This document shows, piece after piece, positions 1 to 47,183 of a stretch of DNA of 47,183 nucleotides; position 1 is the stretch's first letter, and every line of letters starts with the position of its first letter. The notes below the pieces were generated by a model. It was not told the DNA's origin. It was given only the letters and a program-made list of their open reading frames with translations, and did no database searches. The position numbers and the translations under genes are program-made. Origin of the DNA: Verrucomicrobiales bacterium (GTDB lineage: Bacteria; Verrucomicrobiota; Verrucomicrobiia; Verrucomicrobiales; DEV007); contig JAEUHH010000049.1 of the NCBI GenBank assembly GCA_016795505.1, positions 1 through 47,183 of the forward strand. The letters are read 5' to 3'.

Positions 1-1
1 G

Positions 2-379
2 ATCGAGGACCTGAAGGCGGAAGGCCTGTTCGAGAAGACCCTCATCGTGCTGGGCACCGAGTTCGGCCGCACGCCGAAGATCAACGCCAATGGCGGCCGC
101 GACCACCATCCGCGGGTGTTCTCGACCATGTTCGCCGGTGGAGGTATCGTCGGCGGCCAGGTCTATGGCAAGTCGGACAAGCTGGGCATCGCCGTGGAGG
201 AAAACCCGGTGGAGCCGAAGGACTTCAACGCGACGATCGCGATGGCCATGGGCATCCCGTTGGACAAGGTGATCTACGCGCCGTCGGGCCGTCCCTTCAT
301 GGTCGCCGGCCACAAGGCCGACGAGAAGACCGGCGAGATGCTGCCCGAGGGCAAGCCGATCATGCAGTTCTTCTCCTGA
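2..379 (+). CDS. DUF1501 family protein, C-terminal fragment
   Basis: The reading frame is open from base 2, so the gene starts before the window. The visible 125 residues carry the DUF1501 hallmark: a GTEFGRTP segment followed by GGRDHHP and a glycine-rich turn (FAGGGIVGG). The same order occurs in the complete DUF1501 protein at 23582-25069. DUF1501 proteins have an alkaline-phosphatase/sulfatase-like fold, are usually exported, and in planctomycetes and verrucomicrobia normally sit next to a PSD1/DUF1549/DUF1553 cytochrome gene. Their reaction is not established. The protein ends in a charged tail (GHKADEKTGEML, then MQFFS). A strong terminator follows 48 bases later, so this is the last gene of its operon. 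Family assignment is confident; the role is unknown. Confidence 0.85.
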   Translation: MEDLKAEGLFEKTLIVLGTEFGRTPKINANGGRDHHPRVFSTMFAGGGIVGGQVYGKSDKLGIAVEENPVEPKDFNATIAMAMGIPLDKVIYAPSGRPFMVAGHKADEKTGEMLPEGKPIMQFFS

Positions 380-426
380 TCGGTTATCCCAACCGTTTCC
401 CGCCAGGAGACACCCCCTTCGAGAAA

Positions 427-456
427 GCCCGGGAGCAGCGCCTCCCGGGCTTTTTT
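427..456 (+). terminator. Rho-independent terminator after the DUF1501 gene
   Basis: A 9-bp perfect stem (GCCCGGGAG / CTCCCGGGC) with a 6-base loop is followed by six T residues. Three A residues before the stem can extend it by pairing with the T run. Confidence 0.9.
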
Positions 457-615
457 CGTTTCGGTATCGATGCTGGCCCAAGATCAGTTGTTTCGTCCGG
501 ATGGGGGCGGTTCTTCTTGCCTTTGTTGGCAGCGGTGGGAACATCCTCCCAAGGCCGTGCCCGGTCGCGCTTCGATGGCCGGACGTAGTGATCGGAATTA
601 CCCTCCGTGTTGACC

Positions 616-1908
616 ATGCCAGATTCAGCCGAAGGTATCAAAGTCCCACCGCTGCCAGATGAGACGGGGAAGTCATCATCGGGGCAGAGACGCGACGCGG
701 TCACGCCGGATGGTGCATTCCTCGGCGGGGTCATCGACAATCTGCCGGTGGCCGTTTTTGCGAAAGACGCTTCGGACGATTTCCGCTTCGTGGTTTGGAA
801 CAAGAAACAGGAGCAGATCACGACACTGAAGAAGGAGAAGGCTCTGGGACGAACCGATTACGAGATTTTCTCGAAGGAATCGGCCGATTATTTCCGTGAG
901 GTGGATCTTTCCGTGATTCGGCGGGGTAAAATGATTGATGTGCCAGAGGAGATCGTCTCGACGGCAGCCGGAGAGGTCTGGCTCCACACCATCAAGGTGC
1001 CCATACGTGACGAAGCCGGGGACCGCACCCTCATCGTCGGCATCAGTGAGGACATCACTGAGCGGGTCAGGGCTCGGGAGCAATTGGAGCGCCTGAACCG
1101 CAATCTGTCCGAGAAGAACCGGGAACTCGAGGCTACTCAGCTGCAGCTCATCCAGGCGGAAAAGATGGAGTCCATCGGTCGACTCGCGGCCGGTGTCGCC
1201 CATGAGGTGAAGAATCCCCTCGCGCTGCTGCTGATGGGCGTCGAGTACCTGGACAGTGGCATCAAGGAGGGCGATCCCCACCTGGCGGATATCCTGGTGG
1301 AGATGCGCGAAGCGATCAACCGGGCCGACAAGATCATTCGCGGGCTGGTCGATTTCTCCTCTGATCGTCAGTTGGCTCTGGAAGCGATGGAACTGCCGCC
1401 CCTGATTGAGGAATCGCTGCTGCTCGTCAGGCACGAACTCACCCGCAACGGAGTGAATGTCGATGTGGAGTATGAGAAAGACCTGCCCGCCCTGAAAATC
1501 GATGGGGCCAAGTTTCAGCAGGTGTTGGTCAATCTCTTCATCAACGCGATCCACGCCATGCGCGACATTGACCGGCCGAAACTGGAGGTGCTGGTATATT
1601 CCGATACCCTTGTGGCGGTGGCAAGGGACGAGGGAGTTCGCACCGCCCACCATCTCCGTAGCGGGGATGAGGTGGTCATTCTGGAAGTGAAGGACAACGG
1701 ATGTGGCATCCCCGAAAAGAATTTGTCGAAGATCTTTGATCCGTTCTTCACCACCAAGGCGACCGGCATCGGCACGGGGCTGGGGCTATCGGTGGTCAGC
1801 AAGATCGTCGAGCTGCATGGCGGGACCATCGACATCCGCAACCGGCTGCTCGGAGGAGTCAGCGTGCGCATCACGCTCAAAGTGCCCGGGACTCAGGATG
1901 CCGATTGA
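616..1908 (+). CDS. PAS-domain sensor histidine kinase (cytosolic)
   Basis: A 430-residue kinase with no membrane segment. A PAS/PAC sensor module spans about residues 35-150 (ending GISEDITERVRAREQLE), then a coiled coil, then a HisKA dimerisation domain with H-box GVAHEVKNPL (His196). The HATPase domain has an N-box near 300-312 (FQQVLVNLFINA), a G1 box DNGCGIP near 360 and a G2 box GTGLGL near 386-391. The predicted reaction is autophosphorylation on His196 and transfer to a receiver, most likely the protein encoded at 2062. The frame also offers GTG at 607; ATG 616 is preferred because nothing supports the longer start and no good Shine-Dalgarno is visible. The signal is unknown. Two sigma-54-type ammonium transporter genes lie just downstream on the other strand, so a nitrogen link is possible but is inference only. 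Confidence 0.9.
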   Translation: MPDSAEGIKVPPLPDETGKSSSGQRRDAVTPDGAFLGGVIDNLPVAVFAKDASDDFRFVVWNKKQEQITTLKKEKALGRTDYEIFSKESADYFREVDLSVIRRGKMIDVPEEIVSTAAGEVWLHTIKVPIRDEAGDRTLIVGISEDITERVRAREQLERLNRNLSEKNRELEATQLQLIQAEKMESIGRLAAGVAHEVKNPLALLLMGVEYLDSGIKEGDPHLADILVEMREAINRADKIIRGLVDFSSDRQLALEAMELPPLIEESLLLVRHELTRNGVNVDVEYEKDLPALKIDGAKFQQVLVNLFINAIHAMRDIDRPKLEVLVYSDTLVAVARDEGVRTAHHLRSGDEVVILEVKDNGCGIPEKNLSKIFDPFFTTKATGIGTGLGLSVVSKIVELHGGTIDIRNRLLGGVSVRITLKVPGTQDAD

Positions 1909-2061
1909 CATTCCGATGCGATCCCGGCCATACTGCGTGAAAGAACCGTGGATGGAGGCACAGAAGCGGCTCCCCCGGTGTTGTGGTCGAGGGACGATCC
2001 TGAAGCTCTCTGCCACCGAGTCACGAAAGCCTTTACGACAATTTCCCACCCGCGATCTACC

Positions 2062-2436
2062 ATGGCCCGCAAAGTATTGATCGTTGACGACGAAGCTGGC
2101 TTCACCAAGCTGCTCAAGCTCAATCTCGAAAAGAGCGGCGAGTTTGAAGTCCGTATCGAGAACAATTCGATGAAGGCTCTGGCCAGCGCCCGAGAGTTTC
2201 AGCCCGATGTGGTGCTGCTCGACGTGGTGATGCCGGGCCTCGATGGTGGCGATGTTGCCGCCCAGATCCAAGCCGACCCTGCCCTCAGTGGCACCCCGAT
2301 CGTCATGCTGACCGCCCTGGTTTCACCCGGAGAGACCAGTAGTGACGCCGTGGCCCAGTGTGGCACCCTCGTTGTGCTGCCCAAGCCGGTGAATCTGGAA
2401 AAGCTCACCGCGACTCTACGGGGAGCGATCGGCTGA
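2062..2436 (+). CDS. Single-domain response regulator (CheY-like receiver)
   Basis: A 124-residue receiver domain with no output domain. The acidic pocket is Asp9-Asp10-Glu11 (VDDE), the phospho-acceptor is Asp54 (VLLDVVMPG), the switch Thr is Thr84 (VMLTAL) and the conserved Lys is Lys108 (LPKPVN). The frame is open back to 1948, but the receiver fold begins exactly at MARKVLIVDDE, so ATG 2062 is chosen. The gene lies 153 bases after the kinase and on the same strand, so it is the likely phosphotransfer partner. With no DNA-binding or AAA+ domain it cannot itself activate sigma-54 promoters. It would have to act through protein contact or a phosphorelay. A bidirectional terminator follows. 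Confidence 0.93.
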   Translation: MARKVLIVDDEAGFTKLLKLNLEKSGEFEVRIENNSMKALASAREFQPDVVLLDVVMPGLDGGDVAAQIQADPALSGTPIVMLTALVSPGETSSDAVAQCGTLVVLPKPVNLEKLTATLRGAIG

Positions 2437-2473
2437 ATGCCGCTGGGGGGGGATGACCCGCGGGACATTGGGT

Positions 2474-2522
2474 AAAAAAAGGCCCCCTGCCCGCAAGCGT
2501 TGCGGAGCAGGAGGCTCTTTTG
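2474..2522. terminator. Bidirectional terminator between response regulator and ammonium transporter
   Basis: An imperfect stem (GGCCCCCTGC..GCAA / TTGC..GCAGGAGGC) lies between two convergent genes. Seven A residues at 2474-2480 give a U run for minus-strand transcripts. The plus-strand side has a shorter T run (CTCTTTT). Confidence 0.75.
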
Positions 2523-2557
2523 AAAAGGCCGTGTGGAAACGGACCCGTGGACGTTGA

Positions 2558-3850
2558 TCAGCCCGTGTAGGCCGTTTCCCCGTGTGACGTGGTGTCCAGG
2601 CCCTCGGTTTCCGCCTGCTCGGTGACCCGCAGACCCACGGTGTACTTCGCGATCAGAAGGGCGATCACCGATACGACGCCGCTCCATCCGATCGTGACCA
2701 GGACGCTCAGGATCTGCTTCATCAACTGTCCATCCGCCGCGCCGCCGCGCACGAACACGCCGGTGAGCACTGCACCCACGATTCCGCCGATGCCATGCAC
2801 GCCGAAGACGTCGAGACTGTCGTCATATTGCAGCTTCCGCTTCAGCGAAGTGGCGCAGAAATAGCAGATCACGGCTGAAACGGCACCGATGATGAGCGCT
2901 CCCGCCACGGTCGAGGTGCCAGAAGCCGGGGTGATGGCCACCAGGCCGGCCACCGCACCGGTGGCGGCACCGACGGCGGTTGCCTTCTTGGTCACCAGCC
3001 ACTCGACCAGCATCCAGGCTAGGACGGCGGCTGCCGTGGCGATCTGCGTGGTCAGCATGGCAAAACCCGCCGAGCCATTGGCCGCCACGGCGCTGCCCGC
3101 GTTGAATCCGAACCAGCCCACCCAGAGCAGGGCCGCGCCGATGAGCGTGAAGGGCACGTTGTGCGGATGCATGGCGGTCGCGCCGTAACCTCTTCTTTTC
3201 CCGACCATGATACAGGCCACCAGACCGGCGATCCCGGCGTTGATGTGGACGACCGTGCCGCCGGCAAAGTCGAGCACGCCCCACTTGGAGAAGAGGCCGA
3301 TGTTCACCGCCCAGGCCATGTGCCAGATGGGCAGGTAGGAAAAAGTCACCCAGACGGTGGTGAAGATGAGGATGGCAGAAAACTTCATCCGTTCAGCAAA
3401 GGCACCCACAATCAGGGCCGGGGTGATGATGATGAACGTCATCTGAAACGTGATGAACACACTTTCGGGGATGGTGCCCACCAGAGAGGCATCTTCCAAG
3501 CCTTTCAGGAAAAGCCGGGAAGCGTTTCCGAAGTAGGTGCCTTCGCCGGCCGTGGCGAAGCTGTAGCCGTAAACAACCCAGATCACCGACATCAGGGCGG
3601 CGATCGCAAAGCATTGGACCAGCACGCTGAGGACATTCTTGGAGCGGACCAAACCACCGTAGAACAGGGCCAGGCCCGGCAGCGTCATCAGGAGCACCAG
3701 CACGGTGGACATCAACATCCAGGCCGTGTCGCCAGAGTCGGGCGCTGCGGGTGCGGCTGCGGCGTCTTGGGCCCACAGTGAACCGGTGGCTCCGAGCAGG
3801 AGCCCCGCCGTCAGTAACAGAAGCCTCCAGAGAGGCGATGCGTTCTTCAT
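2558..3850 (-). CDS. amt: Ammonium transporter (Amt/MEP family), canonical twin-His type
   Basis: A 430-residue ammonium channel. It begins with a cleavable signal peptide (LLLLTAGLLLGATGSLWAQ), as many Amt proteins do, then about eleven membrane helices. Family marks are GLALFYGGLVRSKN near residue 59, the DFAGGTVVHINAG signature near 194 and WVGWFGFNAGSA near 243. The twin pore histidines are present: His177 (LPIWHMAW) and His352 (FGVHGIGG). The longer open frame to 4075 has no signal peptide at its start and overlaps the promoter and terminator, so ATG 3850 is chosen. A near-perfect sigma-54 promoter lies 81-95 bases upstream, implying induction under nitrogen limitation. No glnK (PII) gene is adjacent, which is unusual for amtB-type loci. 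Confidence 0.95.
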   Translation of the reverse strand: MKNASPLWRLLLLTAGLLLGATGSLWAQDAAAAPAAPDSGDTAWMLMSTVLVLLMTLPGLALFYGGLVRSKNVLSVLVQCFAIAALMSVIWVVYGYSFATAGEGTYFGNASRLFLKGLEDASLVGTIPESVFITFQMTFIIITPALIVGAFAERMKFSAILIFTTVWVTFSYLPIWHMAWAVNIGLFSKWGVLDFAGGTVVHINAGIAGLVACIMVGKRRGYGATAMHPHNVPFTLIGAALLWVGWFGFNAGSAVAANGSAGFAMLTTQIATAAAVLAWMLVEWLVTKKATAVGAATGAVAGLVAITPASGTSTVAGALIIGAVSAVICYFCATSLKRKLQYDDSLDVFGVHGIGGIVGAVLTGVFVRGGAADGQLMKQILSVLVTIGWSGVVSVIALLIAKYTVGLRVTEQAETEGLDTTSHGETAYTG

Positions 3851-3930
3851 AGGTTTTGGATCTAGGGTTTGAAACAACTGATTGAGTGACAACCCCTCCT
3901 GATCGGGGGAGAGCCACAAGGACCTCTCTA

Positions 3931-3945
3931 GCAAATGCTGTGCCA
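3931..3945 (-). promoter_or_regulatory. Sigma-54 (-24/-12) promoter of first amt gene
   Basis: Reading the minus strand from 3945, the sequence is TGGCACAGCATTTGC. It matches the RpoN consensus (TGGCAC, five bases, TTGC), with the GG and GC doublets at the required spacing. Transcription would start near 3919, leaving a leader of about 70 bases before ATG 3850. The second amt gene has an equivalent site at a nearly identical distance. Confidence 0.85.
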
Positions 3946-3958
3946 ACTCCGCATAGCC

Positions 3959-3993
3959 ACAAAAAAGACGGGGAAGGTCGCCCTTCCCCGTCT
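3959..3993 (-). terminator. Rho-independent terminator of second amt gene
   Basis: An 11-bp perfect stem (GACGGGGAAGG / CCTTCCCCGTC) has a 4-base loop. Six A residues on the plus strand at 3961-3966 give a U run on the minus strand. It follows the stop codon of the amt gene at 4035 and precedes the sigma-54 promoter of the other amt gene, so the two are separate transcription units. Confidence 0.92.
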
Positions 3994-4034
3994 GACAAAG
4001 ATCGCCGGATCGGACCGGCGCCGGATCCCGTGGA

Positions 4035-5438
4035 TCAGCTGATGTGATAGGCCGGAGCACCGTGTTCGGCCACATCCAGACCCTCGTGCTCTTCCTCTGC
4101 GCTGACGCGCACCCCCATCGTCACCTTGAGGATGATGAAGATGGCGAGCGAGGCGACAAACGCGAAGGCCGAGACCGACAGCGTGCCGATGAGCTGGGTG
4201 CCGAAGCTCTTCGTGCCGAAGATGGCCGGGGCCAGCGTGCCGAACACACCGCAGACGCCGTGTACGGAAACCGCACCGACCGGATCGTCGATCTTCAGCT
4301 TGTCCAGGAAGAGCACCGAAATCACCACGATTGCACCGGCGATGGCACCCGTTGCGACAGCGCCATAGGGTGAGATGTCGTCGGCACCGGCGGTGATGCC
4401 GACCAAGCCGGCGAGGATGCCGTTGAGCGACATGGAGAGGTCCGGCTTTTTCAGAACCACCCAGGAGGTAATCATAGCGGCGATACCGCCCGCAAAGCCC
4501 GCCATGGCGGTGGTGACGAAGACTCGGGAGACCGCCTGAGGATCAGCCGAGAGGACGGAGCCGCCGTTGAATCCGAACCAGCCGAGGAACAGCAGGAAGA
4601 CACCGATCGTCGCCAGAGGCAGGCTGTGGGGCAGGATGGGCTTCACGCCGTCCTTGGTGAACTTGCCCTTGCGCGGGCCGAGGATGATGATGGCCGCCAG
4701 AGCTGCAAAGCCGCCGAAGGCATGAACCAGGGTCGACCCGGCGAAGTCATGGAATCCCATGGTGTTCAGCCAGCCGTAGCCCCACTTCCAGGAACCGGTG
4801 ATGGGGTAGAAGAAAGTCACGAGCACCGTCGCATAGATCATGAAGCTCGTCAGCTTCACGCGTTCGGCGACCGCTCCGGAGACGATCGTCGCGGCCGTGG
4901 CGGCGAACATGGCCTGGAAGAGGAAGTCGGTCCAGTAGGTCATGGGACCGGTGGCGTAGGCGGTGGTCATGTTGGCCACCTGTCCTGCGTCATCGAAAGA
5001 ATTGGTGATCGGTTTCCCTAGGGCAAAGAAATCCTTCGAGACCCCGGCTTCCCAGCCTGGATACATGCCGTTGAACCCGTAGAACATGTAACCGAGCGCT
5101 CCGATGCAGACGATGAAGACGTTCTTGAACAGGATGTTCACCGTGTTCTTGCTCTGGCAGAGGCCTGACTCCACCGTGGCAAAGCCAAGGTGCATCAGGA
5201 ACACCAGCGCCGCGGCGATCATGATCCAGAGGTTGTTGGCGAGGAATCCCGCGTACTCCGGACCCGCTTTGAAGTCGTCATACGTGGCATAGGCCGGAGC
5301 ATCCGCAGCGGCCGGTGCTTCCGCAGCGGGGGCTTCGGCCGGGGGAGGGGCGTCCTGGGCGATGGCCCAGGTAGTGATCATCGGCAGGGCCAGGAGACCT
5401 GCCAGTATCCAGTTGCGAAGGTTGAATCGATGTTTCAT
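4035..5438 (-). CDS. Ammonium transporter (Amt family), variant lacking the first pore histidine
   Basis: A 467-residue Amt protein with a signal peptide (residues 1-27, cut after TWAIAQ), an Ala/Pro-rich linker, then about eleven membrane helices. Family marks are FATVESGLCQSKN near 86, DFAGSTLVHAFGG near 231 and FLGWFGFNGGS near 284. The second pore histidine is kept (His393, VSVHGVCG). The segment aligned with the first pore histidine reads YPITGSWKWG, placing Ser216 where the other transporter has His177. Some other Amt and Mep proteins also vary at this position, so the protein may still transport, perhaps with changed proton coupling or selectivity, or may act as a sensor. It is transcribed separately from a sigma-54 promoter at 5526-5540. 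Confidence 0.93.
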   Translation of the reverse strand: MKHRFNLRNWILAGLLALPMITTWAIAQDAPPPAEAPAAEAPAAADAPAYATYDDFKAGPEYAGFLANNLWIMIAAALVFLMHLGFATVESGLCQSKNTVNILFKNVFIVCIGALGYMFYGFNGMYPGWEAGVSKDFFALGKPITNSFDDAGQVANMTTAYATGPMTYWTDFLFQAMFAATAATIVSGAVAERVKLTSFMIYATVLVTFFYPITGSWKWGYGWLNTMGFHDFAGSTLVHAFGGFAALAAIIILGPRKGKFTKDGVKPILPHSLPLATIGVFLLFLGWFGFNGGSVLSADPQAVSRVFVTTAMAGFAGGIAAMITSWVVLKKPDLSMSLNGILAGLVGITAGADDISPYGAVATGAIAGAIVVISVLFLDKLKIDDPVGAVSVHGVCGVFGTLAPAIFGTKSFGTQLIGTLSVSAFAFVASLAIFIILKVTMGVRVSAEEEHEGLDVAEHGAPAYHIS

Positions 5439-5462
5439 TTTACTTTGTTAGTTAACGTTACG

Positions 5463-5504
5463 GCCGCTCCTGGTTTGTCCTACGAAACCGGGGGCGGCTT
5501 TTTT
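5463..5504 (+). promoter_or_regulatory. Hairpin in the amt leader, terminator-like on the plus strand
   Basis: On the plus strand a 14-bp stem (including G-T pairs) with an 8-base loop is followed by six T residues, the form of an intrinsic terminator. No plus-strand gene ends here. On the minus strand it lies inside the predicted 5' leader of the amt gene (start near 5514 to ATG 5438) and still pairs at 12 of 14 positions. It could end an antisense transcript of amt or form a structured leader. Both are inference. Confidence 0.5.
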
Positions 5505-5525
5505 GTTTCAGTCGCTCCCGTTTAA

Positions 5526-5540
5526 GCATCACCTGTGCCA
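5526..5540 (-). promoter_or_regulatory. Sigma-54 (-24/-12) promoter of second amt gene
   Basis: Reading the minus strand from 5540, the sequence is TGGCACAGGTGATGC. It has GG at -24 and GC at -12 at correct spacing, with one mismatch to the TTGC element. Transcription would start near 5514, about 76 bases before ATG 5438. Confidence 0.8.
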
Positions 5541-5754
5541 AGTTTTCGAAAAACTCGATGCGGGCTCGCAATTGGCTGATATTCAGGGGTCGTCTCGGCC
5601 GTCGGACCCGGATTGGTAAGGGGCGAATGGGTGGGGGCTGATAATTCAGGTTATGACGCCGAAGCAGTGGGGAGCCGGGGCTCCGGAGGGCAATTGGGGG
5701 CCTGAAACCACTTCACGACCGGTTGGCGGGTTGGGCGGGATTCCGGAGCAACCC

Positions 5755-6084
5755 GAATGGCACGGGATTAAGGGCGTCGGGTCGATTGCCCTGCCGATTG
5801 GATGCCGGAGGCATCACAGCCATTAGCCGGTGGTTGAGCGCAGCGATACCACCGGTCCATCCACCCGCATGTCGAGCATCCCAGAGGGATGCCAGCTGCT
5901 TGCCATTTCGCCTGCCGCCTCGCCCGCTGGCATCCCTCCGGGATGCTCGGTTTCCTTTCCATTTGATCCGGTGGTGTCGTCGCTACGCTGCTCAACCACC
6001 GGCTAATAGCTGTGATGCCTGCGGCATCTATTTCGCTCGAAACACCCATTTGGACCGAAGAGCCGTCTTAATCCCGTGGCATTC
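5755..6084. repeat. Nested inverted repeat built of REP-like hairpins (330 bp)
   Basis: This gene-free stretch is symmetrical. Outer arms: 5755-5774 with 6067-6084 (GAATGGCACGGGATTAAG and its near complement). Middle arms: 5801-5854 with 5967-6029. Inner arms: 5874-5896 with 5926-5948. Each arm is itself a small hairpin: GATGCCGGAGGCATC, CCGGTGGT..ACCACCGG and GCATCCCAGAGGGATGC. It has the form of paired REP elements facing each other. The rest of the gap (5541-5754 and 6148-6401) holds no supported gene. Confidence 0.85.
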
Positions 6085-6085
6085 C

Positions 6086-6147
6086 GATCAGACCCGGTTG
6101 GATCGGAGATGAGACCCGGTTGGATCGGCGAGGAAAGAGGGTGTGAT
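6086..6147 (+). repeat. 22-bp-period palindromic repeat, locus 1 (three units)
   Basis: Units begin at 6086, 6108 and 6129. The first two are 19-mers of the type GATCAGACCCGGTTGGATC separated by GGA or GGC. The third (GAGGAAAGAGGGTGTGATC) resembles the complement of the unit at 19798. The same family occurs at 19798, 27204, 38874 and 43261. Confidence 0.8.
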
Positions 6148-6401
6148 CGCGAAAGAGGAGCAGGAGCCCGGAACGCAACCCATGGAGGTCACCGGCGGCA
6201 ACCCCGGTCCGGCCGAACGAGCGCCGCAAGTGCTTGAAAAGTCGATATCCAGAACGATCCGGTTCGCCTGAGGCTTTGGAAAACCGAGATTCCCGATCGC
6301 ACAAAACACCAGCCCGCTCCGGGTGCAAAAGGGATTGACAGAGAGAGGGATGGGGATTCCGGTGATATCGTTATCGCTACCGCCGGGAGAAAAGCGGGGC
6401 G

Positions 6402-6424
6402 ATAGCGAAATCGGATAATATACT
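6402..6424 (+). other. Leader site directly before cassette array A (attI- or attC-remnant-like)
   Basis: The 18 bases CGATAGCGAAATCGGATA lie directly before the first core site of array A. The identical string precedes the first core site of array B on the minus strand (about 16411-16428). Here it is the right arm of an imperfect palindrome whose left arm is TATCGCTACCGC near 6371. A TAATAT motif at 6416 could serve as a -10 box, but no good -35 is visible. Whether it is an attI analogue, an old attC or a promoter is open. Confidence 0.5.
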
Positions 6425-6443
6425 GTTAGGCGGCATCACGCGT

Positions 6444-6806
6444 ATGGACAATTCCGACAAACCCACATTGTTCAGTCCCGGCGTTGGGAAGCGGGGCATG
6501 ACCCAGCTTCATTACGACGCCTATTGCGGAAATCTGGAGGGACTCATTTGGTGTTTGGAGCAGGGCATGGAGGTGAACGCCAGAGACACCTATCGCGGAT
6601 ACACGCCGACTCATTGGCTGGCAGACATGGCGGCAGTTGATGGGCCACGCTTGGAGATGTTGCGGGAGTTAGTTCGCCACGGCGCTGACATCAACGCGCA
6701 GACACCAGATGGGACGACACCGTTGATGCTTGCTCGTGCTGCCGGCAGTGATTTGGGTGATGCGCTTGCCACCGAGCTTGTCGCACTTGGAGCTAGAGAT
6801 TTATGA
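6444..6806 (+). CDS. Ankyrin-repeat protein (cassette A1)
   Basis: A 120-residue protein with about three ankyrin repeats: QLHYDAYCGNLEGLIWCLEQG near 20-40, a divergent repeat with YTPTHWLADMAA near 53-64, and VRHGADINAQTPDGTTPLMLA near 77-97. It has no signal peptide or membrane segment and is presumably a cytosolic protein-binding module. ATG 6444 lies 12 bases after the core site GTTAGGC, a typical distance in a cassette. The stop codon comes 13 bases before the inverse core at 6820. Target and function are unknown. The ankyrin call is firm; the cassette assignment rests on the flanking sites. Confidence 0.85.
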   Translation: MDNSDKPTLFSPGVGKRGMTQLHYDAYCGNLEGLIWCLEQGMEVNARDTYRGYTPTHWLADMAAVDGPRLEMLRELVRHGADINAQTPDGTTPLMLARAAGSDLGDALATELVALGARDL

Positions 6807-6819
6807 CGACACCAATGCC

Positions 6820-6915
6820 GCCTAACAACAAAACGGATGCAGGCAACAGCTCGAAGGCTATCTGCCGTGTCAGCAATGTCTTGCGCTCGCCGTCGCCTGA
6901 TCCGTGACGTTCTCG
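6820..6915 (+). other. attC-like site after cassette A1
   Basis: A 96-bp imperfect palindrome. The inverse core is GCCTAAC (6820-6826), the left inner arm ACGGATGCAGGC (6833-6844), the right inner arm GCCTGATCCGT (6895-6905) and the core GTTCTCG (6909-6915). The inner arms pair with one extrahelical base, as attC sites do. The inverse core matches the core at 6425, not the one at 6909, as expected if crossover occurs within the core. Confidence 0.7.
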
Positions 6916-6927
6916 CCTGAAATTGCT

Positions 6928-7311
6928 GTGACGACGCTAAAGCAAGACTCTTGGTGGATCCGGATCTACCGGTGGCCCTGTTCACTTTTTGTGGGCCTCT
7001 TGATTGGTTCATTAGCTGCATGCAGTTTTCTGCTCTGGGACAGCAAGCTCGAGGCATACCTTGAGCCGTTGGGAATGAAGCTTTTTCTCCTCGGTTGGAT
7101 TTTGATCATCGGCTCGTCCTTCGGATCTGGGAGGGAGAAACATTTGGCTCTTCCTGCGCCTTCCGTGTTTGAAACCCGTTTTAGAAGACTCGTTTTGGCA
7201 GCCGGATTCATTCTCAATCTCGTCGCGTGGATAGGACTCGAACAACCGCCCGAGAAACGGGGAGAACAAAACGCGGCTGGACAACCCGCTACACGCCTTG
7301 AGTCGAAATGA
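6928..7311 (+). CDS. Small three-helix membrane protein (cassette A2)
   Basis: A hypothetical protein of about 127 residues with three predicted membrane helices: LFVGLLIGSLAACSFLLW, LFLLGWILIIGSSFG and LVLAAGFILNLVAWIGL. No family recognised. The open frame also has GTG at 6904, but that lies inside the attC-like site. GTG 6928, 12 bases after the core site GTTCTCG, is preferred. The 3' end of the gene runs into the next attC-like site, so the last residues (AAGQPATRLESK) are encoded by the recombination site itself. The cassette B2 gene ends in nearly the same tail for the same reason. Function unknown; membrane location likely. Confidence 0.7.
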   Translation: MTTLKQDSWWIRIYRWPCSLFVGLLIGSLAACSFLLWDSKLEAYLEPLGMKLFLLGWILIIGSSFGSGREKHLALPAPSVFETRFRRLVLAAGFILNLVAWIGLEQPPEKRGEQNAAGQPATRLESK

Positions 7312-7387
7312 TCCGGGTAACATCAACCCTTAACCCCGTTGCCGCGTGGCGCTCCCGCTAGCGGGTCGCCAGCGCTCGACGTTCGGC
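7261..7387 (+). other. attC-like site after cassette A2
   Basis: A 127-bp imperfect palindrome. Inverse core GGAGAAC (7261-7267), left arm GCGGCTGGAC (7273-7282), right arm GTCGCCAGCGC (7365-7375), core GTTCGGC (7381-7387). A central stem pairs CCCGCTA (7285-7291) with TAGCGGG (7359-7365). Its left half closely resembles the site after cassette B2 (GCTGGACAACC..GGCTAC type, then GAGTCGAAATGA), and CTTAACCCCGT is shared with the site after cassette B1. The sites therefore form one family. Confidence 0.72.
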
Positions 7388-7388
7388 T

Positions 7389-7874
7389 ATGAAATTTAAG
7401 ATCGGGAAAGGTCGCTACGCCGATGTGGTATGGGACAATGCTAGCAAATGGATCGGTGAGGTTACAGAGAGCAACGCTTCAGAGCTAGCCTTGAATCCAA
7501 CCCAGCATTTCGAGACCTTGAAAGCAATGCTGCCAGGGGACTGGCAGGACTCGAACGTCGAAGGAAAGTTTCTTTCCGCTCTGGGCTTCTCGCTCGCTCG
7601 AGCAATCACATTAACCTCGAACTGGAGATTCGAGTTCGTTCTCTTTGAGGAGAGTAATTTCCGTTACGATGATGGAGTCTGGTCCATTGTGAGCGAAGAT
7701 TGTGGGACGCTCATCTTTCCGATTGGAATCCTGTATCGAGACTACTACAAGAAGACCCGTTTTTCCGGCCTCTATGCTGAGGCGATTTACTCTGGCCGCC
7801 ACCCGCGAAATCCGCCAAATTCGTTCATTGAATGGGAAATCAAACAAGCAGCCGAATCAGATCCCCGCGACTGA
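7389..7874 (+). CDS. Hypothetical protein (cassette A3)
   Basis: A 161-residue soluble protein with no signal peptide or membrane segment. It is rich in aromatic residues and probably mixed alpha/beta. No family or catalytic motif recognised. ATG 7389 lies one base after the core site GTTCGGC, a spacing typical of cassette genes that borrow signals from the core. Base composition is clearly more AT-rich than the neighbouring chromosomal genes, consistent with acquisition. The last codons overlap the degenerate attC-like site that begins at 7851. Confidence 0.75.
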   Translation: MKFKIGKGRYADVVWDNASKWIGEVTESNASELALNPTQHFETLKAMLPGDWQDSNVEGKFLSALGFSLARAITLTSNWRFEFVLFEESNFRYDDGVWSIVSEDCGTLIFPIGILYRDYYKKTRFSGLYAEAIYSGRHPRNPPNSFIEWEIKQAAESDPRD

Positions 7875-7905
7875 CTGAGCGTTCACCCAGCCAGCCGCGG
7901 ATCCC
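7851..7905 (+). other. Truncated attC-like site ending array A
   Basis: Inverse core GCCGAAT (7851-7857; one mismatch to the complement of core GTTCGGC at 7381). The inner arms are AGATCCCCGCGACTG (7859-7873) and CCAGCCGCGGATCC (7891-7904 region). No recognisable right-hand core follows, so the site looks decayed or cut. Confidence 0.5.
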
Positions 7906-8677
7906 ACAAAGGCTCCGCCGACCACGGGTCGTCGCAGCTACCTGCTTCGCATCCCTGCGCACGGCTCCGCACAGGGCGTTTCCCATCAGCCTCGCGCCAT
8001 TGGCCCGTAGGACTGCACGATCCAGATCGCTTTGACTCCGCTGCGCTCCGTCCATGCGGTCAGGCTTCGCCGGTGGTACGCCGCTGGCGCGGCAAGCCAT
8101 TCATGTGGGAACGCCCCTGTTTCTCAAGCCAACGGTGGTTCAACGCGGCACGCACGATCGGACCGAATAGCCGCGCCGGCGGCGAGCGGCCATAGACGGA
8201 GCGCAGCGGAGGCCGAAGGGTGAGGCGGCCACGTGGGGCCGCCGAATCAATTCTGGCCCATCCGCCAATAGACTTTGCGGCTGCTCGTCGCCCTGTGCAC
8301 CACGCTGGGATGGATTCCCAGCGCAAGGAGATTCCGGCGACGCGAAAAACAAGAAAAAGATGCTCGCGACCGCGGACGTGGCCGCCGATTTCGGCATTGA
8401 TCCCGCCACGGTCGACGCCTACGCGGCTCTGCTCGACGACTACACCGCCGTGCTGGTGGCGCCCCGCAGCGCAATCTCCGACCGGGTCGCCCAGGCAGAG
8501 GCGTGCCCGACCGGATGCGGGAATTGCGGGCGAAGTTCGCGGAACTCGACGCTCTGCCCCCCACCAATTCGCCATGACCGCGGCTGGAGCGGAGTTTGGC
8601 GCGCTTTTCCAGTCCGCCGGCCACATCATCGACTGCGGCAAAGGGCACGCCGGGAAGGCGATCCCGGATCGGGAGTT
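7906..8677. other. Gene-poor decayed stretch, possible pseudogene
   Basis: No intact gene can be supported. Around 8270-8600 there is a shadow of a broken gene. A hydrophobic, signal-like stretch (LLVALCTTLGWIPS, near 8280) lies in one frame. DVAADFGIDPATVDAYAALL follows in a second frame (from 8360), and MRELRAKFAELDALPPTNS in a third. This order would make sense as one small secreted protein broken by two frameshifts. Family unknown, and the reading is tentative. Confidence 0.3.
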
Positions 8678-8752
8678 AGTTCAAAGTTCAAAGTTCAAAG
8701 TTCAAAGTTCAAAGTTCAAGGTTTGAAGTTCAACGTTGGGAGTTTGGAGTTT
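8678..8752 (+). repeat. Heptamer tandem repeat (GTTCAAA type), locus 1
   Basis: Six or so copies of a 7-bp unit (AGTTCAA) run without interruption and then grade into variants (GTTTGAA, AGTTTGG). Similar arrays occur at 23011 and, inverted, at 23527. Confidence 0.9.
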
Positions 8753-8839
8753 GAGGATGCTGCGTTTGGGGCTGGACTTCGCCGGGTGTTTTTTCCGAAT
8801 GGGGGCTTTTGACCGGTTTTCGGATTTCATGGCTTGGAT

Positions 8840-9028
8840 CTAGGATTGGGGTTTTCCGCCATCGGGCGGCGATCCGGCTGATTTTTTCCAATCGAGTCCC
8901 TGATCGAACTGCTTGAGCAATGAAGGGAAGAACAACTCGCTCAGGCCCGCCAGGAGGGAGAATGCGAGGATGGCGACGGTCTGCTCTTGCCCCTGCTGGG
9001 TGACGAGAAAGCCGAAGATCACTTTTGC
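8840..9028 (-). pseudogene. In-frame 3' continuation of the membrane-protein gene beyond an amber codon
   Basis: After the TAG at 9029-9031 the same frame stays open for about 62 more residues: AKVIFGFLVTQQ, then AILAFSLLAGLSELFFPSLL, and a polar tail ending GGKPQS. It completes the membrane helix cut by the stop and adds one more hydrophobic segment. It therefore looks like the true end of the upstream gene, separated by one point mutation. Confidence 0.65.
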
Positions 9029-9832
9029 CTAGATCAGCAACTGAACGGTGAACCCGGAGACGACGCCGACGAACCAGCGCAGAAGGGCCTCCAAGTTGTG
9101 CAGAAAGCGCCCGGCAGTGGCATCGAAGGGGATCTGACGATTGAAGCTCACATAAGATACCAGAGCCCCGACGCCTCCCAACAGGGCTCCGAGCAGCCAC
9201 ATTTGGGGAGATGCGGGCTCGGGAGGGCTCCCCCAGCGGGCCATCAGGATGAAAAAGGCGACCAAGCAAGTGGCGGAGAGCAGACCGAAGGGCACCAACA
9301 GCCAGCGCCGGGAGTACTCGATGGACCGCTGGGAGATCCACTTCTCTGCGGTGTCGAGTATACCCGTCGCAGCAGGCAGGGAATTGGTGCTCAAAAGCCG
9401 GGCCATGCCTTCGGCAATGAGGCGGCGGGCGGCAAAGAGGGATTTCTCGGACTCCCGACCCAATCTCGTCGTCTCTTGGTCCGTTGATTTACGAAAGGAC
9501 CCGATCCATCGAGATACGGACCCCATCCGGCGCGACATTTTTCCATGGCGTAGGAAGAATGACCGAATCTCCAACTCGGCGACTCGATTGGAGACCTGAT
9601 CATAGCTATCCGCATCCACATCACCGAAGGCGCCTCCCCACTGCACGCTCCCGAACTCATCCAGAAATACAATGAAGTGGTCTGTCTTGAGGATCAGTTC
9701 TTCGATCCGACGGCCGATCCCGTCATAGGTATCCCCTTCCAAAAAATCCATCATCCTTTTGCCGGGTGGCAGCTCTCCCTCTACAGCGGCAAGGCTGGCG
9801 GCTTCGTATGCGATTCGGTCTTCGGTCTCCAT
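9029..9832 (-). CDS. Membrane protein of unknown function, probably cut short by an amber codon
   Basis: A polar N-terminal region of about 165 residues is followed by membrane helices near WLLVPFGLLSATCLVAFFIL, MWLLGALLGGVGALVSYV and WFVGVVSGFTVQLLI. The last helix stops abruptly at TAG (9029-9031), and the frame continues with hydrophobic sequence to 8840. The original protein was therefore about 330 residues. A TTG at 9871 extends the frame, but ATG 9832 (METEDRIAYEAAS) is the better start. No family recognised. No tRNA-like or SECIS-like element is visible to support recoding, so a nonsense mutation or a sequencing error is the simplest reading. Confidence 0.6.
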   Translation of the reverse strand: METEDRIAYEAASLAAVEGELPPGKRMMDFLEGDTYDGIGRRIEELILKTDHFIVFLDEFGSVQWGGAFGDVDADSYDQVSNRVAELEIRSFFLRHGKMSRRMGSVSRWIGSFRKSTDQETTRLGRESEKSLFAARRLIAEGMARLLSTNSLPAATGILDTAEKWISQRSIEYSRRWLLVPFGLLSATCLVAFFILMARWGSPPEPASPQMWLLGALLGGVGALVSYVSFNRQIPFDATAGRFLHNLEALLRWFVGVVSGFTVQLLI

Positions 9833-10112
9833 GGGACGAGTTTTAGCAGGAATCTCACCCGATGGAAGCAAAATGCGCGGAGAATCCCCGCCTGCTGATC
9901 CGAGACCATTCTGGAAACTATATTTGGGTCGGTAGCATTTTTTTCTTTTCGATCATTTCCCAATCGCATAAGAGAAGGCAGACGAACGCGGAGGGACCCG
10001 GAGTGTTTGACAGATGGAGCACCGGCTCCAGGGATCAGCACGCGGTGGCTTTCCACCTGCGTTAGCGGAATCTATCAGCCACCTCATAAAGACTCGGAGT
10101 AGCCCCCAGCCC

Positions 10113-10640
10113 ATGTCTGATCCCGTCGTCCAACTGATCGTCTCGCCCAATGAACCGTGGGTCTCCACGGACATTCTGCTCGCCGAAGGGGACCGCATCC
10201 GCATCACCGCAGTGGCCGACGGGAAGTATGCTGACAAGGGACTCGCCTGCGATGCCAATGGCCCCTTGGGCAAAAAGGGTCGGCTCTTTGACCGCTGGTT
10301 CCGGAATCCGGGCCCCCTGAGCCCGATCCGCTGGACACCGGGATTCGGAGCCATCAGGCATCTGCGGGTGCTGCAGGATCGCGACGGGAGGCGCGCGTCG
10401 TTTCTCACGTTGATCGCAGCCATCGGCCGCGATGATGCGGAGTCGAATGTCCGAGTGGTCGGCTCGGGAGCTGATCTGATTGCCCACCGGGCTGGTCCAC
10501 TTTTTCTCTTTGCGAATGACTGGCCGGGCGGGGTCGGAGAAAAGGACGATGCGCGCTTTTTCGACGCCGACGGCCACTTGTCGAAGACTTACTCCAATAA
10601 TGAGGGCTCGCTCTCGGTGACGATCGAGCGATTGGCCTGA
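10113..10640 (+). CDS. Small beta-rich protein with a PA-IL-lectin-like segment
   Basis: A 175-residue protein. Near residue 10, PNEPWVSTDILLAEGDRIRIT resembles the opening of PA-IL/LecA-like galactose-binding domains, which begin with a wanted-state phrase (W..T.I.L..GD.V.I.A.G). Residues 113-170 could be the second half of such a beta sandwich (GPLFLFANDWPG). The frame is open from 10014, but similarity begins at MSDPVVQLIV, so ATG 10113 is chosen. No signal peptide. It lies 49 bases before the S8 protease gene on the same strand and may be co-transcribed. Carbohydrate binding is a tentative reading from pattern alone. Confidence 0.6.
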   Translation: MSDPVVQLIVSPNEPWVSTDILLAEGDRIRITAVADGKYADKGLACDANGPLGKKGRLFDRWFRNPGPLSPIRWTPGFGAIRHLRVLQDRDGRRASFLTLIAAIGRDDAESNVRVVGSGADLIAHRAGPLFLFANDWPGGVGEKDDARFFDADGHLSKTYSNNEGSLSVTIERLA

Positions 10641-10689
10641 TAGCCGCCCCTTTTTCCGATTCCAACCTCAATCCCAACCTCAATCTGTC

Positions 10690-12750
10690 ATGCCTACCCA
10701 TCCATCTTCCAACGGACTGCTGAAACCCATCCGCAAGATCTTGAACCGCCTGCTGTTGGGCATACCAGGAGACATCAAGAACGATCCGGAACTGCGGGCG
10801 CGAGTCATCGTCCTCGCTGATCTGGCTTTGGTCAGTGAATTCCCTCCGGCCCGGGCGGTGCCCACGAAGATTCGCCAGCGGCTGATCGCGGGCGCGCTGG
10901 ATGCCATCCTGGGCGGCAGTCAGCCGGATGCGGAGACGGCACCTTTGGTGGAAATCGCAGCGGCGGCGGGAGCCGAGGCAGAGGTAGGCGAAGCCGAGCC
11001 CCGGACGTATGGGGTGACGAGCTTTCTGGTGGACGGGGAGTCGTCCGATCTCTCTGCCATGGAAGCAGCGGCGACCCGGGTGCTGGGCGAAGGCTGGAAG
11101 GTGGCGGCCATGGAGAATGACGCCACCGGCTTTACCATCTCCCATCCGGAGGCCGACCTGTCAGTGACGGAAGCCTGGGAGTTGGCTCACCAACTGGAGG
11201 AAGATCCAGCTGTGGCTTTGGCAGAGCCGGACATCGAGTGGGTGCCGGCGCCAGCAGATATTGGTGGCCCGGCCGCGCCGCCGGCTCCGGCGATGATGAT
11301 GGCAGCCGCCGCCGCGGACAAGCATCTGAGCTGCTCGGGCAGTCACTCGTGGAGTGTCGATGAGATTTCTCTTTCTGGCGCCTGGGGGGCTTCGCCCGAG
11401 GACAAGAAACACGGCCGAGGCGTCAAAGTAGGACATTTGGATACGGGCCTGACTGACCATATCCACCAGCGTCTGAACGATCCGCGGATCCTCCTTGCTG
11501 AGGGTGCCAATCTCTACGACCCCGACCACCCCAATCCGGCGATCGGCAATCGGCCGCTGGACCCGATGGATTCGGATCTGGACGATGCGCTGAAGGTGAA
11601 GTTCAAGACATTCGACGGCCACGGCACCAGTACGCTGAGCGTGCTGCTCTGCGATACAGGGCCAGTGACTGGGACAGCTCCGGCGGTAACGGTGGTGCCT
11701 TTCCGGATCGGTCCCACAGTGGTGCATTTTAATGTGAAACGGATCGCGGAAGGCATCCGGCGGGCGCATCGCCAGGGGTGCGATGTCATCACGATGAGTA
11801 TGGGAGGCCCTCCGTCCCGAACGGGCACCATGGAGCGAGCGGTCCGGGATGCGGTGGAAGATGGCGTGATCATCTGCTGCGCCGCCGGGAATGTCATCGG
11901 GTCGAATGATCTGACGCCTATCGTGGTCTGGCCAGCCGCCTTGGATGAAGTGATCGCCGTGGCCGGATCGAATTGTCGCCGGCTTCCTTGGTCGGGATCT
12001 TCGCGCGGGCCGGAAGTCAACATCACCGCTCCCGCCCAGGATGTCTGGCGTCTGAGCGCGAGCAAAGACTATCTGAACGGCCATCCCGGACAGTCGGCAG
12101 CGCGGGGTGAGGGCACCTCCTACGCCACGCCAGCCACGGCCGGAGTGGCAGCCTGCTGGCTTGCGAGACATGGAGGACGTCAGGCACTCGCCGCGCACTA
12201 CGGGCATCCTCGATACGTCCCCCAGGCTTTTGCCCACATCTTGAGGACGGAGGGATATGACGAGCAGCCCGATTGGAACACCAAGCTGATGGGGCCGGGC
12301 ATTTTGAATGCCGAAAAGGTTCTCAAGGCAGATTTACCCCCGAAATCAGCCCTGAACGGCTGGCCCAAGAAAAAGCACACCATCAGCAGCAACGTGATCT
12401 CCGGGATTTTTAAACTGGGTCATTGGCTGACGCCTTGGAAGAACAAACCCGCCATGGCCGGAATGGCTGCCGCCGCAGAGGTGAAACCCGCCACCTTGAA
12501 GTCTGCTGAAACTCTGTCACAGCGATATGGCAGCGAGGTGGCATACCTGCTGTTCGACCGGCCGGAGTTGCTCAAGCAGTTGGTCGAATCCGGCTTGCTG
12601 GACAGCCCGGTGGCCAAGCAGTCCAGTTCCCCCGCCGGCATGGCCGCGGCGGCCCCGGCTCCGAACAGCAGTCGCCTGTCCTCTGCGGCCGAGGCGCTCG
12701 AAGCACTGCGGGAGGTGGCCTCCCCCTCTCTCGCTGCCGCGCTACCCTGA
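10690..12750 (+). CDS. S8 family serine peptidase (subtilisin-like)
   Basis: A 686-residue protease. The catalytic triad is visible: Asp251 (VGHLDTGLTD), His311 (FDGHGTSTLS) and Ser476 (GEGTSYATPAT). The oxyanion Asn is Asn401 (CCAAGN). The N-terminal 190 residues contain an inhibitor-like propeptide region (FTISHPEADLS..ALAEPDIEW, near 148-184), followed by a Pro/Ala linker. The C-terminal 190 residues beyond the catalytic domain are Ala-rich and end with KQLVESGLLDS and an Ala-rich tail. There is no Sec or Tat signal peptide, so the protein is either cytosolic or exported by another route. It sits between the lectin-like gene and the amidase gene on one strand with short spacers. Confidence 0.9.
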   Translation: MPTHPSSNGLLKPIRKILNRLLLGIPGDIKNDPELRARVIVLADLALVSEFPPARAVPTKIRQRLIAGALDAILGGSQPDAETAPLVEIAAAAGAEAEVGEAEPRTYGVTSFLVDGESSDLSAMEAAATRVLGEGWKVAAMENDATGFTISHPEADLSVTEAWELAHQLEEDPAVALAEPDIEWVPAPADIGGPAAPPAPAMMMAAAAADKHLSCSGSHSWSVDEISLSGAWGASPEDKKHGRGVKVGHLDTGLTDHIHQRLNDPRILLAEGANLYDPDHPNPAIGNRPLDPMDSDLDDALKVKFKTFDGHGTSTLSVLLCDTGPVTGTAPAVTVVPFRIGPTVVHFNVKRIAEGIRRAHRQGCDVITMSMGGPPSRTGTMERAVRDAVEDGVIICCAAGNVIGSNDLTPIVVWPAALDEVIAVAGSNCRRLPWSGSSRGPEVNITAPAQDVWRLSASKDYLNGHPGQSAARGEGTSYATPATAGVAACWLARHGGRQALAAHYGHPRYVPQAFAHILRTEGYDEQPDWNTKLMGPGILNAEKVLKADLPPKSALNGWPKKKHTISSNVISGIFKLGHWLTPWKNKPAMAGMAAAAEVKPATLKSAETLSQRYGSEVAYLLFDRPELLKQLVESGLLDSPVAKQSSSPAGMAAAAPAPNSSRLSSAAEALEALREVASPSLAAALP

Positions 12751-12819
12751 ACGAACCAACGCTGGCCGATTTTCATTCCAACCAACCCATCACTCCCAAA
12801 CCCAATCAACAAAGACCAA

Positions 12820-13977
12820 ATGAGCCAACCAACCATCCACAGCCGCACCGAATGGGGTGCCACCAAAGCCCGTGAGGATGCCTTCGCCCAGGGCGACGCC
12901 CGAGGCATCATTCTCCACAACATGGAAAATGCCAATCGCACTCCCGGCGCCACCGCCGAGGCTGAAACAGCCGCCGCTTACAAGGTCTCCCGGGACTGCC
13001 AAGACTTCCACATGCGCCCGAAGTCCAAAAAAGGCAATGGCTGGTCGGACATCGGCCAGCATTGGACCATCAGCCGGGGCGGCGTGATCATGGAGGGCCG
13101 CCTGGGCACGCTCAGTGCGGCAGAGGCCGGCAAAGTCGTGCGAGGCGCTCATGCGAACTCGGCCACCTACAACCAGCATTGGTTCGGGATCGAGATGGAG
13201 GGCAACTACGTCAAAAGCGATGTGCTGACCGACTCCGCATGGGAGGCTCTCGTCGCCCTCTGCACGTGGCTGTCGGAGAAAGCCGGAAGTCAGGAATGTC
13301 TGCCCATCCTCCCGCATCGCGATGTCCGGGACACCGATTGTCCAGGAAAGCTCGCCGACCGGCTCCCCACCCTCACGAAGGCGGTGAATGATCGCCTTTC
13401 GAAATCGAGCCCATCCGCGTCTCTCGCCAAAGGCGCCAAGAAGAAATCCCCCTCCCTCGCTGCCGCCAAAGCGTCATCTGCCAAGAAGGCTGCTGCCAAA
13501 AAGGCTACCGCGTCAGCCACATGCTCCACCGGTTGGTACACGACAGGATACTACTCCCCTGCAGAGTCCGACTTTTCCGGCCCGCGTTTCGAAGTCAACA
13601 TTCGCGATCATGGACGGGAAGCGTTTCCGGGAGCTTTCCTCGATGCCGTGAAGATGGAGGGTTGGGGCAAGACCCGATTCGGCTGGTATCTGGGACGATA
13701 CAGCAACGCCTGGCACAAGAGCCCGTCCCCGCTGGATGCCAAAGGAAAGGCTCTCGTGGTGGGAGCCATCGCGGTCGATCCCGACCTGATCCCGTTCGGA
13801 TCGAAGGTGACGATCCCCTCGCTCCCGTCACCCTGGAACACCAAAAGCTTTCTCGCCAAAGACGTCGGTAGCGCCATTCAGGGTAAGCACATCGACATCT
13901 ATTGCGGCGAGGGTATTTCAGCCGAGCAGGCCACCTTTCAGGTGACCGGGCATAATCGGCAGGTGTGCGTCGAATAA
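12820..13977 (+). CDS. N-acetylmuramoyl-L-alanine amidase with C-terminal 3D domain
   Basis: A 385-residue cell-wall enzyme with two modules. Residues 1-185 form an Amidase_2/PGRP domain with zinc ligands His33 (IILHNMEN), His166 (LPHRDVRD) and Cys174 (TDCPG). Residues 195-232 are a Lys/Ala/Ser-rich linker resembling a histone tail. Residues 240-385 form a 3D domain of the MltA/YabE type, with the acidic motif AKDVGSAIQGKHIDIY (Asp348, Asp359). It would cleave the amide between MurNAc and L-Ala; the second domain may act on glycan. No signal peptide, as in many phage-type endolysins. The starting ATG follows the protease stop by 69 bases. Its 3' end abuts the left copy of the 389-bp repeat. 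Confidence 0.88.
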   Translation: MSQPTIHSRTEWGATKAREDAFAQGDARGIILHNMENANRTPGATAEAETAAAYKVSRDCQDFHMRPKSKKGNGWSDIGQHWTISRGGVIMEGRLGTLSAAEAGKVVRGAHANSATYNQHWFGIEMEGNYVKSDVLTDSAWEALVALCTWLSEKAGSQECLPILPHRDVRDTDCPGKLADRLPTLTKAVNDRLSKSSPSASLAKGAKKKSPSLAAAKASSAKKAAAKKATASATCSTGWYTTGYYSPAESDFSGPRFEVNIRDHGREAFPGAFLDAVKMEGWGKTRFGWYLGRYSNAWHKSPSPLDAKGKALVVGAIAVDPDLIPFGSKVTIPSLPSPWNTKSFLAKDVGSAIQGKHIDIYCGEGISAEQATFQVTGHNRQVCVE

Positions 13978-13991
13978 GCCGGGCAAGGAGC

Positions 13992-14380
13992 CGAGCGGCC
14001 CATGGCAAGGCACGGTCCTCCACGGAATGCGGGGATTCTGAAACCGATCCGTGAGACTCGTCTTTTCGGCGAGTTGAATCGCCTTTCCCATCGGTCCTGG
14101 GTCCGTGCCTTCCGTGAAATCCGTGGGCCTCTCTTTCTGGATTCTGGCTCAGTTGTTAAACCCGCCCTTGTACAGCACCAACTGCCGGTCGCTGAAGAAC
14201 ATCTCATAGATCGGCAGTCCGCCGCCCGCCACGCTGCCGACACCGATGCCGGAGGCGCCGCCGCTCCCGATGGTGCCGGGGAAAAACGACAGGCCGACGA
14301 GGCTCTGGACGCCCGACTGGGCAAAGGCGGCGCCTTTCCGCTGGAGGACGAAGGGCTTGCGAAAGCCGTTCGCATCAGTG
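13992..14380. repeat. 389-bp direct repeat, left copy
   Basis: Aligns without gaps to 16740-17128 with about ten substitutions (roughly 97% identity by eye). It comprises a 3' flank and the last 77 or so codons of the FG-GAP gene at 16897. The two copies enclose cassette array B. Confidence 0.92.
14149..14380 (-). pseudogene. Truncated copy of the 3' end of the FG-GAP protein gene
   Basis: Encodes, in frame, the terminal segment of the protein at 16897-19671: from DANGFRKPFVLQRKG through the glycine-rich SGGASGIGVGSVAGGG to YKGGFNN and the stop. Upstream of 14380 the similarity ends abruptly, and no start or signal peptide belongs to it. It is a dead fragment created by the 389-bp duplication. 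Confidence 0.85.
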
Positions 14381-14570
14381 AAAAGGCAAGCCCAAAAAAG
14401 AAAAATTTTCCCAGGCGGGTTGTTCGGGGAGTGGCTGGGGGAGTCAGCCGCCGAGGGAGGCAAGGCCCGAAGTCAGACAAAAGGAACAGCGGACGTGACC
14501 CGACGTTTCGGCACCGATGGTTCGACCCTCTTATTCAGTGACTTTGACTGGGACGATTCTTTCGCGGCCA

Positions 14571-14700
14571 AAAGAACGTCCAAGGTCTGGCACCGGCTAC
14601 CGGCGGCGCGCCTTCGACTGCGGGTTGAGGGTTGTAGCTACGGAATTCATTTCGACTCGGAGCGGGTAGCCGGTTGTCCAGCACCACCTTGTTGTTCTGC
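14571..14700 (-). other. attC-like site after cassette B2
   Basis: A 130-bp imperfect palindrome. Inverse core GCAGAAC (14700-14694), a left inner arm containing GTGCTGGAC, a right inner arm containing GTGCCAGACC, and a final core GTTCTTT (14577-14571). A central stem pairs CCGGCTACC with GGTAGCCGG. The left half is homologous to the site at 7261 and supplies the stop codon of the cassette gene. Confidence 0.7.
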
Positions 14701-15846
14701 CCTTGATTTTGCGTAAAGGCGCCGAAGCTCCTGTTGGGCCTCCTCCATAGGAGGTGGATCCGATGCTCCCCCAAGAATCATTCGGTAGCCACTCTCAGTC
14801 GGGATGACCTCTATACTGCTACCCCCATTGTTGTCTTGGATTTCGATCTTACCCCCTCCGCAGACGCGGAGGAGAATCTCAACAAGGTTATCCTTGGCGC
14901 CATTCTTCGCCAGCGGCAAGGAGCTGATACATGCCTCTACTGCGATAGCCTCCTCTCTCGCTCCCCATGCTTTCAAGTCCAAGAGATCCTGCTCGTTCAG
15001 GAGAATGTGATTCAGAAGGGAACGAATCTTGAGGGTTCCTTCGTGCATCTCCTGAACCAGTTGGGTGAATAGCTTTGGATCTGGCGTCTCCCTGACTGTC
15101 TGAATTGCTGCCGAAAGGTGCTTCAAATCCGGGTCATCTGGATGCTCATCAGCCAAAATCAAATCCCTTAGCGGCTGGGGATAGCGCTGCCGCTTTCGTG
15201 ATGTCTCCGCTTCCTCGGCAGCGAACTTGTCCGCGCCAGAAAGGTAGATCTCGCGTTCCTTCTGGCTGCTGGGATCAGCCGGTCGCAGTTCGCCCCTCCA
15301 AATGCGCAGTGTGTTTACTTGCGTAATTCCTTCCGCTCGCTGCTCCTCATTGAATAAAGTATGCGCAAATACGCTAATGTATGTAAGGCGACTCTCAGCG
15401 GACGGGCTGAAGCAAACCCAAGAGTGAGAACTATGCATCCCCTTTGGGCCTCCCCATCCCGAAAAGCCGGGCTGTCCAGTTCCGAGCAGTTCCTGGATCT
15501 CGGCAACCGTGGAGCAAGAGCGAAGCTTCTCATTGGTAGGAATTGATTTGACGTAAACCGGAGCGTCACTTCCCAGATAGCTTCCATTTGGGTATGTCCG
15601 GAGAAGCACGATCTCGCCCTCCATGATGCGCGCCTTCTCCAATCTCATTCGCTCAATCTTGCCATCCTCGTCTGTGACATCACCGATCCAATCGTGGGCA
15701 AGAGAACGTGTGTCCATTGCGACATCGGCATCGGCCTGCACCTTGGCGAGCATCTCGCGGAGCGTGGTAGTTTCGTCTGCGGCAGCGGGTAAGAGCAAGA
15801 ATGCTCCGACAACTCCGAGAAACGTCGTGAGAATCGAGTGCTTCAT
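14647..15846 (-). CDS. Secreted protein of unknown function (cassette B2)
   Basis: A 399-residue protein with a clear signal peptide (MKHSILTTFLGVVGAFLLLPAAADE, in two parts: charged start and hydrophobic core). The mature part is hydrophilic and mostly helical, with no recognised domain. ATG 15846 is preferred to the upstream ATG 15870 because the latter lies inside the attC-like site; 15846 follows the core site GTTCTGC by five bases. The tail AGQPATRSESK is encoded by the downstream recombination site and nearly equals the tail of cassette A2. At 1.2 kb the gene is large for a cassette. Function unknown; periplasmic or outer location likely. Confidence 0.75.
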   Translation of the reverse strand: MKHSILTTFLGVVGAFLLLPAAADETTTLREMLAKVQADADVAMDTRSLAHDWIGDVTDEDGKIERMRLEKARIMEGEIVLLRTYPNGSYLGSDAPVYVKSIPTNEKLRSCSTVAEIQELLGTGQPGFSGWGGPKGMHSSHSWVCFSPSAESRLTYISVFAHTLFNEEQRAEGITQVNTLRIWRGELRPADPSSQKEREIYLSGADKFAAEEAETSRKRQRYPQPLRDLILADEHPDDPDLKHLSAAIQTVRETPDPKLFTQLVQEMHEGTLKIRSLLNHILLNEQDLLDLKAWGAREEAIAVEACISSLPLAKNGAKDNLVEILLRVCGGGKIEIQDNNGGSSIEVIPTESGYRMILGGASDPPPMEEAQQELRRLYAKSRAEQQGGAGQPATRSESK

Positions 15847-15851
15847 TTTTG

Positions 15852-15980
15852 GCAGAACGTAAAAGCGCATGCACCCCTACCAGCGGGGGCGCACGTCGAT
15901 CACGGGGTTAAGGTTGCAATCACTAGAAATCATGGAAATAGGGCGGCTGGTAGGGGTTGTCATGTCGCGGCTTGTTCTGC
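15852..15980 (-). other. attC-like site after cassette B1
   Basis: A 129-bp palindrome with perfect ends: GCAGAAC (15980-15974) and GTTCTGC (15858-15852). Inside, AGCCGCGACATG pairs with GCATGCGCT. A strong central stem pairs CCCCTACCAGC with GCTGGTAGGGG. The segment CCTTAACCCCGTG is shared with the site at 7261. This is the clearest attC-like site in the window. Confidence 0.78.
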
Positions 15981-16391
15981 CTGAATTTTATTGAGGAACC
16001 AGCCTTCCGCATCGCACTCAAACTCCTCATCGCGAAAGTAAAAAAGGTAGTGCTTGGAGGTCTCTAAAGGCTCAACGCGCGAGTTCCAATCTCCGGGAAT
16101 CTGCTCGAGTAGAAGATTCCCAGAAACCTCGTAAAACTTGCCCCATGCTGGTGCTATCCGACTAAACCGGCACTGTCCGCGATACCAGCCTTCATCGTTC
16201 ACAGATCCGAATCGAAAACGAGAGCAACTGAGGAATGTAATCCCAGTGACGATCCCACTGGCTTTGTCGGGCTCGTAGAAGCCGGGACGAAATGAAAGGT
16301 GTAGATTCTCGCCATCCCATCGAGCCTTCGGGTCTGGAGCATTGGGCTCAGCGTTCCAGCCGTCGTTGAGCTGTTTGAAGTATGTGCTCAT
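15960..16391 (-). CDS. Hypothetical soluble protein (cassette B1)
   Basis: A 143-residue protein beginning MSTYFKQLNDGWNAEPNAP, rich in aromatic and acidic residues (EGWYRGQCRFS, GKFYEVSG, YLFYFRDEEFECDAEGW). It is probably a small beta-barrel or beta-sandwich. No signal peptide or membrane segment. I do not recognise a characterised family, though this style of protein is common among cassette genes. ATG 16391 follows the core site GTTCTGC by five bases. The last residues (AEQAAT) are encoded within the attC-like site. Composition is more AT-rich than the chromosome around it. Confidence 0.75.
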   Translation of the reverse strand: MSTYFKQLNDGWNAEPNAPDPKARWDGENLHLSFRPGFYEPDKASGIVTGITFLSCSRFRFGSVNDEGWYRGQCRFSRIAPAWGKFYEVSGNLLLEQIPGDWNSRVEPLETSKHYLFYFRDEEFECDAEGWFLNKIQAEQAAT

Positions 16392-16403
16392 TTGTAGCAG
16401 AAC

Positions 16404-16469
16404 AGTGCGATATCCGATTTCGCTATCGGTCGCGATGTTCAGCGAGCGGCGGAGCCGATTCGCTGTAAC
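16404..16469 (-). other. Leader site directly before cassette array B, with palindromes
   Basis: On the minus strand CGATAGCGAAATCGGATA precedes the first core of array B, as in array A. Here it is the centre of a 45-bp palindrome: GAAC, then GCGACCGAT / ATCGGATATCGC, then GTTC, the form of a very short attC. A second hairpin adjoins it (16437-16469, GTTACAGCGA / TCGCTGAAC). These may be remnants of empty cassettes or of the original attachment site. Confidence 0.5.
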
Positions 16470-16674
16470 GAGCCAGATTTTAGCGGCCTTGGAAAAACGC
16501 CGTCAAGCCCTAAAATCTTTGAAACACCGCCTCCGCCTCGCGTCCTCCCCAACCACTCCCCTCTCACCTCACCCAGCGCCCCATCCGCCCTCTCCCGCGC
16601 CTACCGACCGCGCCCCGGCTCCGTTGTTCCAACGACTGGCCCCGGCCTGGGCGGCTCGGTCGCCAACTCACCCC
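16470..16674. other. Intergenic stretch, nothing recognised
   Basis: A pyrimidine-rich run (CCTC/CCAC type) fills most of this 205-bp segment. No gene, promoter or RNA could be supported. Confidence 0.4.
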
Positions 16675-16740
16675 TCACGGAATCTCCAGCGCGGTGATCT
16701 CGGCGGGTGAGAGGGCGCGGTCGAAGACGGCGATCCCGTC
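16675..16740 (-). pseudogene. C-terminal remnant of a LamG-type domain gene
   Basis: The minus strand reads LDGIAVFDRALSPAEITAL, then EIP and a stop. This is the typical last strand of concanavalin-A-like/LamG domains (DEVAIFDRALS..EI). The coding similarity stops exactly where the right copy of the 389-bp repeat begins, so the rest of the gene was lost at that junction. Confidence 0.6.
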
Positions 16741-17128
16741 GAGCGGCCCACGGCAAGGCACGGTCCTCCACGGAATGCGGGGATTCTGAAACCGATCCGT
16801 GAGACTCGTCTTTTCGGCGAGCCTAATCGCCTTTCCCAGCGGTCCTGGGTCCGTGCCTTCCGTGAAATCCGTGGGCCTCTCTTTCTGGATTCTGGCTCAG
16901 TTGTTAAACCCGCCCTTGTACAGCACCAACTGCCGGTCGCTGAAGAACATCTCATAGATCGGCAGTCCGCCGCCCGCTACGCTGCCGACGCCGATGCCGG
17001 AGGCGCCGCCGCTCCCGATGGTGCCGGGGAAAAACGACAGACCGACGAGGCTCTGGACGCCCGACTGGGCAAAGGCGGCGCCTTTTCGCTGGAGGACGAA
17101 GGGCTTGCGAAAGCCGTTCGCATCGGTG
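16740..17128. repeat. 389-bp direct repeat, right copy
   Basis: The original copy, since it contains the intact 3' end of the FG-GAP gene (stop at 16897) and its 3' flank. Matches 13992-14380 without gaps. Confidence 0.92.
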
Positions 17129-19671
17129 GCACCGGGCTCGGTGTGGCGGGCCTCGCCATAGAGCAGGGCGAGATTGTTGGCCGGACTGGCTTCGCCGGCC
17201 CGGTTCACCAGCGAGACGAGGATCATGTAGTCGCCATCCTCGTGGTAAGCCACCCGCAGGATGGTCCCGATGGTGGCCGCGTCGCCGCCGGGCAGGCGGT
17301 CGCCCTCGCGGATCAGCACATGGTTCGGCAGGATCGGGCTGCCGGGCGGCACGGCGATGTTGGTCGGGGCGGCGACGAAGACGGCCACGTCATTGCCCCG
17401 ATGCACGCCGGGACCGGCGAGGCGGGCCTGATAGAGCAGGGCGCCGCCCTGACGGGTCTTTTGAAAGGAGAGAAAGCCGGCGATCGTGACGCCCGCGGGC
17501 AGGCCGGGTGCCTGGTCCCCTTTGCGGGCAAAAATCGGCGGCCGTCCCCCGCCGGGGACCGCCACGGCGAGCACCTCGTCGGTGCCACGCGTCACCCCGC
17601 CGCCGACGATGCGACCACGGAAAGCCACGTTGCCATTCGCATCCATCGACTCGCCAAAAAAGGTGCTGTAGACCTCCGGACTGACACCACTGAGCGCGGG
17701 ATCGCCGCGACGGACCAGTTCATCGACCACCCCGGTGCCGATGTTCACTTGGGCCAGCCCCTGATTCCGCGCCGGATCGCCCTGCAACTGCGTGGCGATG
17801 ACGTAGGCGCCGCCTCCCGCCGCCACCCGCGGCACGATCTGCCCCAGCGGCACCCCCTCGAACGGCGCCACGATCTGCCCCCCGATCGCAGCGCCCTCGC
17901 GGAAGGCGACCGCCGCGCCGGGCAGGGGCGACACCGGGTTGTTGGAAAGGATGAAGGTGTCGCTCGCCGCCGTGACATTACCCACGGCACCGCGAATCAA
18001 ACTGCCCTGGATCACCGCCACGCCGGTGTCGGTGATCCCCTGGGCACCAAAGGCGGCGATGCGCGGCGGCACCCCGAGATCCGGAATGATCCCACCCGTC
18101 ACCGCCGCCGTCACCAGCCCGAAGCCATTGACCTGCTGCACGATGCCCTGCGCCCGGCGGGCGCCCGTCTCGAAGCGACCGAACGAGGTGCGAAACTGGG
18201 TGCGACCGCCGCCGAGTTGATGGTTGATGATGCCACCGATGAGACTCGGCGTGAAATCCGTCGTCTCCGTGGTGTTGCTGATCGCGATCGGCTCCTCGCC
18301 ATTTCTCCAGAGCCCGTGGAGCCGGCCGCGCTGGCTGCCCGGCCCCCCCAGCCGGTAGAGAGCGACCGTATTCCCCGACGACACATCGAACAGATGGGGC
18401 GTGAAAGCCGCGATCGTCGTCCCAAACGCCCCCGGGGCAAAGTCTCCGCGCGCAGAGACGACCGAGCCCGTGGGGTCGGGCCTCAAAATCGGAGAAAAGC
18501 TGAAAATCGAGCCGATTTCCCGTCCCGGTGCATCGATGTCGGTCGAGGCGATGACGGTATTCCCCACCACCGCCACGCCGGTGCCCAGTTCGTCGCCGGT
18601 ACTCAGTCCGCGGGGCGACAGGGTGATCACGTGGGACGGATTTTCCCAGTCACTCGGGTCGAACACATGCACCCGGCCCGAATCAAAGGTGTTCGCATCG
18701 GTGGCCGGCTCGCCGATCGCGAGCAGCGAGTCTCCGCAGGCTACGCTGGTGCCGAATCGCTGGTTCGAGGGGACGCTGGGTGACGTCACCGAACTGACCT
18801 CGTTCGCCTGATTGGCGGTAAAAATCAGGGCGAGCCCCGACTCGGGATCCCCGTTCACCGTGGCCAGCGGCGCGCCCAGGATCAGGAGATGCCCGCTGAT
18901 CGCCGCGGAAAAGCCCAACTGGGCATTCTGCGAGGTCACCACGCCGCCGGTGTTCACATCGTCGGTCAGCTTGCGGCGTTGTTGTAGCGACAACGCATCG
19001 AACAGGTAGCCCGATCCGGCATTGACGCCGCGTCCCCGGTCGTCCAGCGGCGCACCGACCAGGATGTAATAGTCCGACACCGCCACCGACTGGCCGAACA
19101 AGTCGCTCGCGGCCCGGTCCGACGCGGTCAGCCGGGTCTGTACGGCGGGATCAGAGACGGACAGGACAAAGACCGCCCCGCGCTCGCCATCCTCCCCCGG
19201 CGATCCCACCACCAGGCGGTCACCATGCAGCGCCACGCTGGTCCCAAAGCCGGGCGCCCCGCCGATCTGACGCAACAGGCGGCCATTGCGCAGGTCAAAG
19301 AGAAAGACATTACCCGGGCCCGCCGGCAAGCTGACACCCGGCGCGCCGACCGCGACGACATTTCCCGACAGAGCCACCGAAGTGCCGAAACGGATCGCCA
19401 CCCCATCGAGCGGAGCCGGCGGCACCAGACGGCGGAAGGTGGCGCCGGTGCGCTGCGAGATCAACTGCACCCGCCCGTCCGCCCGGCCCGAGACCACCAC
19501 CGACGAGTCCGCCGCGATCGCCCCGCCAAGCTCGCCCGCCGCGCCCAGGGCGCCATTGTCCTGCAGCAGGATGAATTGCCTGACCTGCGGCCCGACGATC
19601 CCGGCCCGGGCGGCTGGCGGGTCGATCGAGAGGAATGTGAGCAGAGCGAGACAGAGGCGGATGGTTTTCAT
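16897..19671 (-). CDS. Secreted FG-GAP/beta-propeller protein with repeat-rich C-terminal half
   Basis: A 924-residue exported protein. Residues 1-23 are a Sec signal peptide (ending PAARA). Residues 35-400 hold about six FG-GAP-like blades of the form FGTSVALSGNVVAVGAPG and FGQSVAVSDYYILVGAPL, predicting an integrin-type beta-propeller. Residues 400-850 contain looser repeats (GNVAFRGRIVGGG, PPIFARKGDQAPG, TIAGFLSFQ), typical of the DUF7453-like repeat family. The end is glycine-rich. Likely role: a large extracellular or surface adhesion-type protein; no enzyme motif is visible. The gene is divergent from the PSD1 gene at 19921. Its last 77 codons are duplicated at 14149. Confidence 0.85.
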   Translation of the reverse strand: MKTIRLCLALLTFLSIDPPAARAGIVGPQVRQFILLQDNGALGAAGELGGAIAADSSVVVSGRADGRVQLISQRTGATFRRLVPPAPLDGVAIRFGTSVALSGNVVAVGAPGVSLPAGPGNVFLFDLRNGRLLRQIGGAPGFGTSVALHGDRLVVGSPGEDGERGAVFVLSVSDPAVQTRLTASDRAASDLFGQSVAVSDYYILVGAPLDDRGRGVNAGSGYLFDALSLQQRRKLTDDVNTGGVVTSQNAQLGFSAAISGHLLILGAPLATVNGDPESGLALIFTANQANEVSSVTSPSVPSNQRFGTSVACGDSLLAIGEPATDANTFDSGRVHVFDPSDWENPSHVITLSPRGLSTGDELGTGVAVVGNTVIASTDIDAPGREIGSIFSFSPILRPDPTGSVVSARGDFAPGAFGTTIAAFTPHLFDVSSGNTVALYRLGGPGSQRGRLHGLWRNGEEPIAISNTTETTDFTPSLIGGIINHQLGGGRTQFRTSFGRFETGARRAQGIVQQVNGFGLVTAAVTGGIIPDLGVPPRIAAFGAQGITDTGVAVIQGSLIRGAVGNVTAASDTFILSNNPVSPLPGAAVAFREGAAIGGQIVAPFEGVPLGQIVPRVAAGGGAYVIATQLQGDPARNQGLAQVNIGTGVVDELVRRGDPALSGVSPEVYSTFFGESMDANGNVAFRGRIVGGGVTRGTDEVLAVAVPGGGRPPIFARKGDQAPGLPAGVTIAGFLSFQKTRQGGALLYQARLAGPGVHRGNDVAVFVAAPTNIAVPPGSPILPNHVLIREGDRLPGGDAATIGTILRVAYHEDGDYMILVSLVNRAGEASPANNLALLYGEARHTEPGATDANGFRKPFVLQRKGAAFAQSGVQSLVGLSFFPGTIGSGGASGIGVGSVAGGGLPIYEMFFSDRQLVLYKGGFNN

Positions 19672-19797
19672 GGCGATGGGATGGGAAAGGTGACGGACCT
19701 GCCGGACGATCGCGGCGCGGCGACCGCCAGATCATGCGCCAAAGGGTAATCCCATCGCAAGCCCTTTCCAGCCCTTCCCCGCGCCCCGCCTGGCTCC

Positions 19798-19838
19798 GAT
19801 CAGACCCTCTTTCATCGGCGATCAGACCCGGTCTGATC
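19798..19838 (+). repeat. 22-bp-period palindromic repeat, locus 2 (two units)
   Basis: Units at 19798 (GATCAGACCCTCTTTCATC) and 19820 (GATCAGACCCGGTCTGATC). The second has perfect 9-bp arms around one central base. It lies in the 249-bp gap between two divergent genes, 83 bases before ATG 19921, so it could be an operator as well as a dispersed repeat. Confidence 0.85.
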
Positions 19839-19920
19839 AGATCGCCCCGCCGCAATCGCGTAGTCACGACCGAGCCCAGCCGGCTTGAAATGGCGCCCCG
19901 ATGCCGGGACCGTTTCGGCG

Positions 19921-22900
19921 ATGTTCTCGCCTGCCAAACTGCTCCCCATCTGCCTGCTGTCCCTGCTGTCGCCGATCACGGCCGCCGAACCGGCCCGGCT
20001 CAGCTTCAATCGCGACATCCGGCCGATCCTTTCGGACAACTGCTTTGCCTGCCATGGCTTCGATGCCAAAGAGCGCAAGGCCGACCTGCGACTCGACACG
20101 GCCGAGGGCGCCCTGGCCGACCAGGCCATCGTCCCCGGCAAACCGGACGAAAGCGAGGCCTGGCTCCGCATCCTCAGCACCGACCCGGACGAGGTCATGC
20201 CGCCACCGGAATTTCACAAGACCCTCACCACCGCCCAGCGCGACACGCTGAAACGCTGGATCGAGCAGGGCGCGGAGTACGAGCCGCACTGGTCCTTTGT
20301 CACTCCGCGGGAAACGCCCGTGCCGCCCGTGGCCGGCGTGACACACCCGGTCGATGCCTTTCTCCGCGACCGCCTCGCCCGCGAGGGTCTGACCGCCGCT
20401 CCCGAAGCCGACAAAGCCAGCCTGATCCGCCGGGTGACTCTCGACCTGACCGGCCTGCCGCCCACTCCGGCCGAGGTGGATGCCTTTCTCGCCGACGCGT
20501 CACCGACCGCCTACGAGACGCTCGTCGATGGACTGTTGAAACGCCCTACCCACGGCGAGCACATGGCCCGCTACTGGCTGGATCTGGCTCGCTACGCCGA
20601 CACCCACGGTCTGCACCTCGACAACGAGCGCTCCATGTGGCCCTACCGAGACTGGGTGGTGCGGGCCTTCAATGAAAACGTGCCCTTTGACGACTTCACC
20701 CGCTGGCAGCTCGCCGGCGACCTGCTGCCCAGTCCCACCCGCGACCAACTGATCGCCTCCGGCTTCAACCGCTGCAACGTGAGCACCAGCGAGGGCGGCA
20801 GCATCAACGAGGAGTGGATCTACCGCTACGCCGTCGACCGCACCTCCACGATGGTCGAGGTGTGGATGGGCCTCACGGCGGGCTGCGCGGTGTGCCACGA
20901 CCACAAGTTCGACCCCATCTCGATGAAGGACTACTACTCGCTGTATGCCTTCTTCAACAGTGCCGCCGATCCCGCCATGGACGGCAACAAGGTGGACACG
21001 CCGCCGATTCTGAAGCTTACCACCGCCGAGCAGGAAGCCCGGCTCAAGGTGCTCGACCAGCAGATCGCCGCGGTCGATGGCAGGCTCAAGGACACGCTGG
21101 CCAAACTGACCTACACCGATCCTGCCACCCAGACGCCGCCGCCGCCGGTGCGGGAGAGCGAGACGGTGTGGTTCGAGGACGCCTTCCCCGCCGGAGCGAG
21201 CCCGCAGTCCACCGGTGCGCCCCTGCAACTGGTGAAAAAAGGCGCCGGCGAGGTCTTTTCGGGCGGCATCGCCCTGCGCCGCCAGGCGGGCCCGTCCGTC
21301 GAGCAGGATTTCTTCAACGGCGGCGCCGATTTCCGCGTGCCGGCCAACGGGAAGATTTTCGTCTCCTGTTTTATCGATCCGAAGGACCCGCCCGCGGCGA
21401 TCATGATCCAGTTTCACTCCTCCAGTTGGCTGCACCGGGCGGTGTGGGGCGAGGAGGCGAAGATCCCCTTCGGCAAGTCCAACACGACAGAGAAGGTGCT
21501 GATGGGCGCACTGCCCAAGGCCGGCCAGTGGGTGCGGCTCGAGGTGGACGCCGCCCGGATGGGCCTGAAGCCGTCGACCAAGGTCACCGGCTACGCCTTC
21601 ACCCAGTTCGGCGGCACGGTGACGTGGGACCAGCTCGGCGTCTCGTCGCGGGTCGATCCCGCCAAGGACCCGGCGTGGTCCTTCCTCGCCTGGAAAAAGG
21701 CGAACCAGGGCAAGCGCGTCGAGGAACTGCCGCAGGATCTCCGCGAACTCGTCCGCGGCAAGCAGCCCGAGCAATGGACCGCGACCGAGGCCAAACAGGT
21801 CTACGATTTCTGGCTCTCCACCTTCTACGCCGGCGCCCGCGACGCCCTCGCCCCGATCGAGGCGGAGAAGGCGCCGCTGATCGCCGAAAAAGCGGAGATC
21901 GAAAAGGCCATCCCGCTCACCTTCATCATGGCCGACCTGCCTCAGCCGCGCGAGAGCCACATCATGCAGCGCGGCGCCTACGACAAGCCCGGCGACAAGG
22001 TGAGCCGCGCCGTGCCACCGATCTTCCCGCCGCTCCCGGCCAAGCCGGCCGACCGCGACTACAACCGGCTCGATCTGGCCAACTGGCTGGTCAGCGGCGA
22101 GCATCCCCTGACCGCGCGGGTCACGGTGAACCGTTTCTGGCAGCAGTTCTTCGGCACCGGCCTGGTGAAGACCAGCGCCGATTTCGGCTCTCAGGGCGAG
22201 CCGCCGAGCCATCCCGAACTGCTCGACTGGCTCTCGGTCCACTTTGCCAAAACCGGCTGGGACACCCGCGGCCTGGTCCGACTGCTCGTCACCAGCGCCG
22301 CCTACCGGCAAAGCTCGCGCGTCACGCCCGAACTGCTCGCCCGCGATCCGCAGAACCGCCTGCTCGCGCGCGGCCCGCGCCTCCGGCTCGATGCCGAGAT
22401 GCTGCGGGACCAGGCCCTCTACGTGAGCGGCCTGCTCGTCGACCGGATGGGCGGCAAGGGGGTGAATCCCTACCAACCGCCGAACATCTGGGAACCCGTG
22501 GCCTTCGGCGGCAGCAACACCCGCGCCTACAAGCAGGGCACCGGCGACGACCTTTACCGGCGCAGCCTCTACACCTTTTTCAAACGCACCGCGCCGCATC
22601 CGTCGATGTCCACCTTCGACGCGCCCAACCGCGAACAAAGCTGCTCCCTGCGCGAGCGCAGCAACACCCCGATGCAGGCCCTGCAACTGCTCAACGACGT
22701 GCAGCACTTCGAGGCCGCCCGCCACCTCGCCCAGCGCATGATGACAGAAGGCGGCGCCTCCCCCGCCGACCGTCTCGCCTGGGGCTGGAAAGCCGTCACC
22801 GCCCGCACACCCGACGCCGACGAACTGGCCATCGCCACCGACGCCCTGACCAAGCACCTGAACCGCTACGAGTCCGACGCCCCGGCCGCCGCCGCCGCCA

Positions 22901-23010
22901 TCGCCTACGGCGAAAGCAAGGCCGATCCCGCTCTGAAACCCGCCGAACTCGCCGCCTACACCCTCGTCGCCAACCTGCTGCTCAACCTTGATGAGGCGGT
23001 GATGAAGTAG
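19921..23010 (+). CDS. PSD1/DUF1549/DUF1553 cytochrome-domain protein
   Basis: A 1029-residue exported protein. Residues 1-22 are a signal peptide. Residues 25-120 form the PSD1 cytochrome c domain with haem motif CFACH (Cys41, Cys44, His45) and a distal MPP motif (EVMPPPEF). DUF1549 spans about 140-350 ([24 protein letters not shown]) and contains a second CxxCH (CAVCH, near 323). A long insert follows, and DUF1553 fills the C-terminal third ([31 protein letters not shown]). The frame is open from 19885, but ATG 19921 begins a proper signal peptide. Paired with the DUF1501 gene downstream, as is usual in PVC bacteria, where these pairs are abundant and often linked to polysaccharide use. Exact chemistry is unknown. 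Confidence 0.93.
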
Positions 23011-23077
23011 TTTAGTTCGAAGTTTCAAGTTCAAAGTTCAAAGTTCAAAGTTCAAAGTTTGGAGTTTGGAGTTTTGG
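23011..23077 (+). repeat. Heptamer tandem repeat (GTTCAAA then GTTTGGA), locus 2
   Basis: Starts directly after the PSD1 stop codon. About four AAGTTCA units are followed by two or three GTTTGGA units, all with 7-bp period. Forms the left border of the four-helix-bundle gene. Confidence 0.9.
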
Positions 23078-23105
23078 TACTGCAATTGCACAAAGGAATA
23101 AAGAT

Positions 23106-23501
23106 ATGGCTACGATCCAACGATTTGAAGATATCCTCGCCTGGCAGAAAGGTCGCGAGCTGACGAAGGCGATCTACTCGCAGAGCCGCAAGGGCGAATT
23201 CTCCAGGGACTTCGCGTTGAGGGATCAAATTCGAAAGGCGGCCATCTCAATCACCTCGAACATTGCCGAGGGCTTTGAAAGAGGAGGCAACAAAGAGTTT
23301 TCACAATTTCTTTCGAATTCCAAAGGATCAGCCGGAGAAGTCAGATCTCAGCTCTATGTCGCATTGGATGAGGCGTACATTAGCGAATCAGAGTGGCAAG
23401 CATTAAATGAACAATGCATCGAAATCAGCCGCATGCTCGACTCGTTTATGAATTACCTGAAAGGCTCCGACCTCAAAGGTCGAAAGTTCAATCAGCAATA
23501 G
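23106..23501 (+). CDS. Four-helix-bundle protein (23S rRNA IVP family)
   Basis: A 131-residue all-helical protein of the S23/IVP family. Marks are FEDILAWQKGRELTKAIY at the start, DQIRKAAISITSNIAEGFERG near 45-65, and EFSQFLSNSKGSAGEVRSQL near 70-88. Relatives were first found as intervening sequences within 23S rRNA genes and also occur freely in genomes; they form pentameric bundles of uncertain function. Here no rRNA is near. The gene stands alone between the PSD1 and DUF1501 genes, bounded by heptamer repeats in opposite orientation. A good Shine-Dalgarno (AAAGGA) precedes ATG 23106, unlike most genes in this window. Composition is more AT-rich than its neighbours. It looks like an insertion into a PSD1-DUF1501 operon. 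Confidence 0.92.
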   Translation: MATIQRFEDILAWQKGRELTKAIYSQSRKGEFSRDFALRDQIRKAAISITSNIAEGFERGGNKEFSQFLSNSKGSAGEVRSQLYVALDEAYISESEWQALNEQCIEISRMLDSFMNYLKGSDLKGRKFNQQ

Positions 23502-23526
23502 CTGTCCTAGCCCTAAATTTGGGATA

Positions 23527-23570
23527 TTTGAACTTGGAACCTTGAACTTGGAACTTGGAACTTGGAACTC
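23527..23570 (-). repeat. Heptamer tandem repeat (AGTTCCA on the minus strand), locus 3
   Basis: ACTTGGA units on the plus strand with 7-bp period, the inverted counterpart of the array at 23011. Ends 11 bases before ATG 23582 of the DUF1501 gene. Confidence 0.9.
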
Positions 23571-23581
23571 GCTCCCCACCA

Positions 23582-25069
23582 ATGAACTCACTCACTCAAG
23601 AATTTATAACTTCCCAGTCCCGCCGTCAGTTTTTTGAAGGGGCGGGTTTGAAACTGGGTGGCCTGGCTCTGGCCTCGCTGTTGGGACCACGCGCCGCCTC
23701 TCTGGGGGCCTCAACCGCCGCAGCCACGGGCGGCTCGCAGGTGCACCCTCCCCTGCCCGGCTTTCCCCATTTCGCGCCGAAGGCCAAGCGCCTCATCTAC
23801 CTGCACATGAACGGCGCGCCGTCACAGCTCGATCTGTTTGACTACAAGCCGCAGTTGCAGAAGCACTACGACCAGGATCTGCCCGCGTCGGTGCGCAACA
23901 ACCAGCGCATCACCACCATGACCAGCGGCCAGGCGCGCTTCCCCGTCGCGCCGAGCATGTTTTCCTTCAGCCAGTGCGGCCAGAGTGGCATGTGGATGAG
24001 CGAACTGGTGCCCCACATGCACCGCATCGCCGACGACATCGCCATGATCAAGACGGTGCACACCGACGCGATCAACCACGATCCCGCCTGCACCTTCGTC
24101 ATGACCGGCAGCGAGATCCCCGGCAAGCCCAGCCTCGGCTCGTGGCTCAGCTACGGCCTCGGCAGTGAGAGCAATGACCTGCCGGCCTTTGTCGTCTTCA
24201 CCCCCACCTTCCCCGCCGCGAGCCAGGCCCAGGCGCTCTTCACCCGCATGTGGAGCAGCGGCTTTCTGCCTACCCGCTTCAACGGTGTCGCCCTGCGCGG
24301 CACCGGCGATCCCGTCCTCTACATTCAGAATCCCCCCGGAGTCTCCGGCGACGACCGCCGCACCCTACTCGACGCCCTCGGCCGATTGAATGCGAAAACC
24401 CTGGAGCGCTACGGCGATCCGGAGACGCAGACGCGCATCGCCCAGTATGAGATGGCGTTTCGCATGCAGACCAGCGTACCCGATCTGGTCGATCTCAGCG
24501 GTGAAAGTCAGGCCACGCTGGATCTCTACGGTCCCGAGGTAAAGAAAATGGGCAGCTACGCCTCCAGTGCCATCCTGGCGCGCCGACTCATCGAGCGCGG
24601 GGTGCGCGTGGTGCAGATCCTCCACCGCGGCTGGGACCAGCACAACAACCTGCCAAAACTGATCAAGGGCCAGTGCCTCGACGTGGACCAGGCCACCGCC
24701 GGCCTGATTCAGGATCTGAAGCTGCGCGGCCTGCTTGAGGACACCCTCGTGGTTTTCGGCGGCGAGTTCGGCCGCACGGTCTATTCGCAGGGCACCCTGA
24801 CGAAGGACAATTACGGCCGCGATCACCATCCGCGCAATTTCTGCATGTGGATGGCCGGCGGCGGGGTGAAGGGCGGCATCGTCCACGGCGAAACCGACGA
24901 TTACAGCTACAACATCGTGGAAAACCCCGTCCACCTGAACGACCTCAACGCCACCATCCTCCACTGCATGGGAATCGACGATCGCCGCCTCAGCTTCCGG
25001 TTCCAAGGCCTCGAACAGCGACTCACCGGCGTCGAGACGCCCCGGATCGTCAAGGAAGTGCTGGCGTGA
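23582..25069 (+). CDS. DUF1501 family protein with Tat-type signal
   Basis: A 495-residue protein. The N-terminus carries a twin-arginine motif (SRRQFF, residues 13-18) and a hydrophobic stretch ([20 protein letters not shown]), predicting Tat export. The body has DUF1501 marks: [18 protein letters not shown] near 77, [17 protein letters not shown] near 160, [10 protein letters not shown] near 396, [10 protein letters not shown] near 414 and a glycine-rich [10 protein letters not shown]. It is the partner of the PSD1 protein, though separated from it by the four-helix-bundle gene. The start at 23582 is chosen because the Tat motif follows at the usual distance. A terminator lies 75 bases after the stop. 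Fold related to alkaline phosphatases and sulfatases; substrate unknown. Confidence 0.93.
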
Positions 25070-25144
25070 AGCAGTTGGTTTTCGCCTCAGGAGCCGGTTT
25101 TTTCCTGCCTCACCCTGTCTGCCCCCGGGACCAAGCCGGTTGAC

Positions 25145-25180
25145 GAGACGGGAAACCGTTGGATCGGTTCCCGTCTCTTT
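25145..25180 (+). terminator. Terminator after the PSD1-DUF1501 operon
   Basis: A 13-bp stem (GAGACGGGAAACCG / CGGTTCCCGTCTC, one bulged base) is followed by TTT. It ends only five bases before ATG 25186, so it may also reduce translation of the next gene or be shared with its leader. Confidence 0.8.
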
Positions 25181-25185
25181 CTCCC

Positions 25186-26088
25186 ATGCCATCCGACTCC
25201 CTGCACCTGCGCCAGTTCGCCTCCGATCTCCCCGGACCGCACCTCCTCATCACCGGGGGCGTCCATGGCGATGAATTCGAGCCGATGGCGGCGATCCGCC
25301 GGCTCATCGCGCATTTTGACGCGTCTGATGCGCTCCGGTGTGGCCGGCTCACCCTGGTGCCCTGTGTCAATGAAGCCGCCTTCCTCCGCGGCCACCGCTG
25401 CGCCGGCGACGGGCTCGACCTCGCCCGCACCTGCCCGGGGCGTCCCGACGGCTCGGAGACGGAAAGGACCGCCCACCGGCTTTCCGAACTCATCCGTCAG
25501 GCGACCCATTACATCGACCTCCACACCGGCGGCACCGAATTCGCGGTTCACCCCCTGGCCGGCTACGTGCTGCATCCCGATCCCAGCATCCTCGACACCC
25601 AGCGCGCCATGGCGCGGGCCTTCAATCTCCCGGTGATCTGGGGGACCTCGCCGGCTCTGGAGGGTCGCTCCCTGTCCGTCGCCCGCGATGCCGGGGTGCC
25701 GGCCATCTACTGCGAGTATCTCGGCAGCGCGACGGTGAGCGAAGCCGGCATCGGGGCTTATGTCGATGGATGTCTCAATGTCATGGCCCTGCTCGGTCTC
25801 GTCGAGCCGCGGGACACCGCTGGCCGGGTCGGGCGCGTCATCGAGGACGCCACGCCGGGCTCCGGCCACATGCAGGTGCAGAATCCGTCGCCCATCGACG
25901 GCTATTTCACCCCCGCCATCGCCCTCGGCGACGTGGTCGAGACCGGCCAGCCGCTCGGCACCGTGACCGATCTCACCGGCGCCGATACCCGCACCCTGTC
26001 TGCCGCCCATCCCGGCATCGTCCTGACCTTGCGCACCTTCCCCCGCGTCCGCGCCGGCGAGATGGTCGCCGTCGTCGCCCATCTTTGA
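25186..26088 (+). CDS. Succinylglutamate desuccinylase/aspartoacylase family zinc hydrolase
   Basis: A 300-residue member of the AstE/AspA carboxypeptidase-like family. Zinc ligands are His27 and Glu30 (GGVHGDEFE) and His113 (YIDLHTGG). The N-terminal 200 residues form the carboxypeptidase fold; the C-terminal 90 residues have the usual beta-rich domain (GYFTPAIALGDVVETGQPLG). The family cleaves N-acyl amino acids or related amides; the substrate here is unknown. The ORF can be extended to 25159, but that would overlap the terminator, so ATG 25186 is chosen. The threonine-synthase-like gene follows after about 22 bases, so the two are likely co-transcribed. Confidence 0.9.
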   Translation: MPSDSLHLRQFASDLPGPHLLITGGVHGDEFEPMAAIRRLIAHFDASDALRCGRLTLVPCVNEAAFLRGHRCAGDGLDLARTCPGRPDGSETERTAHRLSELIRQATHYIDLHTGGTEFAVHPLAGYVLHPDPSILDTQRAMARAFNLPVIWGTSPALEGRSLSVARDAGVPAIYCEYLGSATVSEAGIGAYVDGCLNVMALLGLVEPRDTAGRVGRVIEDATPGSGHMQVQNPSPIDGYFTPAIALGDVVETGQPLGTVTDLTGADTRTLSAAHPGIVLTLRTFPRVRAGEMVAVVAHL

Positions 26089-26110
26089 AGGAAACTCGCC
26101 ACATTTCCCT

Positions 26111-27187
26111 CTGAAAACGCCCCCCAACAGCATCTGGCGCTGGGCCGACCGCTACGACGCGGCGCCACCACCCGAACGACGGCTTTCCCTTGGCGAAGGC
26201 GGCACCCCTCTGGTGCCCTCGCGCCGGATCGGCCCTGCCATTGGCCTGCCCCGGCTGGCTTTCAAACTTGAGTCGGGCAATCCCAGCGGCTCCTACAAGG
26301 ACCGCTTCGCCGCCGCCGCCCTGTCGCACATGCTCGACCGCAGCGAGACCGTGTGCATCGCCACCTCCAGCGGCAACACCGGAGCCGCGCTCGCGGCTTA
26401 CGCCGCCTTGGCAGGCATTCACTGCCGCATCGCCATCGTGGAGACCGCCCCGGCGGGAAAACTGCGGCAGATGCTCGCCTACGGGGCCGAACTTGCCCGC
26501 ATCCGCGGCTTTGGCATCGATCCCGCCGTCACCGACGCGGTCTTCACCCGCCTCAGCGAGTGGAGCGGACGCCCCGGACACGCCCTGCAGATCAGCGCCT
26601 ACGCGCACAGCCCGCTGGGTATGATGGGGGTGGAATCGATCGCCCACGAGATCGCCGCCGACACCGGCGACCGAGTCGACCACGTGTTCTGCCCGGCCGG
26701 AGGCGGAGGGCTGTGCCTCGCGGTGGCGCGTGGCTTTGCCCGAAATGCGGCCTCGCCCGCCATTCATTGCGTCCAGCCCAAGGGCAACGACACCATCGCC
26801 GGCCCCCTGCGATCGGGCGCGGATCGCGGGCGCCGCGTCGAGCCCTGCACCACCGCCATCAGTGGCCTGCAGGTGCCCACCGTGATCGATGCCGACGCCA
26901 CCATCGCCGCCTGCCGGAGTTCCGGCGGCACCGGCCATCTTGTCTCCGACGAGGAAGTGTGGGCATGCCAGCGCCGCCTCGCCCGTGAGGAGGGACTGTT
27001 CTGCGAGCCGGCCGGCGCCGTGGCCCTCGCGGGCGCGATCCGGGCACTGGATCGCGGCGAAATCAGCGCCGACGACGCGGTCGTCTGCCTCATCACCGGC
27101 AGCGGCTTCAAGGACGAGGCCTCGCTCGACCGCCTCCTGGCCGGAGCCGAGGCGCCGCTGATGGAACTGGCCGATTTTCTGGCTTAG
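26111..27187 (+). CDS. Threonine synthase-like PLP enzyme (start codon uncertain, CTG inferred)
   Basis: A fold-type II PLP enzyme of about 358 residues. The cofactor lysine is in SGSYKDRFAA (Lys63 from the start used here), the phosphate loop is GGGGLCLAV and TSSGNTGAALAAYA follows the lysine domain. The first ordinary start codon in frame is GTG 26213, but the frame is open before it and encodes SIWRWADRYDAAPPPERRL and LGEGGTPLV. These are conserved opening elements of threonine synthases and would be lost. The only plausible initiator upstream in frame is CTG 26111, preceded by an AAGGA at 26088. The enzyme would convert O-phosphohomoserine to threonine, although related dehydratases share the fold. 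Confidence 0.82.
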   Translation: MKTPPNSIWRWADRYDAAPPPERRLSLGEGGTPLVPSRRIGPAIGLPRLAFKLESGNPSGSYKDRFAAAALSHMLDRSETVCIATSSGNTGAALAAYAALAGIHCRIAIVETAPAGKLRQMLAYGAELARIRGFGIDPAVTDAVFTRLSEWSGRPGHALQISAYAHSPLGMMGVESIAHEIAADTGDRVDHVFCPAGGGGLCLAVARGFARNAASPAIHCVQPKGNDTIAGPLRSGADRGRRVEPCTTAISGLQVPTVIDADATIAACRSSGGTGHLVSDEEVWACQRRLAREEGLFCEPAGAVALAGAIRALDRGEISADDAVVCLITGSGFKDEASLDRLLAGAEAPLMELADFLA

Positions 27188-27203
27188 TTTCCCCGGCTTT
27201 TCC

Positions 27204-27266
27204 GATGCAACAGGGTCTGATCGCCGATGAGACCCTGTCTGATCGGAGATCAGACCCGGTCTCTCC
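27204..27266 (+). repeat. 22-bp-period palindromic repeat, locus 3 (three units)
   Basis: Units at 27204 (GATGCAACAGGGTCTGATC), 27226 (GATGAGACCCTGTCTGATC) and 27248 (GATCAGACCCGGTCTCTCC). Units one and two can also fold together (ACAGGGTCT with AGACCCTGT), so this copy might act as a weak hairpin terminator between the threonine synthase gene and the cupin gene. Confidence 0.85.
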
Positions 27267-27316
27267 GGGACCGTTGCTTTCCGGCCGGCATCTTCGAAAG
27301 TGTCGCCCATCCCGGC

Positions 27317-27850
27317 ATGAACGACGCACCGTCCCCATCCGCCCCGCCCCATGCGCTGGCTTTGCCGGCGGTGACGGGACCTGTTTACACCCTGTCGGCG
27401 GAGGATCTGCACCGCGGCTGCGAGGCGGCCCGTCACAGCCCGCGGCGGCGTATCATCCTGCCGCTCCACCGCACCCAGGACGCGCTGGTGCAGCGCATGC
27501 TGAACTTCATGCAGCCCGGCACCTGGGTCACCCCGCACCGCCACCCGCTGCCGCATGCCATCGAGACCGTGCAGGTGCTGCGCGGAGCGCTGGGATTCCT
27601 GATTTTCGCCCCCGACGGCACCGTCCAGGCCACTTATCGGCTCGCGGCAGGCGGGGCCGGCAGCCTGCTCGACATCGAGCCGGGCCTCTGGCACGGCATG
27701 GTGGTGCTGGAGCCCGACACCGTGCTGCTGGAAATCAAACGCGGCCCCTACGACGCCGCCACCGACAAGGAATTCGCCGCCTGGGCGCCCGCTGAGGGCA
27801 ATCCGGCGGCCGCTGCGGCGATGGATGCCTGGCTCGGCTTGTTTCCCTGA
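27317..27850 (+). CDS. WbuC family cupin-fold metalloprotein
   Basis: A 177-residue cupin. Marks of the WbuC family are RRRIILPLHRTQDALVQRML near 50-70 and the metal motif PGTWVTPHRHP near 67-77, followed by ETVQVLRGALGFLIF and a second histidine in LWHGMVVLEP. WbuC-type genes occur in surface-polysaccharide clusters, and here the next two genes are nucleotide-sugar enzymes, which supports the family call. The frame is open from 27227, but that part covers the palindromic repeat; ATG 27317 is the natural start. The reaction is not established. Confidence 0.82.
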   Translation: MNDAPSPSAPPHALALPAVTGPVYTLSAEDLHRGCEAARHSPRRRIILPLHRTQDALVQRMLNFMQPGTWVTPHRHPLPHAIETVQVLRGALGFLIFAPDGTVQATYRLAAGGAGSLLDIEPGLWHGMVVLEPDTVLLEIKRGPYDAATDKEFAAWAPAEGNPAAAAAMDAWLGLFP

Positions 27851-27970
27851 CCGGCCGACGACCGGAATGCGGCTTGCTTTACGCCTCGGAAACGGTAGCT
27901 TCCGCCCCTCGCCCGAGGCACCCGGATGGGAGCCCGGAACCGCGTCACTTCCTTCCTTTTTCACCATTTC

Positions 27971-29287
27971 ATGGGACTCGAAGACAAGCTCTCCCGCCAA
28001 GAAGCGGTCGTCGCCGTCATCGGCATGGGCTACGTCGGCCTGCCGCTGGCGCTGAACTTCGCCCGGGCCGGCCTGTCGACCATCGGCCTGGACATCGACC
28101 CGGAAAAAGTGCGGACGCTCAATGCCGGCGGGAGCTACATCGAGCACATCGACGCCGGCCGCATCGCGGCGGTGCGGGAGGCGGGCACCTTCGAGGCAAC
28201 CAGCGATTTCGCCCGGCTTCACGCCGCCGATGCCATCATCATCTGCGTCCCCACGCCGCTGACCAAGCACCGCGACCCGGATCTGAGCTACGTGATCAAC
28301 ACGGTCGAGGCCCTGCTGCCCCACCTGCGCGCCGGACAGCTCGTCAGCCTGGAGAGCACGACCTATCCCGGCACGACGGACGAGGAATTGCTGCCGCGGA
28401 TCGCCGCGAAGGGCTTCACCATCGGCGAGGACTTTCATCTGGTGTTCTCGCCGGAACGGGAGGACCCGGGCAACCCGAATTTCACCAACTCCACGATCCC
28501 CAAGGTGATCGGTGGCGTGACGCCGGCCTGTCTGCGCGCGGGTCTCGCGTTGTATGGCAAGGTCTGCGTGCAACTCGTGCCAGTCAGCTCGCCCCGCACG
28601 GCGGAGTTCACCAAGCTGCTGGAAAACATCTACCGCTCGGTGAACATCGGCCTGGTCAACGAGATGAAAGTGGTGGCCGACCACATGGGCGTCGATATCT
28701 GGGAGGTCATCGAGGCGGCCAAGACGAAGCCGTTCGGCTTCACCCCCTTTTATCCGGGCCCCGGCCTCGGCGGCCACTGCATCCCGATCGATCCGTTCTA
28801 TCTGACGTGGAAGGCGAAGGAGTATCAGTTGCACACCCGGTTCATCGAACTCGCCGGCGAGGTGAACGAATCGATGCCCCACTACGTGGTGCGCCGGGTG
28901 GTGGAGACGCTCAATGCCCAACGCAAGGCGGTGAAAGGCAGCCGCATCCTGCTGCTCGGGCTGGCTTACAAAAGCAACGTGGACGACTGCCGCGAGTCGC
29001 CGGCTTTCCGCCTGCTGGACCTGCTGTCCGAGCAGGGCGCGGAGCTGGACTACTACGATCCCCATGTGCCGAAGGTGCCCCGCACCCGCGAGCACGCCCA
29101 ATGGGCCGGCAAGCCGTCGATCCCGTGGACGCGCGAGGCGGTCTCCGGCTACGACTGCACTGTCATCGTGACCGCCCACCGCGCCTACCGACTGGAGGAG
29201 ATCGTGGAATGGTGCGATCCCATCGTCGACACCCGCAACGCCCTCGGCAGCACCCCGTCCCGGCCGGGACAGGTCCTGAAGGCCTGA
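27971..29287 (+). CDS. UDP-N-acetyl-hexosamine 6-dehydrogenase (WbpA/WecC type)
   Basis: A 438-residue member of the UDP-glucose/GDP-mannose dehydrogenase family. The NAD-binding motif is VAVIGMGYVGLPLALNFA at the start, the central domain has ENIYRSVNIGLVNEM, and the catalytic cysteine is in PGLGGHCIPIDPFY (about Cys270). The C-terminal UDP-binding domain has LGLAYKSNVDDCRESPA. It oxidises UDP-GlcNAc or UDP-ManNAc at C6 to the uronic acid. The adjacent Gfo/Idh/MocA gene would act next, giving the first two steps of a WbpA-WbpB style route to di-N-acetylated uronic acids. Aminotransferase and acetyltransferase genes for the later steps are absent here. Confidence 0.92.
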   Translation: MGLEDKLSRQEAVVAVIGMGYVGLPLALNFARAGLSTIGLDIDPEKVRTLNAGGSYIEHIDAGRIAAVREAGTFEATSDFARLHAADAIIICVPTPLTKHRDPDLSYVINTVEALLPHLRAGQLVSLESTTYPGTTDEELLPRIAAKGFTIGEDFHLVFSPEREDPGNPNFTNSTIPKVIGGVTPACLRAGLALYGKVCVQLVPVSSPRTAEFTKLLENIYRSVNIGLVNEMKVVADHMGVDIWEVIEAAKTKPFGFTPFYPGPGLGGHCIPIDPFYLTWKAKEYQLHTRFIELAGEVNESMPHYVVRRVVETLNAQRKAVKGSRILLLGLAYKSNVDDCRESPAFRLLDLLSEQGAELDYYDPHVPKVPRTREHAQWAGKPSIPWTREAVSGYDCTVIVTAHRAYRLEEIVEWCDPIVDTRNALGSTPSRPGQVLKA

Positions 29288-29330
29288 CCGTTTCACCGAA
29301 CCCGTCACGACGGCTTTTTCTGTATCGTTC

Positions 29331-30278
29331 ATGAGCATCGCGGTTATCGGCGCCGGCAATTGGGGGCGCAATCTGGTGAGGACACTGGCGGAATTGGGCG
29401 CGTTGAGCCACGTCGTCGAGGCCTCCGCCGAGCGCCGTGCGGACTTGGCAGCGAAATACCCCGGAGTGATCTTTCTCGACAGCCACGAGCCACTGCTCGA
29501 TGAGCCAGCCGTCACCGCCGTGGCCATCGCCACCCCGGTACCGACGCATCACGCCCTCGCGCGGGCCTTTCTGGAGGCGGACCGCGATGTGTTCGTCGAA
29601 AAGCCCATCACCCTGACCACCCACGAGGCGGAGGACCTGACCGCCCTGGCAGAACAGCGCGGACGCATCCTGATGGCCGGGCACCTGCTCCTCTACCAGC
29701 CCGCCGTGGCCAAGGTCGCCGCCCTGATCGCCGATGGTGCCATCGGCCGTCCGTTCACCTACCATCTGGAACGCCTGAAACTGGGTCGCGCCCGGTCGGT
29801 GGAGGACGTGCTGTGGAGTTTCGGCGTGCATGACATCGCGGTGCTGCTCCATCTGGTTGGCGAGACGCCCGCTCAGGTGGTTCGGACCGGTCACAGCGGC
29901 CTGAACGCCGGCATCGACGACGACGCCTACCTGCACCTGACCTTTCCCAGCGGCGTCCAGGCGCACCTGCACAATTCCTGGCTTTGGCCGATAGACCGCC
30001 GCGGTCTCACCGTGATCGGATCAGACGGCATGATCGTTTACGACGAGAAAGCCCAGACTTTGACCCTGCACCGCAAGCGCATCCACCCCGCCACGCTGGA
30101 ATCAGCGGACGCCGGTGAGGAGATTGTCTTCCAGGGCGCCCCGCAGCCACTGGAATTGGAGATGCGCCACTTTCTCGACTGCATCGCCACCCGTCAGTCG
30201 CCGCTGTCCGACGGGCGCTCCGCCGTCGAAGTGATCCGGGTGCTGGAACGGGCCGCAGTGGGCAGGTCACAGCCCTGA
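29331..30278 (+). CDS. Gfo/Idh/MocA oxidoreductase (WbpB/WlbA-like)
   Basis: A 315-residue NAD(P)-dependent sugar oxidoreductase. The dinucleotide motif GAGNWG is at residues 7-12, the family signature EKP at 90-92 (VFVEKPITLT), and a likely catalytic histidine lies in WSFGVHDIAVLLHL near 168. The C-terminal domain has the mixed beta sheet of the family. Placed directly after the UDP-HexNAc dehydrogenase, it fits the WbpB/WlbA role: oxidation of UDP-N-acetylated hexosaminuronic acid at C3. The start is ATG 29331, 43 bases after the upstream stop. Family certain, substrate inferred from context. Confidence 0.88.
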   Translation: MSIAVIGAGNWGRNLVRTLAELGALSHVVEASAERRADLAAKYPGVIFLDSHEPLLDEPAVTAVAIATPVPTHHALARAFLEADRDVFVEKPITLTTHEAEDLTALAEQRGRILMAGHLLLYQPAVAKVAALIADGAIGRPFTYHLERLKLGRARSVEDVLWSFGVHDIAVLLHLVGETPAQVVRTGHSGLNAGIDDDAYLHLTFPSGVQAHLHNSWLWPIDRRGLTVIGSDGMIVYDEKAQTLTLHRKRIHPATLESADAGEEIVFQGAPQPLELEMRHFLDCIATRQSPLSDGRSAVEVIRVLERAAVGRSQP

Positions 30279-30651
30279 CCCCGGTCCGCCTCGCGCCCAT
30301 CATCAAAGCCGAACAAATCGGTCAGTGAATCAGTCGATCAATCGGTCGCCCCTTGATCCGCCGGTGGTTTCGCTGAACCCAGGTCACCAGGGAGCTGGGC
30401 CGGGAATGGAATCACGAAGCATACGATGGATTGACGAAGCAGTACGTTGCGTTGCTGTGGCATGTCTCAATTCGCCGCGTGCACGGCGCGCTCTTGTTCA
30501 TAATTTCTGACTGAGCCTTAGGGGAGCATGTCCTTTGCGTATTGCACATGACTGACTCGTAGCGGGGCGCACACCGATGATTCTTTCGTGGTGGCAATCG
30601 GGACACTCAGTTTCATTTCACCTACCTTGAAAGCTCAAATCGTGTCGCATT
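30279..30651. other. Intergenic gap, nothing recognised
   Basis: A 373-bp stretch between the sugar oxidoreductase gene and the end of the restriction gene. No open frame of convincing composition, no clear terminator. It is more AT-rich from about 30400 on, marking the edge of the restriction-modification island. Confidence 0.5.
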
Positions 30652-31584
30652 TCAATTGCCGGACACTGAACCAGTCGATTGAATGAACGCTCCCAGCTTT
30701 TCGAGGTCGTGCGACCAAAAAAGGGAAAGCCCACTCCTTTGCGCCTGTTCGAGGTTCAGTACTTTGAAGACACCCGCCAGCACCGCTGCGGGTACCACCT
30801 GAGCTGCTCCGAATTGCTTGATCCAGTATTCCGCCTTCACCGCAGCGTCGTTGTTGAGGCGCTTAACGCTATTGGTGGAACTGTTGGAAACCTTGCATTC
30901 GATCGCCATCAGACGCGTATCATGAAGGCGAACCACCACGTCAGCCTTTCGCTCACCAAGCTGACATTCGGCACAGAACTGCATGGGTTGAGGGCCCTTG
31001 ACAATCGTGGTGATCGTTTCAGCTCGGACCTCTACGAAGCCAAGTTGCCGGAGGTAATTCATCACCAATGTCTCTTGCTTGTCTTTACCGGTCATTCTGC
31101 GCTCCGTTGCTATCCGCTGTGCCGCCAAAAGGACAGAAGAAGCCAGCAACGCCGCTTCTCGTTCTTGGCGGGTAGGTTTACGGGCAGCTTCAATCCAGGG
31201 AAACCGATGGGGGTCGATCACTTTCTTGATGACGGCAAAAACTTTGCGCAGATCTTCCGGATTTTTTCTCAGCACCCCAGGAACGATAGACACTACATCC
31301 GCAACGATGTGCAAGTCATCATCGGAGATCGGCGGCCCGGCCAAATAACGGAGCGCTTCCCCCAAGCCCATTCCATACACACCCTCGAGGCTTTTGTCGG
31401 TGATCGCGCCTGGATTTAAATTGTTGAGCTGTTCAAAAAGAGATTCGAATTTGGCTCTGGCATCGTGGTAGTGGGTATCCCAAGAGTCGGAAATCGCCAG
31501 ACGTTCATCACGAAATAGGCCCGCGGCGATGACGGCGTCTTCCCCGAGTTCTTCGTGAGTCCATATTGGCGGCGTGCTCGTCAT
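30652..31584 (-). CDS. Type II restriction endonuclease, XamI-like
   Basis: A 310-residue protein that resembles the XamI family of type II endonucleases. The catalytic core fits a PD-(D/E)XK nuclease: Asp215 (ERKADVVVRL) and Glu229-x-Lys231 (MAIECKVSNS) on adjacent strands. The N-terminal 200 residues are helical. The XamI prototype cuts GTCGAC; whether this enzyme shares that site is an inference. Its ATG overlaps the stop codon of the methyltransferase gene by four bases (ATGA), so the two are translationally coupled with the methylase first, as befits a restriction pair. The segment is more AT-rich than the chromosome, suggesting transfer. Confidence 0.8.
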   Translation of the reverse strand: MTSTPPIWTHEELGEDAVIAAGLFRDERLAISDSWDTHYHDARAKFESLFEQLNNLNPGAITDKSLEGVYGMGLGEALRYLAGPPISDDDLHIVADVVSIVPGVLRKNPEDLRKVFAVIKKVIDPHRFPWIEAARKPTRQEREAALLASSVLLAAQRIATERRMTGKDKQETLVMNYLRQLGFVEVRAETITTIVKGPQPMQFCAECQLGERKADVVVRLHDTRLMAIECKVSNSSTNSVKRLNNDAAVKAEYWIKQFGAAQVVPAAVLAGVFKVLNLEQAQRSGLSLFWSHDLEKLGAFIQSTGSVSGN

Positions 31585-33161
31585 GCAAGTAGTGCTTCAA
31601 GGCTCGGAATTCTCAGGCGCTCGATTTCCTTGGGTTCAAACTTGGTCAACCCCCCTGCATACGTCCTTCCACAGCGCGTGCTGATGTTTTGGTTCAACCA
31701 TTTTACCAAGTTGGCAATTGCCAACGGATCAAGTGTCTCACGGGGGTAAAGGCCATGCGCAATGTTGATGTGCCGCGCGCCACAGGAATTTAGCGTGAAC
31801 TGCGGTGGGCGTCGTGCCATGTATGTACAAAGAATCGGTGCTGGTTCTTTGAGACCGACGGACCACCACGCCTTTCGATGCTGCGCGATGTAGCTTTGAT
31901 CCCCTCCTTCTGACTTCGCCCAGGAAAGGAAGGCATCGATGTGTTGGCGTTCTTCCTCGTCGAATGCGCTAAGATCCACCGGCAAGTCCACAACGCAACG
32001 CAGATTCGCCCCCGAATTGAGGCACTCACCCGCCTTGATTAGATCAGCTGCCTTGGTGACGGCTTGAAGCTTTACTCGCTTGGGCAGCAAATTAGCGTGT
32101 TTGCCGGCAATCCAGATGGCGTTCCCGCCCGTTACCTGCCCCCGATGAACACGAAACAGGTCCCCGATCCGCAGGTCACCAGCAGACGAAGCATCTCCGG
32201 GACGAATGATGATGGACCATCGTGGTGCCGCTCGCATGCTCTCCCGAGAAACGTCACTACCCTCCGTCAAACCGTTGAGCTTAGAAGCTTCGTCGCAAGA
32301 CCGAACGCGGATAGACTGACTCATATCACCGACGCGGAAGCAGGTGATCGCCGCCGTGGTTGCCGTGCCGGGGAAAGCTTCGACAGTCGGCTCAAGGACA
32401 TGAAAGGCGGTACTCCCCAATTCATCCAGCAGCAGTTTCCGCAAGGCCGAGCCGTAGTTCACGTCCATCCACTCGGCGGAGGTGATGAAGGCACCAATAT
32501 CGCCTGACTTCGAAAGGAGCCGAGTCTTGAGGAAGAAATGCAGGTGCAATCCCGCAAGCGCGCTGGCCCGAATGCCCAGCTTCGCAAAGTTGGAAGAGTA
32601 CCAAGCCTTCCAGTTTTCGGGGATGTCATGGTGGCGAACGTAGGGGGGATTCCCGATGAATGCCGTCATCCCGGCGCAGGGCGGCAATTGGACATTCCGG
32701 AAGTCCTCGACCAACACGGTCGCGCGTTCTATCCAACCTCGTACACTCAAGTTGGCGCGCAGCATGAGTGCCGCCAAGGGGTCGTTCTCGACGGCAAAAA
32801 GCTGTGCACGAGGAAATGCTTCAGCGGCGGCCAGTATGAACCGGCCTGAACCTGCACCGGGATCGACGATGCGGGCGGGTTCTTCCTGGGTAGCAAGCCA
32901 AGCCATCATCGATTTCACGATGAGCGCCGGGGTATAAACCGCACCGGCGCTGCGACGCGCATTTGCCGAACGAATCGACGAAAATGCCTCCCCGAGGGGA
33001 TCTCGCCCTAGTGAGATTTCCTGTCGCGCTGCCTCGACGTCTCGCTTCGCCCCCCCCGTAGCCGTCACGGTCTTCAGCAATTCGGTTTCAGCATTTGACA
33101 GAACACAGCCCTCTCCGATTAGGGCGAAAGCCAGTGCGGCAAGCTCAGGTTCGGTCTTCAT
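31581..33161 (-). CDS. N6-adenine DNA methyltransferase of the restriction-modification pair
   Basis: A 526-residue DNA methylase. SAM motif I is RIVDPGAGSGRFILAAA (residues 97-113) and the catalytic motif IV is NPPY (171-174, GNPPYVRHHD), marking N6-adenine methylation. A helical N-terminus precedes motif I. The C-terminal 250 residues form the target-recognition part (IGDLFRVHRGQVTGGNAIW). The open frame runs to 33347, but the upstream part lacks similarity and contains stop-prone AT-rich sequence; ATG 33161 begins the helical domain (MKTEPELAALAFALIG). It protects the host DNA from the nuclease encoded just downstream. Confidence 0.88.
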   Translation of the reverse strand: MKTEPELAALAFALIGEGCVLSNAETELLKTVTATGGAKRDVEAARQEISLGRDPLGEAFSSIRSANARRSAGAVYTPALIVKSMMAWLATQEEPARIVDPGAGSGRFILAAAEAFPRAQLFAVENDPLAALMLRANLSVRGWIERATVLVEDFRNVQLPPCAGMTAFIGNPPYVRHHDIPENWKAWYSSNFAKLGIRASALAGLHLHFFLKTRLLSKSGDIGAFITSAEWMDVNYGSALRKLLLDELGSTAFHVLEPTVEAFPGTATTAAITCFRVGDMSQSIRVRSCDEASKLNGLTEGSDVSRESMRAAPRWSIIIRPGDASSAGDLRIGDLFRVHRGQVTGGNAIWIAGKHANLLPKRVKLQAVTKAADLIKAGECLNSGANLRCVVDLPVDLSAFDEEERQHIDAFLSWAKSEGGDQSYIAQHRKAWWSVGLKEPAPILCTYMARRPPQFTLNSCGARHINIAHGLYPRETLDPLAIANLVKWLNQNISTRCGRTYAGGLTKFEPKEIERLRIPSLEALLA

Positions 33162-33874
33162 ACTTGTTGCTGCGATTTGCCTATCCTCGATTTGATCTGG
33201 GTAATCAATACTCAAATGAACGCTTGTTGCAGCAATTTTTTTCGACTTTCGCCTTATTCGGAAGCACGCTCCCAAATGAATAATTGAGCCAGCCAATATC
33301 AACCGGGCATGTCCGGGACGCAGACCGCAACACGCTCGGTCAACCAATTCCCGACCGATTATTGCTAGGAATTAGCCTTTTCACCCCCTCCGGTCTCTTT
33401 CCGACCTCGGGGCCGGGTTGGGTGGGATTCAGGGGGAGAAAGGGAAAAATGGGGCTCATTTCGAGGCATTTTGCACTGAAATCGGTTCTTGGGTCAACCG
33501 GTTCTCCGATATCGGCTGGCTTGCGGAAGGGAGACGGCTCATTTTCACGAGAAGCGGTCACAGGGAAACGCTCCAGAGTGATCTTCTGCAAAGCAATCGA
33601 GAGCGGTCAGTTGCTTTCTTGGCCCCTCAGTCCCAGCGAAAGAAGGACACATCACCTGGCAGGAAAGGGTCACTCCATCGAGCATCAAGGCGCGCCATTC
33701 GGCACAATCCAACTCGGGCTCCTGCCACGCGGGATCTGCTGTATCACCCTGCCACCCATCCGGCGGCGGTGGATCGATATCACCCCTCGAACCCCTCTAG
33801 GGCGGCACATCCAGCGGCTTCAGCGTGTCGATGTCGAAAGGCGGCCGACACCCCCGCGCCGCCGGGGCCGCCCG
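33162..33874. other. Intergenic gap of about 710 bp, no supported gene
   Basis: The first 200 bases are AT-rich and probably hold the methylase promoter. The remainder has no open frame with good composition. A short minus-strand frame near 33797-33850 encodes FDIDTLKPLDVPP and a stop, and may be the tail of a lost gene. Nothing else recognised. Confidence 0.4.
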
Positions 33875-36800
33875 TCACGGGGCGACCCAACTGGTCTTCT
33901 TGATCGACTTGATGACGAGGTGCGTCTCGCCGTGGGCGAATTTCCGGCGCTCCATCTCGAGGACCACGTCCACCGGCGGCAGGCCCCAGCCGGCGATCTC
34001 TTCGATCAGGGCGACGTGCGGGGAATCCTTCGGCAGAAAGACAAAAGTCTCGAAGCCGGGATAGGGCGGCTCGATCTTGTAGCAGTTCAGGTTCTCCAAT
34101 TCCCGGAACTGGGTGCGGTCCTTCCCCCAGTAGCTGTGGCGCTGCATGACGAGATAGAATGAGGCCGGTCCAGACTCACCCGAATCGCGGAATTCGGCGA
34201 ACAGCCGGTCCTTGCACTCCGCGTAGAGGCGCCAGTCCACCTTGTAGGCGTCGCCTTCCTTTCTCACCACCATGGGAAACTCCGTCTCGGCACCCTCGAA
34301 CGACACGTAGAAGGCATAGAAGGGATCGCCCCCGTCCGTGGGTGCTTCGTCCATGTCGAACCACTGGATCGTCGGAGCCGCGACCGGGCCGTCGGGGTGC
34401 TTCTTGTAGTGAGCCTCGATCTCGGCCTTCACCTGATCCGCACGATACACGTGAGTGAGGCGCTCCTGCCAAGTCTTGGCGGCGAGGAATTTCTCGATCG
34501 CGGTCCGCTGCTCAATGAGGCGGTTTTCCTCGCTGACCGGAGCCCCCGGCATGGCCGCGTCTGGCGCGGTTGGCTGGACGAGGGAGTCCACCGACAGCGC
34601 CTGCTCGGCCTGGCGCGCCATGGCCGTCTCGGGAGTGGTGGGCGCGGGGTTGGCCGGCGTACCTGCAGCAGGAGCCTCGGCCGGGGCCTTTCCGGTGGAG
34701 CCGATTTCGGTAAAGCCACCCTCCGACGTGAAGGGATCGGTCGATTCAGCGGCTCCCGTCGTGGCCATGTTTCCGACCCCCGGCAGGACGATCGTCTGAT
34801 TGTCCGGAGTGGTCGCCGTGGGCGAACCGACTGGTGCTTTAGGGGCCTGGGTCTGGACCGTCGGAGCCGGAGTACCCGAGCCCGCCGTCGGCGGTGTGAC
34901 GGTCGTGTCCGCTCCCTTGGTGGCTGCGGGAGCGACAGGGGCCGCCTTCCCGTTCGGATCAGCTTCGCCCTTGGAAAACACCGAGTCGCTCCAGGCCGGC
35001 GCGCCGTCGGGGCTGGCTTTGCTGTTGTCGGCGAGGATCACCGGCGATTTCGGCGCGGTCGAGGGTGTCTCCAGGACCACCGTGGCCTTGCCCGACGCGT
35101 CGGCAGCATCGTCTCCGCCAAACCAACCGGCCAGAGCCCCGATCACTGACACCAGCACCACACCACCGGCGGCGATGCCGCCGACGAGGACCGCCTTGCG
35201 CCGGCCTTCCGATGCGTCGCGCCAGTCGATGAAGCGGTCCACCAGGGTCTCCTTGCGCCGCATGACCTTGGTGTTGGGACGGGAAAGGATGTCATCCACC
35301 GAGACCATGTCGGACTCTTTCGGCAGAGCCTGATTCAGGGAGGGGGCGGCCTTCTCCGGGGCGGCGGGAGCACCCGACTCCGCCAGAGGTGTCTCCGACA
35401 CTTCCGCATCGGTCGCGTCGTCGCGAGTTTCCATCACAGCCGGCTTCGTTTCCCGCGGCAGCAGGCCGAGTCTCCGGGCCATGCCGTCGTCCTCGGGATC
35501 ATGGGCCACAGGCGCCGGCTCGGGGCGCTCGATGGCCGCGGGTTCCGCCGGGGCGACGGGATTCTCGGCGGGGGCGGCGGGCTCCGGCTGCTTGCGGGCC
35601 TCGGGATCGCGGTTGGCCAGCTTTTCGGCCAGCTTCGACGAGGTGAAATTGGGCAAAGCCAGATCACTGCCTGACAGATCCGGCTTGTCACCGGCGGCCA
35701 GGCGGTCCAGCCGCAGGGAGTTCAACCCCGGCGAGGGCTCCATGGGAGCGGCCATTTTCTCCGCCTCCACCGGCTCCTCGCTCTTCTGGCGCGGGCGAAT
35801 GTTCAGCTTCAGCGAAGGCAGACCGATCTCGTCGGCATCCGCCGGCTCGATCTGGCTCAGCGGAGCGGACAAAGGCGGCGGCGAGGCCGGTTCTGCTGCC
35901 GTCGCCGGAGCCGGGCTGCCAATCACCGGCTTCTTCAGGGACAGCGCGACGGCTTGGGCGCGGGCGGAAAACAACGATTTTGACTCGGATTCGGCTTCTT
36001 CCGCAACCGGAGCCGGCAACGCAGGCGCGGCTGCGGTCGTCAGGGGCGGCGGCACGGCAGACTCCTCCGCCGGGGCGGCGGGCGTCGTCGGCTCGGCGGC
36101 AGGCGGCACCATCGATTCGGGGGCGGCTGGCACTTTATCCTCAACTGCGACCGATCTGTCCGCATCGGGAGCCGGCTCTTCGGCTTTGTCTTCCACTGGA
36201 GCGGGCTCGAGCGGCTCGAAGGCGGGCTTCGGCTCGACAGGCACCGTGGAAACGGTCGCCTTCGCAGTGGTGTCGCCGATCGACGACGTTTGCGGCAGAT
36301 TGATCCGCAGGGCCGGAGGCGTGGCGCGGTCACCCGGACGCGGCGGCTCGCCCTCGCCAAACGTGCTCAGATCCAGCAACGGCGGCTGCGCAGCCGGCTC
36401 GGCCAGAGGCAGGGACAGGGATTCGGGTGCCTTCGACGCCTCAGCCGCCGCAGGAGCGGGAGCGGCCGGCGTGAAGCCTTCCGGGATCGGCGGCTTCCAG
36501 GGAATCGTCCGATTGCTCTCGCTGCCCAAAAAGCGCGGGCTTTGCAGGGCCGGAGCCACCGCGTCCGCCTCGGGGGCCTCTGCCGGAGCCTCATCGGCCG
36601 CGGCCGGGACACGCGCCACCGGGAGCCAGGGGCTGGCTTTGGCATCCGACGCTCCCACCGGCGGCGCCCACACGGGACCGGACATCAAAGGGCGCGGCGC
36701 AGGAGCCGGCATTTCATCGACCGGCGGCGGCGGGGGCGCCACTTCAGCCTCGACAGCCGACTTTACCCCGGTGATCACCGGAGCCTGGGCCTGAATCAGC

Positions 36801-38038
36801 GGATTTCCCTCCAGCGAACTCCATTTCGGAAAGGCGCCCGGCGCGGGTGGCAACGGCGCACCGGCCGACGACGCCTCGGGGCCTTTGGGAATGACCGCAT
36901 CCAGATCCGTGTCGAGATCCACCAACGGCGCGATCGTATCCGTCGCCTTGCGCAAGCCGAGCGAACCGAGTCGGGAGATTTCAAAGGAATCATCCTCGCC
37001 CACGAGCAGTTCCGACCCATCGGTGGCCGTTTTGTCCGAAACCGGGTCCGGCATCGGCGCAGTGTCAGTGGGAATCTCGGTCTCCGCTGCCGGTGCGACC
37101 GTTTCCTGCACCGGTTCCGGAGCCGGGGACATCGCCGTGTCGGACTTCCGGGCCGACCAACCCCAGCGGGGCAATTCGGCCTCCGCTGGCTCTTCCTCTG
37201 TTGGCGCGCCATAGCCCTGACCGAGCGACAAGGCCGCAGCGACACTTTCCGCCACCGGATTGACCGGCAGGGGCTCAGGTTCGGGAGTCACCGCAGGCGT
37301 CTCCGGGGCGGCTGGCACCACAGGCTGCAACGCAGCCGGCGGATCGGCAGATCTCTGGAGATTGATCGGCGCCTTGGCTTTGGGTTTCGGCCAGGAGTGT
37401 TCAAACGGCTGAATCATCGCCGGAGCGGGCGCCGGCTCGGGCTCGGGAGCAGGCGCCGGCACTTCAGCGACCGGCTCGGGAGCGGGCGCGGGTGCCAAAA
37501 CGGGCGCAGGAACCGGCAGCTCGGCTACGGGTTCCGTGGGCACGGCGGCGGAAACATCCGGGATCTCCCCGACCGCCGGAGCCACCATCGGCTCGGGCGC
37601 CGGAGCATAGGCCACCGTCTCAGCAGAGAAATCATCCTCCACCGTTCCATAAATGCTGGTCGCCCCCATCTCCGCCTCGCTCAGACCGGTCTCCAGCGAT
37701 TCCACCGGCTCATCCGTAAAGCGGGCCAGGGGAGAAACCACCGGCTGACGCCGACGCCGCAGAGACGACAAGCCCCCCTTTCTCCCATCAGCCACCGCAG
37801 TGGGCGCCGCCGGAGCCGAGGGCTCGCGATGATGCGTCGTCCCGCCCAGCCCCCGACCATTTCCGTCGCCGCGCAGCTCGCGGGTCGAGCGCATCTCTGC
37901 CACCGGCTTCGGAGCCACGATCGTCGCGCCGCATTTCGGGCAGGGCCCGGTGACGCCCGCCAGGCGCATCGGCACCTGCAGGTTCGCCGCACAGCTCGGA
38001 CAAATGAACGATATTTTTTCCTCAGTGATGGCCGACAT
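33875..38038 (-). CDS. Giant zinc-ribbon, Pro/Ala-rich, single-span membrane protein
   Basis: A 1387-residue protein. The N-terminus is a zinc ribbon (ISFICPSCAANLQVP, then CPKCGATI), common in PVC bacteria. About 850 residues of low-complexity Pro/Ala/Glu sequence follow, with scattered short motifs such as LPSLKLNIRPRQK. One transmembrane helix lies near 948-975 (KAVLVGGIAAGGVVLVSVIG). After a second Pro/Ala/Thr-rich linker, a folded domain of about 200 residues ends the protein (EKFLAAKTWQERLTHVYRAD, WFDMDEAPTDGGDPFYAFYV). Topology predicts a cytoplasmic ribbon and a periplasmic C-terminal domain. ATG 38038 places the ribbon at the usual distance. It may span or sense the envelope; the function is unknown. 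Confidence 0.82.
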   Translation of the reverse strand: MSAITEEKISFICPSCAANLQVPMRLAGVTGPCPKCGATIVAPKPVAEMRSTRELRGDGNGRGLGGTTHHREPSAPAAPTAVADGRKGGLSSLRRRRQPVVSPLARFTDEPVESLETGLSEAEMGATSIYGTVEDDFSAETVAYAPAPEPMVAPAVGEIPDVSAAVPTEPVAELPVPAPVLAPAPAPEPVAEVPAPAPEPEPAPAPAMIQPFEHSWPKPKAKAPINLQRSADPPAALQPVVPAAPETPAVTPEPEPLPVNPVAESVAAALSLGQGYGAPTEEEPAEAELPRWGWSARKSDTAMSPAPEPVQETVAPAAETEIPTDTAPMPDPVSDKTATDGSELLVGEDDSFEISRLGSLGLRKATDTIAPLVDLDTDLDAVIPKGPEASSAGAPLPPAPGAFPKWSSLEGNPLIQAQAPVITGVKSAVEAEVAPPPPPVDEMPAPAPRPLMSGPVWAPPVGASDAKASPWLPVARVPAAADEAPAEAPEADAVAPALQSPRFLGSESNRTIPWKPPIPEGFTPAAPAPAAAEASKAPESLSLPLAEPAAQPPLLDLSTFGEGEPPRPGDRATPPALRINLPQTSSIGDTTAKATVSTVPVEPKPAFEPLEPAPVEDKAEEPAPDADRSVAVEDKVPAAPESMVPPAAEPTTPAAPAEESAVPPPLTTAAAPALPAPVAEEAESESKSLFSARAQAVALSLKKPVIGSPAPATAAEPASPPPLSAPLSQIEPADADEIGLPSLKLNIRPRQKSEEPVEAEKMAAPMEPSPGLNSLRLDRLAAGDKPDLSGSDLALPNFTSSKLAEKLANRDPEARKQPEPAAPAENPVAPAEPAAIERPEPAPVAHDPEDDGMARRLGLLPRETKPAVMETRDDATDAEVSETPLAESGAPAAPEKAAPSLNQALPKESDMVSVDDILSRPNTKVMRRKETLVDRFIDWRDASEGRRKAVLVGGIAAGGVVLVSVIGALAGWFGGDDAADASGKATVVLETPSTAPKSPVILADNSKASPDGAPAWSDSVFSKGEADPNGKAAPVAPAATKGADTTVTPPTAGSGTPAPTVQTQAPKAPVGSPTATTPDNQTIVLPGVGNMATTGAAESTDPFTSEGGFTEIGSTGKAPAEAPAAGTPANPAPTTPETAMARQAEQALSVDSLVQPTAPDAAMPGAPVSEENRLIEQRTAIEKFLAAKTWQERLTHVYRADQVKAEIEAHYKKHPDGPVAAPTIQWFDMDEAPTDGGDPFYAFYVSFEGAETEFPMVVRKEGDAYKVDWRLYAECKDRLFAEFRDSGESGPASFYLVMQRHSYWGKDRTQFRELENLNCYKIEPPYPGFETFVFLPKDSPHVALIEEIAGWGLPPVDVVLEMERRKFAHGETHLVIKSIKKTSWVAP

Positions 38039-38395
38039 CGTTTCGGTGGCTGGGTTGAAAAACGGCAAAATGCTGCCGATGACGCTACTATCGCCGATAA
38101 TTTAAAATTAATCAGCAGAAATTTCTAATTTTAGCGAAATAATTTTGAGAAATTTGTGAGAAAGCTCCATAAACTTTAGCATTTCTTTTCTCAAACGCAA
38201 GACTTGGGCCGGTCTCGGTCCGATTCCCCTGCCCTCTCCGGCCGGTCGCGACAGCTCTTTTTGATAACGATCAACCCATCCATCTGTTAGACTCCGGGCC
38301 GTCGCTTTCCCAGAATCCATCCCCATCCCCACTTTCCGCGCAACCTCCGACGCCCCGAGCCGTTTCCTCTGCCTCCCCAAGAGCCTCATCCACTC
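38039..38395. promoter_or_regulatory. Divergent promoter region
   Basis: 357 bp between two divergent genes. The part 38090-38200 is strikingly AT-rich for this genome (runs such as TTTAAAATTAAT and GAAATAATTTTGAG) and is the likely site of promoters for the zinc-ribbon gene and possibly the esterase gene. No precise -35/-10 pair is claimed. Confidence 0.4.
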
Positions 38396-39985
38396 ATGCA
38401 CTCCCGCTCCCTACCCCGCCTGATTCCCGTCCTCGCCGCTGCACTGGCCCTGCCGCTCGCCGCCCGGGCGGAATTCCTCCTCCATCCCCTGTTCACCGAC
38501 CACGCCGTGCTCCAGCAGGAACTCCCGCTGCCCGTGTGGGGCTGGGGCGACCAGAACGCCAAAGTCACCGTCGAGTTCGCCGGCCAGAAAAAAGAGACCG
38601 TCGTCGAGGAAGGCGGCGCCTGGCTCGTCCTGCTCGATCCCCTGCCCGCCAGCGCCCAGCCCGCCGTGCTGAAAGCCACCAGCGGCGACCGGACCCTCAC
38701 CGTCTCCGACATCCTCGTCGGCGAAGTCTGGCTCTGCTCCGGCCAGTCGAACATGGCCATGGCCGTGAACCGCTCCCTCGACGCCGATGCGAAAGCCGCC
38801 AGCGATGCCGCCGCCCAGGGAAAACTGGGCCATCTCCGCCTCTTCAAAGTCCCGGTCGCCGGAGCGGACGACCGATCAGACACGGTCTCATCGGAGTGGC
38901 AACCCTGTTCCATCGACAGCGTGCCCACCTTTTCCGCCACCGCCTTTTACTTCGGCCAGGCCCTCCAGGCCGCCCGCGGCGTCCCCGTCGGCCTGATCCA
39001 GAGCGCCAATGGCGGCACCAACGCCTACTCGTGGATCAATACCGACACCTTCCAGAATGACCCCGTCGCCGCCCCCGCCCGCACCGTCTGGGAGCAGGCC
39101 GTGTCCACTTTCCCCCAAGCCACCGAGCGCTATGAGAAAGCCCGCGCCGCCTGGGTAGAAAAAGTCAAAGCCGCCCGCGCCGCCGGCCAGCCCGCCCCCG
39201 CCGGACGCGCCCCGCAGCCGCCCCTCGGTCCCGGCCATGCCAAACGGCCCGCCGGCCATTACAACGCCATGATCGCCCCGCTCCAGCCCTACGCCATCCG
39301 CGGCGCCATCTGGTATCAGGGCGAGGCGAATTCCCGCGCCCCCTTCGCCCCGCAGTATCGCGACCTCATGCTCGCCCTCGTCGAGGACTGGCGAGCCGAC
39401 TGGGCCGCCGCCCTGCCCGAGGCGCCCCGGCGCGATTTTCCCTTCTACCTCGTCCAACTCCCCAACTACGCCGCCGGCCATCCCCAGGGCTGGCCCCTCA
39501 TCCGCGAGCAGATGCTGCGTTTCTGGCAGGACGGTCGCCAGACCGGCATGGTCGTCGCCATCGATGTCGGCGATGCCCGGGACATCCACCCGAAAAACAA
39601 AAAGCCCGTCGGTGAGCGGCTCGCCCGCTTCGCCCGCGCCCAAGCCTACGGCGAGGATCTCGTCGCCAGCGGCCCGATCTACGCATCCCACACCATCGAC
39701 GGAGCCAAAGCCATCGTGAAGTTCACCCACACCGGCGGCGGACTCGTCTCCACCGACCGGCAGCCGCTCCGCCACTTCCAGATCGCCGCGTCCGACGGCG
39801 CTTTCGTCGATGCCACCGCCGAGATCGTCGGCGACACCCTCGTCGTCAGCGCCCCCGGCGTTACCGAGCCCCGCGCCGTGCGCTACGCCTGGTCGAACAA
39901 TCCCGAGTCCATCAATTTCGCCAACGCCGCCGGCCTGCCCGCCAGCCCCTTCCGCACCGATGACTGGGCGATCGCGGTGGAGTGA
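38396..39985 (+). CDS. Sialate O-acetylesterase-like SGNH hydrolase
   Basis: A 529-residue exported esterase. Residues 1-25 are a signal peptide (LAAALALPLAARA). The N-terminal beta domain begins FLLHPLFTDHAVLQQ, typical of the family. The nucleophile motif is GQSNM (Ser near residue 118). A conserved WYQGEANSR block lies near 303, and a C-terminal His is in the catalytic position region DARDIHPKNKKPVG (about 394-405). It would remove O-acetyl groups from sialic acids or from plant or microbial polysaccharides. Residues 160-173 (DDRSDTVSSEWQPC) are encoded by a copy of the 22-bp repeat (38874-38914), a segment that varies in length among relatives. Confidence 0.9.
   Translation: MHSRSLPRLIPVLAAALALPLAARAEFLLHPLFTDHAVLQQELPLPVWGWGDQNAKVTVEFAGQKKETVVEEGGAWLVLLDPLPASAQPAVLKATSGDRTLTVSDILVGEVWLCSGQSNMAMAVNRSLDADAKAASDAAAQGKLGHLRLFKVPVAGADDRSDTVSSEWQPCSIDSVPTFSATAFYFGQALQAARGVPVGLIQSANGGTNAYSWINTDTFQNDPVAAPARTVWEQAVSTFPQATERYEKARAAWVEKVKAARAAGQPAPAGRAPQPPLGPGHAKRPAGHYNAMIAPLQPYAIRGAIWYQGEANSRAPFAPQYRDLMLALVEDWRADWAAALPEAPRRDFPFYLVQLPNYAAGHPQGWPLIREQMLRFWQDGRQTGMVVAIDVGDARDIHPKNKKPVGERLARFARAQAYGEDLVASGPIYASHTIDGAKAIVKFTHTGGGLVSTDRQPLRHFQIAASDGAFVDATAEIVGDTLVVSAPGVTEPRAVRYAWSNNPESINFANAAGLPASPFRTDDWAIAVE
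38874..38914 (+). repeat. 22-bp-period palindromic repeat, locus 4, inside a coding sequence
   Basis: Units at 38874 (GATCAGACACGGTCTCATC) and 38896 (GTGGCAACCCTGTTCCATC), spaced by GGA as elsewhere. The element is translated as part of the sialate O-acetylesterase without breaking the frame. The second unit is the most diverged in the window. Confidence 0.7.
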
Positions 39986-40065
39986 AAGGTCGAGCGCCCC
40001 ATTTCCCACGATCCCCCGAAAATCCGCCTTTGCGTTCCGCGCGAAGCCGTCCCTCATTCCCGGCC

Positions 40066-40803
40066 GTGCGGATCGCCCTGTTCATACCCTGTTTCGTCGA
40101 CCATTACTTCCCCCAGGCCGGGATCGCCATCACCCGCGTGCTTGAGCGCCTCGGCCACACCGTCGACTACCCCGAGGGACAGACCTGCTGCGGCCAGCCC
40201 GCCTTCAATGCCGGCTACTGGGACGAGGCCCGCCCCCTCGCCCTGCGCACCCTCGACCTCTTCGCCACCGCCGACGCCGTCGTCTCCGCTTCCGGCAGTT
40301 GCGGCGCCATGATGAAAGTCTTCACCCCCGAACTCCTCAAAGACACCAGCCGTGCCGCCGACGCCCGTGCCCTCGCCGGCAAAGTCTGGGAGTTTTCCGA
40401 CTTCCTCGTCAACCGGCTCGGCGTCACCGATGTGGGCGCCACCTTCCCCCACCGCGTCACCTTTCACGACGGCTGCCACGGCCTCCGCGAGCTCGGCATC
40501 AAGAGCCAGCCCCGCCGCCTCCTCGAAAAAGTCAGCGGACTCGAACTCATCGAAATGCCCGAGGCCGAAAGCTGCTGCGGATTCGGCGGCACCTTCTCCG
40601 TCAAATTTTCCCACATCTCCGAGGCCATGGCCGAGGTCAAATGCCACTCCGCCCTCGCCACCGAAGCCGAATACATCATCTCCAACGACTCCAGTTGCCT
40701 CATGCAGATCCAAGGCTGGTTGGAGAAAAACCACCCCGCCCCGCGTCCCAAGACACTCCACCTCGCCGAGGTGTTGGCCAACGCTCTGGAGAGTGGAAGG
40801 TAA
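40066..40803 (+). CDS. lutA: LutA/LldE-like iron-sulphur (CCG-domain) protein
   Basis: A 245-residue protein with two cysteine-rich CCG domains: QTCCGQPAFN near 40 and ESCCGFGGTFSVKF near 173, together with HDGCHGLRELG near 137. LutA/LldE is one of three proteins of the LutABC lactate oxidation complex. Related domains occur in heterodisulfide reductase and glycolate oxidase subunits. The LutB and LutC partners are not in the window. The open frame begins at 39982, but the family starts with the VRIALFIPCFVDHYFP segment, so GTG 40066 is chosen. This start lies 80 bases after the esterase stop. Its stop is directly followed by a heptamer repeat. Confidence 0.85.
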   Translation: MRIALFIPCFVDHYFPQAGIAITRVLERLGHTVDYPEGQTCCGQPAFNAGYWDEARPLALRTLDLFATADAVVSASGSCGAMMKVFTPELLKDTSRAADARALAGKVWEFSDFLVNRLGVTDVGATFPHRVTFHDGCHGLRELGIKSQPRRLLEKVSGLELIEMPEAESCCGFGGTFSVKFSHISEAMAEVKCHSALATEAEYIISNDSSCLMQIQGWLEKNHPAPRPKTLHLAEVLANALESGR

Positions 40804-40960
40804 AAAGTAAAAAGTGAAAAGTGAAAAGTAAAAAGTAATATATAAAAACCCACGCCACACACCGCCCAGACCCAACTCAAAAATACTCTTATCCCTTCAC
40901 TTTTTATCACTACCCTCTTACTCTTCACTTCTTACTTTTCACTTTTCACTTTTTACCCCT
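40801..40960. repeat. Heptamer repeats as facing arms (GTAAAAA / TTTTTAC)
   Basis: The left arm (40801-40838) consists of GTAAAAA and GTGAAAA heptamers, beginning inside the TAA of the lutA-like gene. The right arm (about 40925-40960) is nearly its exact reverse complement (ACTTTTC, ACTTTTT units). The arms could form a long stem of some 26 pairs with a loop of about 90 bases. The right arm ends 14 bases before the GTG start of the methyltransferase gene. Confidence 0.88.
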
Positions 40961-40973
40961 CACTCCCCCCAAA

Positions 40974-41846
40974 GTGCCCCGCATCGTCCTCCGCCACTGC
41001 CCCGCCTGTTACACCGACAACACGGCGGCCAAACGCCTGCCGCTCGGCCCCAAGAAATGGCCCCTCAAGACCTGTGGCGCCTGCGGCTTCACCTACCTTG
41101 AGCGCGCCGCGCCCTACGTCGAGATGGAGGAGACCTTCGCCTGGGAAAAGACGTCCCAGCAGGAGACCGCCCGCCGCGTCGCCGCCGAGCCCACCGTCAG
41201 CCGCGTCAGTGACGCCCTCAAGACCTTCCGCGCCCGCACCCTGCGCCGCGACAAGCTCACCGAGCTGACCAACCGCCACGTCCGCGGCGACGGCACCGTC
41301 GTCGATATTGGTTGCGCCCACGGCCGCTTCCTCAAGACCCTCGCCGGCCGCTTTCCCCTCGCCGGCGTCGAGATCTCCCGCGCCCTCGCCGCCAAAGCCG
41401 CCAAGAATCTCCCCGGCGCCACCATCATCCAGGCCGATGCCGTCTCCGGCCTCGGCCAGTTGCCCCCCGACTCCGCCGCCGCCGTCATCATGAGCGCCTT
41501 TCTCGAGCACGAGATCGAGCCCCGCCTGCTCCTCGCGGCCACCCTCCGCGCCCTGCGCCCCGGCGGCGTCGCCATCGTCAAAGTGCCCAATTTCGGATCC
41601 CTCAACCGCCGCTTCCGCAAAAAGAAATGGTGCGGCTTTCGTTTCCCCGATCACGTCAACTACTTCACCCCCCGCACCATCGTCGCCATGGCCCGCACCA
41701 GCGGCTTTGAGATCCGCGAATTCCGCCTCCGCGACCATCCCCCCATCAGTGACAATCTCTGGATCGTCCTCGCCAAACCCACTCACCCGCTCCCCGTCAC
41801 CACCACCCCGCAACCCTGTAGCCAAGACCTCCCCCCCGACCCCTAA
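40974..41846 (+). CDS. SAM-dependent methyltransferase with N-terminal zinc-ribbon-like segment
   Basis: A 290-residue class I methyltransferase. The first 45 residues contain two CxxC pairs (CPAC, residues 9-12, and CGAC, near 34-37), a zinc-binding knuckle seen in several Methyltransf_23-type proteins of cell-surface pathways. SAM motif I is VVDIGCAHGRFLKTLAG near 108. A conserved LRPGGVAIVKVPN block follows near 198, and a late NYFTPRTIVAMARTSGF segment near 228. Substrate unknown; these proteins often methylate sugars or O-antigen ends. The start is GTG 40974, between heptamer repeat arrays. Confidence 0.85.
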   Translation: MPRIVLRHCPACYTDNTAAKRLPLGPKKWPLKTCGACGFTYLERAAPYVEMEETFAWEKTSQQETARRVAAEPTVSRVSDALKTFRARTLRRDKLTELTNRHVRGDGTVVDIGCAHGRFLKTLAGRFPLAGVEISRALAAKAAKNLPGATIIQADAVSGLGQLPPDSAAAVIMSAFLEHEIEPRLLLAATLRALRPGGVAIVKVPNFGSLNRRFRKKKWCGFRFPDHVNYFTPRTIVAMARTSGFEIREFRLRDHPPISDNLWIVLAKPTHPLPVTTTPQPCSQDLPPDP

Positions 41847-41850
41847 AACA

Positions 41851-41957
41851 AATATCACATATCACATATCACATATCTCGTATCTCAGACCTTATATCCA
41901 ACATCCAACATCCAACATCCAAGATCCAACATCCAAGATCCAACATCCAAGCCCCCC
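41851..41957 (+). repeat. Heptamer tandem repeats (ATATCAC then CCAACAT), locus 5
   Basis: Three or four ATATCAC units are followed, after a short spacer, by about eight CCAACAT or CCAAGAT units, again with 7-bp period. The array runs up to the ATG (41958) of the thioredoxin-like gene with only six C residues between. Confidence 0.9.
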
Positions 41958-42413
41958 ATGCTCTTCCCCCGCCTTTCCCTCCTCCTCCTCGCTCTGGCAT
42001 TCGCCCTCGCCGCGACGCCTGCCGGCGCCCAGTTGCCGGCCAGCGCGCCCACCTTTGCCGCCGCCCAGGCCCGCGCCAAGGCCGATGACCGGCTGCTCTT
42101 TGTCCTGTTCAAGTCGGCCGACTGCAAACAGTGCCGCAAGTTCCAGAAAGACGTCCTCGATGCCGAGACCTTCCAGACCTTTGCCCGCGACCACCTGTCG
42201 CTCATGATCTACGACGTCGACGCCTACGCCGCCCTGCCCGAGTCCGAGCGCGCCCTCGCCCTCTCGCTGGAGGAGAAATACGGCGTCGAGCAGATGCCCG
42301 CCATCGTCGTCTACGCCCCCGACGGCCAGACCGAACTCCTCCGCACCCAGGGCTACCGTGGCACCCCCGCGCCGACCATCGTCGCCCAACTGAAAGCCAA
42401 GCTCCCCCGCTGA
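41958..42413 (+). CDS. Secreted thioredoxin-like protein
   Basis: A 151-residue exported protein with a signal peptide (residues 1-24, LLLLALAFALAATPAGAQ). A thioredoxin fold follows with CxxC motif ADCKQCRKF (near 52-60) and the cis-proline QMPAIVVYAPDG (near 113-124). It resembles DsbD-gamma or thioredoxin_7 type periplasmic reductases or isomerases. No partner gene (DsbD/CcdA) is visible. The upstream gap is filled by the heptamer repeat; the start is ATG 41958. Confidence 0.88.
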   Translation: MLFPRLSLLLLALAFALAATPAGAQLPASAPTFAAAQARAKADDRLLFVLFKSADCKQCRKFQKDVLDAETFQTFARDHLSLMIYDVDAYAALPESERALALSLEEKYGVEQMPAIVVYAPDGQTELLRTQGYRGTPAPTIVAQLKAKLPR

Positions 42414-42599
42414 CCATTTCCGGGCCTACGGAAGTCGTTTCCGTGAGATTCCTCTCGCCGGTAGCGGGTCCTGAAGCAGGCCAAAATCATTCCAGAACGC
42501 TCCGGAGAGCCACTTTGTCACAGACACGTCACACCAGACCGAAACGGGGCCACGTTGGCTTCAATTGGCCGAAATGTGTCATTTTGTCGCAATGACACC

Positions 42600-42885
42600 G
42601 CTTTTCCGGTGCCCTTCACCGCTTTCCAAGTGCCCTTCACCGCTTTCCAAGTGCCCTTCACCACTTTTCCGGGGCGCTTCACCACTTTCCAGGTACCCGG
42701 CACCACTTTTCCGGGGCGCTTCACCGCTTTCCAGGTGCCCGGCACCGCTTTCCAAGTGCCCGGCACCGCTTTTCAAGTGCCCGGCACCGTGCCGGGCACT
42801 TGAAAAGTGCTGCCGGGCGTCTCGAAAGCGGTGCCGGGCGTCTCGAAAGTGCTGCCGGGCGTCTCGAAAGCGGTGCCGGGCCGCC
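42600..42885. repeat. 21-bp tandem array with inverted second half
   Basis: The left half (to about 42790) repeats a unit of 21 bp (CACCGCTTTCCAAGTGCCC and variants CACCACTTTTCCGGGGCGC) about nine times. Near 42790 (CGGCACCGTGCCGGG) the array turns, and the right half repeats a similar unit in inverse orientation about four times. Both strands are open in at least one frame and would encode heptapeptides such as PGTAFQV or PGTWKAV, but a gene is not supported. Confidence 0.9.
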
Positions 42886-42954
42886 GTTTCGATTCGAAAA
42901 ATGGGTGGTAATGGATTGGAGAAAGCCAAGGGAACAGTGCGATGCGCCCTGCAA

Positions 42955-43165
42955 AAATGAGCGCCAACGGCGCGCGAGCATACCAGCCCAGGGCAACGCC
43001 CTGGGAAATTCGGATGAAAGGACACGAACGCCCTGAAGGGGCGTCGCATCCGCCGCGGCCTGCGAGGATCATTGCGAAGCCCCTTCAGGGCTTTCGTCTA
43101 TGCGGGTGGCCGGAACCCAGAGCGTTGCTCTGGGCTGGTTTGCGACGGGCCTTCAGCCCGGTTTC
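42955..43165. repeat. REP-like hairpin cluster arranged as an inverted repeat
   Basis: Hairpins in order: CCCAGGGCAACGCCCTGGG (near 42990), CGCCCTGAAGGGGCG (near 43029), GCCCCTTCAGGGC (near 43078), CCCAGAGCGTTGCTCTGGG (near 43117) and GGGCCTTCAGCCC (near 43147). The order is symmetrical around about 43055, like the element at 5755. No gene in this part of the gap. Confidence 0.8.
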
Positions 43166-43260
43166 AAGCGGGGTGAGATCCGGCTTCGAGGAGGGGGCGC
43201 AGCCATGGTCGCATACGGGTCTCCGCGGCGAATGAGCCGTTTTCGTCCTGTCGGCGTTCC

Positions 43261-43323
43261 GACGAGACCCTGTCTCCTCTCCGATCCAACCGGGTATGAT
43301 CGCCGATCCGACCCTCTTTCATC
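43261..43323 (+). repeat. 22-bp-period palindromic repeat, locus 5 (three units)
   Basis: Units at 43261 (GACGAGACCCTGTCTCCTC), 43283 (GATCCAACCGGGTATGATC) and 43305 (GATCCGACCCTCTTTCATC), each 22 bases apart. It lies 76 bases before ATG 43399. Confidence 0.8.
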
Positions 43324-43398
43324 GGAAATCCTCCGCCGCGGGGGACGCGAACAATGGACTTGCGCAGGGGGCTCGGGGCGGTTTCTCTCTCCGGTCTC

Positions 43399-43869
43399 AT
43401 GTCGCTCCGCCTGTTTCAGAACCTGATTGTAGCCTCCGCCCTGATCCTCGTGGCGGCGCTGCAGGTATCGGGCGGCGCGGTGCGCTACCTGTGCCAGTGC
43501 ACCGGCGACCTCAGTTTCAGCGTGCAGGAGCATTGCCATGACCAGCACGGGCACGCCGATCACCACCACGGCGAGCCGGGGCATCGTCATGCGAATTGCC
43601 ACACCGGACACGGCGATCACGAGCCCGACGACGCGCCGATCCACCGGCACCAGCCCATCGCCATGCCCACCGTGGCGGTGCCGGTCACGATGGCGGAACT
43701 CCCCGCGATCCCCTTTTTCCACTCCGTCATGCCCGCCGCCCTGCCGCTTTCCCCGGCCACTCTGGCGGAAAACGCGCCCGCGGACCTGTCCCTGAGGCCA
43801 CCCTGGCTCCGGGACGATCCCCCGCCCACCCACCTGCTCGTGACCCGTTCGGTCGTGAGATTGATCTGA
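43399..43869 (+). CDS. Histidine-rich exported protein of metal efflux locus
   Basis: A 156-residue protein. A hydrophobic leader (LIVASALILVAALQVSGG) is followed by CQCTG and a histidine cluster near 48-85 (HCHDQHGHADHHHGEPGHRH, plus HTGHGDH). The rest is Pro/Ala-rich. The composition suggests metal binding in the periplasm. The gene precedes the efflux genes by 131 bases and may be the first gene of the operon. Frame open from 43354; ATG 43399 begins the leader. No known family recognised; function inferred from the histidines and neighbours. Confidence 0.75.
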   Translation: MSLRLFQNLIVASALILVAALQVSGGAVRYLCQCTGDLSFSVQEHCHDQHGHADHHHGEPGHRHANCHTGHGDHEPDDAPIHRHQPIAMPTVAVPVTMAELPAIPFFHSVMPAALPLSPATLAENAPADLSLRPPWLRDDPPPTHLLVTRSVVRLI

Positions 43870-44000
43870 GGTAGCCCCGCCCACCGCCGCCGTCCCGTTC
43901 GGATGGCGATCGGACTTCGTCGGCTCCGGCGTCGCCTGCCGGAGAGATGCCGTCTGTCGCGGCCCGCCTCATTTCCTTCCCACTCTACCGAACTGTCATC

Positions 44001-45263
44001 ATGCAACTCCACTGGCTCCCCTGCCTCCTCCTCAGCCTCGCGCTCTCCGTGCCATCGGCCCGGGGCGTCACCATCGACCTCGACGGCATCGCGCCGCGAG
44101 TCCGGTCATCCCATCCGCACCTGAAAGCCGCGCGGCTCGCCATTGACGAAGCCCGCGGGCGCCTGCTCGGCTCGGGGCGACGGGCCAATCCGACCCTGAG
44201 CGTGGAATTTCAGGGCGAGAGCGGCCTGAGCCCCGGCGCATCCGGCATCGGCATCGACCAGGCCTTTCCGCTGACCAACCGGCTCGCTCTGGAAAAGCAT
44301 CTCTCCGCGCAGGCAGTCGAAGCCGCCGAACTGGAGGTGCGCGACGCCGAGCGGCGCCTGATCGCCGAGGCCCAGGCGCTGGCGGTGCGGCTGCTCGCCG
44401 TGAAGGCGCTCCGGTCCCTGCGCCAGAATCAGGCCGGCCTGGCGAAGGAACTGGCCGATTTTGCGCGCGATCGATCCGCCAAGGGCGAACTGTCGCCGCT
44501 GGAGGCCGCCCAGGCGCTGGTCGATGCGCAACGCGCCGCCGTGGCCGGAAAAACGCTGGAAGCCGAAGCCGTGGCCACCACCGGCCAGCTCAAACAGGCA
44601 CTCGGCGTGCCCGCGGATGAGGAACTGACGCTGTCCGGCACACTGCCAGAGCGCCTGTTGCCGGCTGAGACCGATTGGAAAGCCCGCCCCGATCTCCAGG
44701 CGGCCCGGTTACGGACCGATGCCGCGCGGACCGAGACCGATCTGGCCCGCGCCCGGAAATGGGACGACCTCAGCGCCGGCCTGTTCGCGGCCCGCGAGCA
44801 CGAGGACAGGCCCGGCGGTGGCACGGACCGGTCCGGATATGTGGGGTTGCGTTTTTCCCTGCCCCTGCCCTTTTGGAACCGCAACGAGGGCGAGATCGCC
44901 GAGAAAACCGCCCGGGCAGAGCGAACTCAACTGGAAACGGAAGCTCTCGCCGCCGACATCGCCGTGGAAGCCGATGCCGCCCGCGAGGAGATGGCGGCGC
45001 ATGCCGACTTGGCCGCGGAGATCGAGTCCACCCTGCTCCCAGCCGTCCGCCAGCAACTGGAGCGTCTCGAAGCGGCTTATCAGCGGGGTGAGACCGACCT
45101 GCTGTCCCTCCTCCGGGCGCGGGAACAGCGGCTCGAACTGGAATCCGCCGCCCTGGACGCCACGCGCGACTTTCACCTCGCCCGCATCCGCTACGAGGCC
45201 GCCATCGGAGTCCACGCGCCGGCGGCGAAGGCATCCTCCCACTCAAGCTCCCCCGTCCGATGA
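44001..45263 (+). CDS. TolC-family outer membrane factor (CusC/CzcC-like)
   Basis: A 420-residue outer-membrane channel subunit. A signal peptide (LPCLLLSLALSVPSARG) is followed by long amphipathic helices in two repeats typical of the TolC family (PHLKAARLAIDEARGRLLG..ANPTLSVEFQ and PDLQAARLRTDAARTETDLARA). The helices form the periplasmic tunnel, with strands SGYVGLRFSLPLPF for the barrel. It should connect to the adaptor and the RND pump encoded downstream for metal export. Its stop overlaps the start of the adaptor gene (ATGA), so translation is coupled. The open frame starts at 43947, but ATG 44001 begins the signal peptide. Confidence 0.9.
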   Translation: MQLHWLPCLLLSLALSVPSARGVTIDLDGIAPRVRSSHPHLKAARLAIDEARGRLLGSGRRANPTLSVEFQGESGLSPGASGIGIDQAFPLTNRLALEKHLSAQAVEAAELEVRDAERRLIAEAQALAVRLLAVKALRSLRQNQAGLAKELADFARDRSAKGELSPLEAAQALVDAQRAAVAGKTLEAEAVATTGQLKQALGVPADEELTLSGTLPERLLPAETDWKARPDLQAARLRTDAARTETDLARARKWDDLSAGLFAAREHEDRPGGGTDRSGYVGLRFSLPLPFWNRNEGEIAEKTARAERTQLETEALAADIAVEADAAREEMAAHADLAAEIESTLLPAVRQQLERLEAAYQRGETDLLSLLRAREQRLELESAALDATRDFHLARIRYEAAIGVHAPAAKASSHSSSPVR

Positions 45264-46405
45264 ACCGATTCCTGCCCACACTCCACGCCGCCCTCCTGCT
45301 GTGCGGCCTGACCACTCATGCCGCCGAGGAGGCGGTGAAGCGGGATCTCATCATCCTCGACGAGGCCGGCATCAAAAACCTGCGCCTCGAAACCGCCGAA
45401 GCCACCGAGGATGATTTCTCCCAAAGCATTCTCGCCCTCGGACGCATCGCGGTTTTCCCCGGCCACCTGCACATCGTGAGCAGCCGCATCCCCGGCCGCG
45501 TCACGAAGGTGAACGTGAAGCCAGACCAACCGGTGCAAGCCGGCGACGAATTGTTGGTCCTCGAGAGCCGCCAGCCCGGTGATCCGCCGCCGCGCATCAC
45601 GCTGACCGCGCCCAGCGCCGGACTCATCGCGGACATGACGGTGGCACCGGGCAAGCCGGTGAGCCCGGACGACTCGCTGCTCTCCATCGTCGATCTCGCC
45701 GTCGTCCACGCCATCGCCCAGGTGCCGGAGCATTTCGCCGGTCTCCTCAAACCGGGTCAGAAAGCCCACATCCGCGTGCCCGGCTATCCGGACAAAACCT
45801 TCGCGGCGACACTGGAGCATCTCGGTGCCATGGCCGATGCCCAGACCGCCACGCTCGAGGCGGCCTTCCACGTCGACAATCCCGAGGGGCTCCTGCGACC
45901 GGGCATGCGCGCCGAATTCCGCATCGAGACCGGTTCGCGGGAGAACGTGATGTCTGTCCCGCGCGAATCGGTGCAGGGCGAGGGTGCCTCGCGCTACGTC
46001 TATGTCGCCGACTTCGAGTTGGAAAATGCCTTTGAAAAAGTGCCGGTCGAGGTCGGCGAGGAGAACGACGTGCGCGTCGAGATCGTGAACGGCCTCTTCC
46101 CCGGCGACACCGTCGTCACGCGCGGGGCCTACGCGCTCGGCTTCGCCGGAAAGGGCAGCGTGAGCCTGAAGGAGGCCCTCGATGCCGCCCACGGCCACGC
46201 CCATGCCGAGGATGGATCGGAATTGAGCGGTGAGGAGCAGGGGGATCACGATCATGAAGATGACGGACATGACCATGGCGATCACGATCACGCCGCCAAC
46301 GCCGCGGGCTTCACGCCTCTGACGTGGTTCTTTGCCGGACTCAGCGGGCTGCTCCTCGTGCTGCTGATGCTGAGCACCGCCTTCCGCCAACGCCCTGCCG
46401 CCTGA
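45260..46405 (+). CDS. RND efflux periplasmic adaptor with His-rich tail (CusB/CzcB-like)
   Basis: A 381-residue membrane fusion protein. A signal peptide (residues 1-21) is followed by a lipoyl/barrel-sandwich hybrid domain (RIPGRVTKVNVKPDQPVQAG near 75-94) and a beta-barrel domain (VHAIAQVPEHFAGLLKPGQ). A histidine-rich stretch follows near 311-350 (DHDHEDDGHDHGDHDH). The C-terminus has a membrane helix (WFFAGLSGLLLVLLMLSTAF), which is uncommon for this family. The histidines suggest divalent metal or copper binding. It overlaps the TolC-like gene by four bases and precedes the RND pump gene by four bases. Confidence 0.9.
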   Translation: MNRFLPTLHAALLLCGLTTHAAEEAVKRDLIILDEAGIKNLRLETAEATEDDFSQSILALGRIAVFPGHLHIVSSRIPGRVTKVNVKPDQPVQAGDELLVLESRQPGDPPPRITLTAPSAGLIADMTVAPGKPVSPDDSLLSIVDLAVVHAIAQVPEHFAGLLKPGQKAHIRVPGYPDKTFAATLEHLGAMADAQTATLEAAFHVDNPEGLLRPGMRAEFRIETGSRENVMSVPRESVQGEGASRYVYVADFELENAFEKVPVEVGEENDVRVEIVNGLFPGDTVVTRGAYALGFAGKGSVSLKEALDAAHGHAHAEDGSELSGEEQGDHDHEDDGHDHGDHDHAANAAGFTPLTWFFAGLSGLLLVLLMLSTAFRQRPAA

Positions 46406-46409
46406 CAAA

Positions 46410-47183
46410 ATGCTCAACGCCCTCATCCGCTCCTCGCTGCGCAACCGGCCGCTCGTCCTCGTGGTCGCGTTGGTGGTGTTGGTCTTCGGCTTCCGCGCCG
46501 CGCGCGAGTTGCCGCTCGAGGTGTTGCCCGACATGACGAAGCCGACGGTCACGCTGTTGACCGAATGTCCCGGCCTCGCGCCCGAGGAGGTCGAAATCCT
46601 CGTCACCCGCCCGCTCGAATCGGCCCTGCAAGGCGTCGGCGGTCTCGACCGGCTGCGTTCGAATTCCGATGTCGGTCTTTCCCTCGTCTTTGCCGAGTTC
46701 GCTTGGGGCACCGACATCTACCGCGCCCGCCAGCTCGTGCAGGAGCGGCTCAATGCGGTCCGCGATGATCTGCCCGAGGGCGTCGAGCCGGGCATGACGC
46801 CTGTCTCATCGCTGATGGGCGAAATCCTCCTCGTCGGTCTCCACAGCCGCGATGGCGCGATCCCTCCGCGCGAGCTGCGGGTCTTCGCCGACTGGACCGT
46901 GACGCGCCGGCTCCAGAGCATCCCCGGCGTCGCCGAGGTCCTCACCATCGGCGGAGGGGTGAAACAGATCGAGGTGCAGCCCGATTTGCGAAAGCTGCTC
47001 GCTCTCGGCGTGACCCTCGAAGAACTCAGCGAAGCCGTCGCGACCGCATCGGGCAATTCCACCAGCGGCTACCTGCTCACGCCGACGCGCGAGATCATGG
47101 TGCGCAATCTCGGCATGACCACCGACCTCGACGACTTGCGCGACACCGTCGTCAAAACCGTCGGCGACCGGCCCATCCTCGTC
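46410..47183 (+). CDS. Heavy-metal RND efflux pump (CusA/CzcA family), N-terminal fragment
   Basis: The first 258 residues of an inner-membrane RND transporter; the gene runs off the window. The first membrane helix is PLVLVVALVVLVFGFRAA. The periplasmic PN1/PN2 regions follow with family marks ELPLEVLPDMTKPTVTLLTE, APEEVEILVTRPLE, IPGVAEVLTIGGG and VTLEELSEAVATAS. The LPLEVLPD phrase is characteristic of the heavy-metal (HME) branch rather than drug pumps. Metal-coordinating and proton-relay residues lie beyond the edge, so the substrate metal cannot be fixed. It is the third gene of the tripartite system. Confidence 0.92.
   Translation, partial: MLNALIRSSLRNRPLVLVVALVVLVFGFRAARELPLEVLPDMTKPTVTLLTECPGLAPEEVEILVTRPLESALQGVGGLDRLRSNSDVGLSLVFAEFAWGTDIYRARQLVQERLNAVRDDLPEGVEPGMTPVSSLMGEILLVGLHSRDGAIPPRELRVFADWTVTRRLQSIPGVAEVLTIGGGVKQIEVQPDLRKLLALGVTLEELSEAVATASGNSTSGYLLTPTREIMVRNLGMTTDLDDLRDTVVKTVGDRPILV

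What the first reader, a model, noticed from the sequence alone, without database searches (positions are those of the whole stretch)
6425..7905. Integron-like gene cassette array (A) with no integrase
Three small AT-rich genes (ankyrin protein, three-helix membrane protein, hypothetical) alternate with palindromic sites. Each cassette opens with a core (GTTAGGC, GTTCTCG, GTTCGGC) and ends with an inverse core matching the complement of its own opening (GCCTAAC exact; GGAGAAC and GCCGAAT with one mismatch). In known integrons this follows from the crossover point within the core. No integrase gene is in the window. Verrucomicrobial cassette arrays are little studied.
Basis: partly seen in the sequence, partly recalled or inferred. 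Interest (0 to 1): 0.85.

Follow-up and report, generated by a model that had tools for sequence, protein, structure and literature searches.

The report
Integron arrays sharing scattered landing sites
The stretch is a real integron gene-cassette array with its own landing site, and the same genome assembly carries at least 14 such landing sites scattered about but no recognisable integron integrase, which is unusual because integrons are normally described with one landing site beside one integrase.

Summary
6425-7905 is a cassette array: attC sites 6820-6915 and 7261-7387 score E 1.4e-23 and 4.1e-34 with covariance models. Both sites helped build those models, but the models also hit arrays beside real integron integrases in relatives. 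Cassette starts and inverse cores covary (55 of 56 variable bases in 14 cassettes; 0 of 100,000 permutations). The finding is larger than reported. The array starts at an attI-like site (6400-6427). A second array (14571-16428, minus strand) starts with the same core. The genome has 14 such sites with two unrelated kinds of flank and different DNA after each. Congeners' attI sites beside intI share the crossover ACT-G|TT and a TGATATC palindrome. No intI was found in the 96.6%-complete assembly, only a 32-residue intI remnant beside one site; this absence is weak evidence because many arrays lie at contig ends. Best reading: an attI module without integrase that multiplied, its arrays filled by an IntI acting in trans or since lost. 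New variant of a known kind.

The parts
6072..6427 (+). type-1 leader unit, about 350 bp, one of 7 in the genome; ends at the crossover core
   Evidence: BLAST of leader flanks and own-genome DNA search
6335..6340 (+). TTGACA, also seen in congeners' attI leaders; no complete sigma-70 promoter by the consensus scan
   Evidence: negative scan
6362..6377 (+). imperfect palindrome GTGATATCGTTATCGC; perfect GTGATATCGATATCAC in two other type-1 leaders (L009/L057 and L015/L055); TGATATC palindromes in the attI regions of 3 congeneric intI loci
6400..6427 (+). attI-like core of array A, CGATAGCGAAATCGGATA-ATAT-ACTGTT; crossover inferred between 6425 and 6426
6426..6909 (+). cassette A1, ankyrin-repeat ORF 6444-6806
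6820..6915 (+). attC of cassette A1 (inverse core GCCTAAC, bulged base in L'')
   Evidence: model R1 E 1.4e-23 in the own genome (a training site); fold
6910..7381 (+). cassette A2, ORF listed as 6904-7311 (its first GTG lies before the cassette border, so the real start is probably further in)
7261..7387 (+). attC of cassette A2
   Evidence: model R2 E 4.1e-34 (a training site); fold
7382..7907 (+). cassette A3, ORF 7389-7874, no Pfam family
7851..8037 (+). terminal attC-like site, also in L057, L058, L059 and L062, plus 3' flank shared with L057, L058 and L059 (not L062), although the last ORFs differ; no GTT on its right
16401..16428 (-). attI-like core of array B, same 18-mer and ACTGTT as array A, type-2 leader
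16477..16506 (-). promoter-like TTGACG-18-TAAAAT pointing into array B; similar hexamers in the other type-2 leaders
15960..16391 (-). cassette B1 ORF (143 aa, no Pfam hit)
15852..15980 (-). attC of cassette B1
   Evidence: model R2 E 1.4e-12, not a training site; fold z -4.17
14647..15870 (-). cassette B2 ORF (407 aa, no Pfam hit)
14571..14700 (-). attC of cassette B2
   Evidence: model R2 E 5.2e-37 (a training site)

Best explanation
Arrays A and B are integron cassette arrays, each headed by its own attI-like landing site, and they are 2 of at least 14 such sites in this genome. Inferred mechanism: an integron integrase (IntI) takes the folded bottom strand of a circular cassette's attC and joins it to the double-stranded attI core at ACT-G|TT; the newest cassette then lies next to the leader, and in type-2 leaders a promoter-like site reads into it. 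The attI module (about 350 bp for type 1, about 77-120 bp common to type 2) lacks intI. It has multiplied, in one place in tandem, and its copies have collected different cassettes from an IntI acting in trans. That IntI has either been lost (a remnant survives beside one copy) or lies in the unassembled part of the genome. Shown: attC sites, attI homology, copy number, different contents. Inferred: recombination in trans, order of events, expression.
For: attC models: R1 hits 22 of 57 genomes at E<=1, of which 16 at E<=0.01; R2 hits 42 of 57 at E<=0.01, own genome included in each. R2 finds attC in 8 of the 17 intI loci given to it (17 of 20 such loci), 3 beside the G001 intI and 1 beside the G003 intI. 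Core and inverse-core covariation. Leader core: 13 sites at <=3 mismatches to 24 fixed bases, 0 for the reversed-pattern control, 0 in 56 relatives, about 0.003 expected. A 14th was found because an attC hit pointed to its contig; a relaxed scan returns all 14 among 18 matches, control 0. Type-1 and type-2 flanks are unrelated (mean 14.2 of 60 bases alike) while their cores agree at 23.2 of 28. The 380 bases after the core of 15 leaders (14 plus one decayed copy; one has only about 135 bases) show no similarity to each other at E<=1e-3. Congeners' attI beside intI: ACTGTT at the expected place in 6 of 23 intI loci, several of them cut short upstream; TGATATC palindromes in 3 congeneric loci and 1 other. 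intI remnant upstream of leader L058, reading away from it: 22 of 32 residues, 40.8 bits against at most 31.2 in 200 resampled sequences. Orphan attI with the congeners' core and no intI in the DNA fetched: G002 (1), G003 (2), the G003 ones followed by attC.
Against: Within a leader type the 28-bp core is hardly better conserved than its flank (0.888 v 0.837, core higher in 13 of 21 pairs; 0.825 v 0.807, 11 of 21), so selection on it is not demonstrated. Only 12 of 14 cores keep ACTGTT. Of 35 attC hits in the genome (4 of them weak, E 8e-4 to 0.01) 16 follow a leader, 12 lie where the upstream part is off the contig or near its end, and 7 have no leader in the stretch fetched. R1 hits none of the 3 congeners. 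No complete promoter was found in leader A. The intI remnant is next to only 1 leader. No recombination was observed.
Confidence: 0.82

Rival explanations
1. An intI exists and the assembly hides it: arrays broke across contigs or intI was left out, so the integrase-less look is an artefact. The many attI copies would still be real.
For: Contigs end 135-1036 bases after 4 of the leaders (C12, C31, C67, C51), and C94, C49, C67, C62 and C98 carry attC near their ends. 24 of 57 genomes searched have IntI over the cut-off, congeners G001 and G003 among them. IntegronFinder 2.0's authors find that draft genomes inflate CALIN counts (PMC9024848, passages); metagenome-assembled genomes lose repetitive and foreign DNA (PMC9723686, passages). 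Whether this genome is such an assembly is not stated by the tools.
Against: The own genome gave no intI-like match beyond the level of ordinary recombinases (best 81.5 bits, cut-off 265), though intI pieces do show in other fragmented genomes of the set. tblastn with four congeneric IntI over the window and L054-L063 (13 of the 14 leaders) found only the L058 remnant.
Confidence: 0.5
2. Relics: several separate integrons each lost intI by decay, leaving attI-headed arrays that no longer move.
For: Congener G001 has three intI over the cut-off. The L058 remnant, a decayed leader without the crossover on C3 and two altered cores.
Against: Copies of type 1 share about 350 bp without intI homology, longer than the 230-290 bp between intI and crossover in the two congeners read, so the unit that multiplied seems to have lacked intI already. 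First-cassette DNA differs between leaders, and 13 of 14 cassettes keep all four variable core bases matched.
Confidence: 0.35
3. CALINs made by off-target insertion at ordinary genomic attG sites, without real attI.
For: Known route (Loot et al. 2024, recalled; one search shows the paper is not held, and one search shows it only in a reference list). It fits the 7 attC hits without a leader.
Against: attG targets would not be expected to share a 28-bp core plus 77-350 bp of leader at 14 places, with features of congeners' attI.
Confidence: 0.05
4. Not an integron: a dispersed repeat with chance palindromes.
For: The leader is a repeat by any measure; folding energies of A1 and A2 are not extreme.
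Against: Model hits beside intI in relatives and core covariation.
Confidence: 0.02

Closest known systems
CALIN, cluster of attC sites lacking an integrase (Cury et al., as summarised in PMC8618304, passages)
   Same: attC-bounded cassettes without intI nearby
   Different: each of these arrays is headed by an attI-like site with a leader, and the heads form a family of 14
[quoted passage not shown]
   Same: an attI at the head of an array without integrase
   Different: two attI copies with intI present there; 14 copies with two kinds of flank and no intI found here
Sedentary chromosomal integron (recalled)
   Same: similar attC sites across many cassettes, mostly unknown genes; G040 shows such an array beside intI
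   Different: here spread over many short arrays
Delta-attI-type cassettes of class 1 and 2 integrons (PMC12901181, passages)
   Same: extra attI sequence away from the intI-attI platform
   Different: there a mostly truncated attI replaces the attC behind a gene; here leaders stand in front of arrays
Integron remnants of Treponema phagedenis (PMC3607928, passages)
   Same: attC and cassettes left after intI loss
   Different: no multiplied attI in the passages I saw

Membership tests
integron cassette array | attC sites: paired R and L arms, bulged base, AAC and GTT cores | tested here: met
   the fold of 1 of 10 sites (L062) is not the expected one
integron cassette array | start core complementary to own inverse core | tested here: met
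   13 of 14 cassettes 4/4, one 3/4
integron cassette array | cassettes in one direction, mostly one gene each | tested here: met
   array A 3 plus-strand ORFs, array B 2 minus-strand ORFs
complete integron | attI at the head of the array | tested here: met
   by homology and position, not by assay
complete integron | intI adjacent to attI | tested here: not met
   genome-wide; tblastn around 13 of 14 leaders: one 32-residue remnant only
complete integron | promoter Pc reading into the array | tested here: inconclusive
   promoter-like site in leader B, none in leader A
CALIN | at least 2 attC without intI within reach | tested here: met
   array A 2 sites plus a terminal one, array B 2; no intI on the contig
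CALIN by attG insertion | no shared attI-like sequence at the insertion points | tested here: not met
functional integron | IntI-mediated recombination | not testable with these tools
   needs an assay

The most novel reading that the evidence does not exclude
A distributed integron: attI plus its leader has become an integrase-free module that multiplied to 14 or more chromosomal places (one in tandem), turning one integron into many parallel landing sites served in trans by a single IntI, so that many cassettes could sit in first position at once. Orphan attI sites in two congeners suggest that the uncoupling of attI from intI is older than the species.
Probability: 0.4. Interest if true: 0.8.

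Novelty: new variant of a known kind. Interest (0 to 1): 0.62.

Why it matters
Integrons are described with one attI per integrase; [quoted passage not shown] If attI can be copied without intI and still receive cassettes, many clusters now filed as integrase-less leftovers may be active landing sites run from a distance, and the expressed first position need not be limited to one array. The 14 leaders and their arrays also give a natural data set for defining attI outside the well-known classes.

Tried and rejected
Rfam holds nothing that matches at its gathering scores; a permissive scan of 5400-17000 gave 5 sub-threshold hits, one of them (RyhB, E 0.76) over attC A1, taken as chance. A hand-made attC finder missed several sites; covariance models replaced it. 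The models in turn miss the L059 site found by hand and the terminal sites. A joint alignment of 11 attC sites misaligned the arms, and B1 misaligned in the five-row one, so R1 rests on 3 sites and R2 on 4. The genome searches score only the best candidates per genome (75, 61 and 150), so attC counts are lower bounds. The exact 19-base leader pattern gave 1 hit in the genome collection, a deltaproteobacterial MAG; about 1.9 are expected by chance (hand arithmetic) and R2 finds no attC in that locus, so it was treated as chance; the tool may leave out records of the own genome. Viral contigs: 0. In one search, 4 of 18 matches (C8, C9, C63, C116; 2 mismatches, no ACTGTT; about 3.4 expected by hand arithmetic) were dropped. 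The C3 copy at 119686 was kept out of the 14 because it lacks the crossover. That XerC, XerD or the other tyrosine recombinases of this genome drive the arrays was not pursued: they lie on C100, C88, C95 and C72, none of which carries one of the 14 leaders; the two best score just under NCBI's XerD and XerC cut-offs, and one of the two C72 frames was not scanned. Selection on the core within leader types was sought and is weak. A literature search for several attI per genome matched 353 papers, the 20 listed being unrelated ones on 'attitude'; a search for the LexA motif in this group found nothing, so the TGTTC-N4-GAACA boxes before relatives' intI are named from recall. (listings) and the passages read showed at most two attI in one genome or integron; this covers only the open library.

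Full report
What was checked. The stretch 6425-7905 holds three small ORFs in one direction, separated by imperfect palindromes. In 14 cassettes from 8 arrays of this genome the four variable bases of the inverse core match the cassette's own start at 55 of 56 positions; random pairing gives 34.3 on average, at most 49, and never 55 in 100,000 trials. These 14 are the cassettes whose two ends I read; those of leader C98:113302 and of several other arrays were not tabulated.

attC test. I built two covariance models: R1 from 3 sites (6820-6915 and two elsewhere in the genome), R2 from 4 sites (7261-7387, 14571-14700 and two elsewhere). Hits on those sites are expected. The independent results are these. 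R1 hits 22 of 57 genomes at E<=1 (16 at E<=0.01; own included), with 12-24 hits each in G054, G050, G045, G056 and G038, and hits contigs that also carry intI: G050:C220, G028:C36, G054:C16 and, with an interrupted intI, G045:C30; it hits none of the 3 congeners. R2 hits 42 of 57 at E<=0.01, all three congeners among them; in single-contig G040 a run of hits from 2,268,741 follows an intI at 2,267,125-2,268,069. Given 17 of the 20 short intI loci, R2 finds attC in 8; it finds none in the deltaproteobacterial locus L064. It also finds 3 beside the G001 intI and 1 beside the G003 intI. Site B1 in the window, not used for R2, scores E 1.4e-12. As single-stranded DNA 9 of 10 bottom strands fold into a long hairpin; energies are well below shuffles for 6 of 10 sites and not for 4, A1 and A2 among these.

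The missing piece: attI. Array A is preceded by CGATAGCGAAATCGGATA-N4-ACTGTT at 6400-6427. The same 24 bases stand at 16401-16428 on the minus strand, at the head of a second array with attC sites at 15852-15980 and 14571-14700. In the whole assembly 13 places match with at most 3 mismatches, none for the reversed pattern, none in 56 relatives, against about 0.003 expected. A 14th (C76:1025) came to light because R2 put an attC there; a relaxed scan returned those 14 plus 4 others judged unrelated. Of the 14, 12 keep ACTGTT, C3:109110 has ACTGTC and C98:113302 has TCTGAT. A further copy on C3 (119686) has lost the crossover.

Two kinds of leader. Seven copies (type 1) share about 325-350 bp before the crossover, seven (type 2) about 77-120 bp; some pairs share 300-970 bp. 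The two kinds are unrelated outside the core: on average 14.2 of the 60 bases just before it agree, about what chance gives, while the cores agree at 23.2 of 28. Behind the core, the next 380 bases of 15 leaders (the decayed copy included; only about 135 bases for one) show no similarity to each other in DNA or translated searches at E<=1e-3; further down, attC families recur. Within a type the core is only slightly better conserved than its flank (core higher in 13 of 21 and 11 of 21 pairs), so I do not claim proven selection. Type-2 leaders carry a TTGAC and TAAAAT-like pair; leader A has TTGACA but no full promoter by the scan.

Why this is attI. In the same genus G001 and G003 have intI with attC arrays. 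Their leaders contain TGATATCGATATCA and TTAATACTGTTAGTGC (G001) and TGATATCA and AATAAAGACTGTTAGGGC (G003). ACTGTT stands at the expected place in 6 of 23 distinct intI loci examined, some of which are cut short upstream, and TGATATC palindromes in three loci of the genus and one outside it. Type-1 leaders have a TGATATC-like palindrome (perfect in two) and ACTGTT. G002 and G003 also hold attI sites with the congeners' core but no intI in the DNA fetched (1 and 2 sites); the two of G003 are followed by attC, while the G002 contig ends some 640 bases beyond. So attI without intI is not confined to this genome; 14 copies were seen only here.

Integrase. TIGR02249 gives nothing over its cut-off in the own genome (best 81.5 bits, cut-off 265; it rings at that low level in all 14 control genomes too). 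The tyrosine recombinases present are closest to XerD and XerC plus three others. Upstream of leader L058, reading away from it as intI should, lies a 32-residue stretch 69% identical to a congener's IntI (40.8 bits; 200 resampled sequences reach at most 31.2). The type-1 unit is longer than the attI-intI distance in the congeners and shows no intI homology, so what multiplied was probably already free of intI. The assembly is 96.6% complete in 120 contigs, and many arrays sit at contig ends; a missing intI is therefore possible.

How it probably works. By established integron biology (recalled; also PMC8618304, passages), IntI joins a folded attC to attI and new cassettes enter next to attI. 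Here each of at least 14 attI copies would be such a place. Shown here: sites, homology, numbers, different contents. Inferred: action in trans, timing, expression. Of 35 attC hits in the genome (8 with R1, 27 with R2, no overlap, 4 weak), 16 lie behind a leader, 12 at or near contig ends where the upstream part is missing, 7 without a leader in the stretch fetched.

What is known. Clusters of attC without intI are common, and one report gives an attI to both an integron and a CALIN in a Shewanella prophage (PMC9892861, section read). I found no report of many attI copies in one genome in the searches (one search was a poor query), which cover only the open library. Hence 'new variant of a known kind'.

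Noticed in passing
window 7851-8037; ends of the arrays in L057, L058, L059, L062: Five arrays end in the same attC-like site although their last ORFs are unrelated, and four of them (not L062) share the 3' flank as well; the shared part starts right after the variable inverse core (xxxxAA). Insertion at the usual crossover does not explain this; it looks as if TTxxxx-ORF-xxxxAA were exchanged as a unit.
   Followed up: partly
C98:103000-117007 (L055): Leader-array units stand in tandem: leader 113302 with 4 attC hits, then leader 109695 with 2, and 2 more attC hits upstream near the contig end.
   Followed up: partly
window 13992-14380 and 16740-17128: A 389-bp direct copy (379 of 389 identical, from the alignment score) flanks array B; part of it is the 3' end of the large minus-strand ORF 16897-19671, as if array B had come in with a duplicated gene end.
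   Followed up: no
window 6400 and 16428; C3:109110 and 119686: In both places a type-1 and a type-2 leader face each other about 10 kb apart; the C3 type-2 copy has lost its crossover.
   Followed up: no
L058 about 8500-8740; L057 upstream of its leader: What look like 21-bp tandem repeats next to the intI remnant, and matches spaced by 21 bp upstream of leader L057.
   Followed up: no
window 5870-5960: By eye, inverted repeats of the GGCATCCCTC-GGGATGC kind between an ammonium-transporter-like gene and leader A.
   Followed up: no
L081, L044 in front of intI: Exact TGTTC-N4-GAACA boxes before relatives' intI genes, which would fit SOS control; the motif is recalled.
   Followed up: no
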